Assembly: GCA_944326155.1 (NCBI GenBank) | Contig: CALVCV010000002.1 | Span: 68,514-116,805, forward strand | Direction: 5' to 3' | Length of the DNA stretch: 48,292 nucleotides | Origin: an uncultured Bacilli bacterium | GTDB lineage: Bacteria > Bacillota_I > Bacilli_A > ML615J-28 > CAG-313 | Part shown: one piece after another, positions 1 through 48,292 of the stretch | Layout of the letters: each line of letters begins with the position of its first letter | Position numbering within the stretch: position 1 is the first letter of the stretch | Position numbers and translations under genes: made by a program | The notes under the pieces: model-generated | Seen by the model: the letters and a program-made list of their open reading frames with translations, nothing else | What the model was told of the DNA's origin: nothing | Database searches by the model: none

Positions 1-1
1 C

Positions 2-1108
2 ACTAATACAGATATTGAATTGGCATCTCAAGGTAATAAGGATGCTATTGATAAAGTAAATGCATATTATGCAGTCCAAGATTATGTTGACCAAAATAAT
101 ATTAGTAGAGAAGACTTATTTGATAGTTCAAAATATACAAAAGAAGAATTACAAAAAAATATTAAAGGCATTTATGCTCTTCCAGAAAAACAAATATTTA
201 TGGTAATGTTTGTTCGTGATGATATTTTTGAAGAAAATGGTTGGACTGATTTAATACCAGAAACATGGGACGATGTAATTGATTTAGTAGCTGAATTACA
301 AACTCAACAACTTCAATTTTACCTACCTGTTAATGAAACAGGTGCAAATGCATTGAATCCTGTTTTTGTTTCTATGTTATATCAAAATGGTGGCGACTTA
401 TATGCCAATGATAATAAAGAAACTGGTCTTATGAGTGATGCCGCAATGCGTTCTTTCGAATATTGGACTGAATTTTATACTTTATATTCTTTCCCTAAAG
501 CAGCAAGTTTTGTAAATCGTTTCCGTTCAGGTGAAATGCCAATAGGAATTGCATATTATGAAACATATAATACATTAAGTGTATCAGCACCAGAAATTAA
601 AGGTAAATGGTCATTTCATTTGATTCCAGGTACATATAACGAAGAAACAGGCGAAATAGATTATACATCAACTGCTAGTGGTACTGGTGCTGTTATTATG
701 CAACAACCTGATGATGTATCTGCTTCTGTAAAACAATCCAAATATGATGCATCTTGGGAATTCTTAAAATGGTGGACAGGCGCTGAAACACAAGCACAAT
801 TTGGTCGCGAAATGGAAGGTATTTTAGGTTCAGCTGCGCGGCATGCTACAGCAAACGTTAAAGCATTCCAATCTCTTGCTTGGCCTCAAGAAGACTTAGA
901 CACTTTAATGTTACAATGGAGTAAAGTTCATGAAATGCCTCAAGTTGCAGGTAGTTATATTGTTGGTCGTGAAATTGAAAATGCATATCGTGAAGTAATC
1001 AATAATTACTACAATGCTCGTGAAACTTTAGTTGAATATTGTGGAAACATTAATGATGAAATCAATCGTAAACGTAAAGAATTTGATTTACCTACTGTAA
1101 ATGATTAA
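2..1108 (+). CDS. Sugar ABC transporter solute-binding protein (family 1), 5' truncated
   Basis: The frame is open to the left edge, so the start lies outside the window; the TTG at 20 is not a credible start. About 368 C-terminal residues are visible. They read as part of a family 1 extracellular sugar-binding protein: PETWDDVIDLVAEL, a QNGGDLYANDN loop, RFRSGEMPIGIAYYE, and the charged EINRKRKEF tail often seen at the end of this family. It would act outside the membrane and hand substrate to the permease pair at 1639-3811. The substrate cannot be read from sequence; the downstream wall-glycan genes suggest amino-sugar oligosaccharides, which is inference. The stop is 17 nt before the next gene, so they are co-transcribed. 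The family call is firm, the substrate unknown. Confidence 0.85.
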   Translation, partial: TNTDIELASQGNKDAIDKVNAYYAVQDYVDQNNISREDLFDSSKYTKEELQKNIKGIYALPEKQIFMVMFVRDDIFEENGWTDLIPETWDDVIDLVAELQTQQLQFYLPVNETGANALNPVFVSMLYQNGGDLYANDNKETGLMSDAAMRSFEYWTEFYTLYSFPKAASFVNRFRSGEMPIGIAYYETYNTLSVSAPEIKGKWSFHLIPGTYNEETGEIDYTSTASGTGAVIMQQPDDVSASVKQSKYDASWEFLKWWTGAETQAQFGREMEGILGSAARHATANVKAFQSLAWPQEDLDTLMLQWSKVHEMPQVAGSYIVGREIENAYREVINNYYNARETLVEYCGNINDEINRKRKEFDLPTVND

Positions 1109-1125
1109 TTAGAAAGGAGAAACAT

Positions 1126-1560
1126 ATGGGTTCAAAAATTGCCGTTATAGTAATGTTAATTATCACAGCATTGATGCTAGTTTATCTTCTTATCTTGGCA
1201 TTTACAGGTGGTAAAAAAGAAAAGCTTAATTTTAGAAGTAATTATCGTGCAAAAAGACAACAAGAAATTGATCGTGGAATTATAAGCCGTGAAGATCGTA
1301 AGAAAGAAAAAGAAGAACTTCGTCAAGTTTTAAAAGAAAAAAAAGCTGAACAAAAACGAAACGATGCTGAATATGATGCACAAGTTAAGCAAAATATTAA
1401 AGTTTACAAACAAGAATATCTAGAAACAAAAACAAAACTTGCACAAGTTAAAAAAGAGTATCTAGATGCTAAAGCAAAATTTGAAGTTTGGGCTAAAGAA
1501 AATCCTAATTTAGTTGTCGAAGATGATGAATTAAAACAAGCTCAAATTATGGAGGATTAA
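1126..1560 (+). CDS. Small membrane-anchored coiled-coil protein, function unknown
   Basis: This 144-residue protein has a good ribosome site (AAAGGAG) 8 nt before the ATG. One hydrophobic segment at about residues 5-27 is followed by a Lys/Glu-rich stretch, about residues 40-130, that should form a long helix or coiled coil. I do not recognise the family. With the first residues non-cytoplasmic and no cleavage site, the most likely topology is a single-pass protein with a charged cytoplasmic rod. It sits between the binding protein and its permeases, where no such subunit is standard, so it may be an accessory factor or scaffold of this transporter; that is inference from position only. Confidence 0.75.
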   Translation: MGSKIAVIVMLIITALMLVYLLILAFTGGKKEKLNFRSNYRAKRQQEIDRGIISREDRKKEKEELRQVLKEKKAEQKRNDAEYDAQVKQNIKVYKQEYLETKTKLAQVKKEYLDAKAKFEVWAKENPNLVVEDDELKQAQIMED

Positions 1561-1610
1561 AGAACAAAATGAAAAAAAATAAAATTAAAAAAACAATTTT
1601 GTTCTTTAAT
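1556..1610 (+). repeat. 15-bp perfect inverted repeat in the transporter operon
   Basis: The arms 1556-1570 and 1596-1610 are perfect reverse complements (15 bp, with GAAC/GTTC as the only G/C pairs), separated by a 25-nt A-rich loop. The left arm overlaps the stop of the coiled-coil gene. The stem is AT-rich and lacks a following T tract, so it is not a typical terminator. It may be a 3'-end stabiliser or partial attenuator that leaves more mRNA for the binding protein than for the permeases. Function is inferred. Confidence 0.5.
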
Positions 1611-1638
1611 AATTACTGGGAAGAAGGAGAAAATGTTT

Positions 1639-2781
1639 ATGACAGATAAAGATAAAAATATAGAACAAACTCAATCTAACCAAGAGCAAAATTTGCAAAA
1701 TGATGTACAAAATCAAAAAGTAATAAACTCAACTCCACTTGTAAAAAGTGAAATCCAACTTGAGTTTGAAGAAAAAGAAAAAGCTTACTTAGAAGCCTTA
1801 AAAGAAAATGAAACTGCAGGTTTAAAACTTAGAATAGAAAAAGATCGTGGTTCCTTATTTCGTAAAATTGATCGTTGGAGTAAACGTGGAAGTAGACTTC
1901 GCAGAGAAATTTTTGTTAAGCGACAATATTATTATTTGGTTGCCCCTTATACGATTTTATTCTTCATTTTTACCGTTGTTCCAGTATTAATGTCATTGGT
2001 ATTAAGTTTCACATACTTTAACTTACTAGAGTTTCCAACATTCATTGGCTGGGAAAATTATCGAGCATTATTCGTTGATGATAAAGTATTTATTATAGCT
2101 TTGAAAAATACTGCAATCTTAGCGGTTATTACAGGGCCAGTAAGTTACATTATGGCCTTTGTATTTGCTTGGCTGATAAATGAATTAAGGCCTCTACTAA
2201 GAAGTTTTATGACATTGGTATTCTATGCACCATCTATTTCTGGTAACGTATACTTAGTTTGGAAACTAATTTTTAGTAGTGATAACTACGGATATGCAAA
2301 CTCAATTTTAATGCAAATGAATATCATTCAAGAGCCAATCACTTGGTTACAAGATCCGGATTATATTATTTGGATTTTGATTATTGTTCAATTGTGGATG
2401 TCTCTTGGTGTAAGTTTCTTGTCATTTATTGCGGGCCTTCAAGGTGTTAACAGAGAACTTTATGAGGCTGGTGCTATTGATGGTATCAAAAGTAGATGGC
2501 AAGAGCTTTGGTATATTACTTTACCACAAATGAAATCGCAATTGATGTTCGGTGCTGTAATGCAAATTACATCAAGTTTAGCCATTGCGACAGTTTCCAT
2601 CAATATTGCTGGTTTTCCGTCCATTGAATACGCGGGTCATACTATTATTACCCACTTGATGGACTATGGTAATACAAGAATGGAAATGGGTTATGCTTCC
2701 GCAATCGCAACAATTCTATTTTTAATTATGATTATTGCTAATTTAGTAGTTAGAAAAATTTTAAGAAGGGTAGGTTCATAA
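1639..2781 (+). CDS. Sugar ABC transporter permease, MalF/LplB type
   Basis: This is an inner-membrane permease of the carbohydrate uptake-1 class, about 380 residues. The first ~95 residues are hydrophilic and charged, giving a longer cytoplasmic N-terminus than usual, followed by about six membrane segments starting with YYLVAPYTILFFIF. The coupling (EAA) loop EAGAIDGIKSRWQELWYITLP, near residue 275, docks on the ATPase. Two in-frame ATGs exist, at 1633 and 1639. The AAGGAG at 1624-1629 is only 3 nt from the first but 9 nt from the second, so I chose 1639. It pairs with the permease starting at 2783, 1 nt after its stop. Confidence 0.9.
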   Translation: MTDKDKNIEQTQSNQEQNLQNDVQNQKVINSTPLVKSEIQLEFEEKEKAYLEALKENETAGLKLRIEKDRGSLFRKIDRWSKRGSRLRREIFVKRQYYYLVAPYTILFFIFTVVPVLMSLVLSFTYFNLLEFPTFIGWENYRALFVDDKVFIIALKNTAILAVITGPVSYIMAFVFAWLINELRPLLRSFMTLVFYAPSISGNVYLVWKLIFSSDNYGYANSILMQMNIIQEPITWLQDPDYIIWILIIVQLWMSLGVSFLSFIAGLQGVNRELYEAGAIDGIKSRWQELWYITLPQMKSQLMFGAVMQITSSLAIATVSINIAGFPSIEYAGHTIITHLMDYGNTRMEMGYASAIATILFLIMIIANLVVRKILRRVGS

Positions 2782-2782
2782 T

Positions 2783-3811
2783 ATGGCAGAAGACAAAATT
2801 TTAATTGATGATGATGAAACCGTTGCTGGTGTTGAACTATCAAAAGAAGAAAAGAAACGTCTTAAACGCCAAGAAAAGAAACTTAAAAAATTTGGTTTAA
2901 AAGATGAATCAAAAATGGGAAAAATGGAGTTATTCTTCTATAAAATTGAAAAAAGAAGAAGGATAAAAAAGAAAAAGCGTGTCAGTAGAAGTATTGTAGG
3001 TGATATTTCCCTTTTCCTTCTACTTTGCTTATTTGGTGCATTTAGTGCTTATCCGCTAGTATATTCTTTTTGTGCAGCTTTTAAACCACTTGCTGAATTA
3101 TTTATTTATCCACCAAAATTGTTTTTTCAAAATCCAACACTTGACAATTTTAAAGATTTATCAATGTTAATGGAACAATCAATGGTTCCTTTCTCAAGAT
3201 ATTTTTTCAATACAATTTGGATTACTTTTGCTGGAACAGTTGGTCACGTTATTATTGCATCAATGGCTGCTTATCCACTTGCAAAGCATAAATTTCCTGG
3301 TTCAACTATTATTTTTTCAATGGTTGTTTACTCCTTGATGTTTGCTTCACAAGTTACAGCAACCCCTACATATATTATTTTTAGTCTTGCAGGATTAATT
3401 GATACACAACTTGCAATTATAGTACCTGCTTTTGCGTATACATTAGGATTATATTTAATGAAACAATTTATGCAAGATATTCCTACTGAACTAATTGAAT
3501 CAGCAAAAATAGATGGAGCAAATGAGTTTCAAATTTATTGGCGTATTGTAATGCCTCTTGTTAAACCAGCTTGGTTAACACTAATTATTTTGTTGTTCCA
3601 ACAACTTTGGAATAATGATGGTGGTTCATTTATCTATAGTGAACAATTAAAACCATTATCTTATTCATTAAATCAAATTGTTGCTGGTGGTGTAGCAAGA
3701 ACAGGAACTGCTTCAGCTGTTATGTTAATTATGATGATTGTGCCAATTACAGTGTTTGTGCTTTCTCAAAGTCAAATTATTGAAACAATGGCACACTCAG
3801 GTATGAAGTAG
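2783..3811 (+). CDS. Sugar ABC transporter permease, MalG type
   Basis: This is the second permease of the pair, 342 residues. It begins with about 70 very basic and acidic residues (KKRLKRQEKKLKK and similar), then about six membrane segments from GDISLFLLLCLFGAF onward. The coupling loop ESAKIDGANEFQIYWRIVMP lies at about residues 239-258 and is the standard ATPase contact. Its start is 1 nt after the previous stop, so translation is probably coupled. The charged N-terminus is longer than in classical MalG, as in its partner, suggesting both subunits carry extra cytoplasmic tails. Substrate unknown. Confidence 0.9.
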   Translation: MAEDKILIDDDETVAGVELSKEEKKRLKRQEKKLKKFGLKDESKMGKMELFFYKIEKRRRIKKKKRVSRSIVGDISLFLLLCLFGAFSAYPLVYSFCAAFKPLAELFIYPPKLFFQNPTLDNFKDLSMLMEQSMVPFSRYFFNTIWITFAGTVGHVIIASMAAYPLAKHKFPGSTIIFSMVVYSLMFASQVTATPTYIIFSLAGLIDTQLAIIVPAFAYTLGLYLMKQFMQDIPTELIESAKIDGANEFQIYWRIVMPLVKPAWLTLIILLFQQLWNNDGGSFIYSEQLKPLSYSLNQIVAGGVARTGTASAVMLIMMIVPITVFVLSQSQIIETMAHSGMK

Positions 3812-3823
3812 GAGGTATTACTG

Positions 3824-6800
3824 ATGAAGAAAAATACAAATTTAATAGGCAAAATTATTATTGTTATTTTACTAACATTAATGGTTTTTTCTCCTAATTT
3901 GTTAACTGTCAAAGCATCTAGTTATAATTATGACTTTTGGAAAAATGTTATTCCTTCAGCTGAAGGTTTAGCATATGGTGATACATATTATGGTGATAGT
4001 ATTAAAAATTTAGATGGATCTGAATTAGAAAATAAAATTACATATGATAGTTTAACTGATATGGCAACTTATTTGGATAATATTTATGTTCTTGATTCTA
4101 AAAAGAATACCAGTACCCAAATTTTACAAGAACAAACAACTGGTGGTTATCATTATCCAGAATTATCTGCTAATGGTGTTAGTACTATCTATATTTTAAA
4201 TCAAGATTTCCAATTAGTTGAAGCAATTAATGAGTTTAAGATTACTGATGAAGTAAAAGAAAAATTACAAAATTTTTATAATTTTTATTATGAAACTTAT
4301 CAAATAGTAAATGAAAGTTTAATTTCAAGAGAATTTATTAACTTCTATGCAAATGAAGGTGAAAAATATACGCTTACACTTCAAGCTGGAACAAATGAAA
4401 TTATAGTAACAGAATTTGTGTACGGTACATATACACCTTTGACTGATGGAACTGGATATTATACTTATGACAATAAACTTTTAGAGCTTGTAATAGATGG
4501 TAAAAAAATTGATCAAAAATTATGGAAATGGGAAGCTAGTACAACAATCGATGGTGCTGTTGAATATAAAATCGTTCTAGATAATAGTTTAGTTAAAAAT
4601 CAAGATACAACCATCGAAGCTGAAATACTAGTACCTTCAACAGTTGGAAAATCTCCATATTTACCATATTCTAAAGATCCTTCGCAAGCTGCGGTTCGTC
4701 TTAGCAATGCAGCAGGTATTACTGTGACAAAAGATGGCATGTATATTGCGGATTCGGATAATGCTAGAATACTTAGGGCAAATAAAAATCAAGATGGTGA
4801 GTGGGTTGTAGATGGTGTTTATTTAACACCAAATGATAATATTTTCTATCAAATGTCAAGTAATATTTCCATTTTGGAAGTAAGCGGTGTAACTTTATTT
4901 CAACCACAAAAAGTTGCTGTAGACCAAACAGGTAGATTATATTGTATCGCTCAAAATGTTTATGAAGGTATTATGGAATTTCATACATCAGGTGCCTTTA
5001 ATAGATTCTTAGGTAAGAATGAAGTTGTTGCTAATCCACTTAAGAAGTTCTGGACAAAGATTTTCTCTGAAACACAGATTGCTTCTCTTAACCTTGACTT
5101 GCCACCAGAGTTTACAAATATTGCAATGGATGAAAATGGATTCTTGTATGCAACATCTCACCCAGATGCTGATGCTACAACTAATGCTAACATGGTAAAA
5201 ATGATTAATACATCAGGTGTAGATATTATGAAACGTAATGGGTATGTTACACCAGATGGTGATGCTGTATATTTAACAACTTCTACTGAAGAAGGTGTTA
5301 TCATCGGCATGTCAAATCTTGTAGGTATTACAGTTAGCCGTAATGGTAATTTTACAATTGTCGATGAATTAAGAGGTCGTTTATTTACATATGATAACGA
5401 AGGTAATTTATTATATATAACGGGTGAACAACCTGCAGGTAATTCATCAAGTGGTAGTACAACTTTATCAAGCAGTATTATTGACCCAGTTGCGATTCGT
5501 TATTTCTATCGTGATAGTGGCTCTTTAGATGAAGAGGGTAATCCAATTGAAGAAGAAGTTTTGCTTGTCTTAGATACAGTATCTAAGAGTATCATTTTAT
5601 TTGAAACAACTGAATTTGGCCAAGCTGTAAATACCGCTACTGAATTATATCAAAAAGGTATTGTTGAAGATAAATATGCTTTAAATGCTAATGGTGAAAT
5701 CATTTTAGATGATAAAGGTGACCCAGTTATTGAACAATACGGAGCAGAACATTATTGGAATGAAGTTAAAAAAAGAGATGAGAATAATGCTTTAGCTAAT
5801 CTTGGTATTGGTAAAGCTTTATTAAGACGTGGTGAATATAAAGAAGCAATGGATTATTTTGAACTTGCTCATAGTGCAACATATTATTCAAAGGCATATT
5901 CAGAATATCGCGATGCCATTTTGTCAAAGAACTTTAGTTGGATTATGACAGCAGTTATTTTATTAGTTGTTGTTTGGATTGTTTTATCATATCGTAAATA
6001 CTTAAAGAAAAAGAATTTAACTCTAGCAGCGGCAGCTGCAATGAATGAAGAAAAAACTGCTATTTTAAGTGGAAAGGTTACTGCCTTACATCGTGAAGTA
6101 ACTAATCAAGATAATGATGAAAATACTATCGAAGATAGCGAACATGTAGCAGAAGAAGAAAAAAAGAAAAAAATCGATTGGTCTAAAGTTGTAAGTAAAA
6201 TTAAATACTTCTTTAAAGAAACAGTTGGTTATCCACTATATATTCTTACTCATCCTATTCAAGGGTTTACTGATTTTAAGATAGAGAAAAAAGGTAAGAT
6301 GTGGGTTGCAATTGTTATTCTACTTGGATATGTATTGATGGAAATAATTGGATATCAATATGAAGGAATTATTACTAATGCTAATAATCCACAAGACTTC
6401 AATAGTATTGAAATTTTAATCTATGGTGTACTTCCTCCTGCTGTACTTTCTATAGCAAACTGGAGTGTTACTACCCTATTAGATGGTAAAGGTAAGATGA
6501 AAGAAATCTTCATGATGATTTGTTATTCATTATTTCCTATTACCGTTCTTGGATTTTTAAATATTATTTTAAGTAACGTAATGACACTAGATGAAGCACA
6601 ATTTATTACATTAATTAATGTTGTTGGTTGGGTATTAACTGGTTTAATGGTATTTATGGGTCTTGTTGTTATTCATGAATATGGTGTTGGTAAAACAATA
6701 TGGTCAATCATTTTAACAATTGTTGCAACATTAATTATTGCCTTTATTGCGTTATTAGTATTTGATTTAACACAACAAATGTATGGATTTGTATATTCGT

Positions 6801-6832
6801 TATACAGAGAAATTACAACTCGTTATTTCTAG
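3824..6832 (+). CDS. YIP1-family membrane protein with NHL-like and TPR regions
   Basis: This 1002-residue protein has an N-terminal signal or anchor segment (about 9-31). A large exported region follows, with NHL/beta-propeller-like repeats at roughly 290-560 (ITVTKDGMYIADSDNARILR, VAVDQTGRLYCIAQ, ITVSRNGNFTIVDELRGRLF). A helical TPR-like stretch (ALANLGIGKALLRRGEYKEA) comes at about 655-690, then a membrane segment near 704-724, a charged linker, and a C-terminal Yip1-like domain (about 800-1002) with five hydrophobic segments. The C-terminus matches what I recall of YIP1 proteins encoded beside sugar ABC permeases and DUF5696 proteins in Paenibacillus-type clusters. The biochemical role is unknown; a sensor or assembly factor for the transporter is one guess. 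The start is supported by AGGAGG. Confidence 0.75.
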   Translation: MKKNTNLIGKIIIVILLTLMVFSPNLLTVKASSYNYDFWKNVIPSAEGLAYGDTYYGDSIKNLDGSELENKITYDSLTDMATYLDNIYVLDSKKNTSTQILQEQTTGGYHYPELSANGVSTIYILNQDFQLVEAINEFKITDEVKEKLQNFYNFYYETYQIVNESLISREFINFYANEGEKYTLTLQAGTNEIIVTEFVYGTYTPLTDGTGYYTYDNKLLELVIDGKKIDQKLWKWEASTTIDGAVEYKIVLDNSLVKNQDTTIEAEILVPSTVGKSPYLPYSKDPSQAAVRLSNAAGITVTKDGMYIADSDNARILRANKNQDGEWVVDGVYLTPNDNIFYQMSSNISILEVSGVTLFQPQKVAVDQTGRLYCIAQNVYEGIMEFHTSGAFNRFLGKNEVVANPLKKFWTKIFSETQIASLNLDLPPEFTNIAMDENGFLYATSHPDADATTNANMVKMINTSGVDIMKRNGYVTPDGDAVYLTTSTEEGVIIGMSNLVGITVSRNGNFTIVDELRGRLFTYDNEGNLLYITGEQPAGNSSSGSTTLSSSIIDPVAIRYFYRDSGSLDEEGNPIEEEVLLVLDTVSKSIILFETTEFGQAVNTATELYQKGIVEDKYALNANGEIILDDKGDPVIEQYGAEHYWNEVKKRDENNALANLGIGKALLRRGEYKEAMDYFELAHSATYYSKAYSEYRDAILSKNFSWIMTAVILLVVVWIVLSYRKYLKKKNLTLAAAAAMNEEKTAILSGKVTALHREVTNQDNDENTIEDSEHVAEEEKKKKIDWSKVVSKIKYFFKETVGYPLYILTHPIQGFTDFKIEKKGKMWVAIVILLGYVLMEIIGYQYEGIITNANNPQDFNSIEILIYGVLPPAVLSIANWSVTTLLDGKGKMKEIFMMICYSLFPITVLGFLNIILSNVMTLDEAQFITLINVVGWVLTGLMVFMGLVVIHEYGVGKTIWSIILTIVATLIIAFIALLVFDLTQQMYGFVYSLYREITTRYF

Positions 6833-6845
6833 GAGGTGAAAGAGG

Positions 6846-9800
6846 ATGAAAAAACCAATTACAATTTGGACATATTTAAAACGTTTTTTACTAATTATCA
6901 TTGCTCTTATCATAGTAATTGTGGTATCTGTTTACTTTCTAGCTACATATAAAGCATCAGGGATGAGTTTTAATAACGAATATCCTGATAACTATTGGGA
7001 CAATTTAGAAGAAAAAGGTTTTGTTGATTATGATTATGCAATTAATTTAAGAGATACATCAAATACTAGAAATCCTAGTTATGTTCCTCCATATAATGAA
7101 GATGATGATTTTGTAGATCAATTAAAAACTGCAAGATATGATGTCGAGTTAACGAATATATATAATAGAATTGTTGCATTACCTGAATATGCAAGTTATG
7201 CAAATAAAGTTTTATTCGAAGAAACTTATGAAGATTTAAGTAATAAATATCTTGATTATACTTGGAATAATTATTATGAAGATAATGTTACTAATAAAAA
7301 AGTGCTTTCTAATGATCGTTTTGATTTATATATTAATATGACAAATACCCAATTTCATCTTGATGAAAAAGATGAAAATGGTAATGTAATTCATACTTGG
7401 AATTCAAATCCAACCAATCCCGATTCGGCAAAAGGTATTAATATTATTCAACAATCATTATTAACTGTAAGCTTTGTAGATGGTAGTAAAACTTCTACTA
7501 AGACGCCTATTACTTATGACTCATATACGTATGGTACAGAGATATCAACAAACAAACAAAAATATCCTAGTTATAAAATTGGTGTGATTAATGATGAAAA
7601 TGGTAATCCATCAAAAGTACAAGTATATTACGCTCTTGAAGAAAAAGGTATTGACTATGACTGGTTTCCAAGGGAATTAACTAAAGAGCGATTACAAGAA
7701 TTATTTGATCGCTGTAATGCTAGCGTTGCTGCATATAAAGAAGCACACAATGGTGAAATGGAAAAAGATAGTCGAGGTTATGATATTGAAGGTATGGGTT
7801 TTGCTGCCGACCATGACAAATTAGGATTATCAAGCAGAGCAAAAACTTTATATAATCAAGTAATAGATAATGTTTTTAAATTAAATCCTGATGGTAATTC
7901 TTATCGAATTACTAACTATGAAAATATGAGTGATGTTGCAATCAGTAATTTATATCGTTTCTTTTATGAGTGGTGTAAATATACAGAAGAAGATTTAGCA
8001 TTAGATATGCAAGATACAGAGCATACAAATGTAAAACCAAAGATTGAAATCATTATTGAATATTCATTAAATGAAAATGGCTTGGAAGTATTAATTCCTG
8101 GTAATTCTGTGAAAACTAATACCAATGAATCTGGTGATGCATATATGGTTACAAATATTAGTGTTTTACCATATTTTACATCGGTTAAATCAGGAACTCA
8201 AGAAGGTTATATGGTAATTCCTGATGGAAGTGGAGCTGTAATGAATTTTGACAATGGTAAAACAAATTATACAGCTTACTCAAAACGTATTTATTCTACT
8301 GATTTATCATTTACAAGTTATACACTTACCACTTCAACAGATGATTTGATGTTTCCTATGTATGGATATCTTTTAACAGGAACTGAACCTACTGGTGTAT
8401 TAGTAGAAGTAACAGAAGGTGCTGCTCAAGTTAGATTATCAGCAGATACATCAAATCGTGCAGGGAACAGTTTTAATTATGCGAATTATTCCATTATTTT
8501 TAGAGAACAGCAAAGAGTTGTTATTGGTACAACACAGTATAATAGAACATCTACTACGCAATATACCGATCAAGCAGCTAGTGGTGATTATCGTTTTAAC
8601 TATAATTATTTAGACACTTCAAAATACGAAATAAATTACAGCGGATTAGCTAAATTTTATCGTGATTTATTACTTGAAAGAAGTCATACTTCATTAGACG
8701 TAAATGGTGATAAGACTACCAAAGCTGTATTAGATTTAGAAATTCTTGGTAGTTATTCTTATCGAGATAATTTCTTAGGAATTGGTTACACAGCTAAAGA
8801 TTCTCTAACGACTATTGATGAGTTACAAAGTATTATTAATCAGGTATTGGAATTTGATATTAGTTCCACTAATATCTATTATTATGGTTGGCGTAGCCAA
8901 GGATTAAAAAATGTATCATTTAAGAATATTAGTGTAAGTAGTGAAATTGGTGGTAAGAAAAAATTATTAGATTTAATCAATTCATATAATGACAAGAATG
9001 TAAATATTTATCCACAATTAGAATTTTTAGAATATCAAGATTTCCAGGAAAGTTTTGGTAGAAGTCATTACACAGCAAGAGATGTAAGTGGTTCTTATTC
9101 TACTAAATATCCATATGAATTAAATAGTAATGTATTTAATAAAAAGGCAGATGAAATTATGGTTTTATCTCCTGCATACTATTCAGCATTTGCAACTACT
9201 TTAGCAAAAGAGTATAGTAAAGTATTAGGAATTAATACATTGGCATTAACAGGTCTTGGGTCAAAGTTATCAGGAAATTATCGTAGAAATAAAACAGTAT
9301 TTAAATCAAGTGCTGTTGAAGAACAAATTAAATCTTTGGAAATTTTATATGAAAACGGTATTAACAAATTAGCTCTTGAAGCACCATATTTCTATGCTTT
9401 AGAATATGCTTCTAGTGCATACAATGTACCATCTCAATCAACACAATATGAAATTCTTGATTATTCAATTCCTTTCTATCAATTGGTTGTCAATGGTTTA
9501 TTTGATTATAGTGGTGAATCTATCAATGCTAATGTTGAAGAAGGTTTTCAAGAACATTTAATGAAATGTATTGAAACTGGATCTAATCCAATCTTTACAT
9601 TTACTTATGATGATTCCGCAAAATTATTATTAACAGATTACAATAGTTACTATTACACCCTTTATACAAGATGGATGGATGATGTTGAAACAATTTGTGA
9701 TACACTAAATAGTCTTAATATTTATGCAGGTAGACTAGCAAAACATGAAAGACTTGATGAAAATGTTTATAAAGTTACGTATATAAACGAAAATGATATG

Positions 9801-9893
9801 ACAAAAATTGAAATTGTTCTTAATTATCAAAGAACAAGTTGGACTTATGAAGGCGGTATTCTTATTCCTGCTAAGTCTTATAAGGTTGTATAG
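6846..9893 (+). CDS. DUF5696-type exported protein, possible glycan-active enzyme
   Basis: This 1015-residue protein has one N-terminal membrane segment (about residues 10-33) and the rest predicted outside. The region around residues 455-490, containing GYMVIPDGSGAVMNFDNG and later TAYSKRIYSTDLSF, is the hallmark I associate with DUF5696 proteins, which sit with YIP1 proteins and sugar permeases in Bacillota. The C-terminal half alternates short strands and helices (VNIYPQLEFLEYQDF, INKLALEAPYFYALEYA) in a way that could be a TIM barrel, so a glycoside hydrolase-like role is possible but not shown. I cannot point to catalytic residues. AGGAGG precedes the ATG; it is the fifth of a co-transcribed series. 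Confidence 0.75.
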   Translation: MKKPITIWTYLKRFLLIIIALIIVIVVSVYFLATYKASGMSFNNEYPDNYWDNLEEKGFVDYDYAINLRDTSNTRNPSYVPPYNEDDDFVDQLKTARYDVELTNIYNRIVALPEYASYANKVLFEETYEDLSNKYLDYTWNNYYEDNVTNKKVLSNDRFDLYINMTNTQFHLDEKDENGNVIHTWNSNPTNPDSAKGINIIQQSLLTVSFVDGSKTSTKTPITYDSYTYGTEISTNKQKYPSYKIGVINDENGNPSKVQVYYALEEKGIDYDWFPRELTKERLQELFDRCNASVAAYKEAHNGEMEKDSRGYDIEGMGFAADHDKLGLSSRAKTLYNQVIDNVFKLNPDGNSYRITNYENMSDVAISNLYRFFYEWCKYTEEDLALDMQDTEHTNVKPKIEIIIEYSLNENGLEVLIPGNSVKTNTNESGDAYMVTNISVLPYFTSVKSGTQEGYMVIPDGSGAVMNFDNGKTNYTAYSKRIYSTDLSFTSYTLTTSTDDLMFPMYGYLLTGTEPTGVLVEVTEGAAQVRLSADTSNRAGNSFNYANYSIIFREQQRVVIGTTQYNRTSTTQYTDQAASGDYRFNYNYLDTSKYEINYSGLAKFYRDLLLERSHTSLDVNGDKTTKAVLDLEILGSYSYRDNFLGIGYTAKDSLTTIDELQSIINQVLEFDISSTNIYYYGWRSQGLKNVSFKNISVSSEIGGKKKLLDLINSYNDKNVNIYPQLEFLEYQDFQESFGRSHYTARDVSGSYSTKYPYELNSNVFNKKADEIMVLSPAYYSAFATTLAKEYSKVLGINTLALTGLGSKLSGNYRRNKTVFKSSAVEEQIKSLEILYENGINKLALEAPYFYALEYASSAYNVPSQSTQYEILDYSIPFYQLVVNGLFDYSGESINANVEEGFQEHLMKCIETGSNPIFTFTYDDSAKLLLTDYNSYYYTLYTRWMDDVETICDTLNSLNIYAGRLAKHERLDENVYKVTYINENDMTKIEIVLNYQRTSWTYEGGILIPAKSYKVV

Positions 9894-9902
9894 GAGGTTA
9901 AA

Positions 9903-10982
9903 ATGGAAAACAATAACGTAAAAGTCAAAAAATCTTTTAAAACTCAATTACAACCTATAGCAAAAGGTTTTAAAAAAGTAATAGGATTTATTATAAAAAA
10001 TTGGTTCTTTGTTCTTTTTCCTTGTAGATTATTCAAAGAATTAATTTATGATAAGATGCGCTATGAAAAACAAAAACTGTTTATTTCTTGGCTATTTTTA
10101 GCTCCTACACTTTTAGGATTCATCTTATTCTTTGCTTATCCTTTAGTAATGTCACTTTTATATTCATTTAGTTCTGTAGAACCAAATGGTACATTTCACT
10201 TTTCCGAATTTTTCGCTAAAGTAGGAACCCAATATGACTATACACAAGTTATAAGTACAGATATCTTAAATAACTATAAATATGCTTTAAGAGTAAATGC
10301 TGATTTTCCTGTAAGTTTGTGGAATACTTCTCTTAATACAGTTATTGACACAGCTGTTATTACAATCTTTAGTTTATTACTTGCTGTAATGTTAAATGGT
10401 AAATTTAAAGGTCGTGCTTTTGTCAGAGCAATTTTCTTTTTGCCAGTAGTATTTAACTCTGAAGCAATTACTGCAGCGCTTGCTGCCGCAGAAGGTGTAG
10501 ATGCTGTTTTAAACTCATCTGGATCTGAAGCATTAACACAATTATTTGACCTTGAACAGTTTATGCAAGGAATTGGTGTGCCTGTACAACTTGTTACTTT
10601 CTTATCGGGTATTACATCAACAATCTACCGAACAATTTCATATTCTGGTATTCAAATATTGATTTTTTTAACTGCTATTCAATCAGTGCCTAAACATTTA
10701 TATGAGGCTGCAACGATTGAAGGAGCAACAGGTTATGAACAATTTTGGAAAATTACATTACCTATGGTTTCACCAATGATTTTAACTGTTGTTGTATATA
10801 CAATTGTCGACTCATTCTTAAGATCAGAAATTGGTGATGTAATGGATACAGTTTATAACAATAATGAGTATGGTTATTATGCCGCAATGTCGTGGTTGTA
10901 CATATTAGCATCGTTACTCATTATGGGAATAATAGTAGGAATTTTATCAAAGGTGGTATTCTATTATGATGACAAGAAATAA
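9903..10982 (+). CDS. Second sugar ABC transporter permease, MalF type
   Basis: This 359-residue permease starts a second permease pair in the same operon. A basic N-terminal tail of about 55 residues precedes membrane segments starting near LFISWLFLAPTLLGFILFF. The coupling loop EAATIEGATGYEQFWKITLP is at about residues 268-287. The extracytoplasmic loop after the first membrane segment is long (about residues 95-140), as in MalF-type subunits. AGGAGG lies 5 nt upstream of the ATG. It overlaps the next permease by 17 nt, a sign of coupled translation. Substrate unknown; possibly a different oligosaccharide from the first pair, or subunits of one larger system. Confidence 0.9.
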   Translation: MENNNVKVKKSFKTQLQPIAKGFKKVIGFIIKNWFFVLFPCRLFKELIYDKMRYEKQKLFISWLFLAPTLLGFILFFAYPLVMSLLYSFSSVEPNGTFHFSEFFAKVGTQYDYTQVISTDILNNYKYALRVNADFPVSLWNTSLNTVIDTAVITIFSLLLAVMLNGKFKGRAFVRAIFFLPVVFNSEAITAALAAAEGVDAVLNSSGSEALTQLFDLEQFMQGIGVPVQLVTFLSGITSTIYRTISYSGIQILIFLTAIQSVPKHLYEAATIEGATGYEQFWKITLPMVSPMILTVVVYTIVDSFLRSEIGDVMDTVYNNNEYGYYAAMSWLYILASLLIMGIIVGILSKVVFYYDDKK

Positions 10983-12165
10983 GAAAAAAGAATTAAAAAA
11001 ACAACATGTTCAAGAATTAGAAAATAATACACCTATAGTAGAAGAGCCAAAGGAAGATAAAAAAACAAAAGAACCTACTTGGAGTCATATTAAGCGTTTG
11101 AGTAAGGAAACTTATACTGAAATTGTATCTGATTTAAAAAATCCAGTAAAAAGAGCTGTTATGCGAAGAAAAACTTCTATGCGATTGGTATCAATTTTAA
11201 GAGGCTTTATTTTTCTTGGATTATCATTTGTCATTGTATTTCCAATTTTCCAAGAAGTTTCACTTGCTTTTAGACATCCAATTGATTTAAATAATAAGCT
11301 TGTAAATTGGATTCCAGAAACATTTAGTTTATTCAATTTTGATTTATCAAAAGTATTGTTAGATTATTGGCGAGGTTTATGGTGTAATTTAAAAGTTTCA
11401 ACCATATCGACTATTTGTCAGTTATTTGCTACATCACTTGCTGGATATGCTTTTTCAAGATTAAAATTTAGAGGTAGTAACTTAATATTCTGGTTAATTA
11501 TGTTAACATTAATTGTTCCACCTCAAGCTATTTCGTTAGCAAGAACTTTCTTTTTAGATGATTTTGATATTTTAAGATTTAATTTTTTTGGTTTATGGGA
11601 CAATCCTGGTTTATTTGAAAGTTTATTAGGACATGGGTTACGCCTAAAAGGTGAAGGGAAAGATATCGTTTTCTATATCACTTCATTAACTGGACAAGGA
11701 ATTAGAGCAGCCTTATTTATCTATTTATTTAGACAATTCTTTAGAGGCATTCCAATTGAACTAGAAGAATCGGCCCAAATTGATGGTGCTGGTGTTGTTA
11801 GAACATTTTGGAGCGTAATGCTACCAAATGCAAGAGGTGTTATTACTACTGTTGCTTTATTCGCTTTTGTATGGCAATGGAATGATACATACTATACTGG
11901 AATGTATCAAATTAGTGGTGAAACATTTCCAATGTTGACAAGAAAACTAATTTCTATGAGTGAAAGAATAGCAGGTATTATTAGTCAACCACATTACCAA
12001 GATTTCTTAGATCAAGTAGGTGAAGGTATTGCAAAAAATCCATTATTCGTTCAAGTTATCCTCAATACTGCAGCTTTAATGCTAATGGCTCCATTAATTA
12101 TTGGATATTTATTTGTTCAAAGATTATTTATTGAAGGTGTAGAACGATCTGGTATTGTAGGTTAA
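10966..12165 (+). CDS. Second sugar ABC transporter permease, MalG type
   Basis: This is the partner of the preceding permease, 399 residues, beginning inside it with ATGATG at 10966 behind AAGGTGG. About 80 charged residues precede the first membrane segment (GFIFLGLSFVIVFPIF). The coupling loop ESAQIDGAGVVRTFWSVMLP is at about residues 268-287. The 399-residue length exceeds a typical MalG because of the N-terminal tail and a long loop near residues 195-235. As with the first pair there is no ATP-binding subunit nearby, so a shared MsmX/UgpC-type ATPase encoded elsewhere must energise it (inference from how this family works). Confidence 0.9.
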   Translation: MMTRNKKKELKKQHVQELENNTPIVEEPKEDKKTKEPTWSHIKRLSKETYTEIVSDLKNPVKRAVMRRKTSMRLVSILRGFIFLGLSFVIVFPIFQEVSLAFRHPIDLNNKLVNWIPETFSLFNFDLSKVLLDYWRGLWCNLKVSTISTICQLFATSLAGYAFSRLKFRGSNLIFWLIMLTLIVPPQAISLARTFFLDDFDILRFNFFGLWDNPGLFESLLGHGLRLKGEGKDIVFYITSLTGQGIRAALFIYLFRQFFRGIPIELEESAQIDGAGVVRTFWSVMLPNARGVITTVALFAFVWQWNDTYYTGMYQISGETFPMLTRKLISMSERIAGIISQPHYQDFLDQVGEGIAKNPLFVQVILNTAALMLMAPLIIGYLFVQRLFIEGVERSGIVG

Positions 12166-12192
12166 AATAAAAAAATAAAGGAGAATGAGACA

Positions 12193-12897
12193 ATGAAATC
12201 TGATAGAATTATGCGTAGCAAAATTTATCGATTTTTGGATTATGTATTGCGTTTGATTATCTTAAACGCACTGATTATAATTCCCTCATTCTCTTTCTTT
12301 ATTATTTTTGCTACTTTAAATGAAAATAACGATGATCCATTCATATATTTAACTTTAATACCTTTATTGTTATGGTTTTTTCCAAGTATTGTTGCTTGTA
12401 CAGAAGTAATAAGACAATATGAAACTAATGATACAAATACGATTTTCAAAGATTTTTTCAAAAGTTTGAAAAGGCACTATGTAAAAACTCTTTTATTATC
12501 TATTTTGATTACTATCATAATTATTATTTTTTATAATAGTCTAAACTTTTTTATAACATATATGAGTCAAGGATTTATTTATATCTTAGGTCTTTTATTT
12601 TCTATACCATTTATGGTTGCTTTTTTTATGATAGTAATACATATGATTTTAGTAATGGCTTATTTTAAAAATTTATTAATAAAAGAAATTATAAAGTTAG
12701 CTTGTATTATGGCATTTAAAGATGTATTAAATAGTATATTAATGGTGATTATTATTGTAGTATTTTTAAGTTTAGATGTTGCTTTGTATTTTGTTATGGC
12801 TATTGTAGGAATTTCACTTCCTATTTATTTAATTGTAAAGTTGTCGTATAAAAAATATATAAAAATCTATAGAAAGGTAGAAACGAATAATGAATAA
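12193..12897 (+). CDS. YesL-like (DUF624) membrane protein
   Basis: This 234-residue integral membrane protein has about five hydrophobic segments. Its N-terminal pattern (short basic leader, then RFLDYVLRLIILNALIIIPS) resembles YesL/DUF624 proteins, which are encoded with carbohydrate ABC permeases in many Bacillota and whose job is unknown. It follows the permease by 27 nt with AAAGGAG upstream and overlaps the next gene by 8 nt. A second, more typical member is at 26903, heading the wall-sugar operon, so both clusters carry one. Family assignment rests on topology and a few motifs, so it is moderately sure. Confidence 0.65.
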   Translation: MKSDRIMRSKIYRFLDYVLRLIILNALIIIPSFSFFIIFATLNENNDDPFIYLTLIPLLLWFFPSIVACTEVIRQYETNDTNTIFKDFFKSLKRHYVKTLLLSILITIIIIIFYNSLNFFITYMSQGFIYILGLLFSIPFMVAFFMIVIHMILVMAYFKNLLIKEIIKLACIMAFKDVLNSILMVIIIVVFLSLDVALYFVMAIVGISLPIYLIVKLSYKKYIKIYRKVETNNE

Positions 12898-15388
12898 AAA
12901 AATTATTTCCAAAATACTATCAGTTTTATTGGTAGTTGCTATAATGATGGGAATTGTGAAAACTTCTAGTGCAAAACTAGGTGATTCAGGGATTATTCGA
13001 ATTGAAGGTGAAGAAACTATAACTGAATTATTAGGTGGTGCAAAATTACATCAACAAGATATTAGTGCTTCAATCGATGGTAAAAATGATTATTTTTATA
13101 AATATGACTCACAATATATAGAAACTTTACCGAATAGTGAAGGAATAAAAATTGTATCTTGGAGTTATCGTAATCCTGAAAAATGGCAAATGGCTGGTGT
13201 AAGTGATATTGCGGCTAACTTTGAAGAATTAAATCCTGGATGGTTAGTTGTTGGTGGTACAAATGCTGATTTTTTTAATATAAATGGTAATGGTCAAATG
13301 ACTGACAATGCAATGGAAAATGGTGAAATGATCAACCCATCCCATACCACTTCTAATCCTTGGTGGCGAGGTATTTTAGGTTTTACTGAAGATAATGAGT
13401 TAATGGCTGGTGTTCCTGATGTAACAAATTATTATACAGTTCACATATATGAAGATGCGAAGGCTGAAAATGAAGAGTCAAATATTAGAATCACAGCAGT
13501 TAATCCAGCAACAATTAGCACAACGGGAGTTACGATCTTAACAAAAGATAACCTAAATCCATATGATTTAACTGGATATAAAGTTGCTGTAGGAAAATAT
13601 GATATTGTTCGTCAAACAACCAATGGTGAAATTTTTGTAAAAGGATATATTAAAGAAATCCGTGATGGTAAAGCAAATGAACGCCCACTTGATTTCTATA
13701 ATGATGGTACTGAAAATTTAGATTTAAGAGAATTTTTCTTAATATCAAAAGATGGTTCATTAGATAGTCTTGAAGTTGGTCAATATGTAAAAGTTCAAAA
13801 AGATTATATGAATGAATGGACAGTTGTTCAAAATAGTGCAAGTTACTATTGGAAAATATTAGATAAAGACGAAGGTGTTTTATTCTATGGTCATTCAGAC
13901 CCTGAGAAAAAGCAAGAAATTATGAATAAATATAATTATGGTGGAAGTAATTTTGAGTATATTACCGCAAGAAAATCAAGATGTCTATTTGGTGTTAAAG
14001 CAGATGGTTCCTATGTAATGACAGTTATTGGTGGTACAACATCAAGTGGTATGACACTATCAGAAGCTGCTTTCTTTATGAAAGAAATTGGATGTATAGA
14101 GGCTTGGGATTTTGATGGTGGTGGTTCTGCAACTTTAATTGCTAGAGATGAATATGGTACAATTCAAACGATTAATACACCAAGTGATGCTGGAGATGGT
14201 ACTGAAAGAAGAGTTGGTAATGCTTTATTAATGGTAGTAAGAGATCCTGGTTTTGCTTTTTCAATTGCTGATTCAACTCCTACTACTATAAAATTAACTA
14301 AAAAAACTGATGAGGTATTTAATGAAATGACAAACATCACGATTTCAATTAATGGTCAAACGATAAATGTAGCAGATGATCAAGAAATAGTTGAAATTGG
14401 TGGTTTAGACGCTGGTCAACAATATTTGGCTAATGTAAGTTTTACATATGAAGGTGAAAATTATTCATCTGCTATTCCTGTTCAAACTAAAGAATATGTG
14501 GAAAGAGTGTATATTGTACCTGATTCACATGGTTTTAATATTTCAATTGAACAAAGTGATGATATATTAGAATTAACAAACATTGTCTTTGATGTTGAGG
14601 GCAAAGAATACCACATGGATAATGTAACTGAATTTAGTATTGATGGATTAGTAAAGGGTCGTGAATACACGATTTCTTATGTTTGTACAATTACAAACAA
14701 ATTAACAGGTATATCTTTCACAAGAGAAGTTCCTGAAGCAATATACAAGACATTAGAATATGAATTGCCACAAATTATTACATTTGAAGAAAATCGCAAA
14801 ACATCAAATAAAGTATCTATTGAATATAAATACGAAGATACTGATAATTTAATTGATGAAGTATATATTTTAATGAATGGTGAAAAAAACATCTTAGATC
14901 GCGAAAGTGGTATTATTACCTTTGAAAATTTAGATTTTATTGCTAATAAGTATGTATTTGAACTTGTTATTATGTATAAAGACTTAGAAGGTAGAATTTA
15001 CATGATTGAATCAGATGAACTTGTATATGAAAAAGAAGAGTGTCAACATGAATATGATAACGATTGTGATGAAGACTGTAATATTTGTGGGGAGGTTAGA
15101 GTAGTTACACATAACTGGGTTGAAGCAAGTTGTGAGCAAGCAAAACATTGTGCAGATTGTGGTGTAACAGAAGGAGAAGCCCTAGGACATGATTGGGAAG
15201 CAGCAACGTATGATGCACCAAAGACATGTAAAAGATGTGGGGCAACCGAAGGAGAACCACTTTCAAGACCAAGTGAACCAAACGAAGAAAAAGGATGTAA
15301 GAAATGCAGTAAAAATAGCATTTTAAGTATTATTTCAATGATTGGTTTATTTAGTGGTGCTATTTTAATTTTAAGAAGAAAGAAATAA
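12890..15388 (+). CDS. Secreted NAGPA-type phosphodiester glycosidase with Cys-rich C-terminal anchor (paralogue 1)
   Basis: This 832-residue protein has a signal peptide (about 1-28, cleavage near SSA-K). The phosphodiester glycosidase (NAGPA/DUF2233-like) domain spans roughly residues 60-455: WLVVGGTNADFF, FGVKADGSYVM, and the hallmark DFDGGGSATLI with Asp409, then RRVGNALLMV. In mammals this family removes GlcNAc from GlcNAc-1-phospho-6-mannose. Two or three Ig/Fn3-like strand regions follow (about 460-715). Next comes a Cys/His-rich region with CxxCG pairs (about 718-800), then GCKKC, one membrane segment (about 809-827) and RRKK. It should be displayed on the outer face of the membrane. 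No LPXTG motif. The last 262 bp before the tail codons are identical to those of the next gene. Confidence 0.85.
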   Translation: MNKKIISKILSVLLVVAIMMGIVKTSSAKLGDSGIIRIEGEETITELLGGAKLHQQDISASIDGKNDYFYKYDSQYIETLPNSEGIKIVSWSYRNPEKWQMAGVSDIAANFEELNPGWLVVGGTNADFFNINGNGQMTDNAMENGEMINPSHTTSNPWWRGILGFTEDNELMAGVPDVTNYYTVHIYEDAKAENEESNIRITAVNPATISTTGVTILTKDNLNPYDLTGYKVAVGKYDIVRQTTNGEIFVKGYIKEIRDGKANERPLDFYNDGTENLDLREFFLISKDGSLDSLEVGQYVKVQKDYMNEWTVVQNSASYYWKILDKDEGVLFYGHSDPEKKQEIMNKYNYGGSNFEYITARKSRCLFGVKADGSYVMTVIGGTTSSGMTLSEAAFFMKEIGCIEAWDFDGGGSATLIARDEYGTIQTINTPSDAGDGTERRVGNALLMVVRDPGFAFSIADSTPTTIKLTKKTDEVFNEMTNITISINGQTINVADDQEIVEIGGLDAGQQYLANVSFTYEGENYSSAIPVQTKEYVERVYIVPDSHGFNISIEQSDDILELTNIVFDVEGKEYHMDNVTEFSIDGLVKGREYTISYVCTITNKLTGISFTREVPEAIYKTLEYELPQIITFEENRKTSNKVSIEYKYEDTDNLIDEVYILMNGEKNILDRESGIITFENLDFIANKYVFELVIMYKDLEGRIYMIESDELVYEKEECQHEYDNDCDEDCNICGEVRVVTHNWVEASCEQAKHCADCGVTEGEALGHDWEAATYDAPKTCKRCGATEGEPLSRPSEPNEEKGCKKCSKNSILSIISMIGLFSGAILILRRKK
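15116..15377 (+). repeat. 262-bp perfect direct repeat, copy 1
   Basis: By direct comparison this stretch is base-for-base identical to 17615-17876 (offset 2499), with no mismatch seen. It encodes the second half of the Cys-rich region and the C-terminal membrane anchor of the first NAGPA-type protein, in the same reading frame as in copy 2. The flanking coding sequences are much more diverged. Confidence 0.95.
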
Positions 15389-15415
15389 TAAAAATTAAGA
15401 TTAATAGAGGTAAAT

Positions 15416-17887
15416 ATGAAAAAAACAAAAATATTAAAAATTTTTACGTTCTTTATAACAGGATTCATGAGTTTAATTTTTGTGACTAATGCGGTAAAAA
15501 CTACATTTGCCGCAACAAATACGAATTCTGAATATGTTAATACTGTTACCGATTTAGAAACCACTGATTTATTAGGTGGAGTTACACTTTATGAACAAAA
15601 GATGACATCCTTATTAAACGGTGATGAGAAAAAAATTTTTCAAGAACATTATGTACAATGGGTTGATTTAGCAAGTTATGATAATGGTGTTAAACTTGTA
15701 ACATGGACAAAACAAAATCCTGATACATGGAATGCAGCTACTACTAAAAATTGTGCAATTGATTGGGAAGCGAATCATCCTGGTTGGATTGTTGTAGCGG
15801 GTACCAATGGTGACTTCTTTCAAAATTCTGGAAGCATTACTTGGGAACCAACCAATAACTTTATGGCTGATGGTGATATGTATCGTGCTGATTATGTAGG
15901 TGGTCATCGAAAAGTAGTAGGTGTTACTGATGATAATGAAATTGTTGTTGGTGATCCTCAAATTTCTGGTTTATATCTTCAAATTATGAATGAAGATGGT
16001 GAAGTTGTTGAACAATTTCCAATGGCTGGCTATAATAAAGCCCCAAGTGATGCAGGCATTACTCTTCTTACAAAAGATATGCTTGAATCTCATGATTTAA
16101 CAGGCTTTACAGTATACGAAGGAAAATATACATTATGTAGAATTTCTAATGGCTCTAATAAGACAGTATTTGTTAAAGGATCTATTCAAAAATCAAGACC
16201 TGGTACAACAAATGAAAAACCAAGACAAACAAGAGAAGTTGTTGACAATGATGGAAATACAAAACAAGAAATCACCCGTGAATTTTATCTTGTTACAAAA
16301 GATGCTAGTTTTGAAGAAAAATTAATAGAAGGTACTTTAGTAAGATGTCAACACAATTATGAGGGTTCATGGAGTGAAGTTACACAAAGCGTAGGCTATG
16401 TTCATCAAATGTTAATTGATGGTGAATCGCAATTTCAAAAATCAACAGATGCCTTTATTTATACTGATCACCCAAGAACATTCATAGGATTTAAAGCGGA
16501 TGGAACACCTGTATTAATGGTTGTCGATGGACGTGGTAAAACTGCTGCCGAAAAAAATTGTGGGGTATCTTTGTTTGAAGGTGCAGAAATTATGAAACTT
16601 GCAGGATGTGTTAATGCTTATAACCTTGATGGTGGTGGATCATCTACATTAATTGTAAGAAATAACGATGGTGGATTTGATGTTGTAAACAGACCTTCAG
16701 ATGGTAGTGAGCGCTCAACTGGTAATGCAGTATTTCTTGTAATGAGAGATCCAGCAATTGAAACTAGACTTGCTGACTCAACTGCTACAACAATTACAAT
16801 TAATAAGAAAAATGATGAATACAGCCAAAGTGTTCAAAACCTTAAATTAACAGTAAATAATAAAACTTATGATTTCAATGATAATCAAATTATTATTGAA
16901 GGATTAAAAGAAAATACAACTTATGATGTTGCTGTAAGTTATGAAGTGGATGGTGTTGAATGTAAGAGTTCAATTAAAGCAACAACTAAAGCATATTATC
17001 CAGGCTTAGATTTTATACCACGAAGTCATGGTTTTATCGTTCAAAAAAGAAGTACAGATGAAGTATTAAGAACAGTTAGTGCAACGATTCGTATTGGAGA
17101 CAATACATATGAGATGCCAGATAGTACTGAATATGAAATAGAAGGTTTATTAAAAGGAGTAACATATGATGTAAGTTTCACATATGTTGTAGAAAATACC
17201 CTTACAAAAGAGACTTATACAAAGGAAGAAGCAGTACAACAATATACAACACTAGCATACGAAATACCAGTGATAGATGAATTTGAATTTGATAGAATTA
17301 GGCCAAATAGAATAAGTGTAAAATATGGGTATAGCGATCCCGATAAACGAGTAGAAGAAGCATATATTCAAATTAATGATGAAGAAAAAGCACTAACAGA
17401 TGATAGTGGGATTGAAGTTTTTGAAGGGATAAATAATTATAAAGAAGCATATACATTCAAATTAGTGATACGCTATAAAGATGAAAGTGGAAGAATATTT
17501 GAAGAAGAATCAGAATTATTAGAAGCGCCAAAGCAAGCATGTCCACATGAGTATGATGATGATTGCGATGAAGAATGCAATTTATGTGGTGAGGTTAGAG
17601 TAGCACCACATGATTGGGTTGAAGCAAGTTGTGAGCAAGCAAAACATTGTGCAGATTGTGGTGTAACAGAAGGAGAAGCCCTAGGACATGATTGGGAAGC
17701 AGCAACGTATGATGCACCAAAGACATGTAAAAGATGTGGGGCAACCGAAGGAGAACCACTTTCAAGACCAAGTGAACCAAACGAAGAAAAAGGATGTAAG
17801 AAATGCAGTAAAAATAGCATTTTAAGTATTATTTCAATGATTGGTTTATTTAGTGGTGCTATTTTAATTTTAAGAAAGAAAAAATAG
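15416..17887 (+). CDS. Secreted NAGPA-type phosphodiester glycosidase with Cys-rich C-terminal anchor (paralogue 2)
   Basis: This 823-residue paralogue of the preceding gene has the same architecture. There is a signal peptide (about 1-33, ending near TFA-A), then the NAGPA-type domain with WIVVAGTNGDFF, FIGFKADGTPVLMV and NLDGGGSSTLI (Asp405). Ig/Fn3-like regions, the CxxCG-rich region, a membrane segment and RKKK follow. The catalytic parts differ substantially between the two (I estimate 35-40% identity by eye), so they may act on different substrates, whereas the last 87 or so residues are identical. It follows the first gene by 27 nt with AGAGG upstream. The pairing of two secreted phosphodiester glycosidases with NagZ and NagB points to amino-sugar phosphodiesters such as wall teichoic acid linkage units; this is inference. 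Confidence 0.85.
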   Translation: MKKTKILKIFTFFITGFMSLIFVTNAVKTTFAATNTNSEYVNTVTDLETTDLLGGVTLYEQKMTSLLNGDEKKIFQEHYVQWVDLASYDNGVKLVTWTKQNPDTWNAATTKNCAIDWEANHPGWIVVAGTNGDFFQNSGSITWEPTNNFMADGDMYRADYVGGHRKVVGVTDDNEIVVGDPQISGLYLQIMNEDGEVVEQFPMAGYNKAPSDAGITLLTKDMLESHDLTGFTVYEGKYTLCRISNGSNKTVFVKGSIQKSRPGTTNEKPRQTREVVDNDGNTKQEITREFYLVTKDASFEEKLIEGTLVRCQHNYEGSWSEVTQSVGYVHQMLIDGESQFQKSTDAFIYTDHPRTFIGFKADGTPVLMVVDGRGKTAAEKNCGVSLFEGAEIMKLAGCVNAYNLDGGGSSTLIVRNNDGGFDVVNRPSDGSERSTGNAVFLVMRDPAIETRLADSTATTITINKKNDEYSQSVQNLKLTVNNKTYDFNDNQIIIEGLKENTTYDVAVSYEVDGVECKSSIKATTKAYYPGLDFIPRSHGFIVQKRSTDEVLRTVSATIRIGDNTYEMPDSTEYEIEGLLKGVTYDVSFTYVVENTLTKETYTKEEAVQQYTTLAYEIPVIDEFEFDRIRPNRISVKYGYSDPDKRVEEAYIQINDEEKALTDDSGIEVFEGINNYKEAYTFKLVIRYKDESGRIFEEESELLEAPKQACPHEYDDDCDEECNLCGEVRVAPHDWVEASCEQAKHCADCGVTEGEALGHDWEAATYDAPKTCKRCGATEGEPLSRPSEPNEEKGCKKCSKNSILSIISMIGLFSGAILILRKKK
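17615..17876 (+). repeat. 262-bp perfect direct repeat, copy 2
   Basis: This is the partner of 15116-15377, identical over all 262 bases and in the same frame at the 3' end of the second NAGPA-type gene. It is long enough to allow homologous recombination, which would delete 2499 bp and fuse the two genes in frame. Confidence 0.95.
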
Positions 17888-17891
17888 ATAT

Positions 17892-19451
17892 ATGAAAAGT
17901 ATTAAAGATATGACATTGAAAGAGAAGGTAGGCCAAATGATTGGCCTTGCCTTCTCTGGTGATAAATATAGCCCTGAATTAAAAATGCAAGTTGAAGATA
18001 TTGAAGCAGGACTAATCATTTATTTTAAAGATAATTGTGTATCACCAAAACAAATATTTGATTTAAATAAAGAAATCATTAAACATGCTAAAATACCACC
18101 ATTTATTGCTTTAGACCAAGAAGGTGGAATGGTAGCTAGAGTTACTGAAGGTATTGTTCAATCCCCTGGTGCTATGGCAATCAGTGCTACACAAAATACC
18201 AAAAATGCGTATAATTTAGCAAAGAATATGGGTATTGAATTGCGTGATTTGGGATTTAATTTTAATTTTGCTCCTGTTGGCGATGTTAATAACAATCCCA
18301 AAAATCCGGTTATCAACGTTCGATCTTATTCAGAAGATCCTAAAATTGTAACTGATTATATGGTTGAGGCTGTTAGAGGATATCATGACGCCGGTTTAAT
18401 GACATCAGTTAAACACTTTCCTGGTCATGGTGATACAGCTGTAGATTCTCATGTTGGGCTTCCTGTTGTAGATTTTGATAAGGAGAGATTAGATAAAGTA
18501 GAACTCTTACCATACAAAAAAGTTGTTGAATTGAACTTACCAGGTATTATGGCAAGCCACATTCTATATACAAAATACGATGATAAATTACCAACAACTT
18601 TATCAAATAAAATAATTACAGGTTTACTTCGTAATGAAATGGGTTTTAAAGGATTAGTTGTTACTGATTCACTTACAATGTCAGCTGTTTTTGATAATTT
18701 TAGTATTGAAGAAATTGTTTATTATGGATTTAATTCTGGCTGTGATATTTTATTGTTATGCGGTGCAAGAAATATTAAAATGCAAAAAGAGTTTGCAGAA
18801 ACGGCTTTAAGACTTGCTGAAGAAGGGAAAATACCGCTTAGCATGATAGACAATTCTGTTGAAAGAATTTTAAAATATAAAGCCCTATATCAAGTAGGTC
18901 AAATGGCTGATAGCTTTGATGATATTAAAGGTGATTTAGAAGAACCTAGTCGTGTAAAATTAGCTGAAAAAGTTGCAGAAGATAGTATTACCTTATTGAA
19001 AAACAAAAATAATTTATTACCTATAACTAAAAAAGATAAAACATTAGTGGTTTTTCCAAAAATAAAAGTTGTTACTTTAGTTGAAAATGATGATAATACT
19101 TTAAGTTGTTTAGCAGACTACATGCCTTTTGCGGTAGATAAACACTATATCTCAATTAGTCCAACAAAAGATGAACAAAAAGATTTACTAGAAAAAGTAA
19201 CTCAATATGATAAAGTTATTTATTGTAGTTACAATGCTAATTTCAATGCATCACAAGCTGATTTAATTAATAAAATAGATAAAAACAAAATTATTGTAGT
19301 TGCTGTTAGAACACCTTATGATATTAATGTATTAGATGTTCCAACCTATATTTGTGCTTATGAGGCAAGTGTTCTAAGCTTCAAAGCTCTAGCAAAATAT
19401 TTAACAGGTCAAATTGATGCAAAAGGTATTTTACCTATTAGTGTCAAATAA
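17892..19451 (+). CDS. nagZ: GH3 beta-N-acetylglucosaminidase NagZ, cytoplasmic
   Basis: This 519-residue GH3 enzyme removes GlcNAc from GlcNAc-MurNAc fragments. Visible motifs are ALDQEGGMVARV, the NagZ-specific loop KHFPGHGDTAVDSH at residues 174-187 with the Asp185-His187 dyad used as acid/base in Bacillus NagZ, and the nucleophile in VVTDSLTMS (Asp259). Residues from about 350 form a second alpha/beta domain, as in Gram-positive NagZ and unlike the single-domain E. coli enzyme. There is no signal peptide, so it should work on imported fragments. It starts 4 nt after the previous stop with no clear ribosome site, suggesting coupled translation. Confidence 0.93.
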   Translation: MKSIKDMTLKEKVGQMIGLAFSGDKYSPELKMQVEDIEAGLIIYFKDNCVSPKQIFDLNKEIIKHAKIPPFIALDQEGGMVARVTEGIVQSPGAMAISATQNTKNAYNLAKNMGIELRDLGFNFNFAPVGDVNNNPKNPVINVRSYSEDPKIVTDYMVEAVRGYHDAGLMTSVKHFPGHGDTAVDSHVGLPVVDFDKERLDKVELLPYKKVVELNLPGIMASHILYTKYDDKLPTTLSNKIITGLLRNEMGFKGLVVTDSLTMSAVFDNFSIEEIVYYGFNSGCDILLLCGARNIKMQKEFAETALRLAEEGKIPLSMIDNSVERILKYKALYQVGQMADSFDDIKGDLEEPSRVKLAEKVAEDSITLLKNKNNLLPITKKDKTLVVFPKIKVVTLVENDDNTLSCLADYMPFAVDKHYISISPTKDEQKDLLEKVTQYDKVIYCSYNANFNASQADLINKIDKNKIIVVAVRTPYDINVLDVPTYICAYEASVLSFKALAKYLTGQIDAKGILPISVK

Positions 19452-19469
19452 TAAAAGGAGAATTAAAAA

Positions 19470-20192
19470 ATGAAAGTTATAGTAGTAAAAGACTATGATG
19501 CCATGAGTGAACTTGGTGCACAAATTATTGGTGATGTAATCAAAAATAATCCAAATTGTACACTTGGCCTTGCCACAGGAAGTAGCCCTATTGGTACTTA
19601 TAAAAATTTAGTTAAAGCATATGAAAATAAGGAAATTTCATTTAAAAATGTAAAGACATACAATTTAGATGAATATTGTGGAATTAGTCGTGAACATCCG
19701 CAAAGTTATTATTATTTTATGCATGATAATCTTTTTAATCATGTAGATATTAACGAAGAAAATGTACATATTCCTGCAGTTTCCAATGATAATCTTGAAA
19801 AAGATTGTGAAGTATATAACAATATGTTAAATAATGTAACAATTGACTTACAATTATTAGGTATTGGTGGCAATGGGCATATTGGTTTTAATGAACCTGG
19901 AACACCATTTAACCAAGAAACTTTTATTGTTAAATTAACTGATAAAACAAGACAAGATAACAAACGTTTCTTTAATTCAATAGATGAAGTGCCTACACAT
20001 GCAATTACAATGGGGATTAATAATATCATGAAGGCTAAGAAAATATTAATGCTTATCAGCGGGTTAAATAAAGCTGATACGGTTGTTAATTTATTAAAAG
20101 GGGATATTACACCAGATTTTCCTGCATCAATTTTACATAAACATCCTGATGTTACAGTAATTATTGATCAAGATGCTTACTCAAAAATGTAA
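19470..20192 (+). CDS. nagB: Glucosamine-6-phosphate deaminase NagB
   Basis: This 240-residue cytoplasmic enzyme converts GlcN-6-P to fructose-6-P and ammonia. Motifs: GLATGSSPIGTYKNL (phosphate loop), TYNLDEYCGI with catalytic Asp67, GIGGNGHIGFNEPG with the active-site His and Glu, and a C-terminus of normal length for Gram-positive NagB. It has a strong ribosome site (AAAAGGAG). It is the last gene of the long upstream run and is followed by a terminator-like hairpin. It needs GlcNAc-6-P deacetylase (NagA) upstream in the pathway, which is not in this window. Confidence 0.96.
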   Translation: MKVIVVKDYDAMSELGAQIIGDVIKNNPNCTLGLATGSSPIGTYKNLVKAYENKEISFKNVKTYNLDEYCGISREHPQSYYYFMHDNLFNHVDINEENVHIPAVSNDNLEKDCEVYNNMLNNVTIDLQLLGIGGNGHIGFNEPGTPFNQETFIVKLTDKTRQDNKRFFNSIDEVPTHAITMGINNIMKAKKILMLISGLNKADTVVNLLKGDITPDFPASILHKHPDVTVIIDQDAYSKM

Positions 20193-20205
20193 AATCAAAA
20201 TTAAA

Positions 20206-20262
20206 AAAATCATCTGTAAAGTGTAAAAAAATACATCTTTCATGGATGATTTTTACTTTTTT
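20206..20262 (+). terminator. Candidate Rho-independent terminator after nagB
   Basis: The arms AAAAATCATC (20206-20215) and GATGATTTTT (20245-20254) can pair as a 10-bp stem, with ACTTTTTT following. The loop is long (29 nt) and the stem AT-rich, so it is weak, but it is well placed between nagB and the next promoter. Confidence 0.5.
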
Positions 20263-20292
20263 AGAATAAAATATCCATTTTGCTAAAAATTG

Positions 20293-20306
20293 TGTAAACG
20301 TTTTTA
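20293..20306 (+). promoter_or_regulatory. Candidate cre / LacI-type operator 1
   Basis: TGTAAACGTTTTTA matches the catabolite-responsive-element consensus TGWAARCGYTWWCA at 13 of 14 positions. It lies about 20 bp upstream of the -35 box of the surface-protein promoter. Confidence 0.55.
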
Positions 20307-20325
20307 AAAAAATATACTTTTTTCC

Positions 20326-20354
20326 TTGCAATTGATTTATTGATATGCTATAAT
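20326..20354 (+). promoter_or_regulatory. Promoter of the surface-protein operon
   Basis: The -35 TTGCAA (20326-20331), a 17-bp spacer, and the extended -10 TGCTATAAT (TATAAT 20349-20354) make a strong vegetative promoter. A second overlapping TATAAT is at 20354-20359. Transcription should start near 20361, inside the second operator. Confidence 0.8.
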
Positions 20355-20359
20355 ATAAT

Positions 20360-20373
20360 CGCAAACGCTTTCA
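20360..20373 (+). promoter_or_regulatory. Candidate cre / LacI-type operator 2
   Basis: CGCAAACGCTTTCA matches the cre consensus at 12 of 14 positions, with the AAACGCTTT core intact. It covers the expected transcription start, a classical position for repression, 67 bp downstream of operator 1. Confidence 0.6.
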
Positions 20374-20400
20374 AAATATATAAATAGGAGGAAATATTTT

Positions 20401-23400
20401 ATGAAAAAAGTTTTTGCTTTTTTGAGTACATTTGTGCTCACAATTGCATTAGTTGGCGTTTTTGCTGCAAAGAGTCCTGCTAAAGCGGCTGACAAATTTA
20501 CAGAAGACCCAACATTATTAGAAGATGAAATTGCCGTATATATCATGGATAGTATTATGACTACTTTCCCTAACTATTATGACAATGATGCTAAAGCGGA
20601 TCCAAATTGGCTAGGTGCTGCTAGAATGTATCCATGGAATGAAACTAGATTAAGAGTTGCTCAATTAGATGATAATGGACAACCAACAGGTAAATATTAT
20701 GCTGTATACTTTGGTGGACATACTACTGCGGTAGACACAAATGGTGAACTTGTTATTGGTGCTGGTAAAAACATTCTATTCTATGATAAAGATGATAATG
20801 GAAATGTAGTTGCAGTAAAATATTCTGATGGTGTTAAAGCTTCATCTGGTGCAGCTTCTGACCCATCATTATCACATATGAGAACTAATATTACAGGTGA
20901 AGATATTGAATTTGATCCAACTCAACTTGGTATTGCTGATGAAGGTACTAACTACTATAATAGATCACTAGTATTCAATGCTAAAGGTCAAATTATTAGA
21001 GGTATTGGTCTTGATGAACAATATATGTCAAATGAAGGTGACTATAAATTTGCTCCTGAATTTTGCTATGTTGATGGCGTCGTTACTAAGTATGAAGAAG
21101 GTGTCGTTTGCGATAAGGTAATGGAAGCTCAATATGATGAAAAAGGAAATCCTGTTGTTGATGAAGAAGGAAATCCAGTTTATGTAGAAACTGATGAAGA
21201 TAAAATGGTATATTCAAGATTTGTTTGGGAATTCTTTGAAGAAGAACCAACAAATGTTAACGAAGTTCCTTACTTATCATTAGGATGGGATCCAAATCTT
21301 TGGGACTATTGCTTTGAAAGAGATGGCGGATATATGTGTATTGCTTTCGTAGGAAAAGCTGACAATACTGCTCATAAAATTAAAGATGATCAATTAACAG
21401 CTTATATTGCAACGTTAATGGAACAAGGTTATGAAGAAGCTGAAGCTACAGAAATTGCAAATAGCACAAATCGTGCATGTACAAAACAATTTAGAGTTCC
21501 TGCTGGTGGATTCGTATATGATTACGGATATCTAGATAGAGGTCTTGCTACTACTAATGAATTTTTCTGTTCAACTGTTTTAAACGGTTATTTATATGGT
21601 AGAATGGAATTACCTAAGACAGATAACACTGGTGCTCCTGTTCTAGATGAAAATGGTGAAGCTGTAATGATTGGTATGGCTCAACAAAGAACTTATAATT
21701 TCTCTGTAACTGGTTTATCATTTGATGCTAAAGTTATTGATGATAGTTCTTATCAATTATTAAATGGTCAAAATGTTGTTGAAGTTATGCAAGGTAGTGT
21801 TTTAAACCCTGTTCAAAATATTAACTACAATGGTATTATGAGATATTGGAGTGTTGAAAATGACTTAACATCTTATACTGCTTCAAGTGAATCATTAGAA
21901 TTCTATATTGATACAGTTGAAAATGGTGGTTCATCATTATCTGTAGTTGCTCCACCAACTGGTTATACAAGTATTGAAGAAATCAAAAATGATTTCTTAG
22001 CAGATGTTGCTGTACATTGTGGAGTTGATGTATCTGAAATTCCATTTACTGATGCTGCTGTATGGCATGCTTTCTGGGGTTGGGGTGAATTTATGGCAAC
22101 AAATGCTGCAAATGCTACAAATGAAGATGGTACACCAAATACTTCATATCCATCAGAAGAAAAGCCTGCTTTCTTTAACGTACCAGAAAATAGAGAAAAA
22201 TGGGGTTGGTTATTGGATCGAATTTATCAAACAATGTTAGCTTATCCTGGTGGAGATACTTATTCAGGTTCATTATCAAATATTCAAAATGCTGCTACAA
22301 ATTTCTTCTGTGGATCACCACAAACAGTTAACTATTCAATTTGGTATTTCTTAAATGGACAAGCACATCCATATTTTGGTTTCAATTTTGCTGATGGAAA
22401 TAACTCAAATTGGATTGATACTAGAACTAATTTAGAAAAATGGCAACAATATCAATTAGATGCAACTATGGCTGCTCCTAATGATAACTGGGTTATTACA
22501 TATCGTGTTGTAAATACAGCTACTGGAATTTCTTCATCACTTACTATTAAATATGTTGTTGTAGATTCTTATACTCCAATTATTGAAGTAAATGCTGATA
22601 ATTTATTCTATGTACCTACAATTCAAGGTGATTCAGCAGTATGCAATCCAATTGATCCGTATACTCTTGTTACTGCATTTGATGCACAATATAATGGTGT
22701 TAATATTTTAGGTAATGATATTACTCAATATGTTGAATTTGATACAGATTTAGATTTTGCAAATCCTGCTCAAGGAACTCATCCTGTAACAGCAACTATT
22801 TGGAATAATGCACATACTAAGAAAGCAAGTGTTAAATTTAATGTTGTTGTAAGTGATGTTACTGCCCCAATTGTTACTACTCGTAAAGTTGTTATTCAAC
22901 AAGGTTCAGATTTCAATTGTTTAGATGGTATTGTTCTTGCAGTAGATAACGTTGATGGTAACTTAAAAGATGCTACATTTGTTTGGTATGAAGAATTATC
23001 TAATCCAGTTGATACAGTTAATCTAAACCCTGGTGAAGATATGAACTTAACAATTAGACTTAACATCTATGATAGAGCTAATAATGTTACTACAGTTAAT
23101 TACTCATTAGTAATTGTTGCTGATAAATATGTTGAAGATACTTTAACAGATGCATTTGATGATCTTAGCAATGATCTTACAAGTCTAAGAAATGTTGTTA
23201 ATGATATCTATGATACTCAAGAAGCTCAAGATAGAGTTATTTCTCAATTACAATCACAAATTAATGAATTATTTGATTTATTAGAAACTGGTAATGCTAC
23301 AAATGCTGCAGATATCGATGAATTAAAAGACGCTGTTGCTGATGTTGCTGCGAAAGTAGATAGCGTACAAGCTTCTATGGATGCTCAAAAAGGTGGATGC

Positions 23401-23478
23401 AAAGGCGGTGCTGCATTAGTATTAAGTCTTGCTGGTGCTGCAACTCTTCTTGCACTTGTTCTTAGAAAAAGACATTAA
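20401..23478 (+). CDS. Large surface protein with Ig-like, coiled-coil and Cys-containing C-terminal anchor
   Basis: This 1025-residue protein has a signal peptide (about 1-30, KSPAKA-A). The aromatic-rich extracellular N-terminal ~750 residues are of no family I recognise. One or two Ig-like/HYR-like domains follow (about 730-920; DVTAPIVTTRKVVI, then LAVDNVDGNLKDATF). A coiled coil comes at about 915-995 (LTDAFDDLSNDLTSLRN onward), then KGGCKGG, a membrane segment and RKRH. The strong promoter and AGGAGG suggest high expression. The tail resembles that of the two NAGPA-type proteins. Candidate roles are an S-layer-like or stalk protein, or a polymer-binding protein; none is shown. It is probably co-transcribed with the next two genes through a leaky terminator. 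Confidence 0.75.
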   Translation: MKKVFAFLSTFVLTIALVGVFAAKSPAKAADKFTEDPTLLEDEIAVYIMDSIMTTFPNYYDNDAKADPNWLGAARMYPWNETRLRVAQLDDNGQPTGKYYAVYFGGHTTAVDTNGELVIGAGKNILFYDKDDNGNVVAVKYSDGVKASSGAASDPSLSHMRTNITGEDIEFDPTQLGIADEGTNYYNRSLVFNAKGQIIRGIGLDEQYMSNEGDYKFAPEFCYVDGVVTKYEEGVVCDKVMEAQYDEKGNPVVDEEGNPVYVETDEDKMVYSRFVWEFFEEEPTNVNEVPYLSLGWDPNLWDYCFERDGGYMCIAFVGKADNTAHKIKDDQLTAYIATLMEQGYEEAEATEIANSTNRACTKQFRVPAGGFVYDYGYLDRGLATTNEFFCSTVLNGYLYGRMELPKTDNTGAPVLDENGEAVMIGMAQQRTYNFSVTGLSFDAKVIDDSSYQLLNGQNVVEVMQGSVLNPVQNINYNGIMRYWSVENDLTSYTASSESLEFYIDTVENGGSSLSVVAPPTGYTSIEEIKNDFLADVAVHCGVDVSEIPFTDAAVWHAFWGWGEFMATNAANATNEDGTPNTSYPSEEKPAFFNVPENREKWGWLLDRIYQTMLAYPGGDTYSGSLSNIQNAATNFFCGSPQTVNYSIWYFLNGQAHPYFGFNFADGNNSNWIDTRTNLEKWQQYQLDATMAAPNDNWVITYRVVNTATGISSSLTIKYVVVDSYTPIIEVNADNLFYVPTIQGDSAVCNPIDPYTLVTAFDAQYNGVNILGNDITQYVEFDTDLDFANPAQGTHPVTATIWNNAHTKKASVKFNVVVSDVTAPIVTTRKVVIQQGSDFNCLDGIVLAVDNVDGNLKDATFVWYEELSNPVDTVNLNPGEDMNLTIRLNIYDRANNVTTVNYSLVIVADKYVEDTLTDAFDDLSNDLTSLRNVVNDIYDTQEAQDRVISQLQSQINELFDLLETGNATNAADIDELKDAVADVAAKVDSVQASMDAQKGGCKGGAALVLSLAGAATLLALVLRKRH

Positions 23479-23525
23479 TTTTTAATTAAAAATTAGGAGG
23501 TGGAGGGGACTTCACCTCTTTATTT
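23476..23525 (+). terminator. Palindrome and terminator hairpin after the surface-protein gene
   Basis: A 20-bp perfect AT palindrome (23476-23495) includes the TAA stop. It is followed by a G/C-rich stem, GAGGTGGAG (23497-23505) with CTTCACCTC (23510-23518) and loop GGGA, then TTTATTT. The next ATG is only 16 nt further, with no promoter between, so termination is probably partial. Confidence 0.65.
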
Positions 23526-23540
23526 GAGAAAATATATAAA

Positions 23541-24500
23541 ATGAAATATATAATATTACAAGATTATAAAGAAAAGAAAAATCTTTATGATTTATGGAAT
23601 AGTGAATATCAAAATATTTATCCTATTTCAAAAGAATTATTTGAAAAAAATATAGCAAATGCGTCTTTAGAATATTCTTATGTAGTAATTGATGATTATA
23701 ATAATTTAATCGCTTTTATTATATGTAAATTTTGGAATGATGAATATAGTATTGACACATATGATGAAAATTGTTGGATAAGTTTATTTTATGTTAAAAA
23801 GACAAATAGAAAATCGGGAATTGGAACAAAATTATTAAATTTAATTGAAGATGCTGCGAGAAAAAAAGGTAAAAAATATCTTTACCTCGGTAGAGATTAT
23901 TTGAACTTTTTTCCTGGATTACCAGTAGATTTTGTTGTAAATCGTCCTTGGTTTGAAAGACGTGGTTTTATTAAATCTTATGATACATATGATGTAATTA
24001 AAAGTATGAATTTAAGTGTAAAAAATAAACTAATACTTAAAAATACAAACATTGAGTATAGAATATCTACACTTGAAGATAAGGAAAATTTAATTGCCTT
24101 CATACAAAGAAATTGGCCTGGTCGTTGGACTAAGGAGACAATAGATTATTTTGAAAACGGTGGTACAGGAGAAGAATATGTAATTGGAATAAGTGATTGT
24201 AATATTTGTGCTTTTGCCAAAGTTGGTTTACCAACAACCAAAACATTGCTTACTAGTTACAGTTTGACGTGGCGCAATCGTTTTAGAGCTCTTGGTGGCA
24301 TTGGTCCATTAGGAGTGGATACCTCATATCGAAATAAAAATATAGGTTATGATATAGTTGCTTATGCTACTAATGTTTTAATTGATAATCATGTAAGTAA
24401 TATTATTATTGATTGGACAGGGTTATTAGAATTTTATCGTTTATTTGGTTATGAGGTTTTTAAGTCATATACTTATATGACAAAAGAAATAAAAAAATAG
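23541..24500 (+). CDS. Tandem GNAT acetyltransferase, possibly glucosaminide N-acetyltransferase (GlmA-like)
   Basis: This 319-residue cytoplasmic protein has two GNAT folds. The N-terminal one (about 1-155) has the acetyl-CoA loop in VKKTNRKSGIGTKLLNLIED. The C-terminal one (about 165-319) has LGVDTSYRNKNIGYDIVAYA and ends in FYRLFGYEVFKSYTYM. Clostridium acetobutylicum GlmA, encoded near nagZ and murK, re-acetylates glucosamine in wall fragments; the location here among nagZ, namZ and murQ makes that role attractive but unproven. It has no clear ribosome site and starts right after a terminator hairpin, so its expression depends on readthrough or an unseen start. Confidence 0.7.
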   Translation: MKYIILQDYKEKKNLYDLWNSEYQNIYPISKELFEKNIANASLEYSYVVIDDYNNLIAFIICKFWNDEYSIDTYDENCWISLFYVKKTNRKSGIGTKLLNLIEDAARKKGKKYLYLGRDYLNFFPGLPVDFVVNRPWFERRGFIKSYDTYDVIKSMNLSVKNKLILKNTNIEYRISTLEDKENLIAFIQRNWPGRWTKETIDYFENGGTGEEYVIGISDCNICAFAKVGLPTTKTLLTSYSLTWRNRFRALGGIGPLGVDTSYRNKNIGYDIVAYATNVLIDNHVSNIIIDWTGLLEFYRLFGYEVFKSYTYMTKEIKK

Positions 24501-24513
24501 AAAGGGTGAAAAA

Positions 24514-26760
24514 ATGAAAAAAAGATTTTTAGTATTTTTACTAACAATCATAACTGTCTTTACTTTGACTAGCTGTTCAAAGAAATTTACAGTAACTTTT
24601 GATACAGATGGTGGCTCTGCAGTTAGCGCTGTTGAAGTTAAAAAAGGTAAAACAGTTGCAAAACCAGCTGACCCAACTAAAGAGGGATATACTTTTGATG
24701 GCTGGTATTTAGGGGATGAAAAATATAATTTCTCAACAGCTGTAAAAGAAGATATTACATTAAAAGCGCATTGGGAAGCTAAAACATTTACAGTAACATT
24801 TACAACAAGTGGTGGTTCAAGGGTAGATCCACAAGAAGTTGCATATGGAGGAACTGTTACAAAACCAGCAGATCCTACAAGAACAGGATTTGACTTTGCA
24901 GGTTGGTATTTAGGAACTACTGAATATGATTTTTCAACGCCTGTTACTGCTGCTATCGTATTAAGAGCACAATGGGAAGAAAAGTCAGATGTTACATATT
25001 ATACAGTAACATTAGATGTTGCAGGTGGTGAACTTCCTGAAGGCCACCCTACAGATATTAGAGTTATTGAAGGAAGCACTGTGACACTTCCTACTCCAAC
25101 ACGTACTGGATATAAATTTGATGGTTGGACTTTAGATGGCGAAGCATTTGATGCAAATATGGAAATTCATAGGAATGTAACTTTAGTAGCTAAGTGGACT
25201 GCTGAACAAGGTGGCGCTGGTCAATATCATCCAAACTGGACTCCTAACCAAAGAACAGGAGGATGGAAGGGTAATCAATTGCCATTTAAGATTTTAGTAT
25301 TGCCAGTTGAACAATTTGATCCATTTAACGCTAACTATACAGGTAGTTCTCAAGCTATTAAACAAAGACATCAACGTGATGTTGAAGCAAGATATGGTAT
25401 TATGATTTCATATGTAAACTGGGATGATTCAGCTTCTTGGGGACCATCTCGTATTAAATACATTAAAGATAATCAACCTTCAGGATGGTTCAAAAATAAT
25501 GATTTCTATGTTGCTAATATTGCAAGTTCATGGATTCCAACACTTGTATCTTCAGGATGTTTAGCAGAACTTGCTAGAATTAACGCACAAGGTACTGCTA
25601 CAGAAGGTATTTTCACTGAAGTAGGCTATACAGAGGTATCTGAAGGTGTATATGAACCGGGTACATATGAGCAAGACCCAACTAATAACCAAGTTGTTTC
25701 TGCATCTGGAAAAGTATATGCTTACATCCAAGGTAAAGTTAGACCTGATTATTTTATGTATTTCAATGAAGATTTAATTAAAGATCGTGGTCTTGAAAAT
25801 CCTGCTGAATTATGGTTAAAAGGTGAATGGACTTGGACAAAATTTGAACAATATGTACAAGAATTACAAACAGCGTTATCTTCTATTTCTGATGGCAGAG
25901 AATATTATGCATTATCAGTAGGTTATGCAGAATTTATTATTGGTGCCACTGCTGCAAGCGGAGTGAAAATTGCTACTTCTAGACCAAGTTTGAGTTTAAC
26001 TTCTCCACAAGTAATCAATAAAGTTACTCAAATTCAAAGTTTAAGACAAACTGCAGCATACGAATCAAGAGGTGTTGAAGATGTTGCTATATCCTTCTTA
26101 GAAGGACGTACTGCAATCGTTCATGGTGATTTATGGTTCATTAATGATCCATCAAGATTTGATCCTGCACAATGTACATTCTCAATAGGTGCTGTTCCTT
26201 ATCCTGCTGCTGATGGTCAAGGTGGCGTTCCTATTACTACATTTGATGCAAGTGAAGCAATTCTTGATTCTAACGACGAACCACTAGAATTATCTGCTGG
26301 TACCGGTGAATATATTTCAGGTTTAGATTTATCTGCATCTAGTTTCTTAGTTCCTTATACATCAACTGCTTGCGATTCAGTTCTAGATACGGAAAATGGT
26401 AAACAAGGTATCAATAATAAAATTATCTTTGCAATTATGTATGATTTATATAGTGGTTTAGGACCTGATCCAGATGTAGCACAAGTATCGGAAGATGAAG
26501 CTTATCGTAATTGGTTATTAACAAAATTTGACCATGAACTATATGCGGACGTTATTATGACTGTTCAAGACAAAACATATTTTGAATTACTTGATTTAAT
26601 TTCTATGACAGCTGGTGGTGGTTCACACTTTGGTCCAGATGGATTCTGGTTATTAGCTAGTAAAATTTGTACAAATGGTACAGTTTCTGCTGCTACGGAA
26701 TTAAATTCTGTTCAACCAAGATATGAACAAGCACTTAGAGATATGGGCTACGCTATCTAA
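24514..26760 (+). CDS. Sugar-binding lipoprotein with three InlB-type repeats
   Basis: This 748-residue lipoprotein has a signal peptide with lipobox LTSC (Cys21). Three tandem InlB B-repeat (Listeria/Bacteroides repeat) modules occupy about residues 27-235, each with the GYTFDGWYLG-type core (GYTFDGWYLGDEKYNF, GFDFAGWYLGTTEYDF, GYKFDGWTLDGEAFDA). Residues from about 250 form a family 1 extracellular solute-binding protein (FMYFNEDLIKDRGLENPAELW, FLEGRTAIVHGDLWF). The repeats probably act as a stalk or cell-surface module between the lipid anchor and the binding domain. No permease is adjacent; it may serve one of the two permease pairs upstream. AAAGGGTG precedes the ATG and a strong terminator follows. 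Confidence 0.88.
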   Translation: MKKRFLVFLLTIITVFTLTSCSKKFTVTFDTDGGSAVSAVEVKKGKTVAKPADPTKEGYTFDGWYLGDEKYNFSTAVKEDITLKAHWEAKTFTVTFTTSGGSRVDPQEVAYGGTVTKPADPTRTGFDFAGWYLGTTEYDFSTPVTAAIVLRAQWEEKSDVTYYTVTLDVAGGELPEGHPTDIRVIEGSTVTLPTPTRTGYKFDGWTLDGEAFDANMEIHRNVTLVAKWTAEQGGAGQYHPNWTPNQRTGGWKGNQLPFKILVLPVEQFDPFNANYTGSSQAIKQRHQRDVEARYGIMISYVNWDDSASWGPSRIKYIKDNQPSGWFKNNDFYVANIASSWIPTLVSSGCLAELARINAQGTATEGIFTEVGYTEVSEGVYEPGTYEQDPTNNQVVSASGKVYAYIQGKVRPDYFMYFNEDLIKDRGLENPAELWLKGEWTWTKFEQYVQELQTALSSISDGREYYALSVGYAEFIIGATAASGVKIATSRPSLSLTSPQVINKVTQIQSLRQTAAYESRGVEDVAISFLEGRTAIVHGDLWFINDPSRFDPAQCTFSIGAVPYPAADGQGGVPITTFDASEAILDSNDEPLELSAGTGEYISGLDLSASSFLVPYTSTACDSVLDTENGKQGINNKIIFAIMYDLYSGLGPDPDVAQVSEDEAYRNWLLTKFDHELYADVIMTVQDKTYFELLDLISMTAGGGSHFGPDGFWLLASKICTNGTVSAATELNSVQPRYEQALRDMGYAI

Positions 26761-26776
26761 TTCTATAATTTGAGAC

Positions 26777-26810
26777 AAAAAGCTCCCTAGCAATAGGAGA
26801 GCTTTTTACT
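26777..26810 (+). terminator. Rho-independent terminator
   Basis: The arms AAAAAGCTC (26777-26785) and GAGCTTTTT (26799-26807) form a perfect stem, with further CTA/TAG pairing inside, closing in a T run. It separates the sugar-binding lipoprotein from the wall-sugar operon. Confidence 0.88.
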
Positions 26811-26863
26811 TAGCTATTATGCATATTTTTTATTACTTTATCAAAGACGAATATAAAAAAATA

Positions 26864-26872
26864 TGATATAAT
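26864..26872 (+). promoter_or_regulatory. Extended -10 promoter of the wall-sugar (MurNAc) operon
   Basis: TGATATAAT (TATAAT 26867-26872) lies 31 nt before the ATG at 26903. No good -35 hexamer is visible at the right distance, so this would be an extended -10 promoter. No cre-like site is seen here, unlike the neighbouring promoters at 20326 and 39553. Confidence 0.6.
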
Positions 26873-26902
26873 ATAAAGTAATAAGAATTGAGGAAGACAA
26901 AT

Positions 26903-27604
26903 ATGAAACTGGATAATATTGATAATAAATATTCATCAAAGACTTACAAATTTTTTGATTTACTATATAAATTATTAGTAGTTAATCTTTTGGTTATTAT
27001 TCTGTCATTGTCCATTGTAACAATGTTTCCAGCTATTGTTGCGGCAACAGCAACTCTAAAAAATAATTTAACAGAAACTGCTATTTTTAAACCTTATTTT
27101 AAAAATTTTAAAACATATTTTTTAAAATCATTTCTAATGGGAATATGTTTTTTACTTGCTTTTGCTGCAGGAATATATGGATATTTATTTTGGATTTATC
27201 AAGATTTTGGTGACAATAAAATAATGGAAATTTTCGCTCAAATAGGTATAGTGGTTATTGTTATTTGTTTGATAATTTTTACTTTTATTATTTTACATAT
27301 TCCTTTATTACTTATAACTTTTAATAGATTAACAAATATGCAAATTTTTAAAACATCCATTTATATTTCTGTTAGATATTTTTTGACTACTTTAATTATG
27401 CTTGTTGCGGCAAGCATCGTTATAGGTGTTTTAATATCTTGCTTATTTGTACCTTGGATTTTAGGTATATGGATGATTATTGGGATAAGTTTACCACTAT
27501 ATTTGATAGTAAAAATTACAACACCTATTTATTATCGTTTTGCAAAAATTGATTTTAAGAAAATAAATGAAAAAATTGAGGAGGAAATTAGAAATGACAA
27601 ATAA
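26903..27604 (+). CDS. YesL-family (DUF624) membrane protein
   Basis: This 233-residue protein has about five membrane segments. The N-terminal block KTYKFFDLLYKLLVVNLLVI, then TMFPAIVAATATL, is a clear YesL/DUF624 pattern. The frame also has a TTG start at 26888, but GAGG at 26890-26893 sits 9 nt before the ATG at 26903, which I take as the start. It overlaps the next gene by 11 nt. YesL proteins accompany sugar ABC systems; the role is unknown. Here it leads an operon of MurNAc enzymes that has no permease of its own. Confidence 0.82.
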   Translation: MKLDNIDNKYSSKTYKFFDLLYKLLVVNLLVIILSLSIVTMFPAIVAATATLKNNLTETAIFKPYFKNFKTYFLKSFLMGICFLLAFAAGIYGYLFWIYQDFGDNKIMEIFAQIGIVVIVICLIIFTFIILHIPLLLITFNRLTNMQIFKTSIYISVRYFLTTLIMLVAASIVIGVLISCLFVPWILGIWMIIGISLPLYLIVKITTPIYYRFAKIDFKKINEKIEEEIRNDK

Positions 27605-28751
27605 AAAAACTATTTTGGGAATTGAAAGAGTTGATGAATTCACATCGATATTTACTGGTAAAAGAATTGGATTAATTACCAATCCAACAGGAATTGATTC
27701 CAATTTTAAAAGTTCAGTTGATATTTTAAAAGAAAAAACTAATTTAGTTGCTTTATTTTCACCTGAACATGGTCTTAGAGCCAATATTCAAGCTGGTGAA
27801 CATTTGGAAAGCTATGTTGATGATGAAACAGGTATTATGGTATATAGTTTATATGGTTCAACTCGCAAACCATCAAAAGAAATAATGGATAAAATTGATA
27901 TTATGTCAATTGATATTCAAGATTGTGGATCAAGATATTATACTTTTATTTATACAATGGCATATTGCATGCAAGCATGTGCTGAATATAATAAAGAATT
28001 CATTGTATTTGATAGGCCTAACCCTATTAATTGTGAAAAAGTTGAAGGTAATAAATTAAATATTGAAAAATATCGTTCTTTTGTCGGTTATTATCCTATC
28101 GTTCAACGTCATGGCATGACAATGGGTGAACTTGCAAGATTATTCAATGAAGAATATCAAATTAATTGTCATTTAACTGTTATTCCAATGTTAAATTATG
28201 AAAGATGGATGGATTTTGAAGATACCAAGTTACCTTGGGTAACACCTACACCTAATCTTCCTAAAGTTGATACCGCATACGCATATAATGCAACATGTAT
28301 ATTTGAAGGAACCAATATTTCTGAAGGAAGAGGAACAACTACTCCTTTTGAACTAATTGGCGCTCCTTGGATTAAAGCTGAAAGATTAGCAGAAGAACTC
28401 AACAGCTATAATTTAAAAGGTGTTCACTTTAGACCACAATATTTTACACCTACCTTCTCTAAATATATGAATCAAGTTTGTGGTGGTGTCTTTGTCCATA
28501 TTACAAATCGTAAAGCGTTTGAAGCCTTAAAAACAAGTTGGACAATGCTTTATCATATTCGTACTAAATATAAAGACAATTTTGCTATTAATAAACCCTA
28601 TACAGAAGGACGTCCAACATTATTTCATTTTGAAGCAGGTGATGATACAGTTATTGAAAATAGTATTCCACTTAGCAAACAGCTTGAACAGTTAGAACTT
28701 GATGCTAAAGATTTTTATAATATCAGTAAGAAATATTATCTATATAAATAA
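27594..28751 (+). CDS. namZ: NamZ-like exo-beta-N-acetylmuramidase (DUF1343), cytoplasmic
   Basis: This 385-residue DUF1343 protein carries KRIGLITNPTGID, ALFSPEHGLRANIQAGE, DIQDCGSRYYTFIYTM, IVFDRPNPIN and FEGTNISEGRGTT, which span the family core. In Bacillus subtilis NamZ cleaves MurNAc from the non-reducing end of MurNAc-GlcNAc. The start is ATG 27594, 8 nt after GAGGAGG; a longer frame from 27567 lacks such a site. There is no signal peptide, while the Bacillus enzyme is secreted, so this copy should act on imported fragments. It overlaps the YesL gene by 11 nt. Its product MurNAc needs a kinase, and the nearest candidate (29784) is broken. Confidence 0.9.
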   Translation: MTNKKTILGIERVDEFTSIFTGKRIGLITNPTGIDSNFKSSVDILKEKTNLVALFSPEHGLRANIQAGEHLESYVDDETGIMVYSLYGSTRKPSKEIMDKIDIMSIDIQDCGSRYYTFIYTMAYCMQACAEYNKEFIVFDRPNPINCEKVEGNKLNIEKYRSFVGYYPIVQRHGMTMGELARLFNEEYQINCHLTVIPMLNYERWMDFEDTKLPWVTPTPNLPKVDTAYAYNATCIFEGTNISEGRGTTTPFELIGAPWIKAERLAEELNSYNLKGVHFRPQYFTPTFSKYMNQVCGGVFVHITNRKAFEALKTSWTMLYHIRTKYKDNFAINKPYTEGRPTLFHFEAGDDTVIENSIPLSKQLEQLELDAKDFYNISKKYYLYK

Positions 28752-28754
28752 AAT

Positions 28755-29780
28755 ATGTATAAAAAAGGAATTGCTATATATGTTGGTATGGAAAAATATT
28801 CTCTAAAAGAAAATTTAGAATATATTAGGCTTGCCAAACAATTAGGATATGAAAGTGTATTTTCATCAGCTCATATTAATGAAGCTAGTTTTGAAATTCA
28901 AGAACTGCAAATATTAATTGATGAAATTTCACAATTAGAGATGAAATTATCGTTAGATATTTCTAAAAAAATTTATAATAAGATAACGCTTCCTAAAAAT
29001 ATATATGCCTTACGACTGGATTATGGGTTTTCTCATGATGAAATTATTCAAATAGCTAAAGATAATAATTTTAAAGTTGAAATTAATGCTTCAACTTTTA
29101 CCAAAGATGCCGTATTAAAATTATTAGATGATGGAATAAATCCTACTCAGTTACGGGCTAGTTTTAATTATTATCCAAAACGTCATACTGGACATACAAT
29201 TGAATTTTGCAAAGAAATAGTTAGTTTTTATCATCAAATAGGTACTGAGGTGAGTGGATTTATCCCATCACATACTAACTATAGGCCGCCAATGTATGAA
29301 GGTCTACCAACAGTTGAAAAACATCGCAATATGAGCCTAAATTTGGCCATAGAGGAACTTAAACTTTGTGGCTTTGATGAAATTACCTTTGGTGATGCAT
29401 ATGCATCAAAAGAAGAGTTGATGCTTCTATCTAATCATCAAAAAGAAGAACTACTGATTGAATTTAGCCCTTATGGTGGTTTTAATCAATTTGATTATCT
29501 TTTAGGGGTATATAAAAGAAGAATTGATTTTAATAATGAATTATTAAGAATAAGTAAAAGGCAAAGTGGAATTTTACCTTTTAACGCAAATGTAAAAAGA
29601 AAACCTTATGATTTAACAATTGATAATGATTTATTTTTACGATATAGTGGAGAAATCAATATTATTTTACAAGATCTAGAACCCGATGAAAGAGTAAATG
29701 TTGTAGGCCATCTTCATCTTAGTGAATTTATGATTGAATATATAAAAAAAGGAGTTCCCTTCTGTTTTATCAAAAATTAA
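28755..29780 (+). CDS. mupG: MupG-like 6-phospho-N-acetylmuramidase (DUF871, GH170)
   Basis: This 341-residue cytoplasmic DUF871 protein has KGIAIYVGMEKYSLKENLEY at the N-terminus, SVFSSAHINE, the NYYPKRHTGHT motif and EITFGDAYASKEEL, all typical of the family. Staphylococcus MupG hydrolyses MurNAc-6-P-GlcNAc to MurNAc-6-P and GlcNAc after PTS uptake of the disaccharide. No PTS component is in this window, so the source of a 6-phosphorylated disaccharide is an open question. It starts 3 nt after the namZ stop with no recognisable ribosome site, implying coupled translation. Confidence 0.87.
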   Translation: MYKKGIAIYVGMEKYSLKENLEYIRLAKQLGYESVFSSAHINEASFEIQELQILIDEISQLEMKLSLDISKKIYNKITLPKNIYALRLDYGFSHDEIIQIAKDNNFKVEINASTFTKDAVLKLLDDGINPTQLRASFNYYPKRHTGHTIEFCKEIVSFYHQIGTEVSGFIPSHTNYRPPMYEGLPTVEKHRNMSLNLAIEELKLCGFDEITFGDAYASKEELMLLSNHQKEELLIEFSPYGGFNQFDYLLGVYKRRIDFNNELLRISKRQSGILPFNANVKRKPYDLTIDNDLFLRYSGEINIILQDLEPDERVNVVGHLHLSEFMIEYIKKGVPFCFIKN

Positions 29781-29783
29781 GAT

Positions 29784-30690
29784 ATGATTAAAAAAGAAGT
29801 TTATATATGTGTAGATGCGGGTGGTACAACTTCTAAGGCTGCCATTTTTTCTAAAGACGGAAAAATATTCAAAAGAGGCTATAGTGAAAGTGGATCACCT
29901 GCTGTAAACCATGAAACATGGTATTTTAATATTGATCAAGCAATTGAAGATGCCCTATCTAATCATCAAAATGATTATACTATTCAAAAAATTGCAATTG
30001 GGGTATCAGGTATTAGTGCTCTAAATGATAGTAATTTTGTCAAAAGATATTTTGAAGAAAAATATAGTGCTAAATGTGTAATCACTAGTGATACTATGAC
30101 TGCCCTTTATGCGGTGTTAGGTGCTGGTATAAATAGCGGGATAGTTGTAATTTCTGGTACGGGAATTGCCATTTTTGGTAAAAAACAAAATCAAACTGCT
30201 TTAGCAGGTGGTTGGGGACATTTAATTCGAGAAAAAGGTAGTTCATATGCCTTAGTACATGATTTTTGTGTTAAAATGATTGATAAATATGAAGCAAGTA
30301 AACCATTTAATAGTTTAGAAAAAGCTTTTTTGAGCTATTTAAAGATAAAAAATATTAGAGAATTGAATCATATCTTTTATCAGCATACAAAAGATGAAAT
30401 TGCAAAATTGAGTCTTTTTTTAAAAAAGAGGCAAGAAAAAATAATCAAGAAGCTATTTATTAAAAAAGGAAGGTTTTAAACTTGCTATACAAACCATACA
30501 AGTTATGAAAAAATTAAATTTAGGTAAAAATACCATCGTTGGTTTAACTGGTGGATTTATTGAACATGATGGTGAATATATTGTTGAAGGTTTTAAAGAA
30601 TACATGGGAAAAAAACAGATACAAGTAGTTTATAAAATACATTTTAAAGAACAATTATATGGCGTATATAGATTTGCGCTTATAGATTAA
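29784..30690 (+). pseudogene. MurK-like MurNAc/GlcNAc kinase (BadF/BadG family), two frameshifts
   Basis: The first frame (29784-30479) has the ATPase-fold motifs YICVDAGGTTSKAAIF, ISGTGIAIFG and AGGWGHLIREKGSSYAL. After LSLFLKK (near 30428) the natural continuation EARKNNQEAIY is in the -1 frame. After 30460 the continuation LLKKEGFKLAIQTIQVMKKL is again in the next -1 frame and runs to 30690 (TGGFIEHDGEYIVEGFKEYM). Restoring both single bases would give one kinase of about 300 residues, close to Clostridium MurK. Both breaks are beside A6 runs (30422-30427 and 30462-30467), and the first coincides with an A AAA AAG slippery heptamer. It is a pseudogene, a sequencing error or, for the first site only, possible programmed slippage. 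Confidence 0.82.
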
Positions 30691-30704
30691 ATAAAGGTAG
30701 GGAT

Positions 30705-31835
30705 ATGATGAAAGCAATAGGTATGATGAGTGGCACGTCACTTGATGGCATTGATATTTGTCTAGTTGATATAAGTGGCAAAGATGATTATAACTATAAG
30801 ATTGATAAGTTTCAAAGTTATAGTTATGATAAGACGTTAGTGAATAAAATTAAAGAAATATCTAAAAATGATACATCAACAGTACAAAAAATTTGTAGTT
30901 TAAACTATGAAATTGGATATGCTTATGTAGATGCAATTAAACAATTTATCAAAGATACAGGTTGTAATATGACAGAAGTGGAATTTATTGCCATTCATGG
31001 TCAAACAATTTGGCATAATCCTGGTCAAATGGATGGATATTTTTCATCAACATTACAAATAGGTGAACCAGCTGTGATTGCTTATGCGTTTAATAAAAAA
31101 GTAATTAGCAATTTCCGAACTATGGATATGGCAGCAGGTGGAAGTGGTGCACCTCTTATTCCTTTTGTCAATTATCAGTTAAATAAGAATAATTATAAGA
31201 ATTTGGCTTTTCAAAATATTGGTGGGATTGGCAATGTATGCTATCTACCTAAAAGTAAAAAACTATCTGATGTGATTGCTTTTGATACTGGTCCTGGCAA
31301 TATGTTAATTGATGGTGCAATGTTAAAACTCTATCATTTAGACTATGATGAATCTGGCAATATTGCAATATCAGGGAAAATTGTTCATGAAGTATTGAAT
31401 GAACTTTTAGAAGACCCTTATTTATATAGTAAATATCCTAAATCGACAGGTAGAGAAAAATATAACGAAGAATATTTGGATAATTTAATTGCTAAAATTA
31501 AAGTATATACAAATAAAAATGAAGATGTTATTGCGACAATTACGGCCTATACGGCTTACACTATTATTAAGGAATACAAATTGTTTTTACCAGATATTGA
31601 TGAGGTTATCTTATCTGGTGGTGGTGCACATAACAAATTTATTGTCAAATTGTTACAAAAAAACTTAAAGGCTAAAATCACAATTAGCAATCAAATCGAT
31701 GCTTATGAGGCATTTGGTTTTGCAATATTAGGACATATGACATTGTTAAATAAACCATCTAACCTTCCTGCGGTTACAGGTGCTAAAAAATATGTTATTT
31801 TGGGTAATATTACCAACCCACCTTGTGAGGAGTAA
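30705..31835 (+). CDS. anmK: Anhydro-N-acetylmuramic acid kinase AnmK
   Basis: This 376-residue sugar kinase carries the family signature GMMSGTSLDGID at the N-terminus, FIAIHGQTIWHNP, DMAAGGSGAPLIPFVNY, AFDTGPGNMLIDG and EVILSGGGAHN. AnmK opens 1,6-anhydroMurNAc and phosphorylates it, giving MurNAc-6-P for MurQ. The start is ATGATG at 30705 behind AAGGTAGGG. It follows the broken kinase by 14 nt and ends 4 nt before murQ. Its presence implies that anhydro-muropeptides, the products of lytic transglycosylases, are among the substrates. Confidence 0.95.
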   Translation: MMKAIGMMSGTSLDGIDICLVDISGKDDYNYKIDKFQSYSYDKTLVNKIKEISKNDTSTVQKICSLNYEIGYAYVDAIKQFIKDTGCNMTEVEFIAIHGQTIWHNPGQMDGYFSSTLQIGEPAVIAYAFNKKVISNFRTMDMAAGGSGAPLIPFVNYQLNKNNYKNLAFQNIGGIGNVCYLPKSKKLSDVIAFDTGPGNMLIDGAMLKLYHLDYDESGNIAISGKIVHEVLNELLEDPYLYSKYPKSTGREKYNEEYLDNLIAKIKVYTNKNEDVIATITAYTAYTIIKEYKLFLPDIDEVILSGGGAHNKFIVKLLQKNLKAKITISNQIDAYEAFGFAILGHMTLLNKPSNLPAVTGAKKYVILGNITNPPCEE

Positions 31836-31839
31836 GATT

Positions 31840-32754
31840 ATGAATGATATAAATATTAAAGAAATAACAACGGAATTAAGAAATGAAAATACGATGAATA
31901 TTGATACACTATCAACCATTGAAATTTTAAAAAAGATTAATCAAGAAGATAAAATTGTTCCACTTGCTATTGAAAAAATTTTGCCAGACATTAGTGTGTT
32001 AGTAGATAAAATAGTTTGTGCCTTTAAACAAAAAGGTAGACTAATTTATATGGGAGCAGGAACTTCTGGAAGAATTGGGGTATTAGATGCTTCAGAATGT
32101 CCACCTACTTTTGGTGTAAGTAGAAATATGGTTATTGGTTTAATTGCTGGAGGAAAAAAGGCTTTGGTGACTGCGGTTGAAAGGGCTGAAGATTCTAAAG
32201 AACTTGCGATAATAGATTTAAAAAAGATTAAAATATCTGCAAAAGATGTCGTAATTGGTATTGCAGCAAGTGGTAGAACACCTTATGTACTTGGTGGCGT
32301 TGAATATGCTAGAAGTATTGGAGCTATAACTGGATGTATTACAACATCTAAAAATTCTATTCTTGCAAGTAGTGTTGACTATCCAATTGTTGCAGTGACG
32401 GGCGCAGAGGTTGTGACTGGTTCTACAAGAATGAAATCAGGTACGGCACAAAAACTAATTTGTAATATGTTGACTACCACATCAATGATTAAACTTGGTA
32501 AAGTATATAAAAATTTAATGGTAGATTTAAAACCGACAAATGAAAAATTAATTTCGCGAAGTATTTCGATTATTTGTGAATTAACTAGTTATTCCAAAGA
32601 AAAAGCAACCCAGTTATTTTATGAATATAAAGATGTAAAAGCTGTGATATTATCAGATTTGTTTGATATTCATGATAAAAAAAAACTTGATGCACTACTC
32701 AAAAAATATAATCGCAATTTGAATACAATTATTAAAGAATATAAGGGGGAGTAA
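31840..32754 (+). CDS. murQ: N-acetylmuramic acid-6-phosphate etherase MurQ
   Basis: This 304-residue SIS-domain enzyme cleaves the lactyl ether of MurNAc-6-P to GlcNAc-6-P and D-lactate. Motifs: IYMGAGTSGRIGVLDASECP, AVERAEDS, GIAASGRTPYVLGG and GAEVVTGSTRMKSGTAQK, spanning the active site. The frame opens at 31780 inside anmK, but GAGGAG at 31827-31832 sits 7 nt before the ATG at 31840, which also gives the family's normal N-terminus. The released D-lactate is a likely substrate of the EtfB/EtfA/dehydrogenase genes in the same operon (33518-36944). Confidence 0.96.
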   Translation: MNDINIKEITTELRNENTMNIDTLSTIEILKKINQEDKIVPLAIEKILPDISVLVDKIVCAFKQKGRLIYMGAGTSGRIGVLDASECPPTFGVSRNMVIGLIAGGKKALVTAVERAEDSKELAIIDLKKIKISAKDVVIGIAASGRTPYVLGGVEYARSIGAITGCITTSKNSILASSVDYPIVAVTGAEVVTGSTRMKSGTAQKLICNMLTTTSMIKLGKVYKNLMVDLKPTNEKLISRSISIICELTSYSKEKATQLFYEYKDVKAVILSDLFDIHDKKKLDALLKKYNRNLNTIIKEYKGE

Positions 32755-32757
32755 AAG

Positions 32758-33501
32758 ATGAAAGTAGAATTACGTGAATTAATTTCTAATAGATATATTT
32801 TAAGAGGCCTTTTTTCTAAACCAGATATAGACTTTCAAAATATTGTAGTTATGCTACATGGCTTTACAGGTCATAAAAATGAAAATGGATATCTTTTTAA
32901 ACAATTAACAAAAACTTTGACTGATATTCAATTTTCAACTTTAAGATATGATTTTATGGGCAGTGGTGAAAGTGATGGCAATTTTGAAGATTTCACTCTT
33001 TTTAGTTTGTTAGAAGATGCTAAAAATATTATTAAAGAAGCCTATTTATTAAATCATCAAAAAAAGATAATTTTACTAGGTTTTTCAATGGGTGGGGCCA
33101 TTGCAAGTCGTATTGCCATTGAAATGAAAGACTACATTGAAAAATTAATTTTATTATCTCCTGCAGGTAATATTGCAAAAATCATCCATAGTCGTTTTGA
33201 AAGTAACCCAATTGATGAAAATGGTAATATTGATATGGGTGGATATTATATGAATAAAAAATTAGATCAATCATTTAGCGGATATGATTTATATAAAGAT
33301 ATTGAGACTTTTGAGCGTCCTGTATTAATTACCCAAGGTAGCGCAGATCGCTCAGTACCACCAATGTATAGTAAAAAATATGATGAATTATATCCTAATA
33401 GTAAATATGTATTAATAGAAGGTTCAGAGCATTGCTATACAAAAGTACCATATCGTAAGATATTAAATGACACAGTTAAAGAATTTGTAATGAAAAAATA
33501 A
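32758..33501 (+). CDS. Alpha/beta hydrolase of the esterase/S33 type
   Basis: This 247-residue cytoplasmic hydrolase has oxyanion motif LHGFTGHK, nucleophile elbow GFSMGG (Ser110), Asp197 in QGSADRSVP and His225 in GSEHCY, so a full triad is present. It resembles small carboxylesterases of the cinnamoyl/feruloyl esterase group. It starts 3 nt after murQ. O-acetyl removal from wall sugars would suit the operon but is a guess; peptide or other ester substrates are equally possible. No signal peptide or lid insertion of note. Confidence 0.85.
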   Translation: MKVELRELISNRYILRGLFSKPDIDFQNIVVMLHGFTGHKNENGYLFKQLTKTLTDIQFSTLRYDFMGSGESDGNFEDFTLFSLLEDAKNIIKEAYLLNHQKKIILLGFSMGGAIASRIAIEMKDYIEKLILLSPAGNIAKIIHSRFESNPIDENGNIDMGGYYMNKKLDQSFSGYDLYKDIETFERPVLITQGSADRSVPPMYSKKYDELYPNSKYVLIEGSEHCYTKVPYRKILNDTVKEFVMKK

Positions 33502-33517
33502 GGATAGGAGATTAAAA

Positions 33518-34306
33518 ATGAATATTGTTGTATGTGTAAAACAAGTACCAGCCTCATCTGATGTAAAAATTGATCCTGTAACAGGAGTACTGATCAGAGA
33601 TGGCAATAATACTAAAATGAATCCGTATGATTTATATGGTCTAGAAACAGCACTTCGTATTAAAGAACAAAATAGTGCTATAATTAAAACTATTTCTATG
33701 GGTCCAACACCCGCCAAAGCTGTTTTAGAAGAATCACTATGGATGGGTTGTGATGAATCGCTACTTATAAGTGATCGTAAGTTTGGTGGTGCTGACGTTG
33801 TTGCCACGGCATATACGCTTAGCCAAGGTATTCGCAAATTAGGTGATTTTGACTTAATTATTTGTGGTAAACAAACGACAGATGGTGATACTGCTCAAGT
33901 AGGTGCCGAAATTGCTGAATATTTGCAAATTCCTCATATAGCTTATGTTGAAAAAGTTTTAGAAGTAACAGATGAATATATTGTTGTTAGAGCGTCAATG
34001 GATAAAACAATTGAAACCTTTAAGGTTAAACTTCCATGTTTAATTACCATTGATAAAGGACATATTACACCAAGACTTCCTTCTTATAAACGTGGGAAAG
34101 AATTAAATCACATTGATATTCCCATTGTAACATTTGCGGACGTCATTGATCAAGATGAAACACACTATGGTTTAAAAGGTTCACCAACTCAGGTAGAAAA
34201 AATGTTTCCACCAACAAAAAATACTGACAAAACAATTATTAATGGTTCAGTCCAAGAACAAGTAGATATTTTGACAGAAATATTAAAAAATAAGAAATAT
34301 GTATAG
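33518..34306 (+). CDS. etfB: Electron-transfer flavoprotein beta subunit, LctB-like
   Basis: This 262-residue EtfB starts with IVVCVKQVPASSDVKIDP and contains NPYDLYGLETALRIKE, CGKQTTDGDTAQVGAEIAE, KLPCLITIDKG and GLKGSPTQVEKMF. With EtfA it binds FAD/AMP and passes electrons between a dehydrogenase and NAD or ferredoxin. The order EtfB, EtfA with an Fe-S domain, then a GlcD-like FAD dehydrogenase, matches lctBCD of Acetobacterium woodii, where the complex oxidises lactate with NAD+ by electron confurcation. The AGGAGATT region precedes the ATG; it is 16 nt after the hydrolase. Confidence 0.93.
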   Translation: MNIVVCVKQVPASSDVKIDPVTGVLIRDGNNTKMNPYDLYGLETALRIKEQNSAIIKTISMGPTPAKAVLEESLWMGCDESLLISDRKFGGADVVATAYTLSQGIRKLGDFDLIICGKQTTDGDTAQVGAEIAEYLQIPHIAYVEKVLEVTDEYIVVRASMDKTIETFKVKLPCLITIDKGHITPRLPSYKRGKELNHIDIPIVTFADVIDQDETHYGLKGSPTQVEKMFPPTKNTDKTIINGSVQEQVDILTEILKNKKYV

Positions 34307-34314
34307 GTGATAGT

Positions 34315-35526
34315 ATGGCTAAAAAATTAATAATCAATCAAGAAAAAGTAAATCAAGAAACAATAGATGCAGTCATGAAAGTTTGTCCCTTTGGTGGACT
34401 TGAGTATGTTGATGGAAAATTAAACTTTACTGCTGGTTGTAAGAATTGTGGGCTTTGTGCAAAAAAAGGGCCTGCTGGGTTAGTTACTGAGGTGATTGAG
34501 CAAGATCAAACACCAAAAATTGATAAAAGTTTATGGCGTGGTGTGAGTGTTTTTATTGAAACTGATTTAGATGGTGTTCATCCTGTTTCTTATGAGTTAA
34601 TAGGTAAAGCAAAAGAATTGGCATCGGTAATTAAACATCCAGTTTATGCTATTCTTATTGGCTCTAAAATTAAAAATGATCAATATGTAGATGAAATTTT
34701 AGCTTATGGTGTAGATAAAGTATATATTTATGAAGATTCTGCCTATCAAGAATTTAATATAGAGCGCTATGCAAAATGTGTTGAAGATTTTATCAATAAA
34801 ATTAAACCAACTGTAGTATTATATGGTGGTACACCTCTTGGTAGAAGCTTTGCACCGAGAATTGCTGCCCATTTTAGAACAGGTTTAACAGCAGATTGCA
34901 CAAGACTTGGCATGAAGGAAAATACCGATTTAATTCAAGTTCGTCCAGCCTTTGGTGGTAACGTTATGGCTCAAATTGTTTGCCCTAATAACCGGCCTCA
35001 AATGTCTACTGTTCGTTATAAAATTTTTCCAATGCCACAGAAGGTTACACCATTTGGCGAAAAAGTCTATATGGATGTGACAGACCTTGATAAGAGTAGC
35101 AATATTGATACAATAGAAGTGAAAGTAAAAGAAAAAATCCAAGATATTTCAGAAGCAGAAGTTATTATTGCTTGTGGTAGGGCCTTCAAAACAAAAGAAG
35201 ACTTGCAAATGGCTGAAGAATTGGCTAATCTTCTAGGAGGTGTTGTTGCAGTAACTAGACCACTAGTTGAAGCAGGTTGGAAAGATGCAAAATATCAAAT
35301 TGGGTTAAGTGGTAGAACTGTTGCACCTAAATTAATAATTAATTTAGGCATTAGTGGTGCTGTACAATTTACAGCAGGTATGAATGGTAGTGAATTAATT
35401 ATTTCAATAAATGATAATCCTTCAGCGGCTATTTTTGATGTATCGCACTATGGTATCGTTGGTGATATTTATAAAATTGTGCCTAATCTAATAGCCTGCA
35501 TTAAAAATGCAAAAGGTTTAAAATAG
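34315..35526 (+). CDS. etfA: Electron-transfer flavoprotein alpha subunit with N-terminal Fe-S domain, LctC-like
   Basis: This 403-residue EtfA is about 60-70 residues longer than classical EtfA owing to an N-terminal ferredoxin-like domain. Cys24 (in CPFGG) and Cys42, Cys45 and Cys48 (in CKNCGLC) can bind one [4Fe-4S] cluster. The EtfA core follows, with [37 protein letters not shown] and the FAD-binding C-terminus ([31 protein letters not shown]-type [21 protein letters not shown] region). Such Fe-S EtfA subunits occur in lactate dehydrogenase/Etf complexes of anaerobes. It starts 8 nt after etfB with a GGTGATAGT leader and is 8 nt before the dehydrogenase. Confidence 0.94.
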
Positions 35527-35534
35527 GAGGAATT

Positions 35535-36944
35535 ATGAAAGAAGTAAAATATAACAAAATAAATCAAGAAGATTTAGCATATTTAAAAACGCTTGTTGAT
35601 GAAGAAAATTTCTTATGCAGTGACGAAATTTCTGAAGATTTTCACAAAGATGAACTTGGTACTGTTAGTGGTAAACCAGATGTCATGCTTTATGTTAAAA
35701 ATACGATGGAAATAGTTAATATTATGAAATATGCCAATGAGCATCTAATTCCTGTTGTTGTAAGAGGTAGCGGTACTGGTCTTGTTGGATCATGTGTACC
35801 ACTATTTGGTGGCATTATCATTAATACATCTAAAATGAATAGGATTATTGAACTTGATGAAGCAAATTTGACTTTAACGGTTGAACCAGGTGTATTACTT
35901 ATGGAAATTTATGATTATGTTGAACCTCGTGGTTATTTTTATGCTCCAGATCCTGGTGAAAAAAGCGCAACTATAGGTGGCAATATTGCAACTAATGCTG
36001 GTGGTATGCGAGCTGTCAAATATGGTGTTACAAGAGATTGGGTAAGAGCTTTAGAAGTTGTTTTACCAAATGGTGATGTAGAATGGCTGGGCCGCAAAGT
36101 TGTAAAAGATTCAACAGGATATCCTCTTAAACAACTTATGATTGGTAGTGAAGGTACGCTAGGTATTATCACTAAAGCTATATTGAGACTTGAACCAAAA
36201 CCAGTTGAAAGCATTAGTTTACTTGTACCATTTAAAACAGAAGAAGAAGGATTAAATGCAGTGCCTGAAATTATTAAAGCTAAAGTTGCTCCTACAGCAA
36301 TTGAATTCTTTGAAAGAAAGACTATCTTATTTGCTGAAGAATATTTAGGTAAAAAATTTCCAGACACAAAAAGTGATTCATATATTCTACTTACTTTTGA
36401 AGGTAAAAATAAAACTGAATTACAAGCCAATTATCAAACTGCAGCTGATGTTTGCCTAGAAAAATTGGGCGCAATAGATGTTTTTATTGTTGACACAGAT
36501 GAAAGAAAAGAATCAGTTTGGAAAGCAAGAGGTGCATTCCTGGAGGCCATTAAGGCATCGACAACCCAAATGGATGAATGTGATGTAGTTGTTCCACGTA
36601 GTGAAATTGCAAACTATATTAAATTTACATATGAGCTAGCAAAAAAATACCAAATTAGAATTCCTTCATTTGGTCATGCTGGTGATGGAAACTTACATAT
36701 TTATATTTGTAAAGATACATACTCCGATGAGATATTTAAAAACAAATTATCTGCTATTTTTGATGAAATGTATCAAAAAGCAAAAGAAGTTGGCGGTTTA
36801 GTATCTGGTGAACATGGAATAGGATATGCGAAGAAAAACTATATGAAACAAGTATTAGGTGAAAATCAAATTAAATTAATGCAGGGCATAAAATCAGTAT
36901 TTGATCCTAATTGTATTCTAAATCCCGGAAAAGTAATAGACTAA
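35535..36944 (+). CDS. FAD-dependent lactate dehydrogenase, LctD/GlcD-like
   Basis: This 469-residue FAD-linked oxidase has FAD-binding type 4 motifs [33 protein letters not shown] and [15 protein letters not shown]. Its C-terminal cap has [14 protein letters not shown] and [11 protein letters not shown], which hold catalytic His residues in D-lactate and glycolate oxidases. Next to etfB and Fe-S etfA, and downstream of murQ, D-lactate is the best substrate guess; glycolate or another 2-hydroxy acid cannot be excluded by sequence. It has a good AGGAGG ribosome site. The operon ends here at a strong bidirectional terminator. Confidence 0.9.
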
Positions 36945-36987
36945 AAAAGAGTATTAGTTAAGTTTCATACTTAACTAATACTCTTTT
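36945..36987. terminator. Bidirectional terminator between the wall-sugar operon and trpS
   Basis: A perfect 19-bp stem (36945-36963 with 36969-36987) has a 5-nt loop, with T runs on the right for the + strand and A runs on the left serving the - strand. The right arm reaches into the trpS stop codon, so two convergent genes share it. Confidence 0.92.
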
Positions 36988-37984
36988 ATTTCCTAAGTAA
37001 TCCCATTCTTTTTTTGACTTTATTTAGATTCTTTTTAGCAAAGTAAGAGGCTTTTATAGCACCATCATCCAATATCTTATCTAATAATTCTTTATTATTT
37101 AAGATTGCTTCATATTTTTCTTGAATAGGTACCAATAAACTTACAATACTATCTGCAACAGCTTGTTTAAAAACACCATAACCTTTACCATCATATGCCT
37201 TTTCTAATTCTTCAATTGGTTTATTTGCGCAACATGACATAATTGATAATAAATTAGAAATACCTGGCTTATTTATAGGGTCAAATTTAATTTTGCCATC
37301 ACTATCAGTTATAGCACTAGCAATTTTTTTACGAATTGCAGCTTCATTATCATCTAAATAGATAGATGCTTTTTCAAGAGGATCAGATTTAGACATTTTT
37401 TTAGTTGGATCTTGTAAAGACATAATTTTTGCACCTATTTTGGTGATTAATGGTTCTGGAGTTATAAAAGTTTCGCCAAAACGATAGTTAAATCTGTCAG
37501 CTAAAATTTTTGTTAATTCTAAATGTTGTTTTTGATCTTGTCCTACTGGGACATAACTTGCATTATATAAAAGAATATCACCAGCCATTAAAACAGGATA
37601 TGTTAATAAGGCGCTTGAAACTCCGTCTACTTGTTTGATTTTTTTATCTTTATATTGAGTCATTCTTTCAAGTTCACCAATATAAGAAATTGTCTGTAGA
37701 AGATAGCCAAGTTCAGCATGTTCATGAACTTCTGATTGAATAAATAAAGTTACTTTTTCTGGATTAAGCCCACAGGCAAGATATAAGGCGGCTAGTTTTC
37801 TAACACTTTGTCTTAGAAGTAAAGGCTCTTTTGGTACTGTTATGGCATGCAAATCAGCAATAAAGACAAAAAATGCATCATACTCCATATTTTCTTGAAT
37901 ATTAACAAAATTTTTAATTGCACCAAGATAATTACCTAAAGTTAATCTTCCTGATGGTTGAATACCAGATACAATTGTTTTCAT
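36986..37984 (-). CDS. trpS: Tryptophanyl-tRNA synthetase
   Basis: This 332-residue class I synthetase on the minus strand charges tRNA-Trp. Signatures: SGIQPSGRLTLGNYLGAI, containing the HIGH-equivalent, VPVGQDQKQHLELT, and KKMSKSDPLE (KMSKS loop). The length is normal for the bacterial enzyme. AGGAGG lies 7 nt before the ATG. A T-box leader with its own promoter controls it, so expression should rise when tRNA-Trp is uncharged. It is convergent with the wall-sugar operon and unrelated to it in function. Confidence 0.97.
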   Translation of the reverse strand: MKTIVSGIQPSGRLTLGNYLGAIKNFVNIQENMEYDAFFVFIADLHAITVPKEPLLLRQSVRKLAALYLACGLNPEKVTLFIQSEVHEHAELGYLLQTISYIGELERMTQYKDKKIKQVDGVSSALLTYPVLMAGDILLYNASYVPVGQDQKQHLELTKILADRFNYRFGETFITPEPLITKIGAKIMSLQDPTKKMSKSDPLEKASIYLDDNEAAIRKKIASAITDSDGKIKFDPINKPGISNLLSIMSCCANKPIEELEKAYDGKGYGVFKQAVADSIVSLLVPIQEKYEAILNNKELLDKILDDGAIKASYFAKKNLNKVKKRMGLLRK

Positions 37985-37998
37985 AATTTTTCCTCCTA

Positions 37999-38303
37999 AA
38001 TAATAATAAAAAACTTCGTCTTAATAAAGGACGAAGTTTCGTGGTACCACCTTTTTTTAATATAAAATATATTTTATATCCTCAAAGACCTTAACGCGGT
38101 CCACTCGTAAAAGCATTTCCTCTTTTCACATCAATGTTCCATTCATACGCTATCTTGACGATATTTGCACTATCTATCGCTCACTAAACAAGAAATTATC
38201 GTATTACTACTACATTTCATATGTTTTATACTAAAATAACAATTATTTGAGTAGTAAATAATAAAATAAAAATTTCTTTTTTTACATTTTATTACTATCT
38301 ACA
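37999..38303 (-). promoter_or_regulatory. T-box riboswitch leader of trpS
   Basis: Read on the minus strand, the leader has the conserved T-box GGTGGTACCACG (38040-38051). It is followed by a terminator stem, AAACTTCGTC/GACGAAGTTT (38011-38020 with 38030-38039), with a T-rich tail and then the trpS ribosome site. A TGG that could be the specifier codon is at 38139-38141 (minus strand, followed by A), matching tryptophan. This accounts for most of the only gene-free stretch over 300 bases (37985-38407). The rest holds two divergent promoters. The exact 5' end is inferred from the promoter. Confidence 0.88.
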
Positions 38304-38309
38304 TATAAT

Positions 38310-38337
38310 ATTATACTCTTCTTTTTTTAAATGTCAA
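38310..38337 (-). promoter_or_regulatory. Promoter of the trpS T-box transcript
   Basis: On the minus strand, TTGACA (38332-38337), a 16-bp spacer and TATAAT (38310-38315) give a near-consensus vegetative promoter. Transcription should begin around 38303. Confidence 0.8.
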
Positions 38338-38349
38338 TAGATTTAAAAT

Positions 38350-38378
38350 TTGACAATCTCAAAATTTAATGCTATAAT
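38350..38378 (+). promoter_or_regulatory. Promoter of the two-gene membrane protein operon
   Basis: TTGACA (38350-38355), a 17-bp spacer and TATAAT (38373-38378) match consensus perfectly. It is divergent from the trpS promoter, with the -35 boxes only 12 bp apart. Confidence 0.85.
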
Positions 38379-38407
38379 AAGTTATAATTTTTTAAAGGGT
38401 GGTATCA

Positions 38408-39067
38408 ATGAAAAAAGATTTAGAGACATTATATAAGATTAATAAAGCAAAATTACGAATAAAAATTTTTGATGTAGTAATTATTGCTTTTGCGATTCTA
38501 ACAATTTTATTGATTTTTTCATCAACATATATTTGTAACGGAAAAATATATGAAAGGACTACGACCAATGGTGTTGAATCAGTTAATCAATTATTAAGTA
38601 TTGATTCAAAAATTACTTTTTCTAATCTTGCATTTGGCCTTGGTGAAGATACTGAAGAACTAGAACTTGTGCCTGTTTCACAAGATACTCGTTTTTTATT
38701 TCTGTATTTAGCACAAATTATTGCTTATATTTTTATGTTATTTAAACTTATTGATAATATGAAAGTAAATTTTATTATGAGTATTGTAACAGGAATAATT
38801 CTTTTTGTGGTCGCCGTTAGTACTATTGTCTTTATGAGTGGCTATAGCAATGATCTACAAATGATGTTTGATCAAACTATAGCAGAATTAAAAGATATCA
38901 ATGAAAATATTACTTCAGTTACAGATAGTAGTTATCCTTCACGAATTGTTGTAGAAATTTCTCCTATTCCTGCGCTTAGTTGTGCGTATATGATTATATC
39001 AGGATTAATTTGCATTTATAGTGGCTTTCTTAAAAAAGGTATTAAAGAAATGGAACAAAATAAATGA
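38408..39067 (+). CDS. Membrane protein of unknown function
   Basis: This 219-residue protein has about four hydrophobic segments (DVVIIAFAILTILLIF, FLYLAQIIAYIFMLF, FIMSIVTGIILFVVA, CAYMIISGLICIYSG). A soluble loop of about 50 residues lies between the first two and another between the last two. I do not recognise the family. A GTG is in frame at 38399, but AAAGGG at 38394-38399 sits 8 nt before the ATG at 38408, so that is the start. It is the only gene in the window ending in TGA, in an ATGA overlap with the next gene. A strong consensus promoter drives the pair. Confidence 0.8.
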   Translation: MKKDLETLYKINKAKLRIKIFDVVIIAFAILTILLIFSSTYICNGKIYERTTTNGVESVNQLLSIDSKITFSNLAFGLGEDTEELELVPVSQDTRFLFLYLAQIIAYIFMLFKLIDNMKVNFIMSIVTGIILFVVAVSTIVFMSGYSNDLQMMFDQTIAELKDINENITSVTDSSYPSRIVVEISPIPALSCAYMIISGLICIYSGFLKKGIKEMEQNK

Positions 39068-39438
39068 GAAAAGTAAATAAAAATATTCTAATCCAAATCG
39101 CAATAAACGTAGGATTATCGATTATTATTTTTTTGACTATTTTTTTTGTAAGATATAAAATTGATCATTATGTCATTGATGCTTTTTCACTAACAGGTGC
39201 TCTTTTGCTACTATTTGCTTGTATGAAATTGGTTATTCATGCAGGAACATTTAATCTCTTAGGTTTTTGGGCTCGTAAATTTAGCGATTTTTTTAGAAAA
39301 ACACCTAAATATAATTATAAATATTATGATTATGTTGAAATGAAAAAAGATGGCAAAAAAATTATTCTTTGGCCTAGTTTTTTAGTGGGTGGAATTTATT
39401 TAATTATTGGGATTATTATGATATTAATAACAATGTAA
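39064..39438 (+). CDS. Small membrane protein, DUF3899-like
   Basis: This 124-residue protein has three membrane segments: two near the N-terminus (LIQIAINVGLSIIIFLTIFF, AFSLTGALLLLFACMKLVIH) and one at the C-terminus. A polar loop lies between (GFWARKFSDFFRKTPKYNY, YYDYVEMKK). The layout and the AGTFNLLGFWARK region resemble DUF3899 proteins; this is a recollection of the family pattern, so moderate confidence. It overlaps the previous gene by 4 nt (ATGA) and should be co-translated. Function unknown. Confidence 0.75.
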   Translation: MRKVNKNILIQIAINVGLSIIIFLTIFFVRYKIDHYVIDAFSLTGALLLLFACMKLVIHAGTFNLLGFWARKFSDFFRKTPKYNYKYYDYVEMKKDGKKIILWPSFLVGGIYLIIGIIMILITM

Positions 39439-39466
39439 AGCTTATAGTTTTTTATAAGCTTTTTTT
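39437..39466 (+). terminator. Rho-independent terminator
   Basis: The stem AAAGCTTATA (39437-39446) with TATAAGCTTT (39453-39462) has a short T-rich loop and a following T run. It ends the two-gene membrane operon. Confidence 0.88.
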
Positions 39467-39527
39467 ATAAACTATATTTTATGAAATTATCAAAAATTAT
39501 AAAACTAAAAAATAAAAAAAACATCAA

Positions 39528-39541
39528 TGTAAACGTTTTCT
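39528..39541 (+). promoter_or_regulatory. Candidate cre / LacI-type operator of opp operon
   Basis: TGTAAACGTTTTCT matches the cre consensus at 13 of 14 positions and shares its first 12 bases with the operator at 20293. It lies 11 bp upstream of the -35 box, where a regulator could activate or repress. Confidence 0.6.
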
Positions 39542-39552
39542 GCAAAAAAGTA

Positions 39553-39581
39553 TTGACTTTTAGAAAAAAGTATAATATAAT
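39553..39581 (+). promoter_or_regulatory. Promoter of the opp operon
   Basis: TTGACT (39553-39558), a 17-bp spacer and TATAAT (39576-39581). An overlapping TATAAT at 39571 would leave too short a spacer. Transcription should start near 39588. Confidence 0.8.
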
Positions 39582-39635
39582 ATTACTATCTTGGTAATGA
39601 AACCTAGAAAATCTTAATGAAGGAGAAAAAAATTA

Positions 39636-42617
39636 ATGAAAAATATTAGAAGAAATTTAATGATTTGTCTTTTAGTAGTTTTTTGTTCAGTTGCATTATT
39701 TGGATGTAGTGCTAAAAAAGATTTAGATGCTGCAAATGATAAGATTGCTGAATTAGAAGCTGCATTAGAAGCTGCTAATGCTGAAAAAGAAACTACAGCT
39801 GCTAATTTAACTGCTGCACAAACAGCATTAGAAGCCGCACAAGCTGCATTAGAAGCTGCAGAAGAAGCACAAACAGCTTCAAATGAAAAATTAGCTGCAT
39901 TAGAAGCTACTTATAAAGAATTACTTGCTGCGACTTGCGATAAGGAAATCGTATTTGCCAATGCAGATGAAGTATTTGGAGAAGCAGTTGAGGGTGTTTA
40001 TGCTGCTGAAACAAATTATCTTTATAAATTAGAATTAGAAGTAGTGTATACATACACTCCTGAAGGTGCTGATGAGCCTACTTTCACTGCAACATTACCT
40101 GCAACCACAAGTGATGTTGTACTTGACTATATGTGGGAAACTACTTTTGATTATAATGATGGTGTTACAATTACTGATTTCACAGTAGCACCAAAATTAA
40201 AAGGTTTATACGCTGTTGTTGCTGTACTTGCTGCTGATGTAACTGATGAAGATGGCAATGTAGATCCTAGTTATGCTGCTTTAAACTTTACAAATGGTTT
40301 GCTTGCAGGTACAATGATTGAAATTGATGTTGCTGAAGGTGTACAAGTTGGTGTTGGTGATACATTTAATGCTGTTTTAGAAATGAAACCAGGTGAAACT
40401 GCACAACTTCTAGTTAGCGAAGGATTTGAAATGACTGCTGTTGAATCAAATGCTACTGCATGTGCAACTGTTTCTGCAAGTGGATTAATTACTGCTGTTG
40501 CTGAAGGTAATGCTACAATTACTGTTACAGTTAAATCTACAGAAAATGCTGAGGATGTACGTACAAAATTAGTTTCAGTTACTGTATTAGAAGCAATTGC
40601 TGCTGATCAAACAGCAGGTGGCGCAGAAGGTGCTTATTTTAACTTTAAATATGCTCCACTAGAAACACAAACAAAGATTTTAGCATATATGGAAAGAGCA
40701 TTGATTAATGCTGGTGCATCTATTCCAGTATTCAATGATTCAGGTCTTATTATATATAGTGAACGTGTTAATTTTATAGCTGATGAATATGTAGCACAAA
40801 TGGGTTATGGCCCTACAGCCGTTGCTCCTGATACAGGAAAAGGTGCAGGTACTGCTGATGACCCTGCATATAGAATGTGGACATCTGCTGACCCTTCTAC
40901 TTTAAATCATTTGAATTATGCTGATTCAATTGAATCTGATTTCTTAACACTTACTGCTGGACAACTTATTGCATTTGATTGGAAAGTAGATGATAATGGC
41001 AAAGGAATTGGTTGGGAAATTAAACCTGAAATGCTTTCAACATTACCATATCCAGTAGATGAAAATGGTGACGCTATTGAAGATTTTAGTGGTTTACTTG
41101 AATATTCAACTTGGAAATTTGATTTACGTCAAGATTTAAAATGGGAAAATGGCGATCCAATGACTGCTGATGATTTTATCTATACATATAAATTAGTACT
41201 TGATCCTGATCTTAATATGAAACGTGCAAATTATTATTATGGTGGTAGTGCTCCAATTTTAGGTGCTGAAGCATACTTTAAGGGTGAAACAGATGATTGG
41301 TCAACAGTAGGTATTAAACAAATTGATGACTATTCATTTACATTCACATATGCTCATCCGTTAAAATTATGGGATGTTGAATATAATATATCGGGTTTCT
41401 TGTATACACCAGTTCACAAAGCAACATGGGAAGCAAGTATAGTTAATGGTACACCTACTTATGGTACTTCAAAAGATACCTATATGGCATCAGGTGCTTA
41501 TAAGATTAATTATTGGGAAAAAGGAAAAGAATACCGCTTTACTAAAAATGAAAATTATTTCATTTGGAACGAAGATGCTGAAAATGTTCAAATCAGACCT
41601 TATGTATATGAAAATTATAGTTATGTAATTGTTAAAGATAACAATGCTGCCTTAGAATTATTTGAAAATGGTCAATTAGATGTTACATCAGTTCCAGCAA
41701 GTGCATATGATGAATACAAAGATTGGCCAAATCAAAAATTCTCACCTGGCGCAACTTCATTTAGACTTTCTGTAAATAGATTTACTCAAGCTGAACTTGA
41801 TGCACAATTTGGTGTAGGTTCATGGGAAGCTAAACCAATTCTTCAAGAAGATGATTTTATTTGGGCATTATATTTTGGTATGGATCGTCTAGGCGTTCAA
41901 GAAATTACTAAAACTAGCACCGCATGGGCTTCTTACTTTACAAATGCATATTCTATTGTAACACCAACAGAAGACGGTGTAGATAGTACAACATATCGTG
42001 AAAGTGAATGGGGCCAAAAAGTTTATGAAGGACTTGACGAATTAGATTATGATTTATTATATGAACAATTAGGTTATTCACCAGCTCTTGCTACTGAATT
42101 ATATATTAGTGCACTAGATAGCATGGTTGAAAAAGGTGTATTTGATCCTGCAAAACCTTATGAAGTATATATTGAAATTGCTTCTTTCGATGGAGCAACA
42201 CATGAAGCAGTATTTGCATATGTTACTCAAAAATATAATGAATTATTTAATAGTGCTGAAGTTAAAGAAAAATATCCAAATGTTACATTTGTATCAGAAT
42301 ATTCACCTCAACCAGGTATGGATGTTTACTATGTAAAACAAATGTCAGGTCAATTTGACCTTGCAATGGCTGGTATTTCAGGTGGTACTATGGAACCAGC
42401 TGGTTTTATGGAATGTTTCTGTGATGATAATCGTTCTGGTTTATTACTTAACCTTGGATTTGACTCACATAATGCTAATATTTTAATTGATTTAGATTTA
42501 GATGGTGACGGTGAATTAGATGGTGCAAAATACTGGTCATTTGATGCATTATACTCTGCTTTAATGGGTGAAGTATTTGTAAAAGAAGGAATGGAAGCTA
42601 CTGCTCCTGCTGAATAA
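39636..42617 (+). CDS. oppA: Oligopeptide-binding lipoprotein OppA with coiled-coil and Big2 modules
   Basis: This 993-residue lipoprotein has lipobox LFGC (Cys24). Residues about 27-105 are an Ala/Glu-rich coiled coil (repeats of AALEAA). A mixed region follows and then a Big2-like Ig module at about 245-325 (ATACATVSASGLITAVAEG, NATITVTVKS). From about residue 400 the chain is a family 5 solute-binding protein (WKFDLRQDLKWENGDPMTADDF, then EKGKEYRFTKNENYF), which binds peptides. Classical OppA is about 540-600 residues, so roughly 400 residues are added at the N-terminus, probably a stalk. It is followed by OppBCDF. AAGGAG precedes the ATG. Confidence 0.92.
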   Translation: MKNIRRNLMICLLVVFCSVALFGCSAKKDLDAANDKIAELEAALEAANAEKETTAANLTAAQTALEAAQAALEAAEEAQTASNEKLAALEATYKELLAATCDKEIVFANADEVFGEAVEGVYAAETNYLYKLELEVVYTYTPEGADEPTFTATLPATTSDVVLDYMWETTFDYNDGVTITDFTVAPKLKGLYAVVAVLAADVTDEDGNVDPSYAALNFTNGLLAGTMIEIDVAEGVQVGVGDTFNAVLEMKPGETAQLLVSEGFEMTAVESNATACATVSASGLITAVAEGNATITVTVKSTENAEDVRTKLVSVTVLEAIAADQTAGGAEGAYFNFKYAPLETQTKILAYMERALINAGASIPVFNDSGLIIYSERVNFIADEYVAQMGYGPTAVAPDTGKGAGTADDPAYRMWTSADPSTLNHLNYADSIESDFLTLTAGQLIAFDWKVDDNGKGIGWEIKPEMLSTLPYPVDENGDAIEDFSGLLEYSTWKFDLRQDLKWENGDPMTADDFIYTYKLVLDPDLNMKRANYYYGGSAPILGAEAYFKGETDDWSTVGIKQIDDYSFTFTYAHPLKLWDVEYNISGFLYTPVHKATWEASIVNGTPTYGTSKDTYMASGAYKINYWEKGKEYRFTKNENYFIWNEDAENVQIRPYVYENYSYVIVKDNNAALELFENGQLDVTSVPASAYDEYKDWPNQKFSPGATSFRLSVNRFTQAELDAQFGVGSWEAKPILQEDDFIWALYFGMDRLGVQEITKTSTAWASYFTNAYSIVTPTEDGVDSTTYRESEWGQKVYEGLDELDYDLLYEQLGYSPALATELYISALDSMVEKGVFDPAKPYEVYIEIASFDGATHEAVFAYVTQKYNELFNSAEVKEKYPNVTFVSEYSPQPGMDVYYVKQMSGQFDLAMAGISGGTMEPAGFMECFCDDNRSGLLLNLGFDSHNANILIDLDLDGDGELDGAKYWSFDALYSALMGEVFVKEGMEATAPAE

Positions 42618-42665
42618 AAAGTATTTAATGAAATTTACTATTTGATTCACAAATAGAAGACAATT

Positions 42666-42695
42666 AATTGCGCCATGAAATATTGGCGCAATTTT
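42666..42695 (+). terminator. Hairpin between oppA and oppB, likely partial terminator
   Basis: AATTGCGCCA (42666-42675) pairs perfectly with TGGCGCAATT (42684-42693) around an 8-nt loop, then TT. It is stronger in G/C than most hairpins here. Because oppB has no promoter of its own, it probably reduces rather than stops transcription, favouring OppA over the membrane subunits. Confidence 0.7.
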
Positions 42696-42714
42696 AATGA
42701 AAAGGAGGTAAACA

Positions 42715-43671
42715 ATGTTAAAATATACATTAAAACGTGTTGTATTAATCTTTTTTACATTGTTCATTATATTAACTTTAGCATATATTTTGATGCAATT
42801 TACAACATCATTTGAGGAACGAGTAAAATTTTATCAAATGAGTGATCCGAAAATTTCCTATGAAGAGGCCATTAACTACGGTCAAAAAGCAGGATGGGAT
42901 GACCCAATTTTAGTAAAATATTTTAATTGGATTAAAGGAGTTTTTACAGGTGATTGGGGAGTGTCTGTAGTTTATGAGGTAGGACAAAATCCATGGACAA
43001 TATTAACCCGTTTTATACCATTTACAATGAGTATAAACATTTGGCCATTAATTATTTCAACACCACTAGGTTTCCTATTTGGTATTATTGCTGCATTAAG
43101 AAAAAATAAGCCACTAGATTATATTATTAGTTTTTTAGTTATTATATGTATATCAGTGCCTTCGTTTGTTTTTGTTACTTTTTTAATGATTAAAGCTTCA
43201 GATATGGGTTTACCTATACAGTTTAGCCCTGCTGATAGGGTCACGTGGAAAGATTATGTCATTCCGGTAGTTGCTTTATCGGTTGGCCCAATAGCTGGAT
43301 TAACAAGAATTACAAGAGCAGAATTGACGGAAGTATTAACTAGTGAATATTTGCTTTTAGCAAGGACAAAAGGACTAAATAGATTTCAAGCAACAATTAG
43401 ACATGCACTTCGTAATTCTTTACTCCCACTTGTACCATCGATTATTGGAAGTTTTGTTGGTATTATGTTTGGTTCACTTGTAGTTGAGCAAATATATGGC
43501 GTAAAAGGTGTAGGTGGTATATTATTAACTGCTATTTCTGAAACACAACCAGATCATGATTTAGCAATGGCTGCTTTGGCATTTTATACTATTATAAATT
43601 TAGTTACAATTCTAATTGTCGATTTAGCATATGGTGTCGTTGACCCAAGAATTAGAATGGGGGCAAGATAA
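42715..43671 (+). CDS. oppB: Oligopeptide ABC transporter permease OppB
   Basis: This 318-residue permease has the OppB layout: N-terminal membrane segment, the periplasmic loop with GQKAGWDDPILVKYFNWIKG and GDWGVSV, then the permease core with the coupling loop ARTKGLNRFQATIRHALRNS near residue 220. Length is normal. AAGGAGG is upstream. It lies 98 nt after oppA with a hairpin between, and its stop is 1 nt before the OppC start. It forms the membrane channel with OppC for peptide import. Confidence 0.96.
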   Translation: MLKYTLKRVVLIFFTLFIILTLAYILMQFTTSFEERVKFYQMSDPKISYEEAINYGQKAGWDDPILVKYFNWIKGVFTGDWGVSVVYEVGQNPWTILTRFIPFTMSINIWPLIISTPLGFLFGIIAALRKNKPLDYIISFLVIICISVPSFVFVTFLMIKASDMGLPIQFSPADRVTWKDYVIPVVALSVGPIAGLTRITRAELTEVLTSEYLLLARTKGLNRFQATIRHALRNSLLPLVPSIIGSFVGIMFGSLVVEQIYGVKGVGGILLTAISETQPDHDLAMAALAFYTIINLVTILIVDLAYGVVDPRIRMGAR

Positions 43672-43672
43672 T

Positions 43673-45208
43673 ATGAATGAAAATATGAAAATAGATAAAA
43701 AAGATTTTGAATTTGTTCAAATGAACGAAAAAATATTTGACAAAAAATTTGAAACCAAAGCTATAGGATATTTTGGTGATGCATTAAGACGTTTTAGTAA
43801 AAATAAAAGTAGTATAGTTGCTTTTGTAATTTTAGTGATTATTATTTTAATGGCAATTTTTGTACCTATTTTTAGTAAATATGATGTTGCAACTGTAAAT
43901 ATTGCTGAAGGATATTTACCGCCTAGAATTCCTATTTTAGAAAATTTTGGTATTGCGGATGGTACTAAAAAAATAACTGGTGTCAATGTCGATTATTTGA
44001 TTAGTGTAAAAGATCCAAGAGTTGAAAATTTAGTAGATAATCCTGATAATAAAGATCCTACTTTAGACATTAAGAATTATTATTTTGTTGAATATATTAA
44101 AGGGTATGAAAACTTTAATGATCCTACTAAATTCATTGAAGAACTTAAGAACAATTCATATAAAACTACCTTCAATGATATAGTTACATATAAAGTAGAT
44201 ATTAAATATAATGTTTACAAAGCATTATCAAGGCCCAAATGGATGAAAAATCAAACTCGCAAACAATATTTAGAATATCAATCAAATGGTGTGATAATAA
44301 ATAAAACAGATGAAGAAGGAAATACAAATGAAATGGTCATCGAATATACTGCACCAGCTGAAAATATATTAAAGAAGTTTTGCCGTGATAATGGTTATTC
44401 ATTAAGCACTCCAAATTTAGAAGAATTATATTTAGAAAAAACCGGTAAGGATATTCGTGATTTATATCAATATGATATTTATATTGATCCACTCTTAAAT
44501 CCAGATTTTGAAGAAATTTATCATTTTTTTGGAACAGATAATACAGGTAGAGATATGTGGGTTCGTTTATGGCAAGGTACAAGACTATCATTATTGATTG
44601 GACTATTTGTTGCAGTTGTATCTATTACTGTGGGTGTTATTTGGGGTTCTATTTCAGGATACTATGGTGGTGTTGTTGATTTAGCAATGGAAAGATTTAC
44701 TGAAATTCTAACAGGTATTCCTTGGATTGTTACGATGACAATCACAAAAATGTTATTATTTGGTCGTATTAGTAATGTTCTTATTGTTGCAATATCATTA
44801 GTCCTTACTAGTTGGACTGGGACTGCTGCTATGGTGCGTTCACAGATGTATCGTTATAAGAACCGCGAGTATGTACTTTCTTCAAGAACATTGGGAGCTA
44901 ACGATGTGCGTTTAATTTTTAAACATATTTTACCAAATGCCCTTGGCACAATTGTTACAAGTTGTATATTGGTAATTCCTAGTGCGATTTTCTTTGAATC
45001 TTCAGTTGCATATTTAGGTCTTGGTATTGATGCATCAACTGTTTCTATTGGTAATTTGCTAAATCTTGGAAGAGATTTAGGAATTGTTCAATATCCATAT
45101 TTGACTTTATTCCCAGCTTTATTAATTTCTATTTTAATGATTTCATTTAATATGTTTGGTAATGGATTAAGAGATGCATTGAATCCTTCGTTAAGGGGGT
45201 CTGAATAA
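43673..45208 (+). CDS. oppC: Oligopeptide ABC transporter permease OppC with a large extracytoplasmic insertion
   Basis: This 511-residue OppC compares with about 300 residues for the usual protein. After the first membrane segment (about residues 42-65) an extra region of about 200 residues precedes the standard GTDNTGRDMWVRLWQG block near residue 287. The coupling loop (ASRTLGANDVRLIFKHILPN-like, beginning SSRTLGANDVRL) is in the last third. The insertion contains Tyr/Asp-rich soluble sequence and should face outward, near OppA. The start is ATG 43673, right after the oppB stop; the longer frame from 43631 overlaps oppB and lacks a ribosome site. Confidence 0.93.
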   Translation: MNENMKIDKKDFEFVQMNEKIFDKKFETKAIGYFGDALRRFSKNKSSIVAFVILVIIILMAIFVPIFSKYDVATVNIAEGYLPPRIPILENFGIADGTKKITGVNVDYLISVKDPRVENLVDNPDNKDPTLDIKNYYFVEYIKGYENFNDPTKFIEELKNNSYKTTFNDIVTYKVDIKYNVYKALSRPKWMKNQTRKQYLEYQSNGVIINKTDEEGNTNEMVIEYTAPAENILKKFCRDNGYSLSTPNLEELYLEKTGKDIRDLYQYDIYIDPLLNPDFEEIYHFFGTDNTGRDMWVRLWQGTRLSLLIGLFVAVVSITVGVIWGSISGYYGGVVDLAMERFTEILTGIPWIVTMTITKMLLFGRISNVLIVAISLVLTSWTGTAAMVRSQMYRYKNREYVLSSRTLGANDVRLIFKHILPNALGTIVTSCILVIPSAIFFESSVAYLGLGIDASTVSIGNLLNLGRDLGIVQYPYLTLFPALLISILMISFNMFGNGLRDALNPSLRGSE

Positions 45209-46449
45209 TGGATAAGAACTTAGATAAAAAAATAGTAGTTAATCAAGAATTTGATGACACAAATTTAAATAATGAACAAGAAAATCCTAAGAAGTTACAG
45301 ATTAAAGGTAACTTATTTAAAAGAAAAACATTACAAGAAAAATATCCAAATCCTGATACAGATATTGAAATTCCTGAATATTTGTCATTAGCACCATCGG
45401 AAGATACCATTTTACGTGTAGAAAATTTACATATTTCCTTTAGAACACCTAATGGAATTGTAAGAGCGGTAAGAGGTGTAAATTTTGACCTTAAAAAAGG
45501 TGAAACCTTATGTATAGTTGGTGAGTCAGGTTCTGGTAAATCAGTTACTAGTAGAGCTATTATGGGTATTCTAGCTGGAAATGCAATTATTGATGCAGGA
45601 CATATTTTTTACGATGGAAAAGATTTAGTAGAATGTAAGGAAAAAGACTTCTATGCATTAAGAGGATCTAAAATCGGAATGATTTTCCAAGATCCCTTAT
45701 CAAGTTTAAATCCTATTATGAGAGTGGGAAAACAATTAACTGAAGCATTAAGATTAAAAAATGGATTAGACAGAGAAACTGCTAAAAAAAGAGCACTTGA
45801 ACTAATGAAAGAAGTTGGCATTCCACAACCTGAAAAAAGATTTAAACAATATCCATTTCAATTTTCAGGTGGTATGAGACAAAGAATTGTTATCGCAATT
45901 GCCCTTGCGATGGAACCTGAAATCTTAATATGTGATGAACCAACAACGGCATTAGATGTTACAATTCAAGCGCAAATTTTGGATTTAATTAAAAAACTTA
46001 AAAAAGAAAAAGGGTTAACTATTATATTCATCACACATGATTTAGGTGTTGTTGCAAATATGGCTGATCGTATTGCGGTAATGTATGCCGGAAAGATTGT
46101 TGAATATGGTAATGCTTCAGATGTTTTCTATGATCCAAGACATCCTTACACATGGGCTTTACTTGAATCAATGCCATCTCTTGCAACTTCAAAAAGATTA
46201 TCGGCGATTCCAGGTACTCCACCTAATATGATTTATCCACCAAAAGGGGATGCTTTTGCCGCAAGAAATCGTTATGCAATGAAAATTGATTTTGAACAAC
46301 AACCACCATTCTTTAAGATTAATGATAATCATTATGCCGCAACGTGGTTACTACATCCAGATGCACCAAAACTTGAAAATTCATTAAAGAATCGTTATGA
46401 AAGCCAAAGAAAATTACATCATATACAGGAGGATAATTCCCATGAATAA
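45208..46449 (+). CDS. oppD: Oligopeptide ABC transporter ATPase OppD
   Basis: This 413-residue ATPase has Walker A GESGSGKS at about residue 106, Q-loop MIFQDPLSSLNP, signature FSGGMRQR, Walker B ILICDEPTTALD and switch His in FITHDLG. The C-terminal peptide-transporter region (GDAFAARNRYAMKIDF, HYAATWLLHPDAP) has the Cys-free form common in Gram-positive Opp systems. About 65 extra hydrophilic residues at the N-terminus put Walker A later than usual. The ATG overlaps the oppC stop by one base. It hydrolyses ATP to power peptide import with OppF. Confidence 0.95.
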   Translation: MDKNLDKKIVVNQEFDDTNLNNEQENPKKLQIKGNLFKRKTLQEKYPNPDTDIEIPEYLSLAPSEDTILRVENLHISFRTPNGIVRAVRGVNFDLKKGETLCIVGESGSGKSVTSRAIMGILAGNAIIDAGHIFYDGKDLVECKEKDFYALRGSKIGMIFQDPLSSLNPIMRVGKQLTEALRLKNGLDRETAKKRALELMKEVGIPQPEKRFKQYPFQFSGGMRQRIVIAIALAMEPEILICDEPTTALDVTIQAQILDLIKKLKKEKGLTIIFITHDLGVVANMADRIAVMYAGKIVEYGNASDVFYDPRHPYTWALLESMPSLATSKRLSAIPGTPPNMIYPPKGDAFAARNRYAMKIDFEQQPPFFKINDNHYAATWLLHPDAPKLENSLKNRYESQRKLHHIQEDNSHE

Positions 46450-47701
46450 AGAATTAAATACTTTAAATGAAGAATTAAAAAGTGAGTATGATGGTCCAAT
46501 TCTTGAGTTGAAAAATGTACGACAATATTTTCAATCAGGTTGGGGAAAAAGTAAAGTAGTTGTAAAAGCAGTTCATAACGTTAGTTTTCAAGTAAAAAAA
46601 GGTGAAGTGTTTGGTTTAGTTGGTGAATCTGGCTGTGGTAAAACAACAACTGGAAGATCAATTATTAAACTTTATAATATCACAGATGGAACTATTTATT
46701 TTAAAGGTGTTCCAATTTCACAAGGCAATCGAAGTTTTAGAATTAAAATCAAAGAACTTCGCGCTAAAATTGCTGAATTAAAGAAATTAGAGAAGGAAGC
46801 AATCGCTGAGCTAAAAGGTGATTTAGCCTTACAACAAAATGATAATAATGCGATGAATGCAACAGATAATAAAATTCAAGATGTACAAACAGATACCAAT
46901 ATGAAAATTGCTGAATTGAAAAAAGAAATTGTTGCAAATCTAGAAAAAATAAAAGAATCAAAAACGATTAATAAGCGTAAAAGAGAATTAATGGATAAAA
47001 TGCAAATGATATTTCAAGATCCAATTGATTCATTAGATCCAAGACTTACAGTAAAAGAAATTATTGCAGAAGGCATGTATATTAATGGTATTAAAGACCA
47101 TAAATATATTAGTGACAAAGTAAATGAAGCACTTGAGTTAGTTGGTCTATTACCAGATCATGCAAGTCGTTATCCACATGAATTTAGTGGTGGTCAAAGA
47201 CAAAGAATTGGTATTGCAAGAGCATTAGTTGTTAATCCAGATCTTATCATCGCTGATGAACCCATTAGTGCTCTTGATGTCTCCATTCAAGCGCAAATTA
47301 TCAACCTTTTAAATGATATTAGACATAATATGGGCCTTTCTATTTTATTTATTGCTCATAATTTATCAGTTGTTAAATTTTTCTGTGATAGAATAGGCGT
47401 AATGTATTATGGTAGAATTGTTGAAATAGCAACACCAGATGAATTATTTGCTCATCCACTTCATCCATATACAAAATCATTATTATCAGCAGTACCACTA
47501 CCTGATCCAGATTATGAAAAAAATCGTAAAAGAATTTTCTATAATCCTAAGTTAAGAGAATTTACGGAGGATAAACCGATGATGACTGAAATTAGAAAAG
47601 GACATTTTGTATATGCTAGTAAAGCTGAACTAGCTAGATATGAAAAAGAACTAAATGGAGAAAAAGTGGAACCAGATCCTACTTTAATTGAACTAGAATA
47701 A
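46442..47701 (+). CDS. oppF: Oligopeptide ABC transporter ATPase OppF with coiled-coil insertion
   Basis: This 419-residue ATPase has Walker A GESGCGKTT at about residue 61, Q-loop MIFQDPIDSLDPR at about 189, signature FSGGQRQR, Walker B LIIADEPISALD and switch His in FIAHNLS. The Walker A to Q-loop distance is about 125 residues, where 40-50 is normal. An extra stretch of about 75-80 residues (IKELRAKIAELKKLEKEA, then KIAELKKEIVANLEKIKE) looks like a helical hairpin. Long insertions are known in mycoplasma OppF. The start is ATG 46442 behind AGGAGG, overlapping oppD by 8 nt. Confidence 0.94.
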   Translation: MNKELNTLNEELKSEYDGPILELKNVRQYFQSGWGKSKVVVKAVHNVSFQVKKGEVFGLVGESGCGKTTTGRSIIKLYNITDGTIYFKGVPISQGNRSFRIKIKELRAKIAELKKLEKEAIAELKGDLALQQNDNNAMNATDNKIQDVQTDTNMKIAELKKEIVANLEKIKESKTINKRKRELMDKMQMIFQDPIDSLDPRLTVKEIIAEGMYINGIKDHKYISDKVNEALELVGLLPDHASRYPHEFSGGQRQRIGIARALVVNPDLIIADEPISALDVSIQAQIINLLNDIRHNMGLSILFIAHNLSVVKFFCDRIGVMYYGRIVEIATPDELFAHPLHPYTKSLLSAVPLPDPDYEKNRKRIFYNPKLREFTEDKPMMTEIRKGHFVYASKAELARYEKELNGEKVEPDPTLIELE

Positions 47702-47724
47702 AGTAAAAAAATAAAAAAAAAGTA

Positions 47725-47753
47725 TTGAAAAAAATATAAAAATATGATATAAT
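47725..47753 (+). promoter_or_regulatory. Promoter of spx
   Basis: TTGAAA (47725-47730), a 17-bp spacer and the extended -10 TGATATAAT (TATAAT 47748-47753). It starts 23 nt after the oppF stop, so spx has its own transcription start. Confidence 0.8.
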
Positions 47754-47772
47754 TAGGATAGAGGTGACAATA

Positions 47773-48198
47773 GTGATACAAATATATACTACTCCAAGTT
47801 GTGCATCATGTCGTAAAGCGAAGAAATGGTTCGATCAATACAAAATACCATATTCAGAAAAAAATATTTTTAGTATAAAACTTAGCGAAGATGATATCTT
47901 TAAGATGCTAGCAAATAGTGAAAATGGTTTTGAAGACATAATATCGACTAGATCAAAAATATTTAAAGAAAAAAAATTAGACCCTGATAGTATGAGTGTT
48001 AAAGAATTGGTTGATTTTATTATAGAGTATCCTAGTGTATTGAAACGTCCCATTATTATAAACGAAAATGAACTTCAAGTAGGTTATAACAATGAGGATA
48101 TCACAATTTTTTTGCCGAAAGAATTACGTAATATTGAAACTTTTAGTGGCTTTGATAATGAAGAGCCTGTCAATATTAAATATTCAAAAAATAAATAA
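47773..48198 (+). CDS. spx: Spx-family transcriptional regulator
   Basis: This 141-residue ArsC-fold protein has the redox switch Cys10-Ala-Ser-Cys13, exactly as numbered in Bacillus Spx, and the C-terminal LKRPIIINENELQVGYN signature ending in FLP. Spx binds the RNA polymerase alpha subunit and reprograms transcription under thiol stress. The start is GTG 47773, 8 nt after GAGG (47761-47764); a GTG at 47764 lies inside that ribosome site and is rejected. It has its own promoter and no visible link to the wall-sugar genes. Confidence 0.95.
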   Translation: MIQIYTTPSCASCRKAKKWFDQYKIPYSEKNIFSIKLSEDDIFKMLANSENGFEDIISTRSKIFKEKKLDPDSMSVKELVDFIIEYPSVLKRPIIINENELQVGYNNEDITIFLPKELRNIETFSGFDNEEPVNIKYSKNK

Positions 48199-48292
48199 AA
48201 AAAGATGTATGTAGATTGAACATGTTTGATTAAAACAGACAAGTTAAAAAAAGATACTATTAAGAGTTGACTCCCTAAATTGAAAAGGAGTT

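Follow-up and report, generated by a model that had tools for sequence, protein, structure and literature searches.

Bacillota of gut and soil are commonly portrayed as taking up short oligosaccharides by simple ABC transporters, and the muropeptide rescue of Bacillus subtilis comprises NamZ-NagZ-AmiE, MurP and MurQ and follows a phosphotransferase route. The window analyzed here, a stretch of 48,292 nucleotides from an uncultured Bacilli bacterium (Table 1), carries one copy of an undescribed but widespread bacterial sugar-import module; the module shares with the CUT1 ABC importers (maltose MalEFGK2, SugABC, alginate AlgM1M2SS) a solute-binding protein (SBP) and EAA-loop permeases, and would likewise draw on an MsmX/UgpC-type ATPase encoded apart. 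In Acholeplasma laidlawii, a GH161 gene is reported to stand with two permease genes, GH16 and GH3, without an SBP (Kuhaudomlarp et al., 2019; PMC6484121).

Of 86 loci that were chosen solely by their DUF5696 match, 75 have the complete series of giant SBP, permease A1, permease B1, NHL/TPR/Yip1 protein, DUF5696 protein, permease A2 and permease B2 in this order; A2 and B2 are fused in four further loci, another four are incomplete at contig ends, and in three the ORF caller picked antisense frames. Since the full order recurs in these 75 loci, and the median gaps between their core genes are only -11 to +8 bp, so that the genes nearly abut, the arrangement is beyond chance. The permease neighborhood, whose absence from other genomes the first-pass annotation had named as grounds for refutation, is thus conserved; the association that it placed in Paenibacillus-type genomes is borne out by Paenibacillus records with identical gene order, as is also found in Butyrivibrio (Clostridia), and all genes that were named occur on the plus strand at the sizes given, apart from the binding protein discussed below. 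Across 60 related genomes, the NHL/Yip1 and DUF5696 proteins occur together or are missing together in 58; the other two genomes have just short or fragmentary contigs at that place. A search of viral contigs for deeper relatives found none, and promoter and terminator scans gave no more sites than shuffled sequence. The literature search returned no paper naming DUF5696, and none combining "YIP1 family protein", "ABC transporter permease" and "NHL". What operon conservation shows is a functional unit, not a physical complex, which we infer. With a probability of about 0.6, the cluster encodes one importer of several subunits that is built on CUT1-type permeases and serves long linear glycans, in which the DUF5696 and NHL/Yip1 proteins are membrane-anchored capture and docking subunits.

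Table 1. Module genes and neighboring amino-sugar genes in the window.
Feature	Position	Strand	Evidence
Giant solute-binding lipoprotein, C-terminal 368 aa, SBP_bac_8 domain	2..1108	+	full protein 1156 aa; gene start outside window
TM and coiled-coil protein, 144 aa; detached N-terminal segment of permease A1	1126..1560	+	blastp to A1 of L127 63%, L004 51%
Permease A1, MalF/UgpA-like, EAA loop	1633..2781	+	PF00528 55.9 bits
Permease B1, MalG/UgpE-like, EAA loop	2783..3811	+	PF00528 46.8 bits
NHL propeller/TPR/TM/Yip1 protein, 1002 aa	3824..6832	+	Yip1 45.2 bits
1015-aa DUF5696 protein anchored by an N-terminal TM segment; profile similarity to GH129/GH101	6846..9893	+	DUF5696 424 bits
Permease A2, EAA loop	9903..10982	+	PF00528 29.2 bits
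Permease B2; A2-fused in 4 other loci	10966..12165	+	PF00528 31.1 bits
DUF624 (YesL/MusI-like) membrane protein	12193..12897	+	PF04854 31.2 bits
Exported NAGPA phosphodiester glycosidase 1 with an anchor at the C-terminus	12890..15388	+	PF09992 74 bits
NAGPA phosphodiester glycosidase 2	15416..17887	+	PF09992 99.9 bits
NagZ-like GH3 beta-N-acetylhexosaminidase, no export signal	17892..19451	+	PF00933 275 bits
NagB glucosamine-6-phosphate deaminase	19470..20192	+	TIGR00502 293.5 bits, cut-off 236.9
Second SBP-like lipoprotein, of smaller size, carrying InlB-type repeats	24514..26760	+	Flg_new; phmmer links to small SBPs of other loci
Second DUF624 membrane protein	26888..27604	+	PF04854 34.3 bits
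NamZ exo-beta-N-acetylmuramidase, no export signal	27567..28751	+	NamZ_N 280 bits, NamZ_C 154 bits
MupG 6-phospho-N-acetylmuramidase	28755..29780	+	MupG_N 181.5 bits
BadF-type amino-sugar kinase (MurK/NagK-like), interrupted frame, continues in +1 frame	29784..30479	+	PF01869 50.6 bits
AnmK anhydro-MurNAc kinase	30705..31835	+	NF007142 443 bits, cut-off 435
MurQ MurNAc-6-phosphate etherase	31780..32754	+	TIGR00274 352.9 bits, cut-off 302

The binding protein of the first-pass annotation is present, and its size has to be corrected, since the window edge cuts the gene; the full gene (L003:6152-9622) begins 2.36 kb upstream of the window. The complete protein scores 50.4 bits for SBP_bac_8 and has the lipobox LTSC, and is thus a lipoprotein SBP of the SBP_bac_1/8 family as in CUT1 importers; its N-terminal part includes CBM35-like domains and a coiled coil. 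The separate coiled-coil protein was rejected as a subunit of its own, since it is homologous to the A1 N-terminus that is fused in relatives (63% identity to residues 4-133 of A1 in locus L127, 51% to A1 of L004 by blastp); in the window, its ORF and A1 are separated by a TAA codon in frame and a new ribosome-binding site. All four window permeases and most of their homologs have the EAA loop (EAA-G motif), consistent with the two-permease organization of CUT1 importers, and B2 matches SugB, AlgM2 and MalG in sequence. An exporter was rejected in view of the SBP and the EAA loops, which favor import. Candidate ATPases of the OB_MalK type are encoded elsewhere in the same genome, and in Paenibacillus a UgpC ATPase adjoins the module.

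The most serious alternative places two independent importers in one operon, with A1B1 and the giant SBP handling long chains and A2B2 handling short ones together with the small SBP or DUF5696, and no super-complex. Each permease pair has its own EAA loops, a second small SBP occurs in 58 of the 86 loci, and the A2-B2 fusions imply that A2 pairs with B2; yet in the surveyed loci the pairs are never separated from DUF5696 and NHL/Yip1, and many amino-sugar loci have no small SBP within 20 kb. In the window, the C-terminal part of the small SBP-like lipoprotein has no Pfam SBP match. Two independent importers are a possible but clearly less probable arrangement than a single one.

The cluster is part of a larger amino-sugar locus that runs from upstream GHL10/GH20 genes to the end of murQ at 32754. 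The NagZ-like protein falls slightly under the NCBIfam cut-off for beta-N-acetylhexosaminidase (190.9 vs. 207), and neither DUF624 protein belongs to the MusI family (MusI_fam 25.4 bits for the first, far under the cut-off of 160, and 48.8 bits for the second). MurQ is accompanied by the MurNAc-releasing enzymes NamZ and MupG, the combination that marks peptidoglycan amino-sugar salvage. NamZ and NagZ lack export signals, and therefore oligosaccharides are probably imported; for the window copy these are probably cell-wall (GlcNAc-MurNAc) oligosaccharides, and peptidoglycan glycan is the substrate that we infer. Another GlcNAc glycan, such as chitin, mucin or a phosphodiester-linked amino sugar, is an unlikely substrate: the NAGPA genes are the most constant neighbors in the close family, and GH20 and NagB are not specific to peptidoglycan, but NamZ, MupG, AnmK and MurQ lie within the same 33 kb, strengthening the amino-sugar hint that the first-pass annotation took from NAGPA, NagZ and NagB, and in loci L092, L095, L098, L100 and L102 a contiguous NamZ-NagZ-MurK-MurQ set after the module points to MurNAc.

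As a general substrate of the module, amino sugars did not hold up; the module is not amino-sugar-specific, because elsewhere it adjoins beta-1,3-glucan (GH16, GH161, GH3) or beta-1,2-glucan (GH144, SOGP) enzymes. FastTree phylogenies of all seven subunits split by neighboring catabolic genes into amino-sugar/peptidoglycan, beta-1,3-glucan and beta-1,2-glucan classes, with 3-5 class changes per tree against shuffled means of 21.7-26.1; the classes were inferred from neighbor genes, 22 of the 86 loci have no class, and host relatedness could explain part of the clustering. In genomes with several modules, each copy groups with same-substrate copies from other genomes, and prediction of the substrate from the subunit clade would become possible. 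The DUF624 gene is typical of the amino-sugar subtype (23/32 loci vs. 0/31 glucan loci). An N-terminal hydrophobic segment is absent from NamZ (0/11), NagZ (0/22) and GH161 (0/5), and present in 15/24 GH16 and 11/17 GH144 proteins, second copies of which are cytosolic.

The DUF5696 profile matched the GH129-like DagB (4e-12), NagBb (6e-6) and EngBF (8e-5) in the PDB, and its hhalign alignment to seven GH129 proteins (E 6e-15) extends homology over the catalytic region; these seven came from weak DUF5696 matches, a PF11308 search of the phylum having given nothing, which is uninformative. The catalytic Asp of NagBb is D435 (PMC5698469). At this column the window protein has Thr802, and Asp occurs in 17 of 66 DUF5696 members, so that no catalytic Asp is conserved, although 42 of the 66 have an acid at or within one position of the site. 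At the acid/base column, which we take to correspond to E478 of the NagBb chain, Glu845 of the window protein is aligned, and the L004 protein likewise has Glu, as do just 6 of 66 members. DUF5696 thus seems, from these alignments, to be a glycosidase-like homolog of GH129/GH101 without the catalytic pair in nearly all members; with Glu845 kept, residual or unusual catalysis by the window protein may persist. The AlphaFold model of DUF5696 (3 sequences) had a mean pLDDT of 34.5 and was not used.

It is improbable that DUF5696 has kept activity, as a glycosidase anchored in the membrane that uses non-canonical residues and trims oligosaccharides before import; the clear homology, the Glu residues and the many members with Asp at or beside the nucleophile column speak for it, and against it stand the acids at both sites in only 4 of 66 members, the retention of D and EE in all seven active-type GH129 homologs, the typical glycosidases that usually accompany the module, and the need for one family to act on GlcNAc-MurNAc, beta-1,3- and beta-1,2-glucan. 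Between the two roles suggested for the large proteins in the first-pass annotation, extracellular receptor fits DUF5696 better than processing enzyme, given that the family has not retained the catalytic pair of GH129.

The NHL/Yip1 protein exceeds the Pfam gathering cut-off for Yip1 (45.2 vs. 28.6 bits), and NHL is borderline (20.6 vs. 20); profile matches in the PDB were to PknD-type propellers and TPRs, most amino-sugar loci encode NHL-TPR and Yip1 as separate genes, and its AlphaFold model (2 sequences; mean pLDDT 34.6) was not used. A role of this protein and DUF5696 as sensors that report transport to regulators, or as assembly factors that insert or stabilize the permeases, would suit their membrane anchors and scaffold domains (propeller, TPR) and the two-component genes beside the Butyrivibrio locus, but is the least probable alternative, given that such genes are rare among the examined flanking genes of other loci and that DUF5696 diverges between substrate classes as sharply as the SBP, which fits substrate contact.

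In the single-importer reading, a surface or exported endo-enzyme would trim the polymer, here probably GHL10/NAGPA and in glucan loci a lipoprotein GH16 or GH144. The lipid-anchored giant SBP would capture the chains via CBM35-like domains on its coiled-coil stalk and load its SBP domain; DUF5696, as a putative glycan-binding barrel of the GH129/GH101 type that lacks the catalytic pair, and NHL/TPR/Yip1 would form an extracytoplasmic receptor and docking scaffold that links SBP and permeases. A1B1 and A2B2, in roles predicted for both pairs, would bring the chain into the cytosol, powered by a shared MsmX/UgpC-type ATPase encoded elsewhere, and cytosolic exo-enzymes would finish it, here NagZ and NamZ alternating, followed by MurQ, kinases and NagB. 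DUF5696 and the bacterial NHL/Yip1 proteins would thereby gain a concrete, testable function.

Among known systems, DUF5696 aligns over most of its length with the GH129/GH101 glycosidases (NagBb 5wzn, DagB 5opq, EngBF), and differs from them in its non-conserved nucleophile and acid/base, its membrane anchor and its constant place in a transporter operon. The A. laidlawii GH161 cluster resembles the A2B2 end of the beta-1,3-glucan module and would be part of such a module, whose upstream SBP, A1B1, NHL/Yip1 and DUF5696 the consulted portion of PMC6484121 does not mention; the module offers an explanation for seemingly incomplete ABC transporters beside GH161 phosphorylases. With the B. subtilis rescue pathway the locus shares NamZ, NagZ, MurQ and amino-sugar kinase functions; in contrast, the window NamZ and NagZ lack export signals, and import by an ABC module would stand in for the phosphotransferase route. 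Compared with CUT1 importers, the module is set apart by a second permease pair, an SBP of giant size with CBM35-like domains, and two further large subunits that are never missing; its seven genes, in several substrate-specific copies per genome, suggest a dedicated long-glycan apparatus. The SusCD-type polysaccharide utilization loci of Bacteroidetes proceed along the same lines, from a surface endo-enzyme through glycan capture and oligosaccharide import to internal exo-digestion; the module differs in its ABC permeases, single membrane and lack of a TonB-dependent SusC receptor or a SusD lipoprotein among the annotated window genes, and is an analog, not a member. Tentatively, it could represent an undescribed ABC importer class, one large complex whose two permease cores are joined by a scaffold (propeller/TPR/Yip1) and by a receptor of pseudo-glycosidase type, and which threads long polysaccharides into the cytosol, as a single-membrane counterpart of SusCD.

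The order of giant solute-binding lipoprotein (SBP), first permease pair (A1-B1), NHL/TPR/Yip1 protein, DUF5696 protein and second permease pair (A2-B2) recurs widely. Of 60 relatives, 41 have a DUF5696 (PF18952) hit above the cut-off, as do 55 of 392 genomes sampled across the phylum; among 86 loci selected by a DUF5696 hit only and inspected over about 20 kb each, 75 carry the full order and four more carry it with A2 and B2 fused, all locus counts here and below including loci of related genomes, which are non-independent samples. The remaining loci reach contig ends (four) or contain antisense frames picked by the ORF caller (three). Core genes are closely spaced in this survey (medians -11 to +8 bp), and the A2-B2 fusions, two of which were examined and hold two permease domains each, are evidence that A2 pairs with B2. 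The NHL/Yip1 and DUF5696 proteins are both present in 40 of the 60 relatives, both missing in 18 and mismatched in two, which have short or fragmentary contigs at these sites. Records of Butyrivibrio fibrisolvens and Paenibacillus cellulosilyticus are annotated with the identical order; on a plasmid of the latter (L156), several LLM-class flavin oxidoreductases and two small SBPs follow the module.

The genes named in the first-pass annotation lie on the plus strand at the lengths claimed, and Pfam confirmed their families. Its binding protein is present in part, the window edge truncating the gene; the full product is a 1156-residue lipoprotein with the SBP domain at residues 798-1057. A profile of giant SBP N-terminal regions (n = 39) matches CBM35-bearing proteins, e.g., cycloisomaltooligosaccharide glucanotransferase (1.7e-10), with coiled-coil matches farther along. 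The 144-residue "coiled-coil protein", listed as a separate component, is instead the N-terminal part of permease A1, with 63% and 51% identity to the fused A1 of relatives; in the window, the two are split by an in-frame TAA codon together with a new ribosome-binding site.

Features in and around the window
Feature	Location	Strand	Size or score
Window	C2 (contig CALVCV010000002.1):68514-116805		genome size 1.44 Mb
A2-B2 fusion proteins (surveyed loci)	L067, L085, L137, L142		617-638 aa
NAGPA tail, first gene	window 15056-15385		330 nt
NAGPA tail, second gene	window 17555-17884		330 nt
GHL10b tail, upstream	L002:14000-14349		
Exported coiled-coil protein	window 20401-23478		1025 aa
BadF-type kinase gene	window 29784-30704		231 aa
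Tryptophanyl-tRNA synthetase-like gene	window 36986-37984		
T-box leader	window 38024-38229	-	100.4 bits

Flanking genes, labeled in other loci (NagZ, MurK etc.) by phmmer similarity to the window proteins, assign the 86 loci to an amino-sugar class (33, 12 of them with MurNAc genes), a beta-1,3-glucan class (19, with GH16, GH3 and a 1039-residue protein matching GH161 phosphorylase at 5e-222) and a beta-1,2-glucan class (12, with GH144 and SOGP); 22 fall in no class. On FastTree phylogenies, the three classes require three changes for DUF5696 (minimum 2; shuffled mean 26.5) and three to five for each of the other six subunits, and in several genomes with modules of differing classes each copy clusters by class, not by genome; this pattern argues that the module diverges as a unit together with its substrate. 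DUF624 proteins accompany 23 of 32 amino-sugar loci vs. 0 of 31 glucan loci; Yip1 is its own gene in 28 amino-sugar loci and is fused in every scorable glucan locus.

For the window's copy, we infer a peptidoglycan-type glycan from the neighboring genes: MurNAc salvage genes (NamZ, MupG, an interrupted BadF-type kinase gene, AnmK and MurQ), a NagZ-like GH3 and NagB; in a related clade, NamZ-NagZ-MurK-MurQ directly follow the module. The rest of the BadF domain lies in another frame, suggesting a pseudogene or an assembly error in an A-rich run. By a hydropathy threshold, the sole criterion for export signals, N-terminal hydrophobic segments occur in 0 of 11 NamZ and 0 of 22 NagZ proteins; if cytosolic, these two exo-enzymes could dismantle GlcNAc-MurNAc chains free of peptides, whatever their length, a capability that points to oligosaccharide import by this copy. 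GHL10 genes lie upstream, and the family profile also matches E. coli, where DigH is a GHL10 protein. E. coli DigH degrades denuded glycan strands (PMC12288456). A transpeptidase and a MurC-like ligase (287 bits, under the 335 cut-off) indicate that the host itself probably makes peptidoglycan.

Several other genes in this region deserve mention. The two NAGPA genes are 95% identical over their tails (the last 330 nt), which encode CxxC-type repeats and a C-terminal membrane anchor and give rise to spurious minus-strand ORFs; GHL10b, too, ends in this tail at the protein level; gene conversion probably spread it among these genes as a common surface-anchor domain. The exported coiled-coil protein, C-terminally anchored, adjoins NagB and found no match in a Pfam search; homologs come after NagB in L128, L129 and L138. 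The T-box leader precedes the tryptophanyl-tRNA synthetase-like gene, an ordinary arrangement.

The DUF5696 profile matches GH129-like DagB, NagBb and GH101 EngBF, and hhalign against seven GH129 homologs spans the protein (E 6e-15). The GH129 catalytic Asp is D435 in NagBb and D486 in DagB (PMC5698469); Thr802 occupies this position in the window protein. Among 66 DUF5696 members, an acid stands at this column or its neighbor in 42, at the acid/base column or its neighbors in 11, and at both sites in four; the GH129 homologs keep both catalytic acids (7/7). Read most simply, DUF5696 would be a barrel that binds glycan without cleaving it; it is probably anchored outside the membrane, because the protein has a single N-terminal hydrophobic segment. 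Catalytically complete GH129-type proteins occur in one family of the class (f20; L143-L149; 1.4e-223 vs. Bifidobacterium NagBb). The NHL/Yip1 protein matches NHL propellers (PknD, designed "Pizza" proteins) and TPRs, followed by a transmembrane segment and the Yip1 membrane domain; these matches suggest no catalytic function, and a scaffold or docking role appears plausible.

All four window permeases have the ATPase-contacting loop, candidate ATPases are encoded elsewhere in the genome, away from the module, and glucan loci combine lipoprotein GH16 or GH144 enzymes with cytosolic ones; together, these features argue for import of long chains. The module is a real and strongly conserved variant of CUT1-type ABC import, apparently without prior description in the openly licensed literature.
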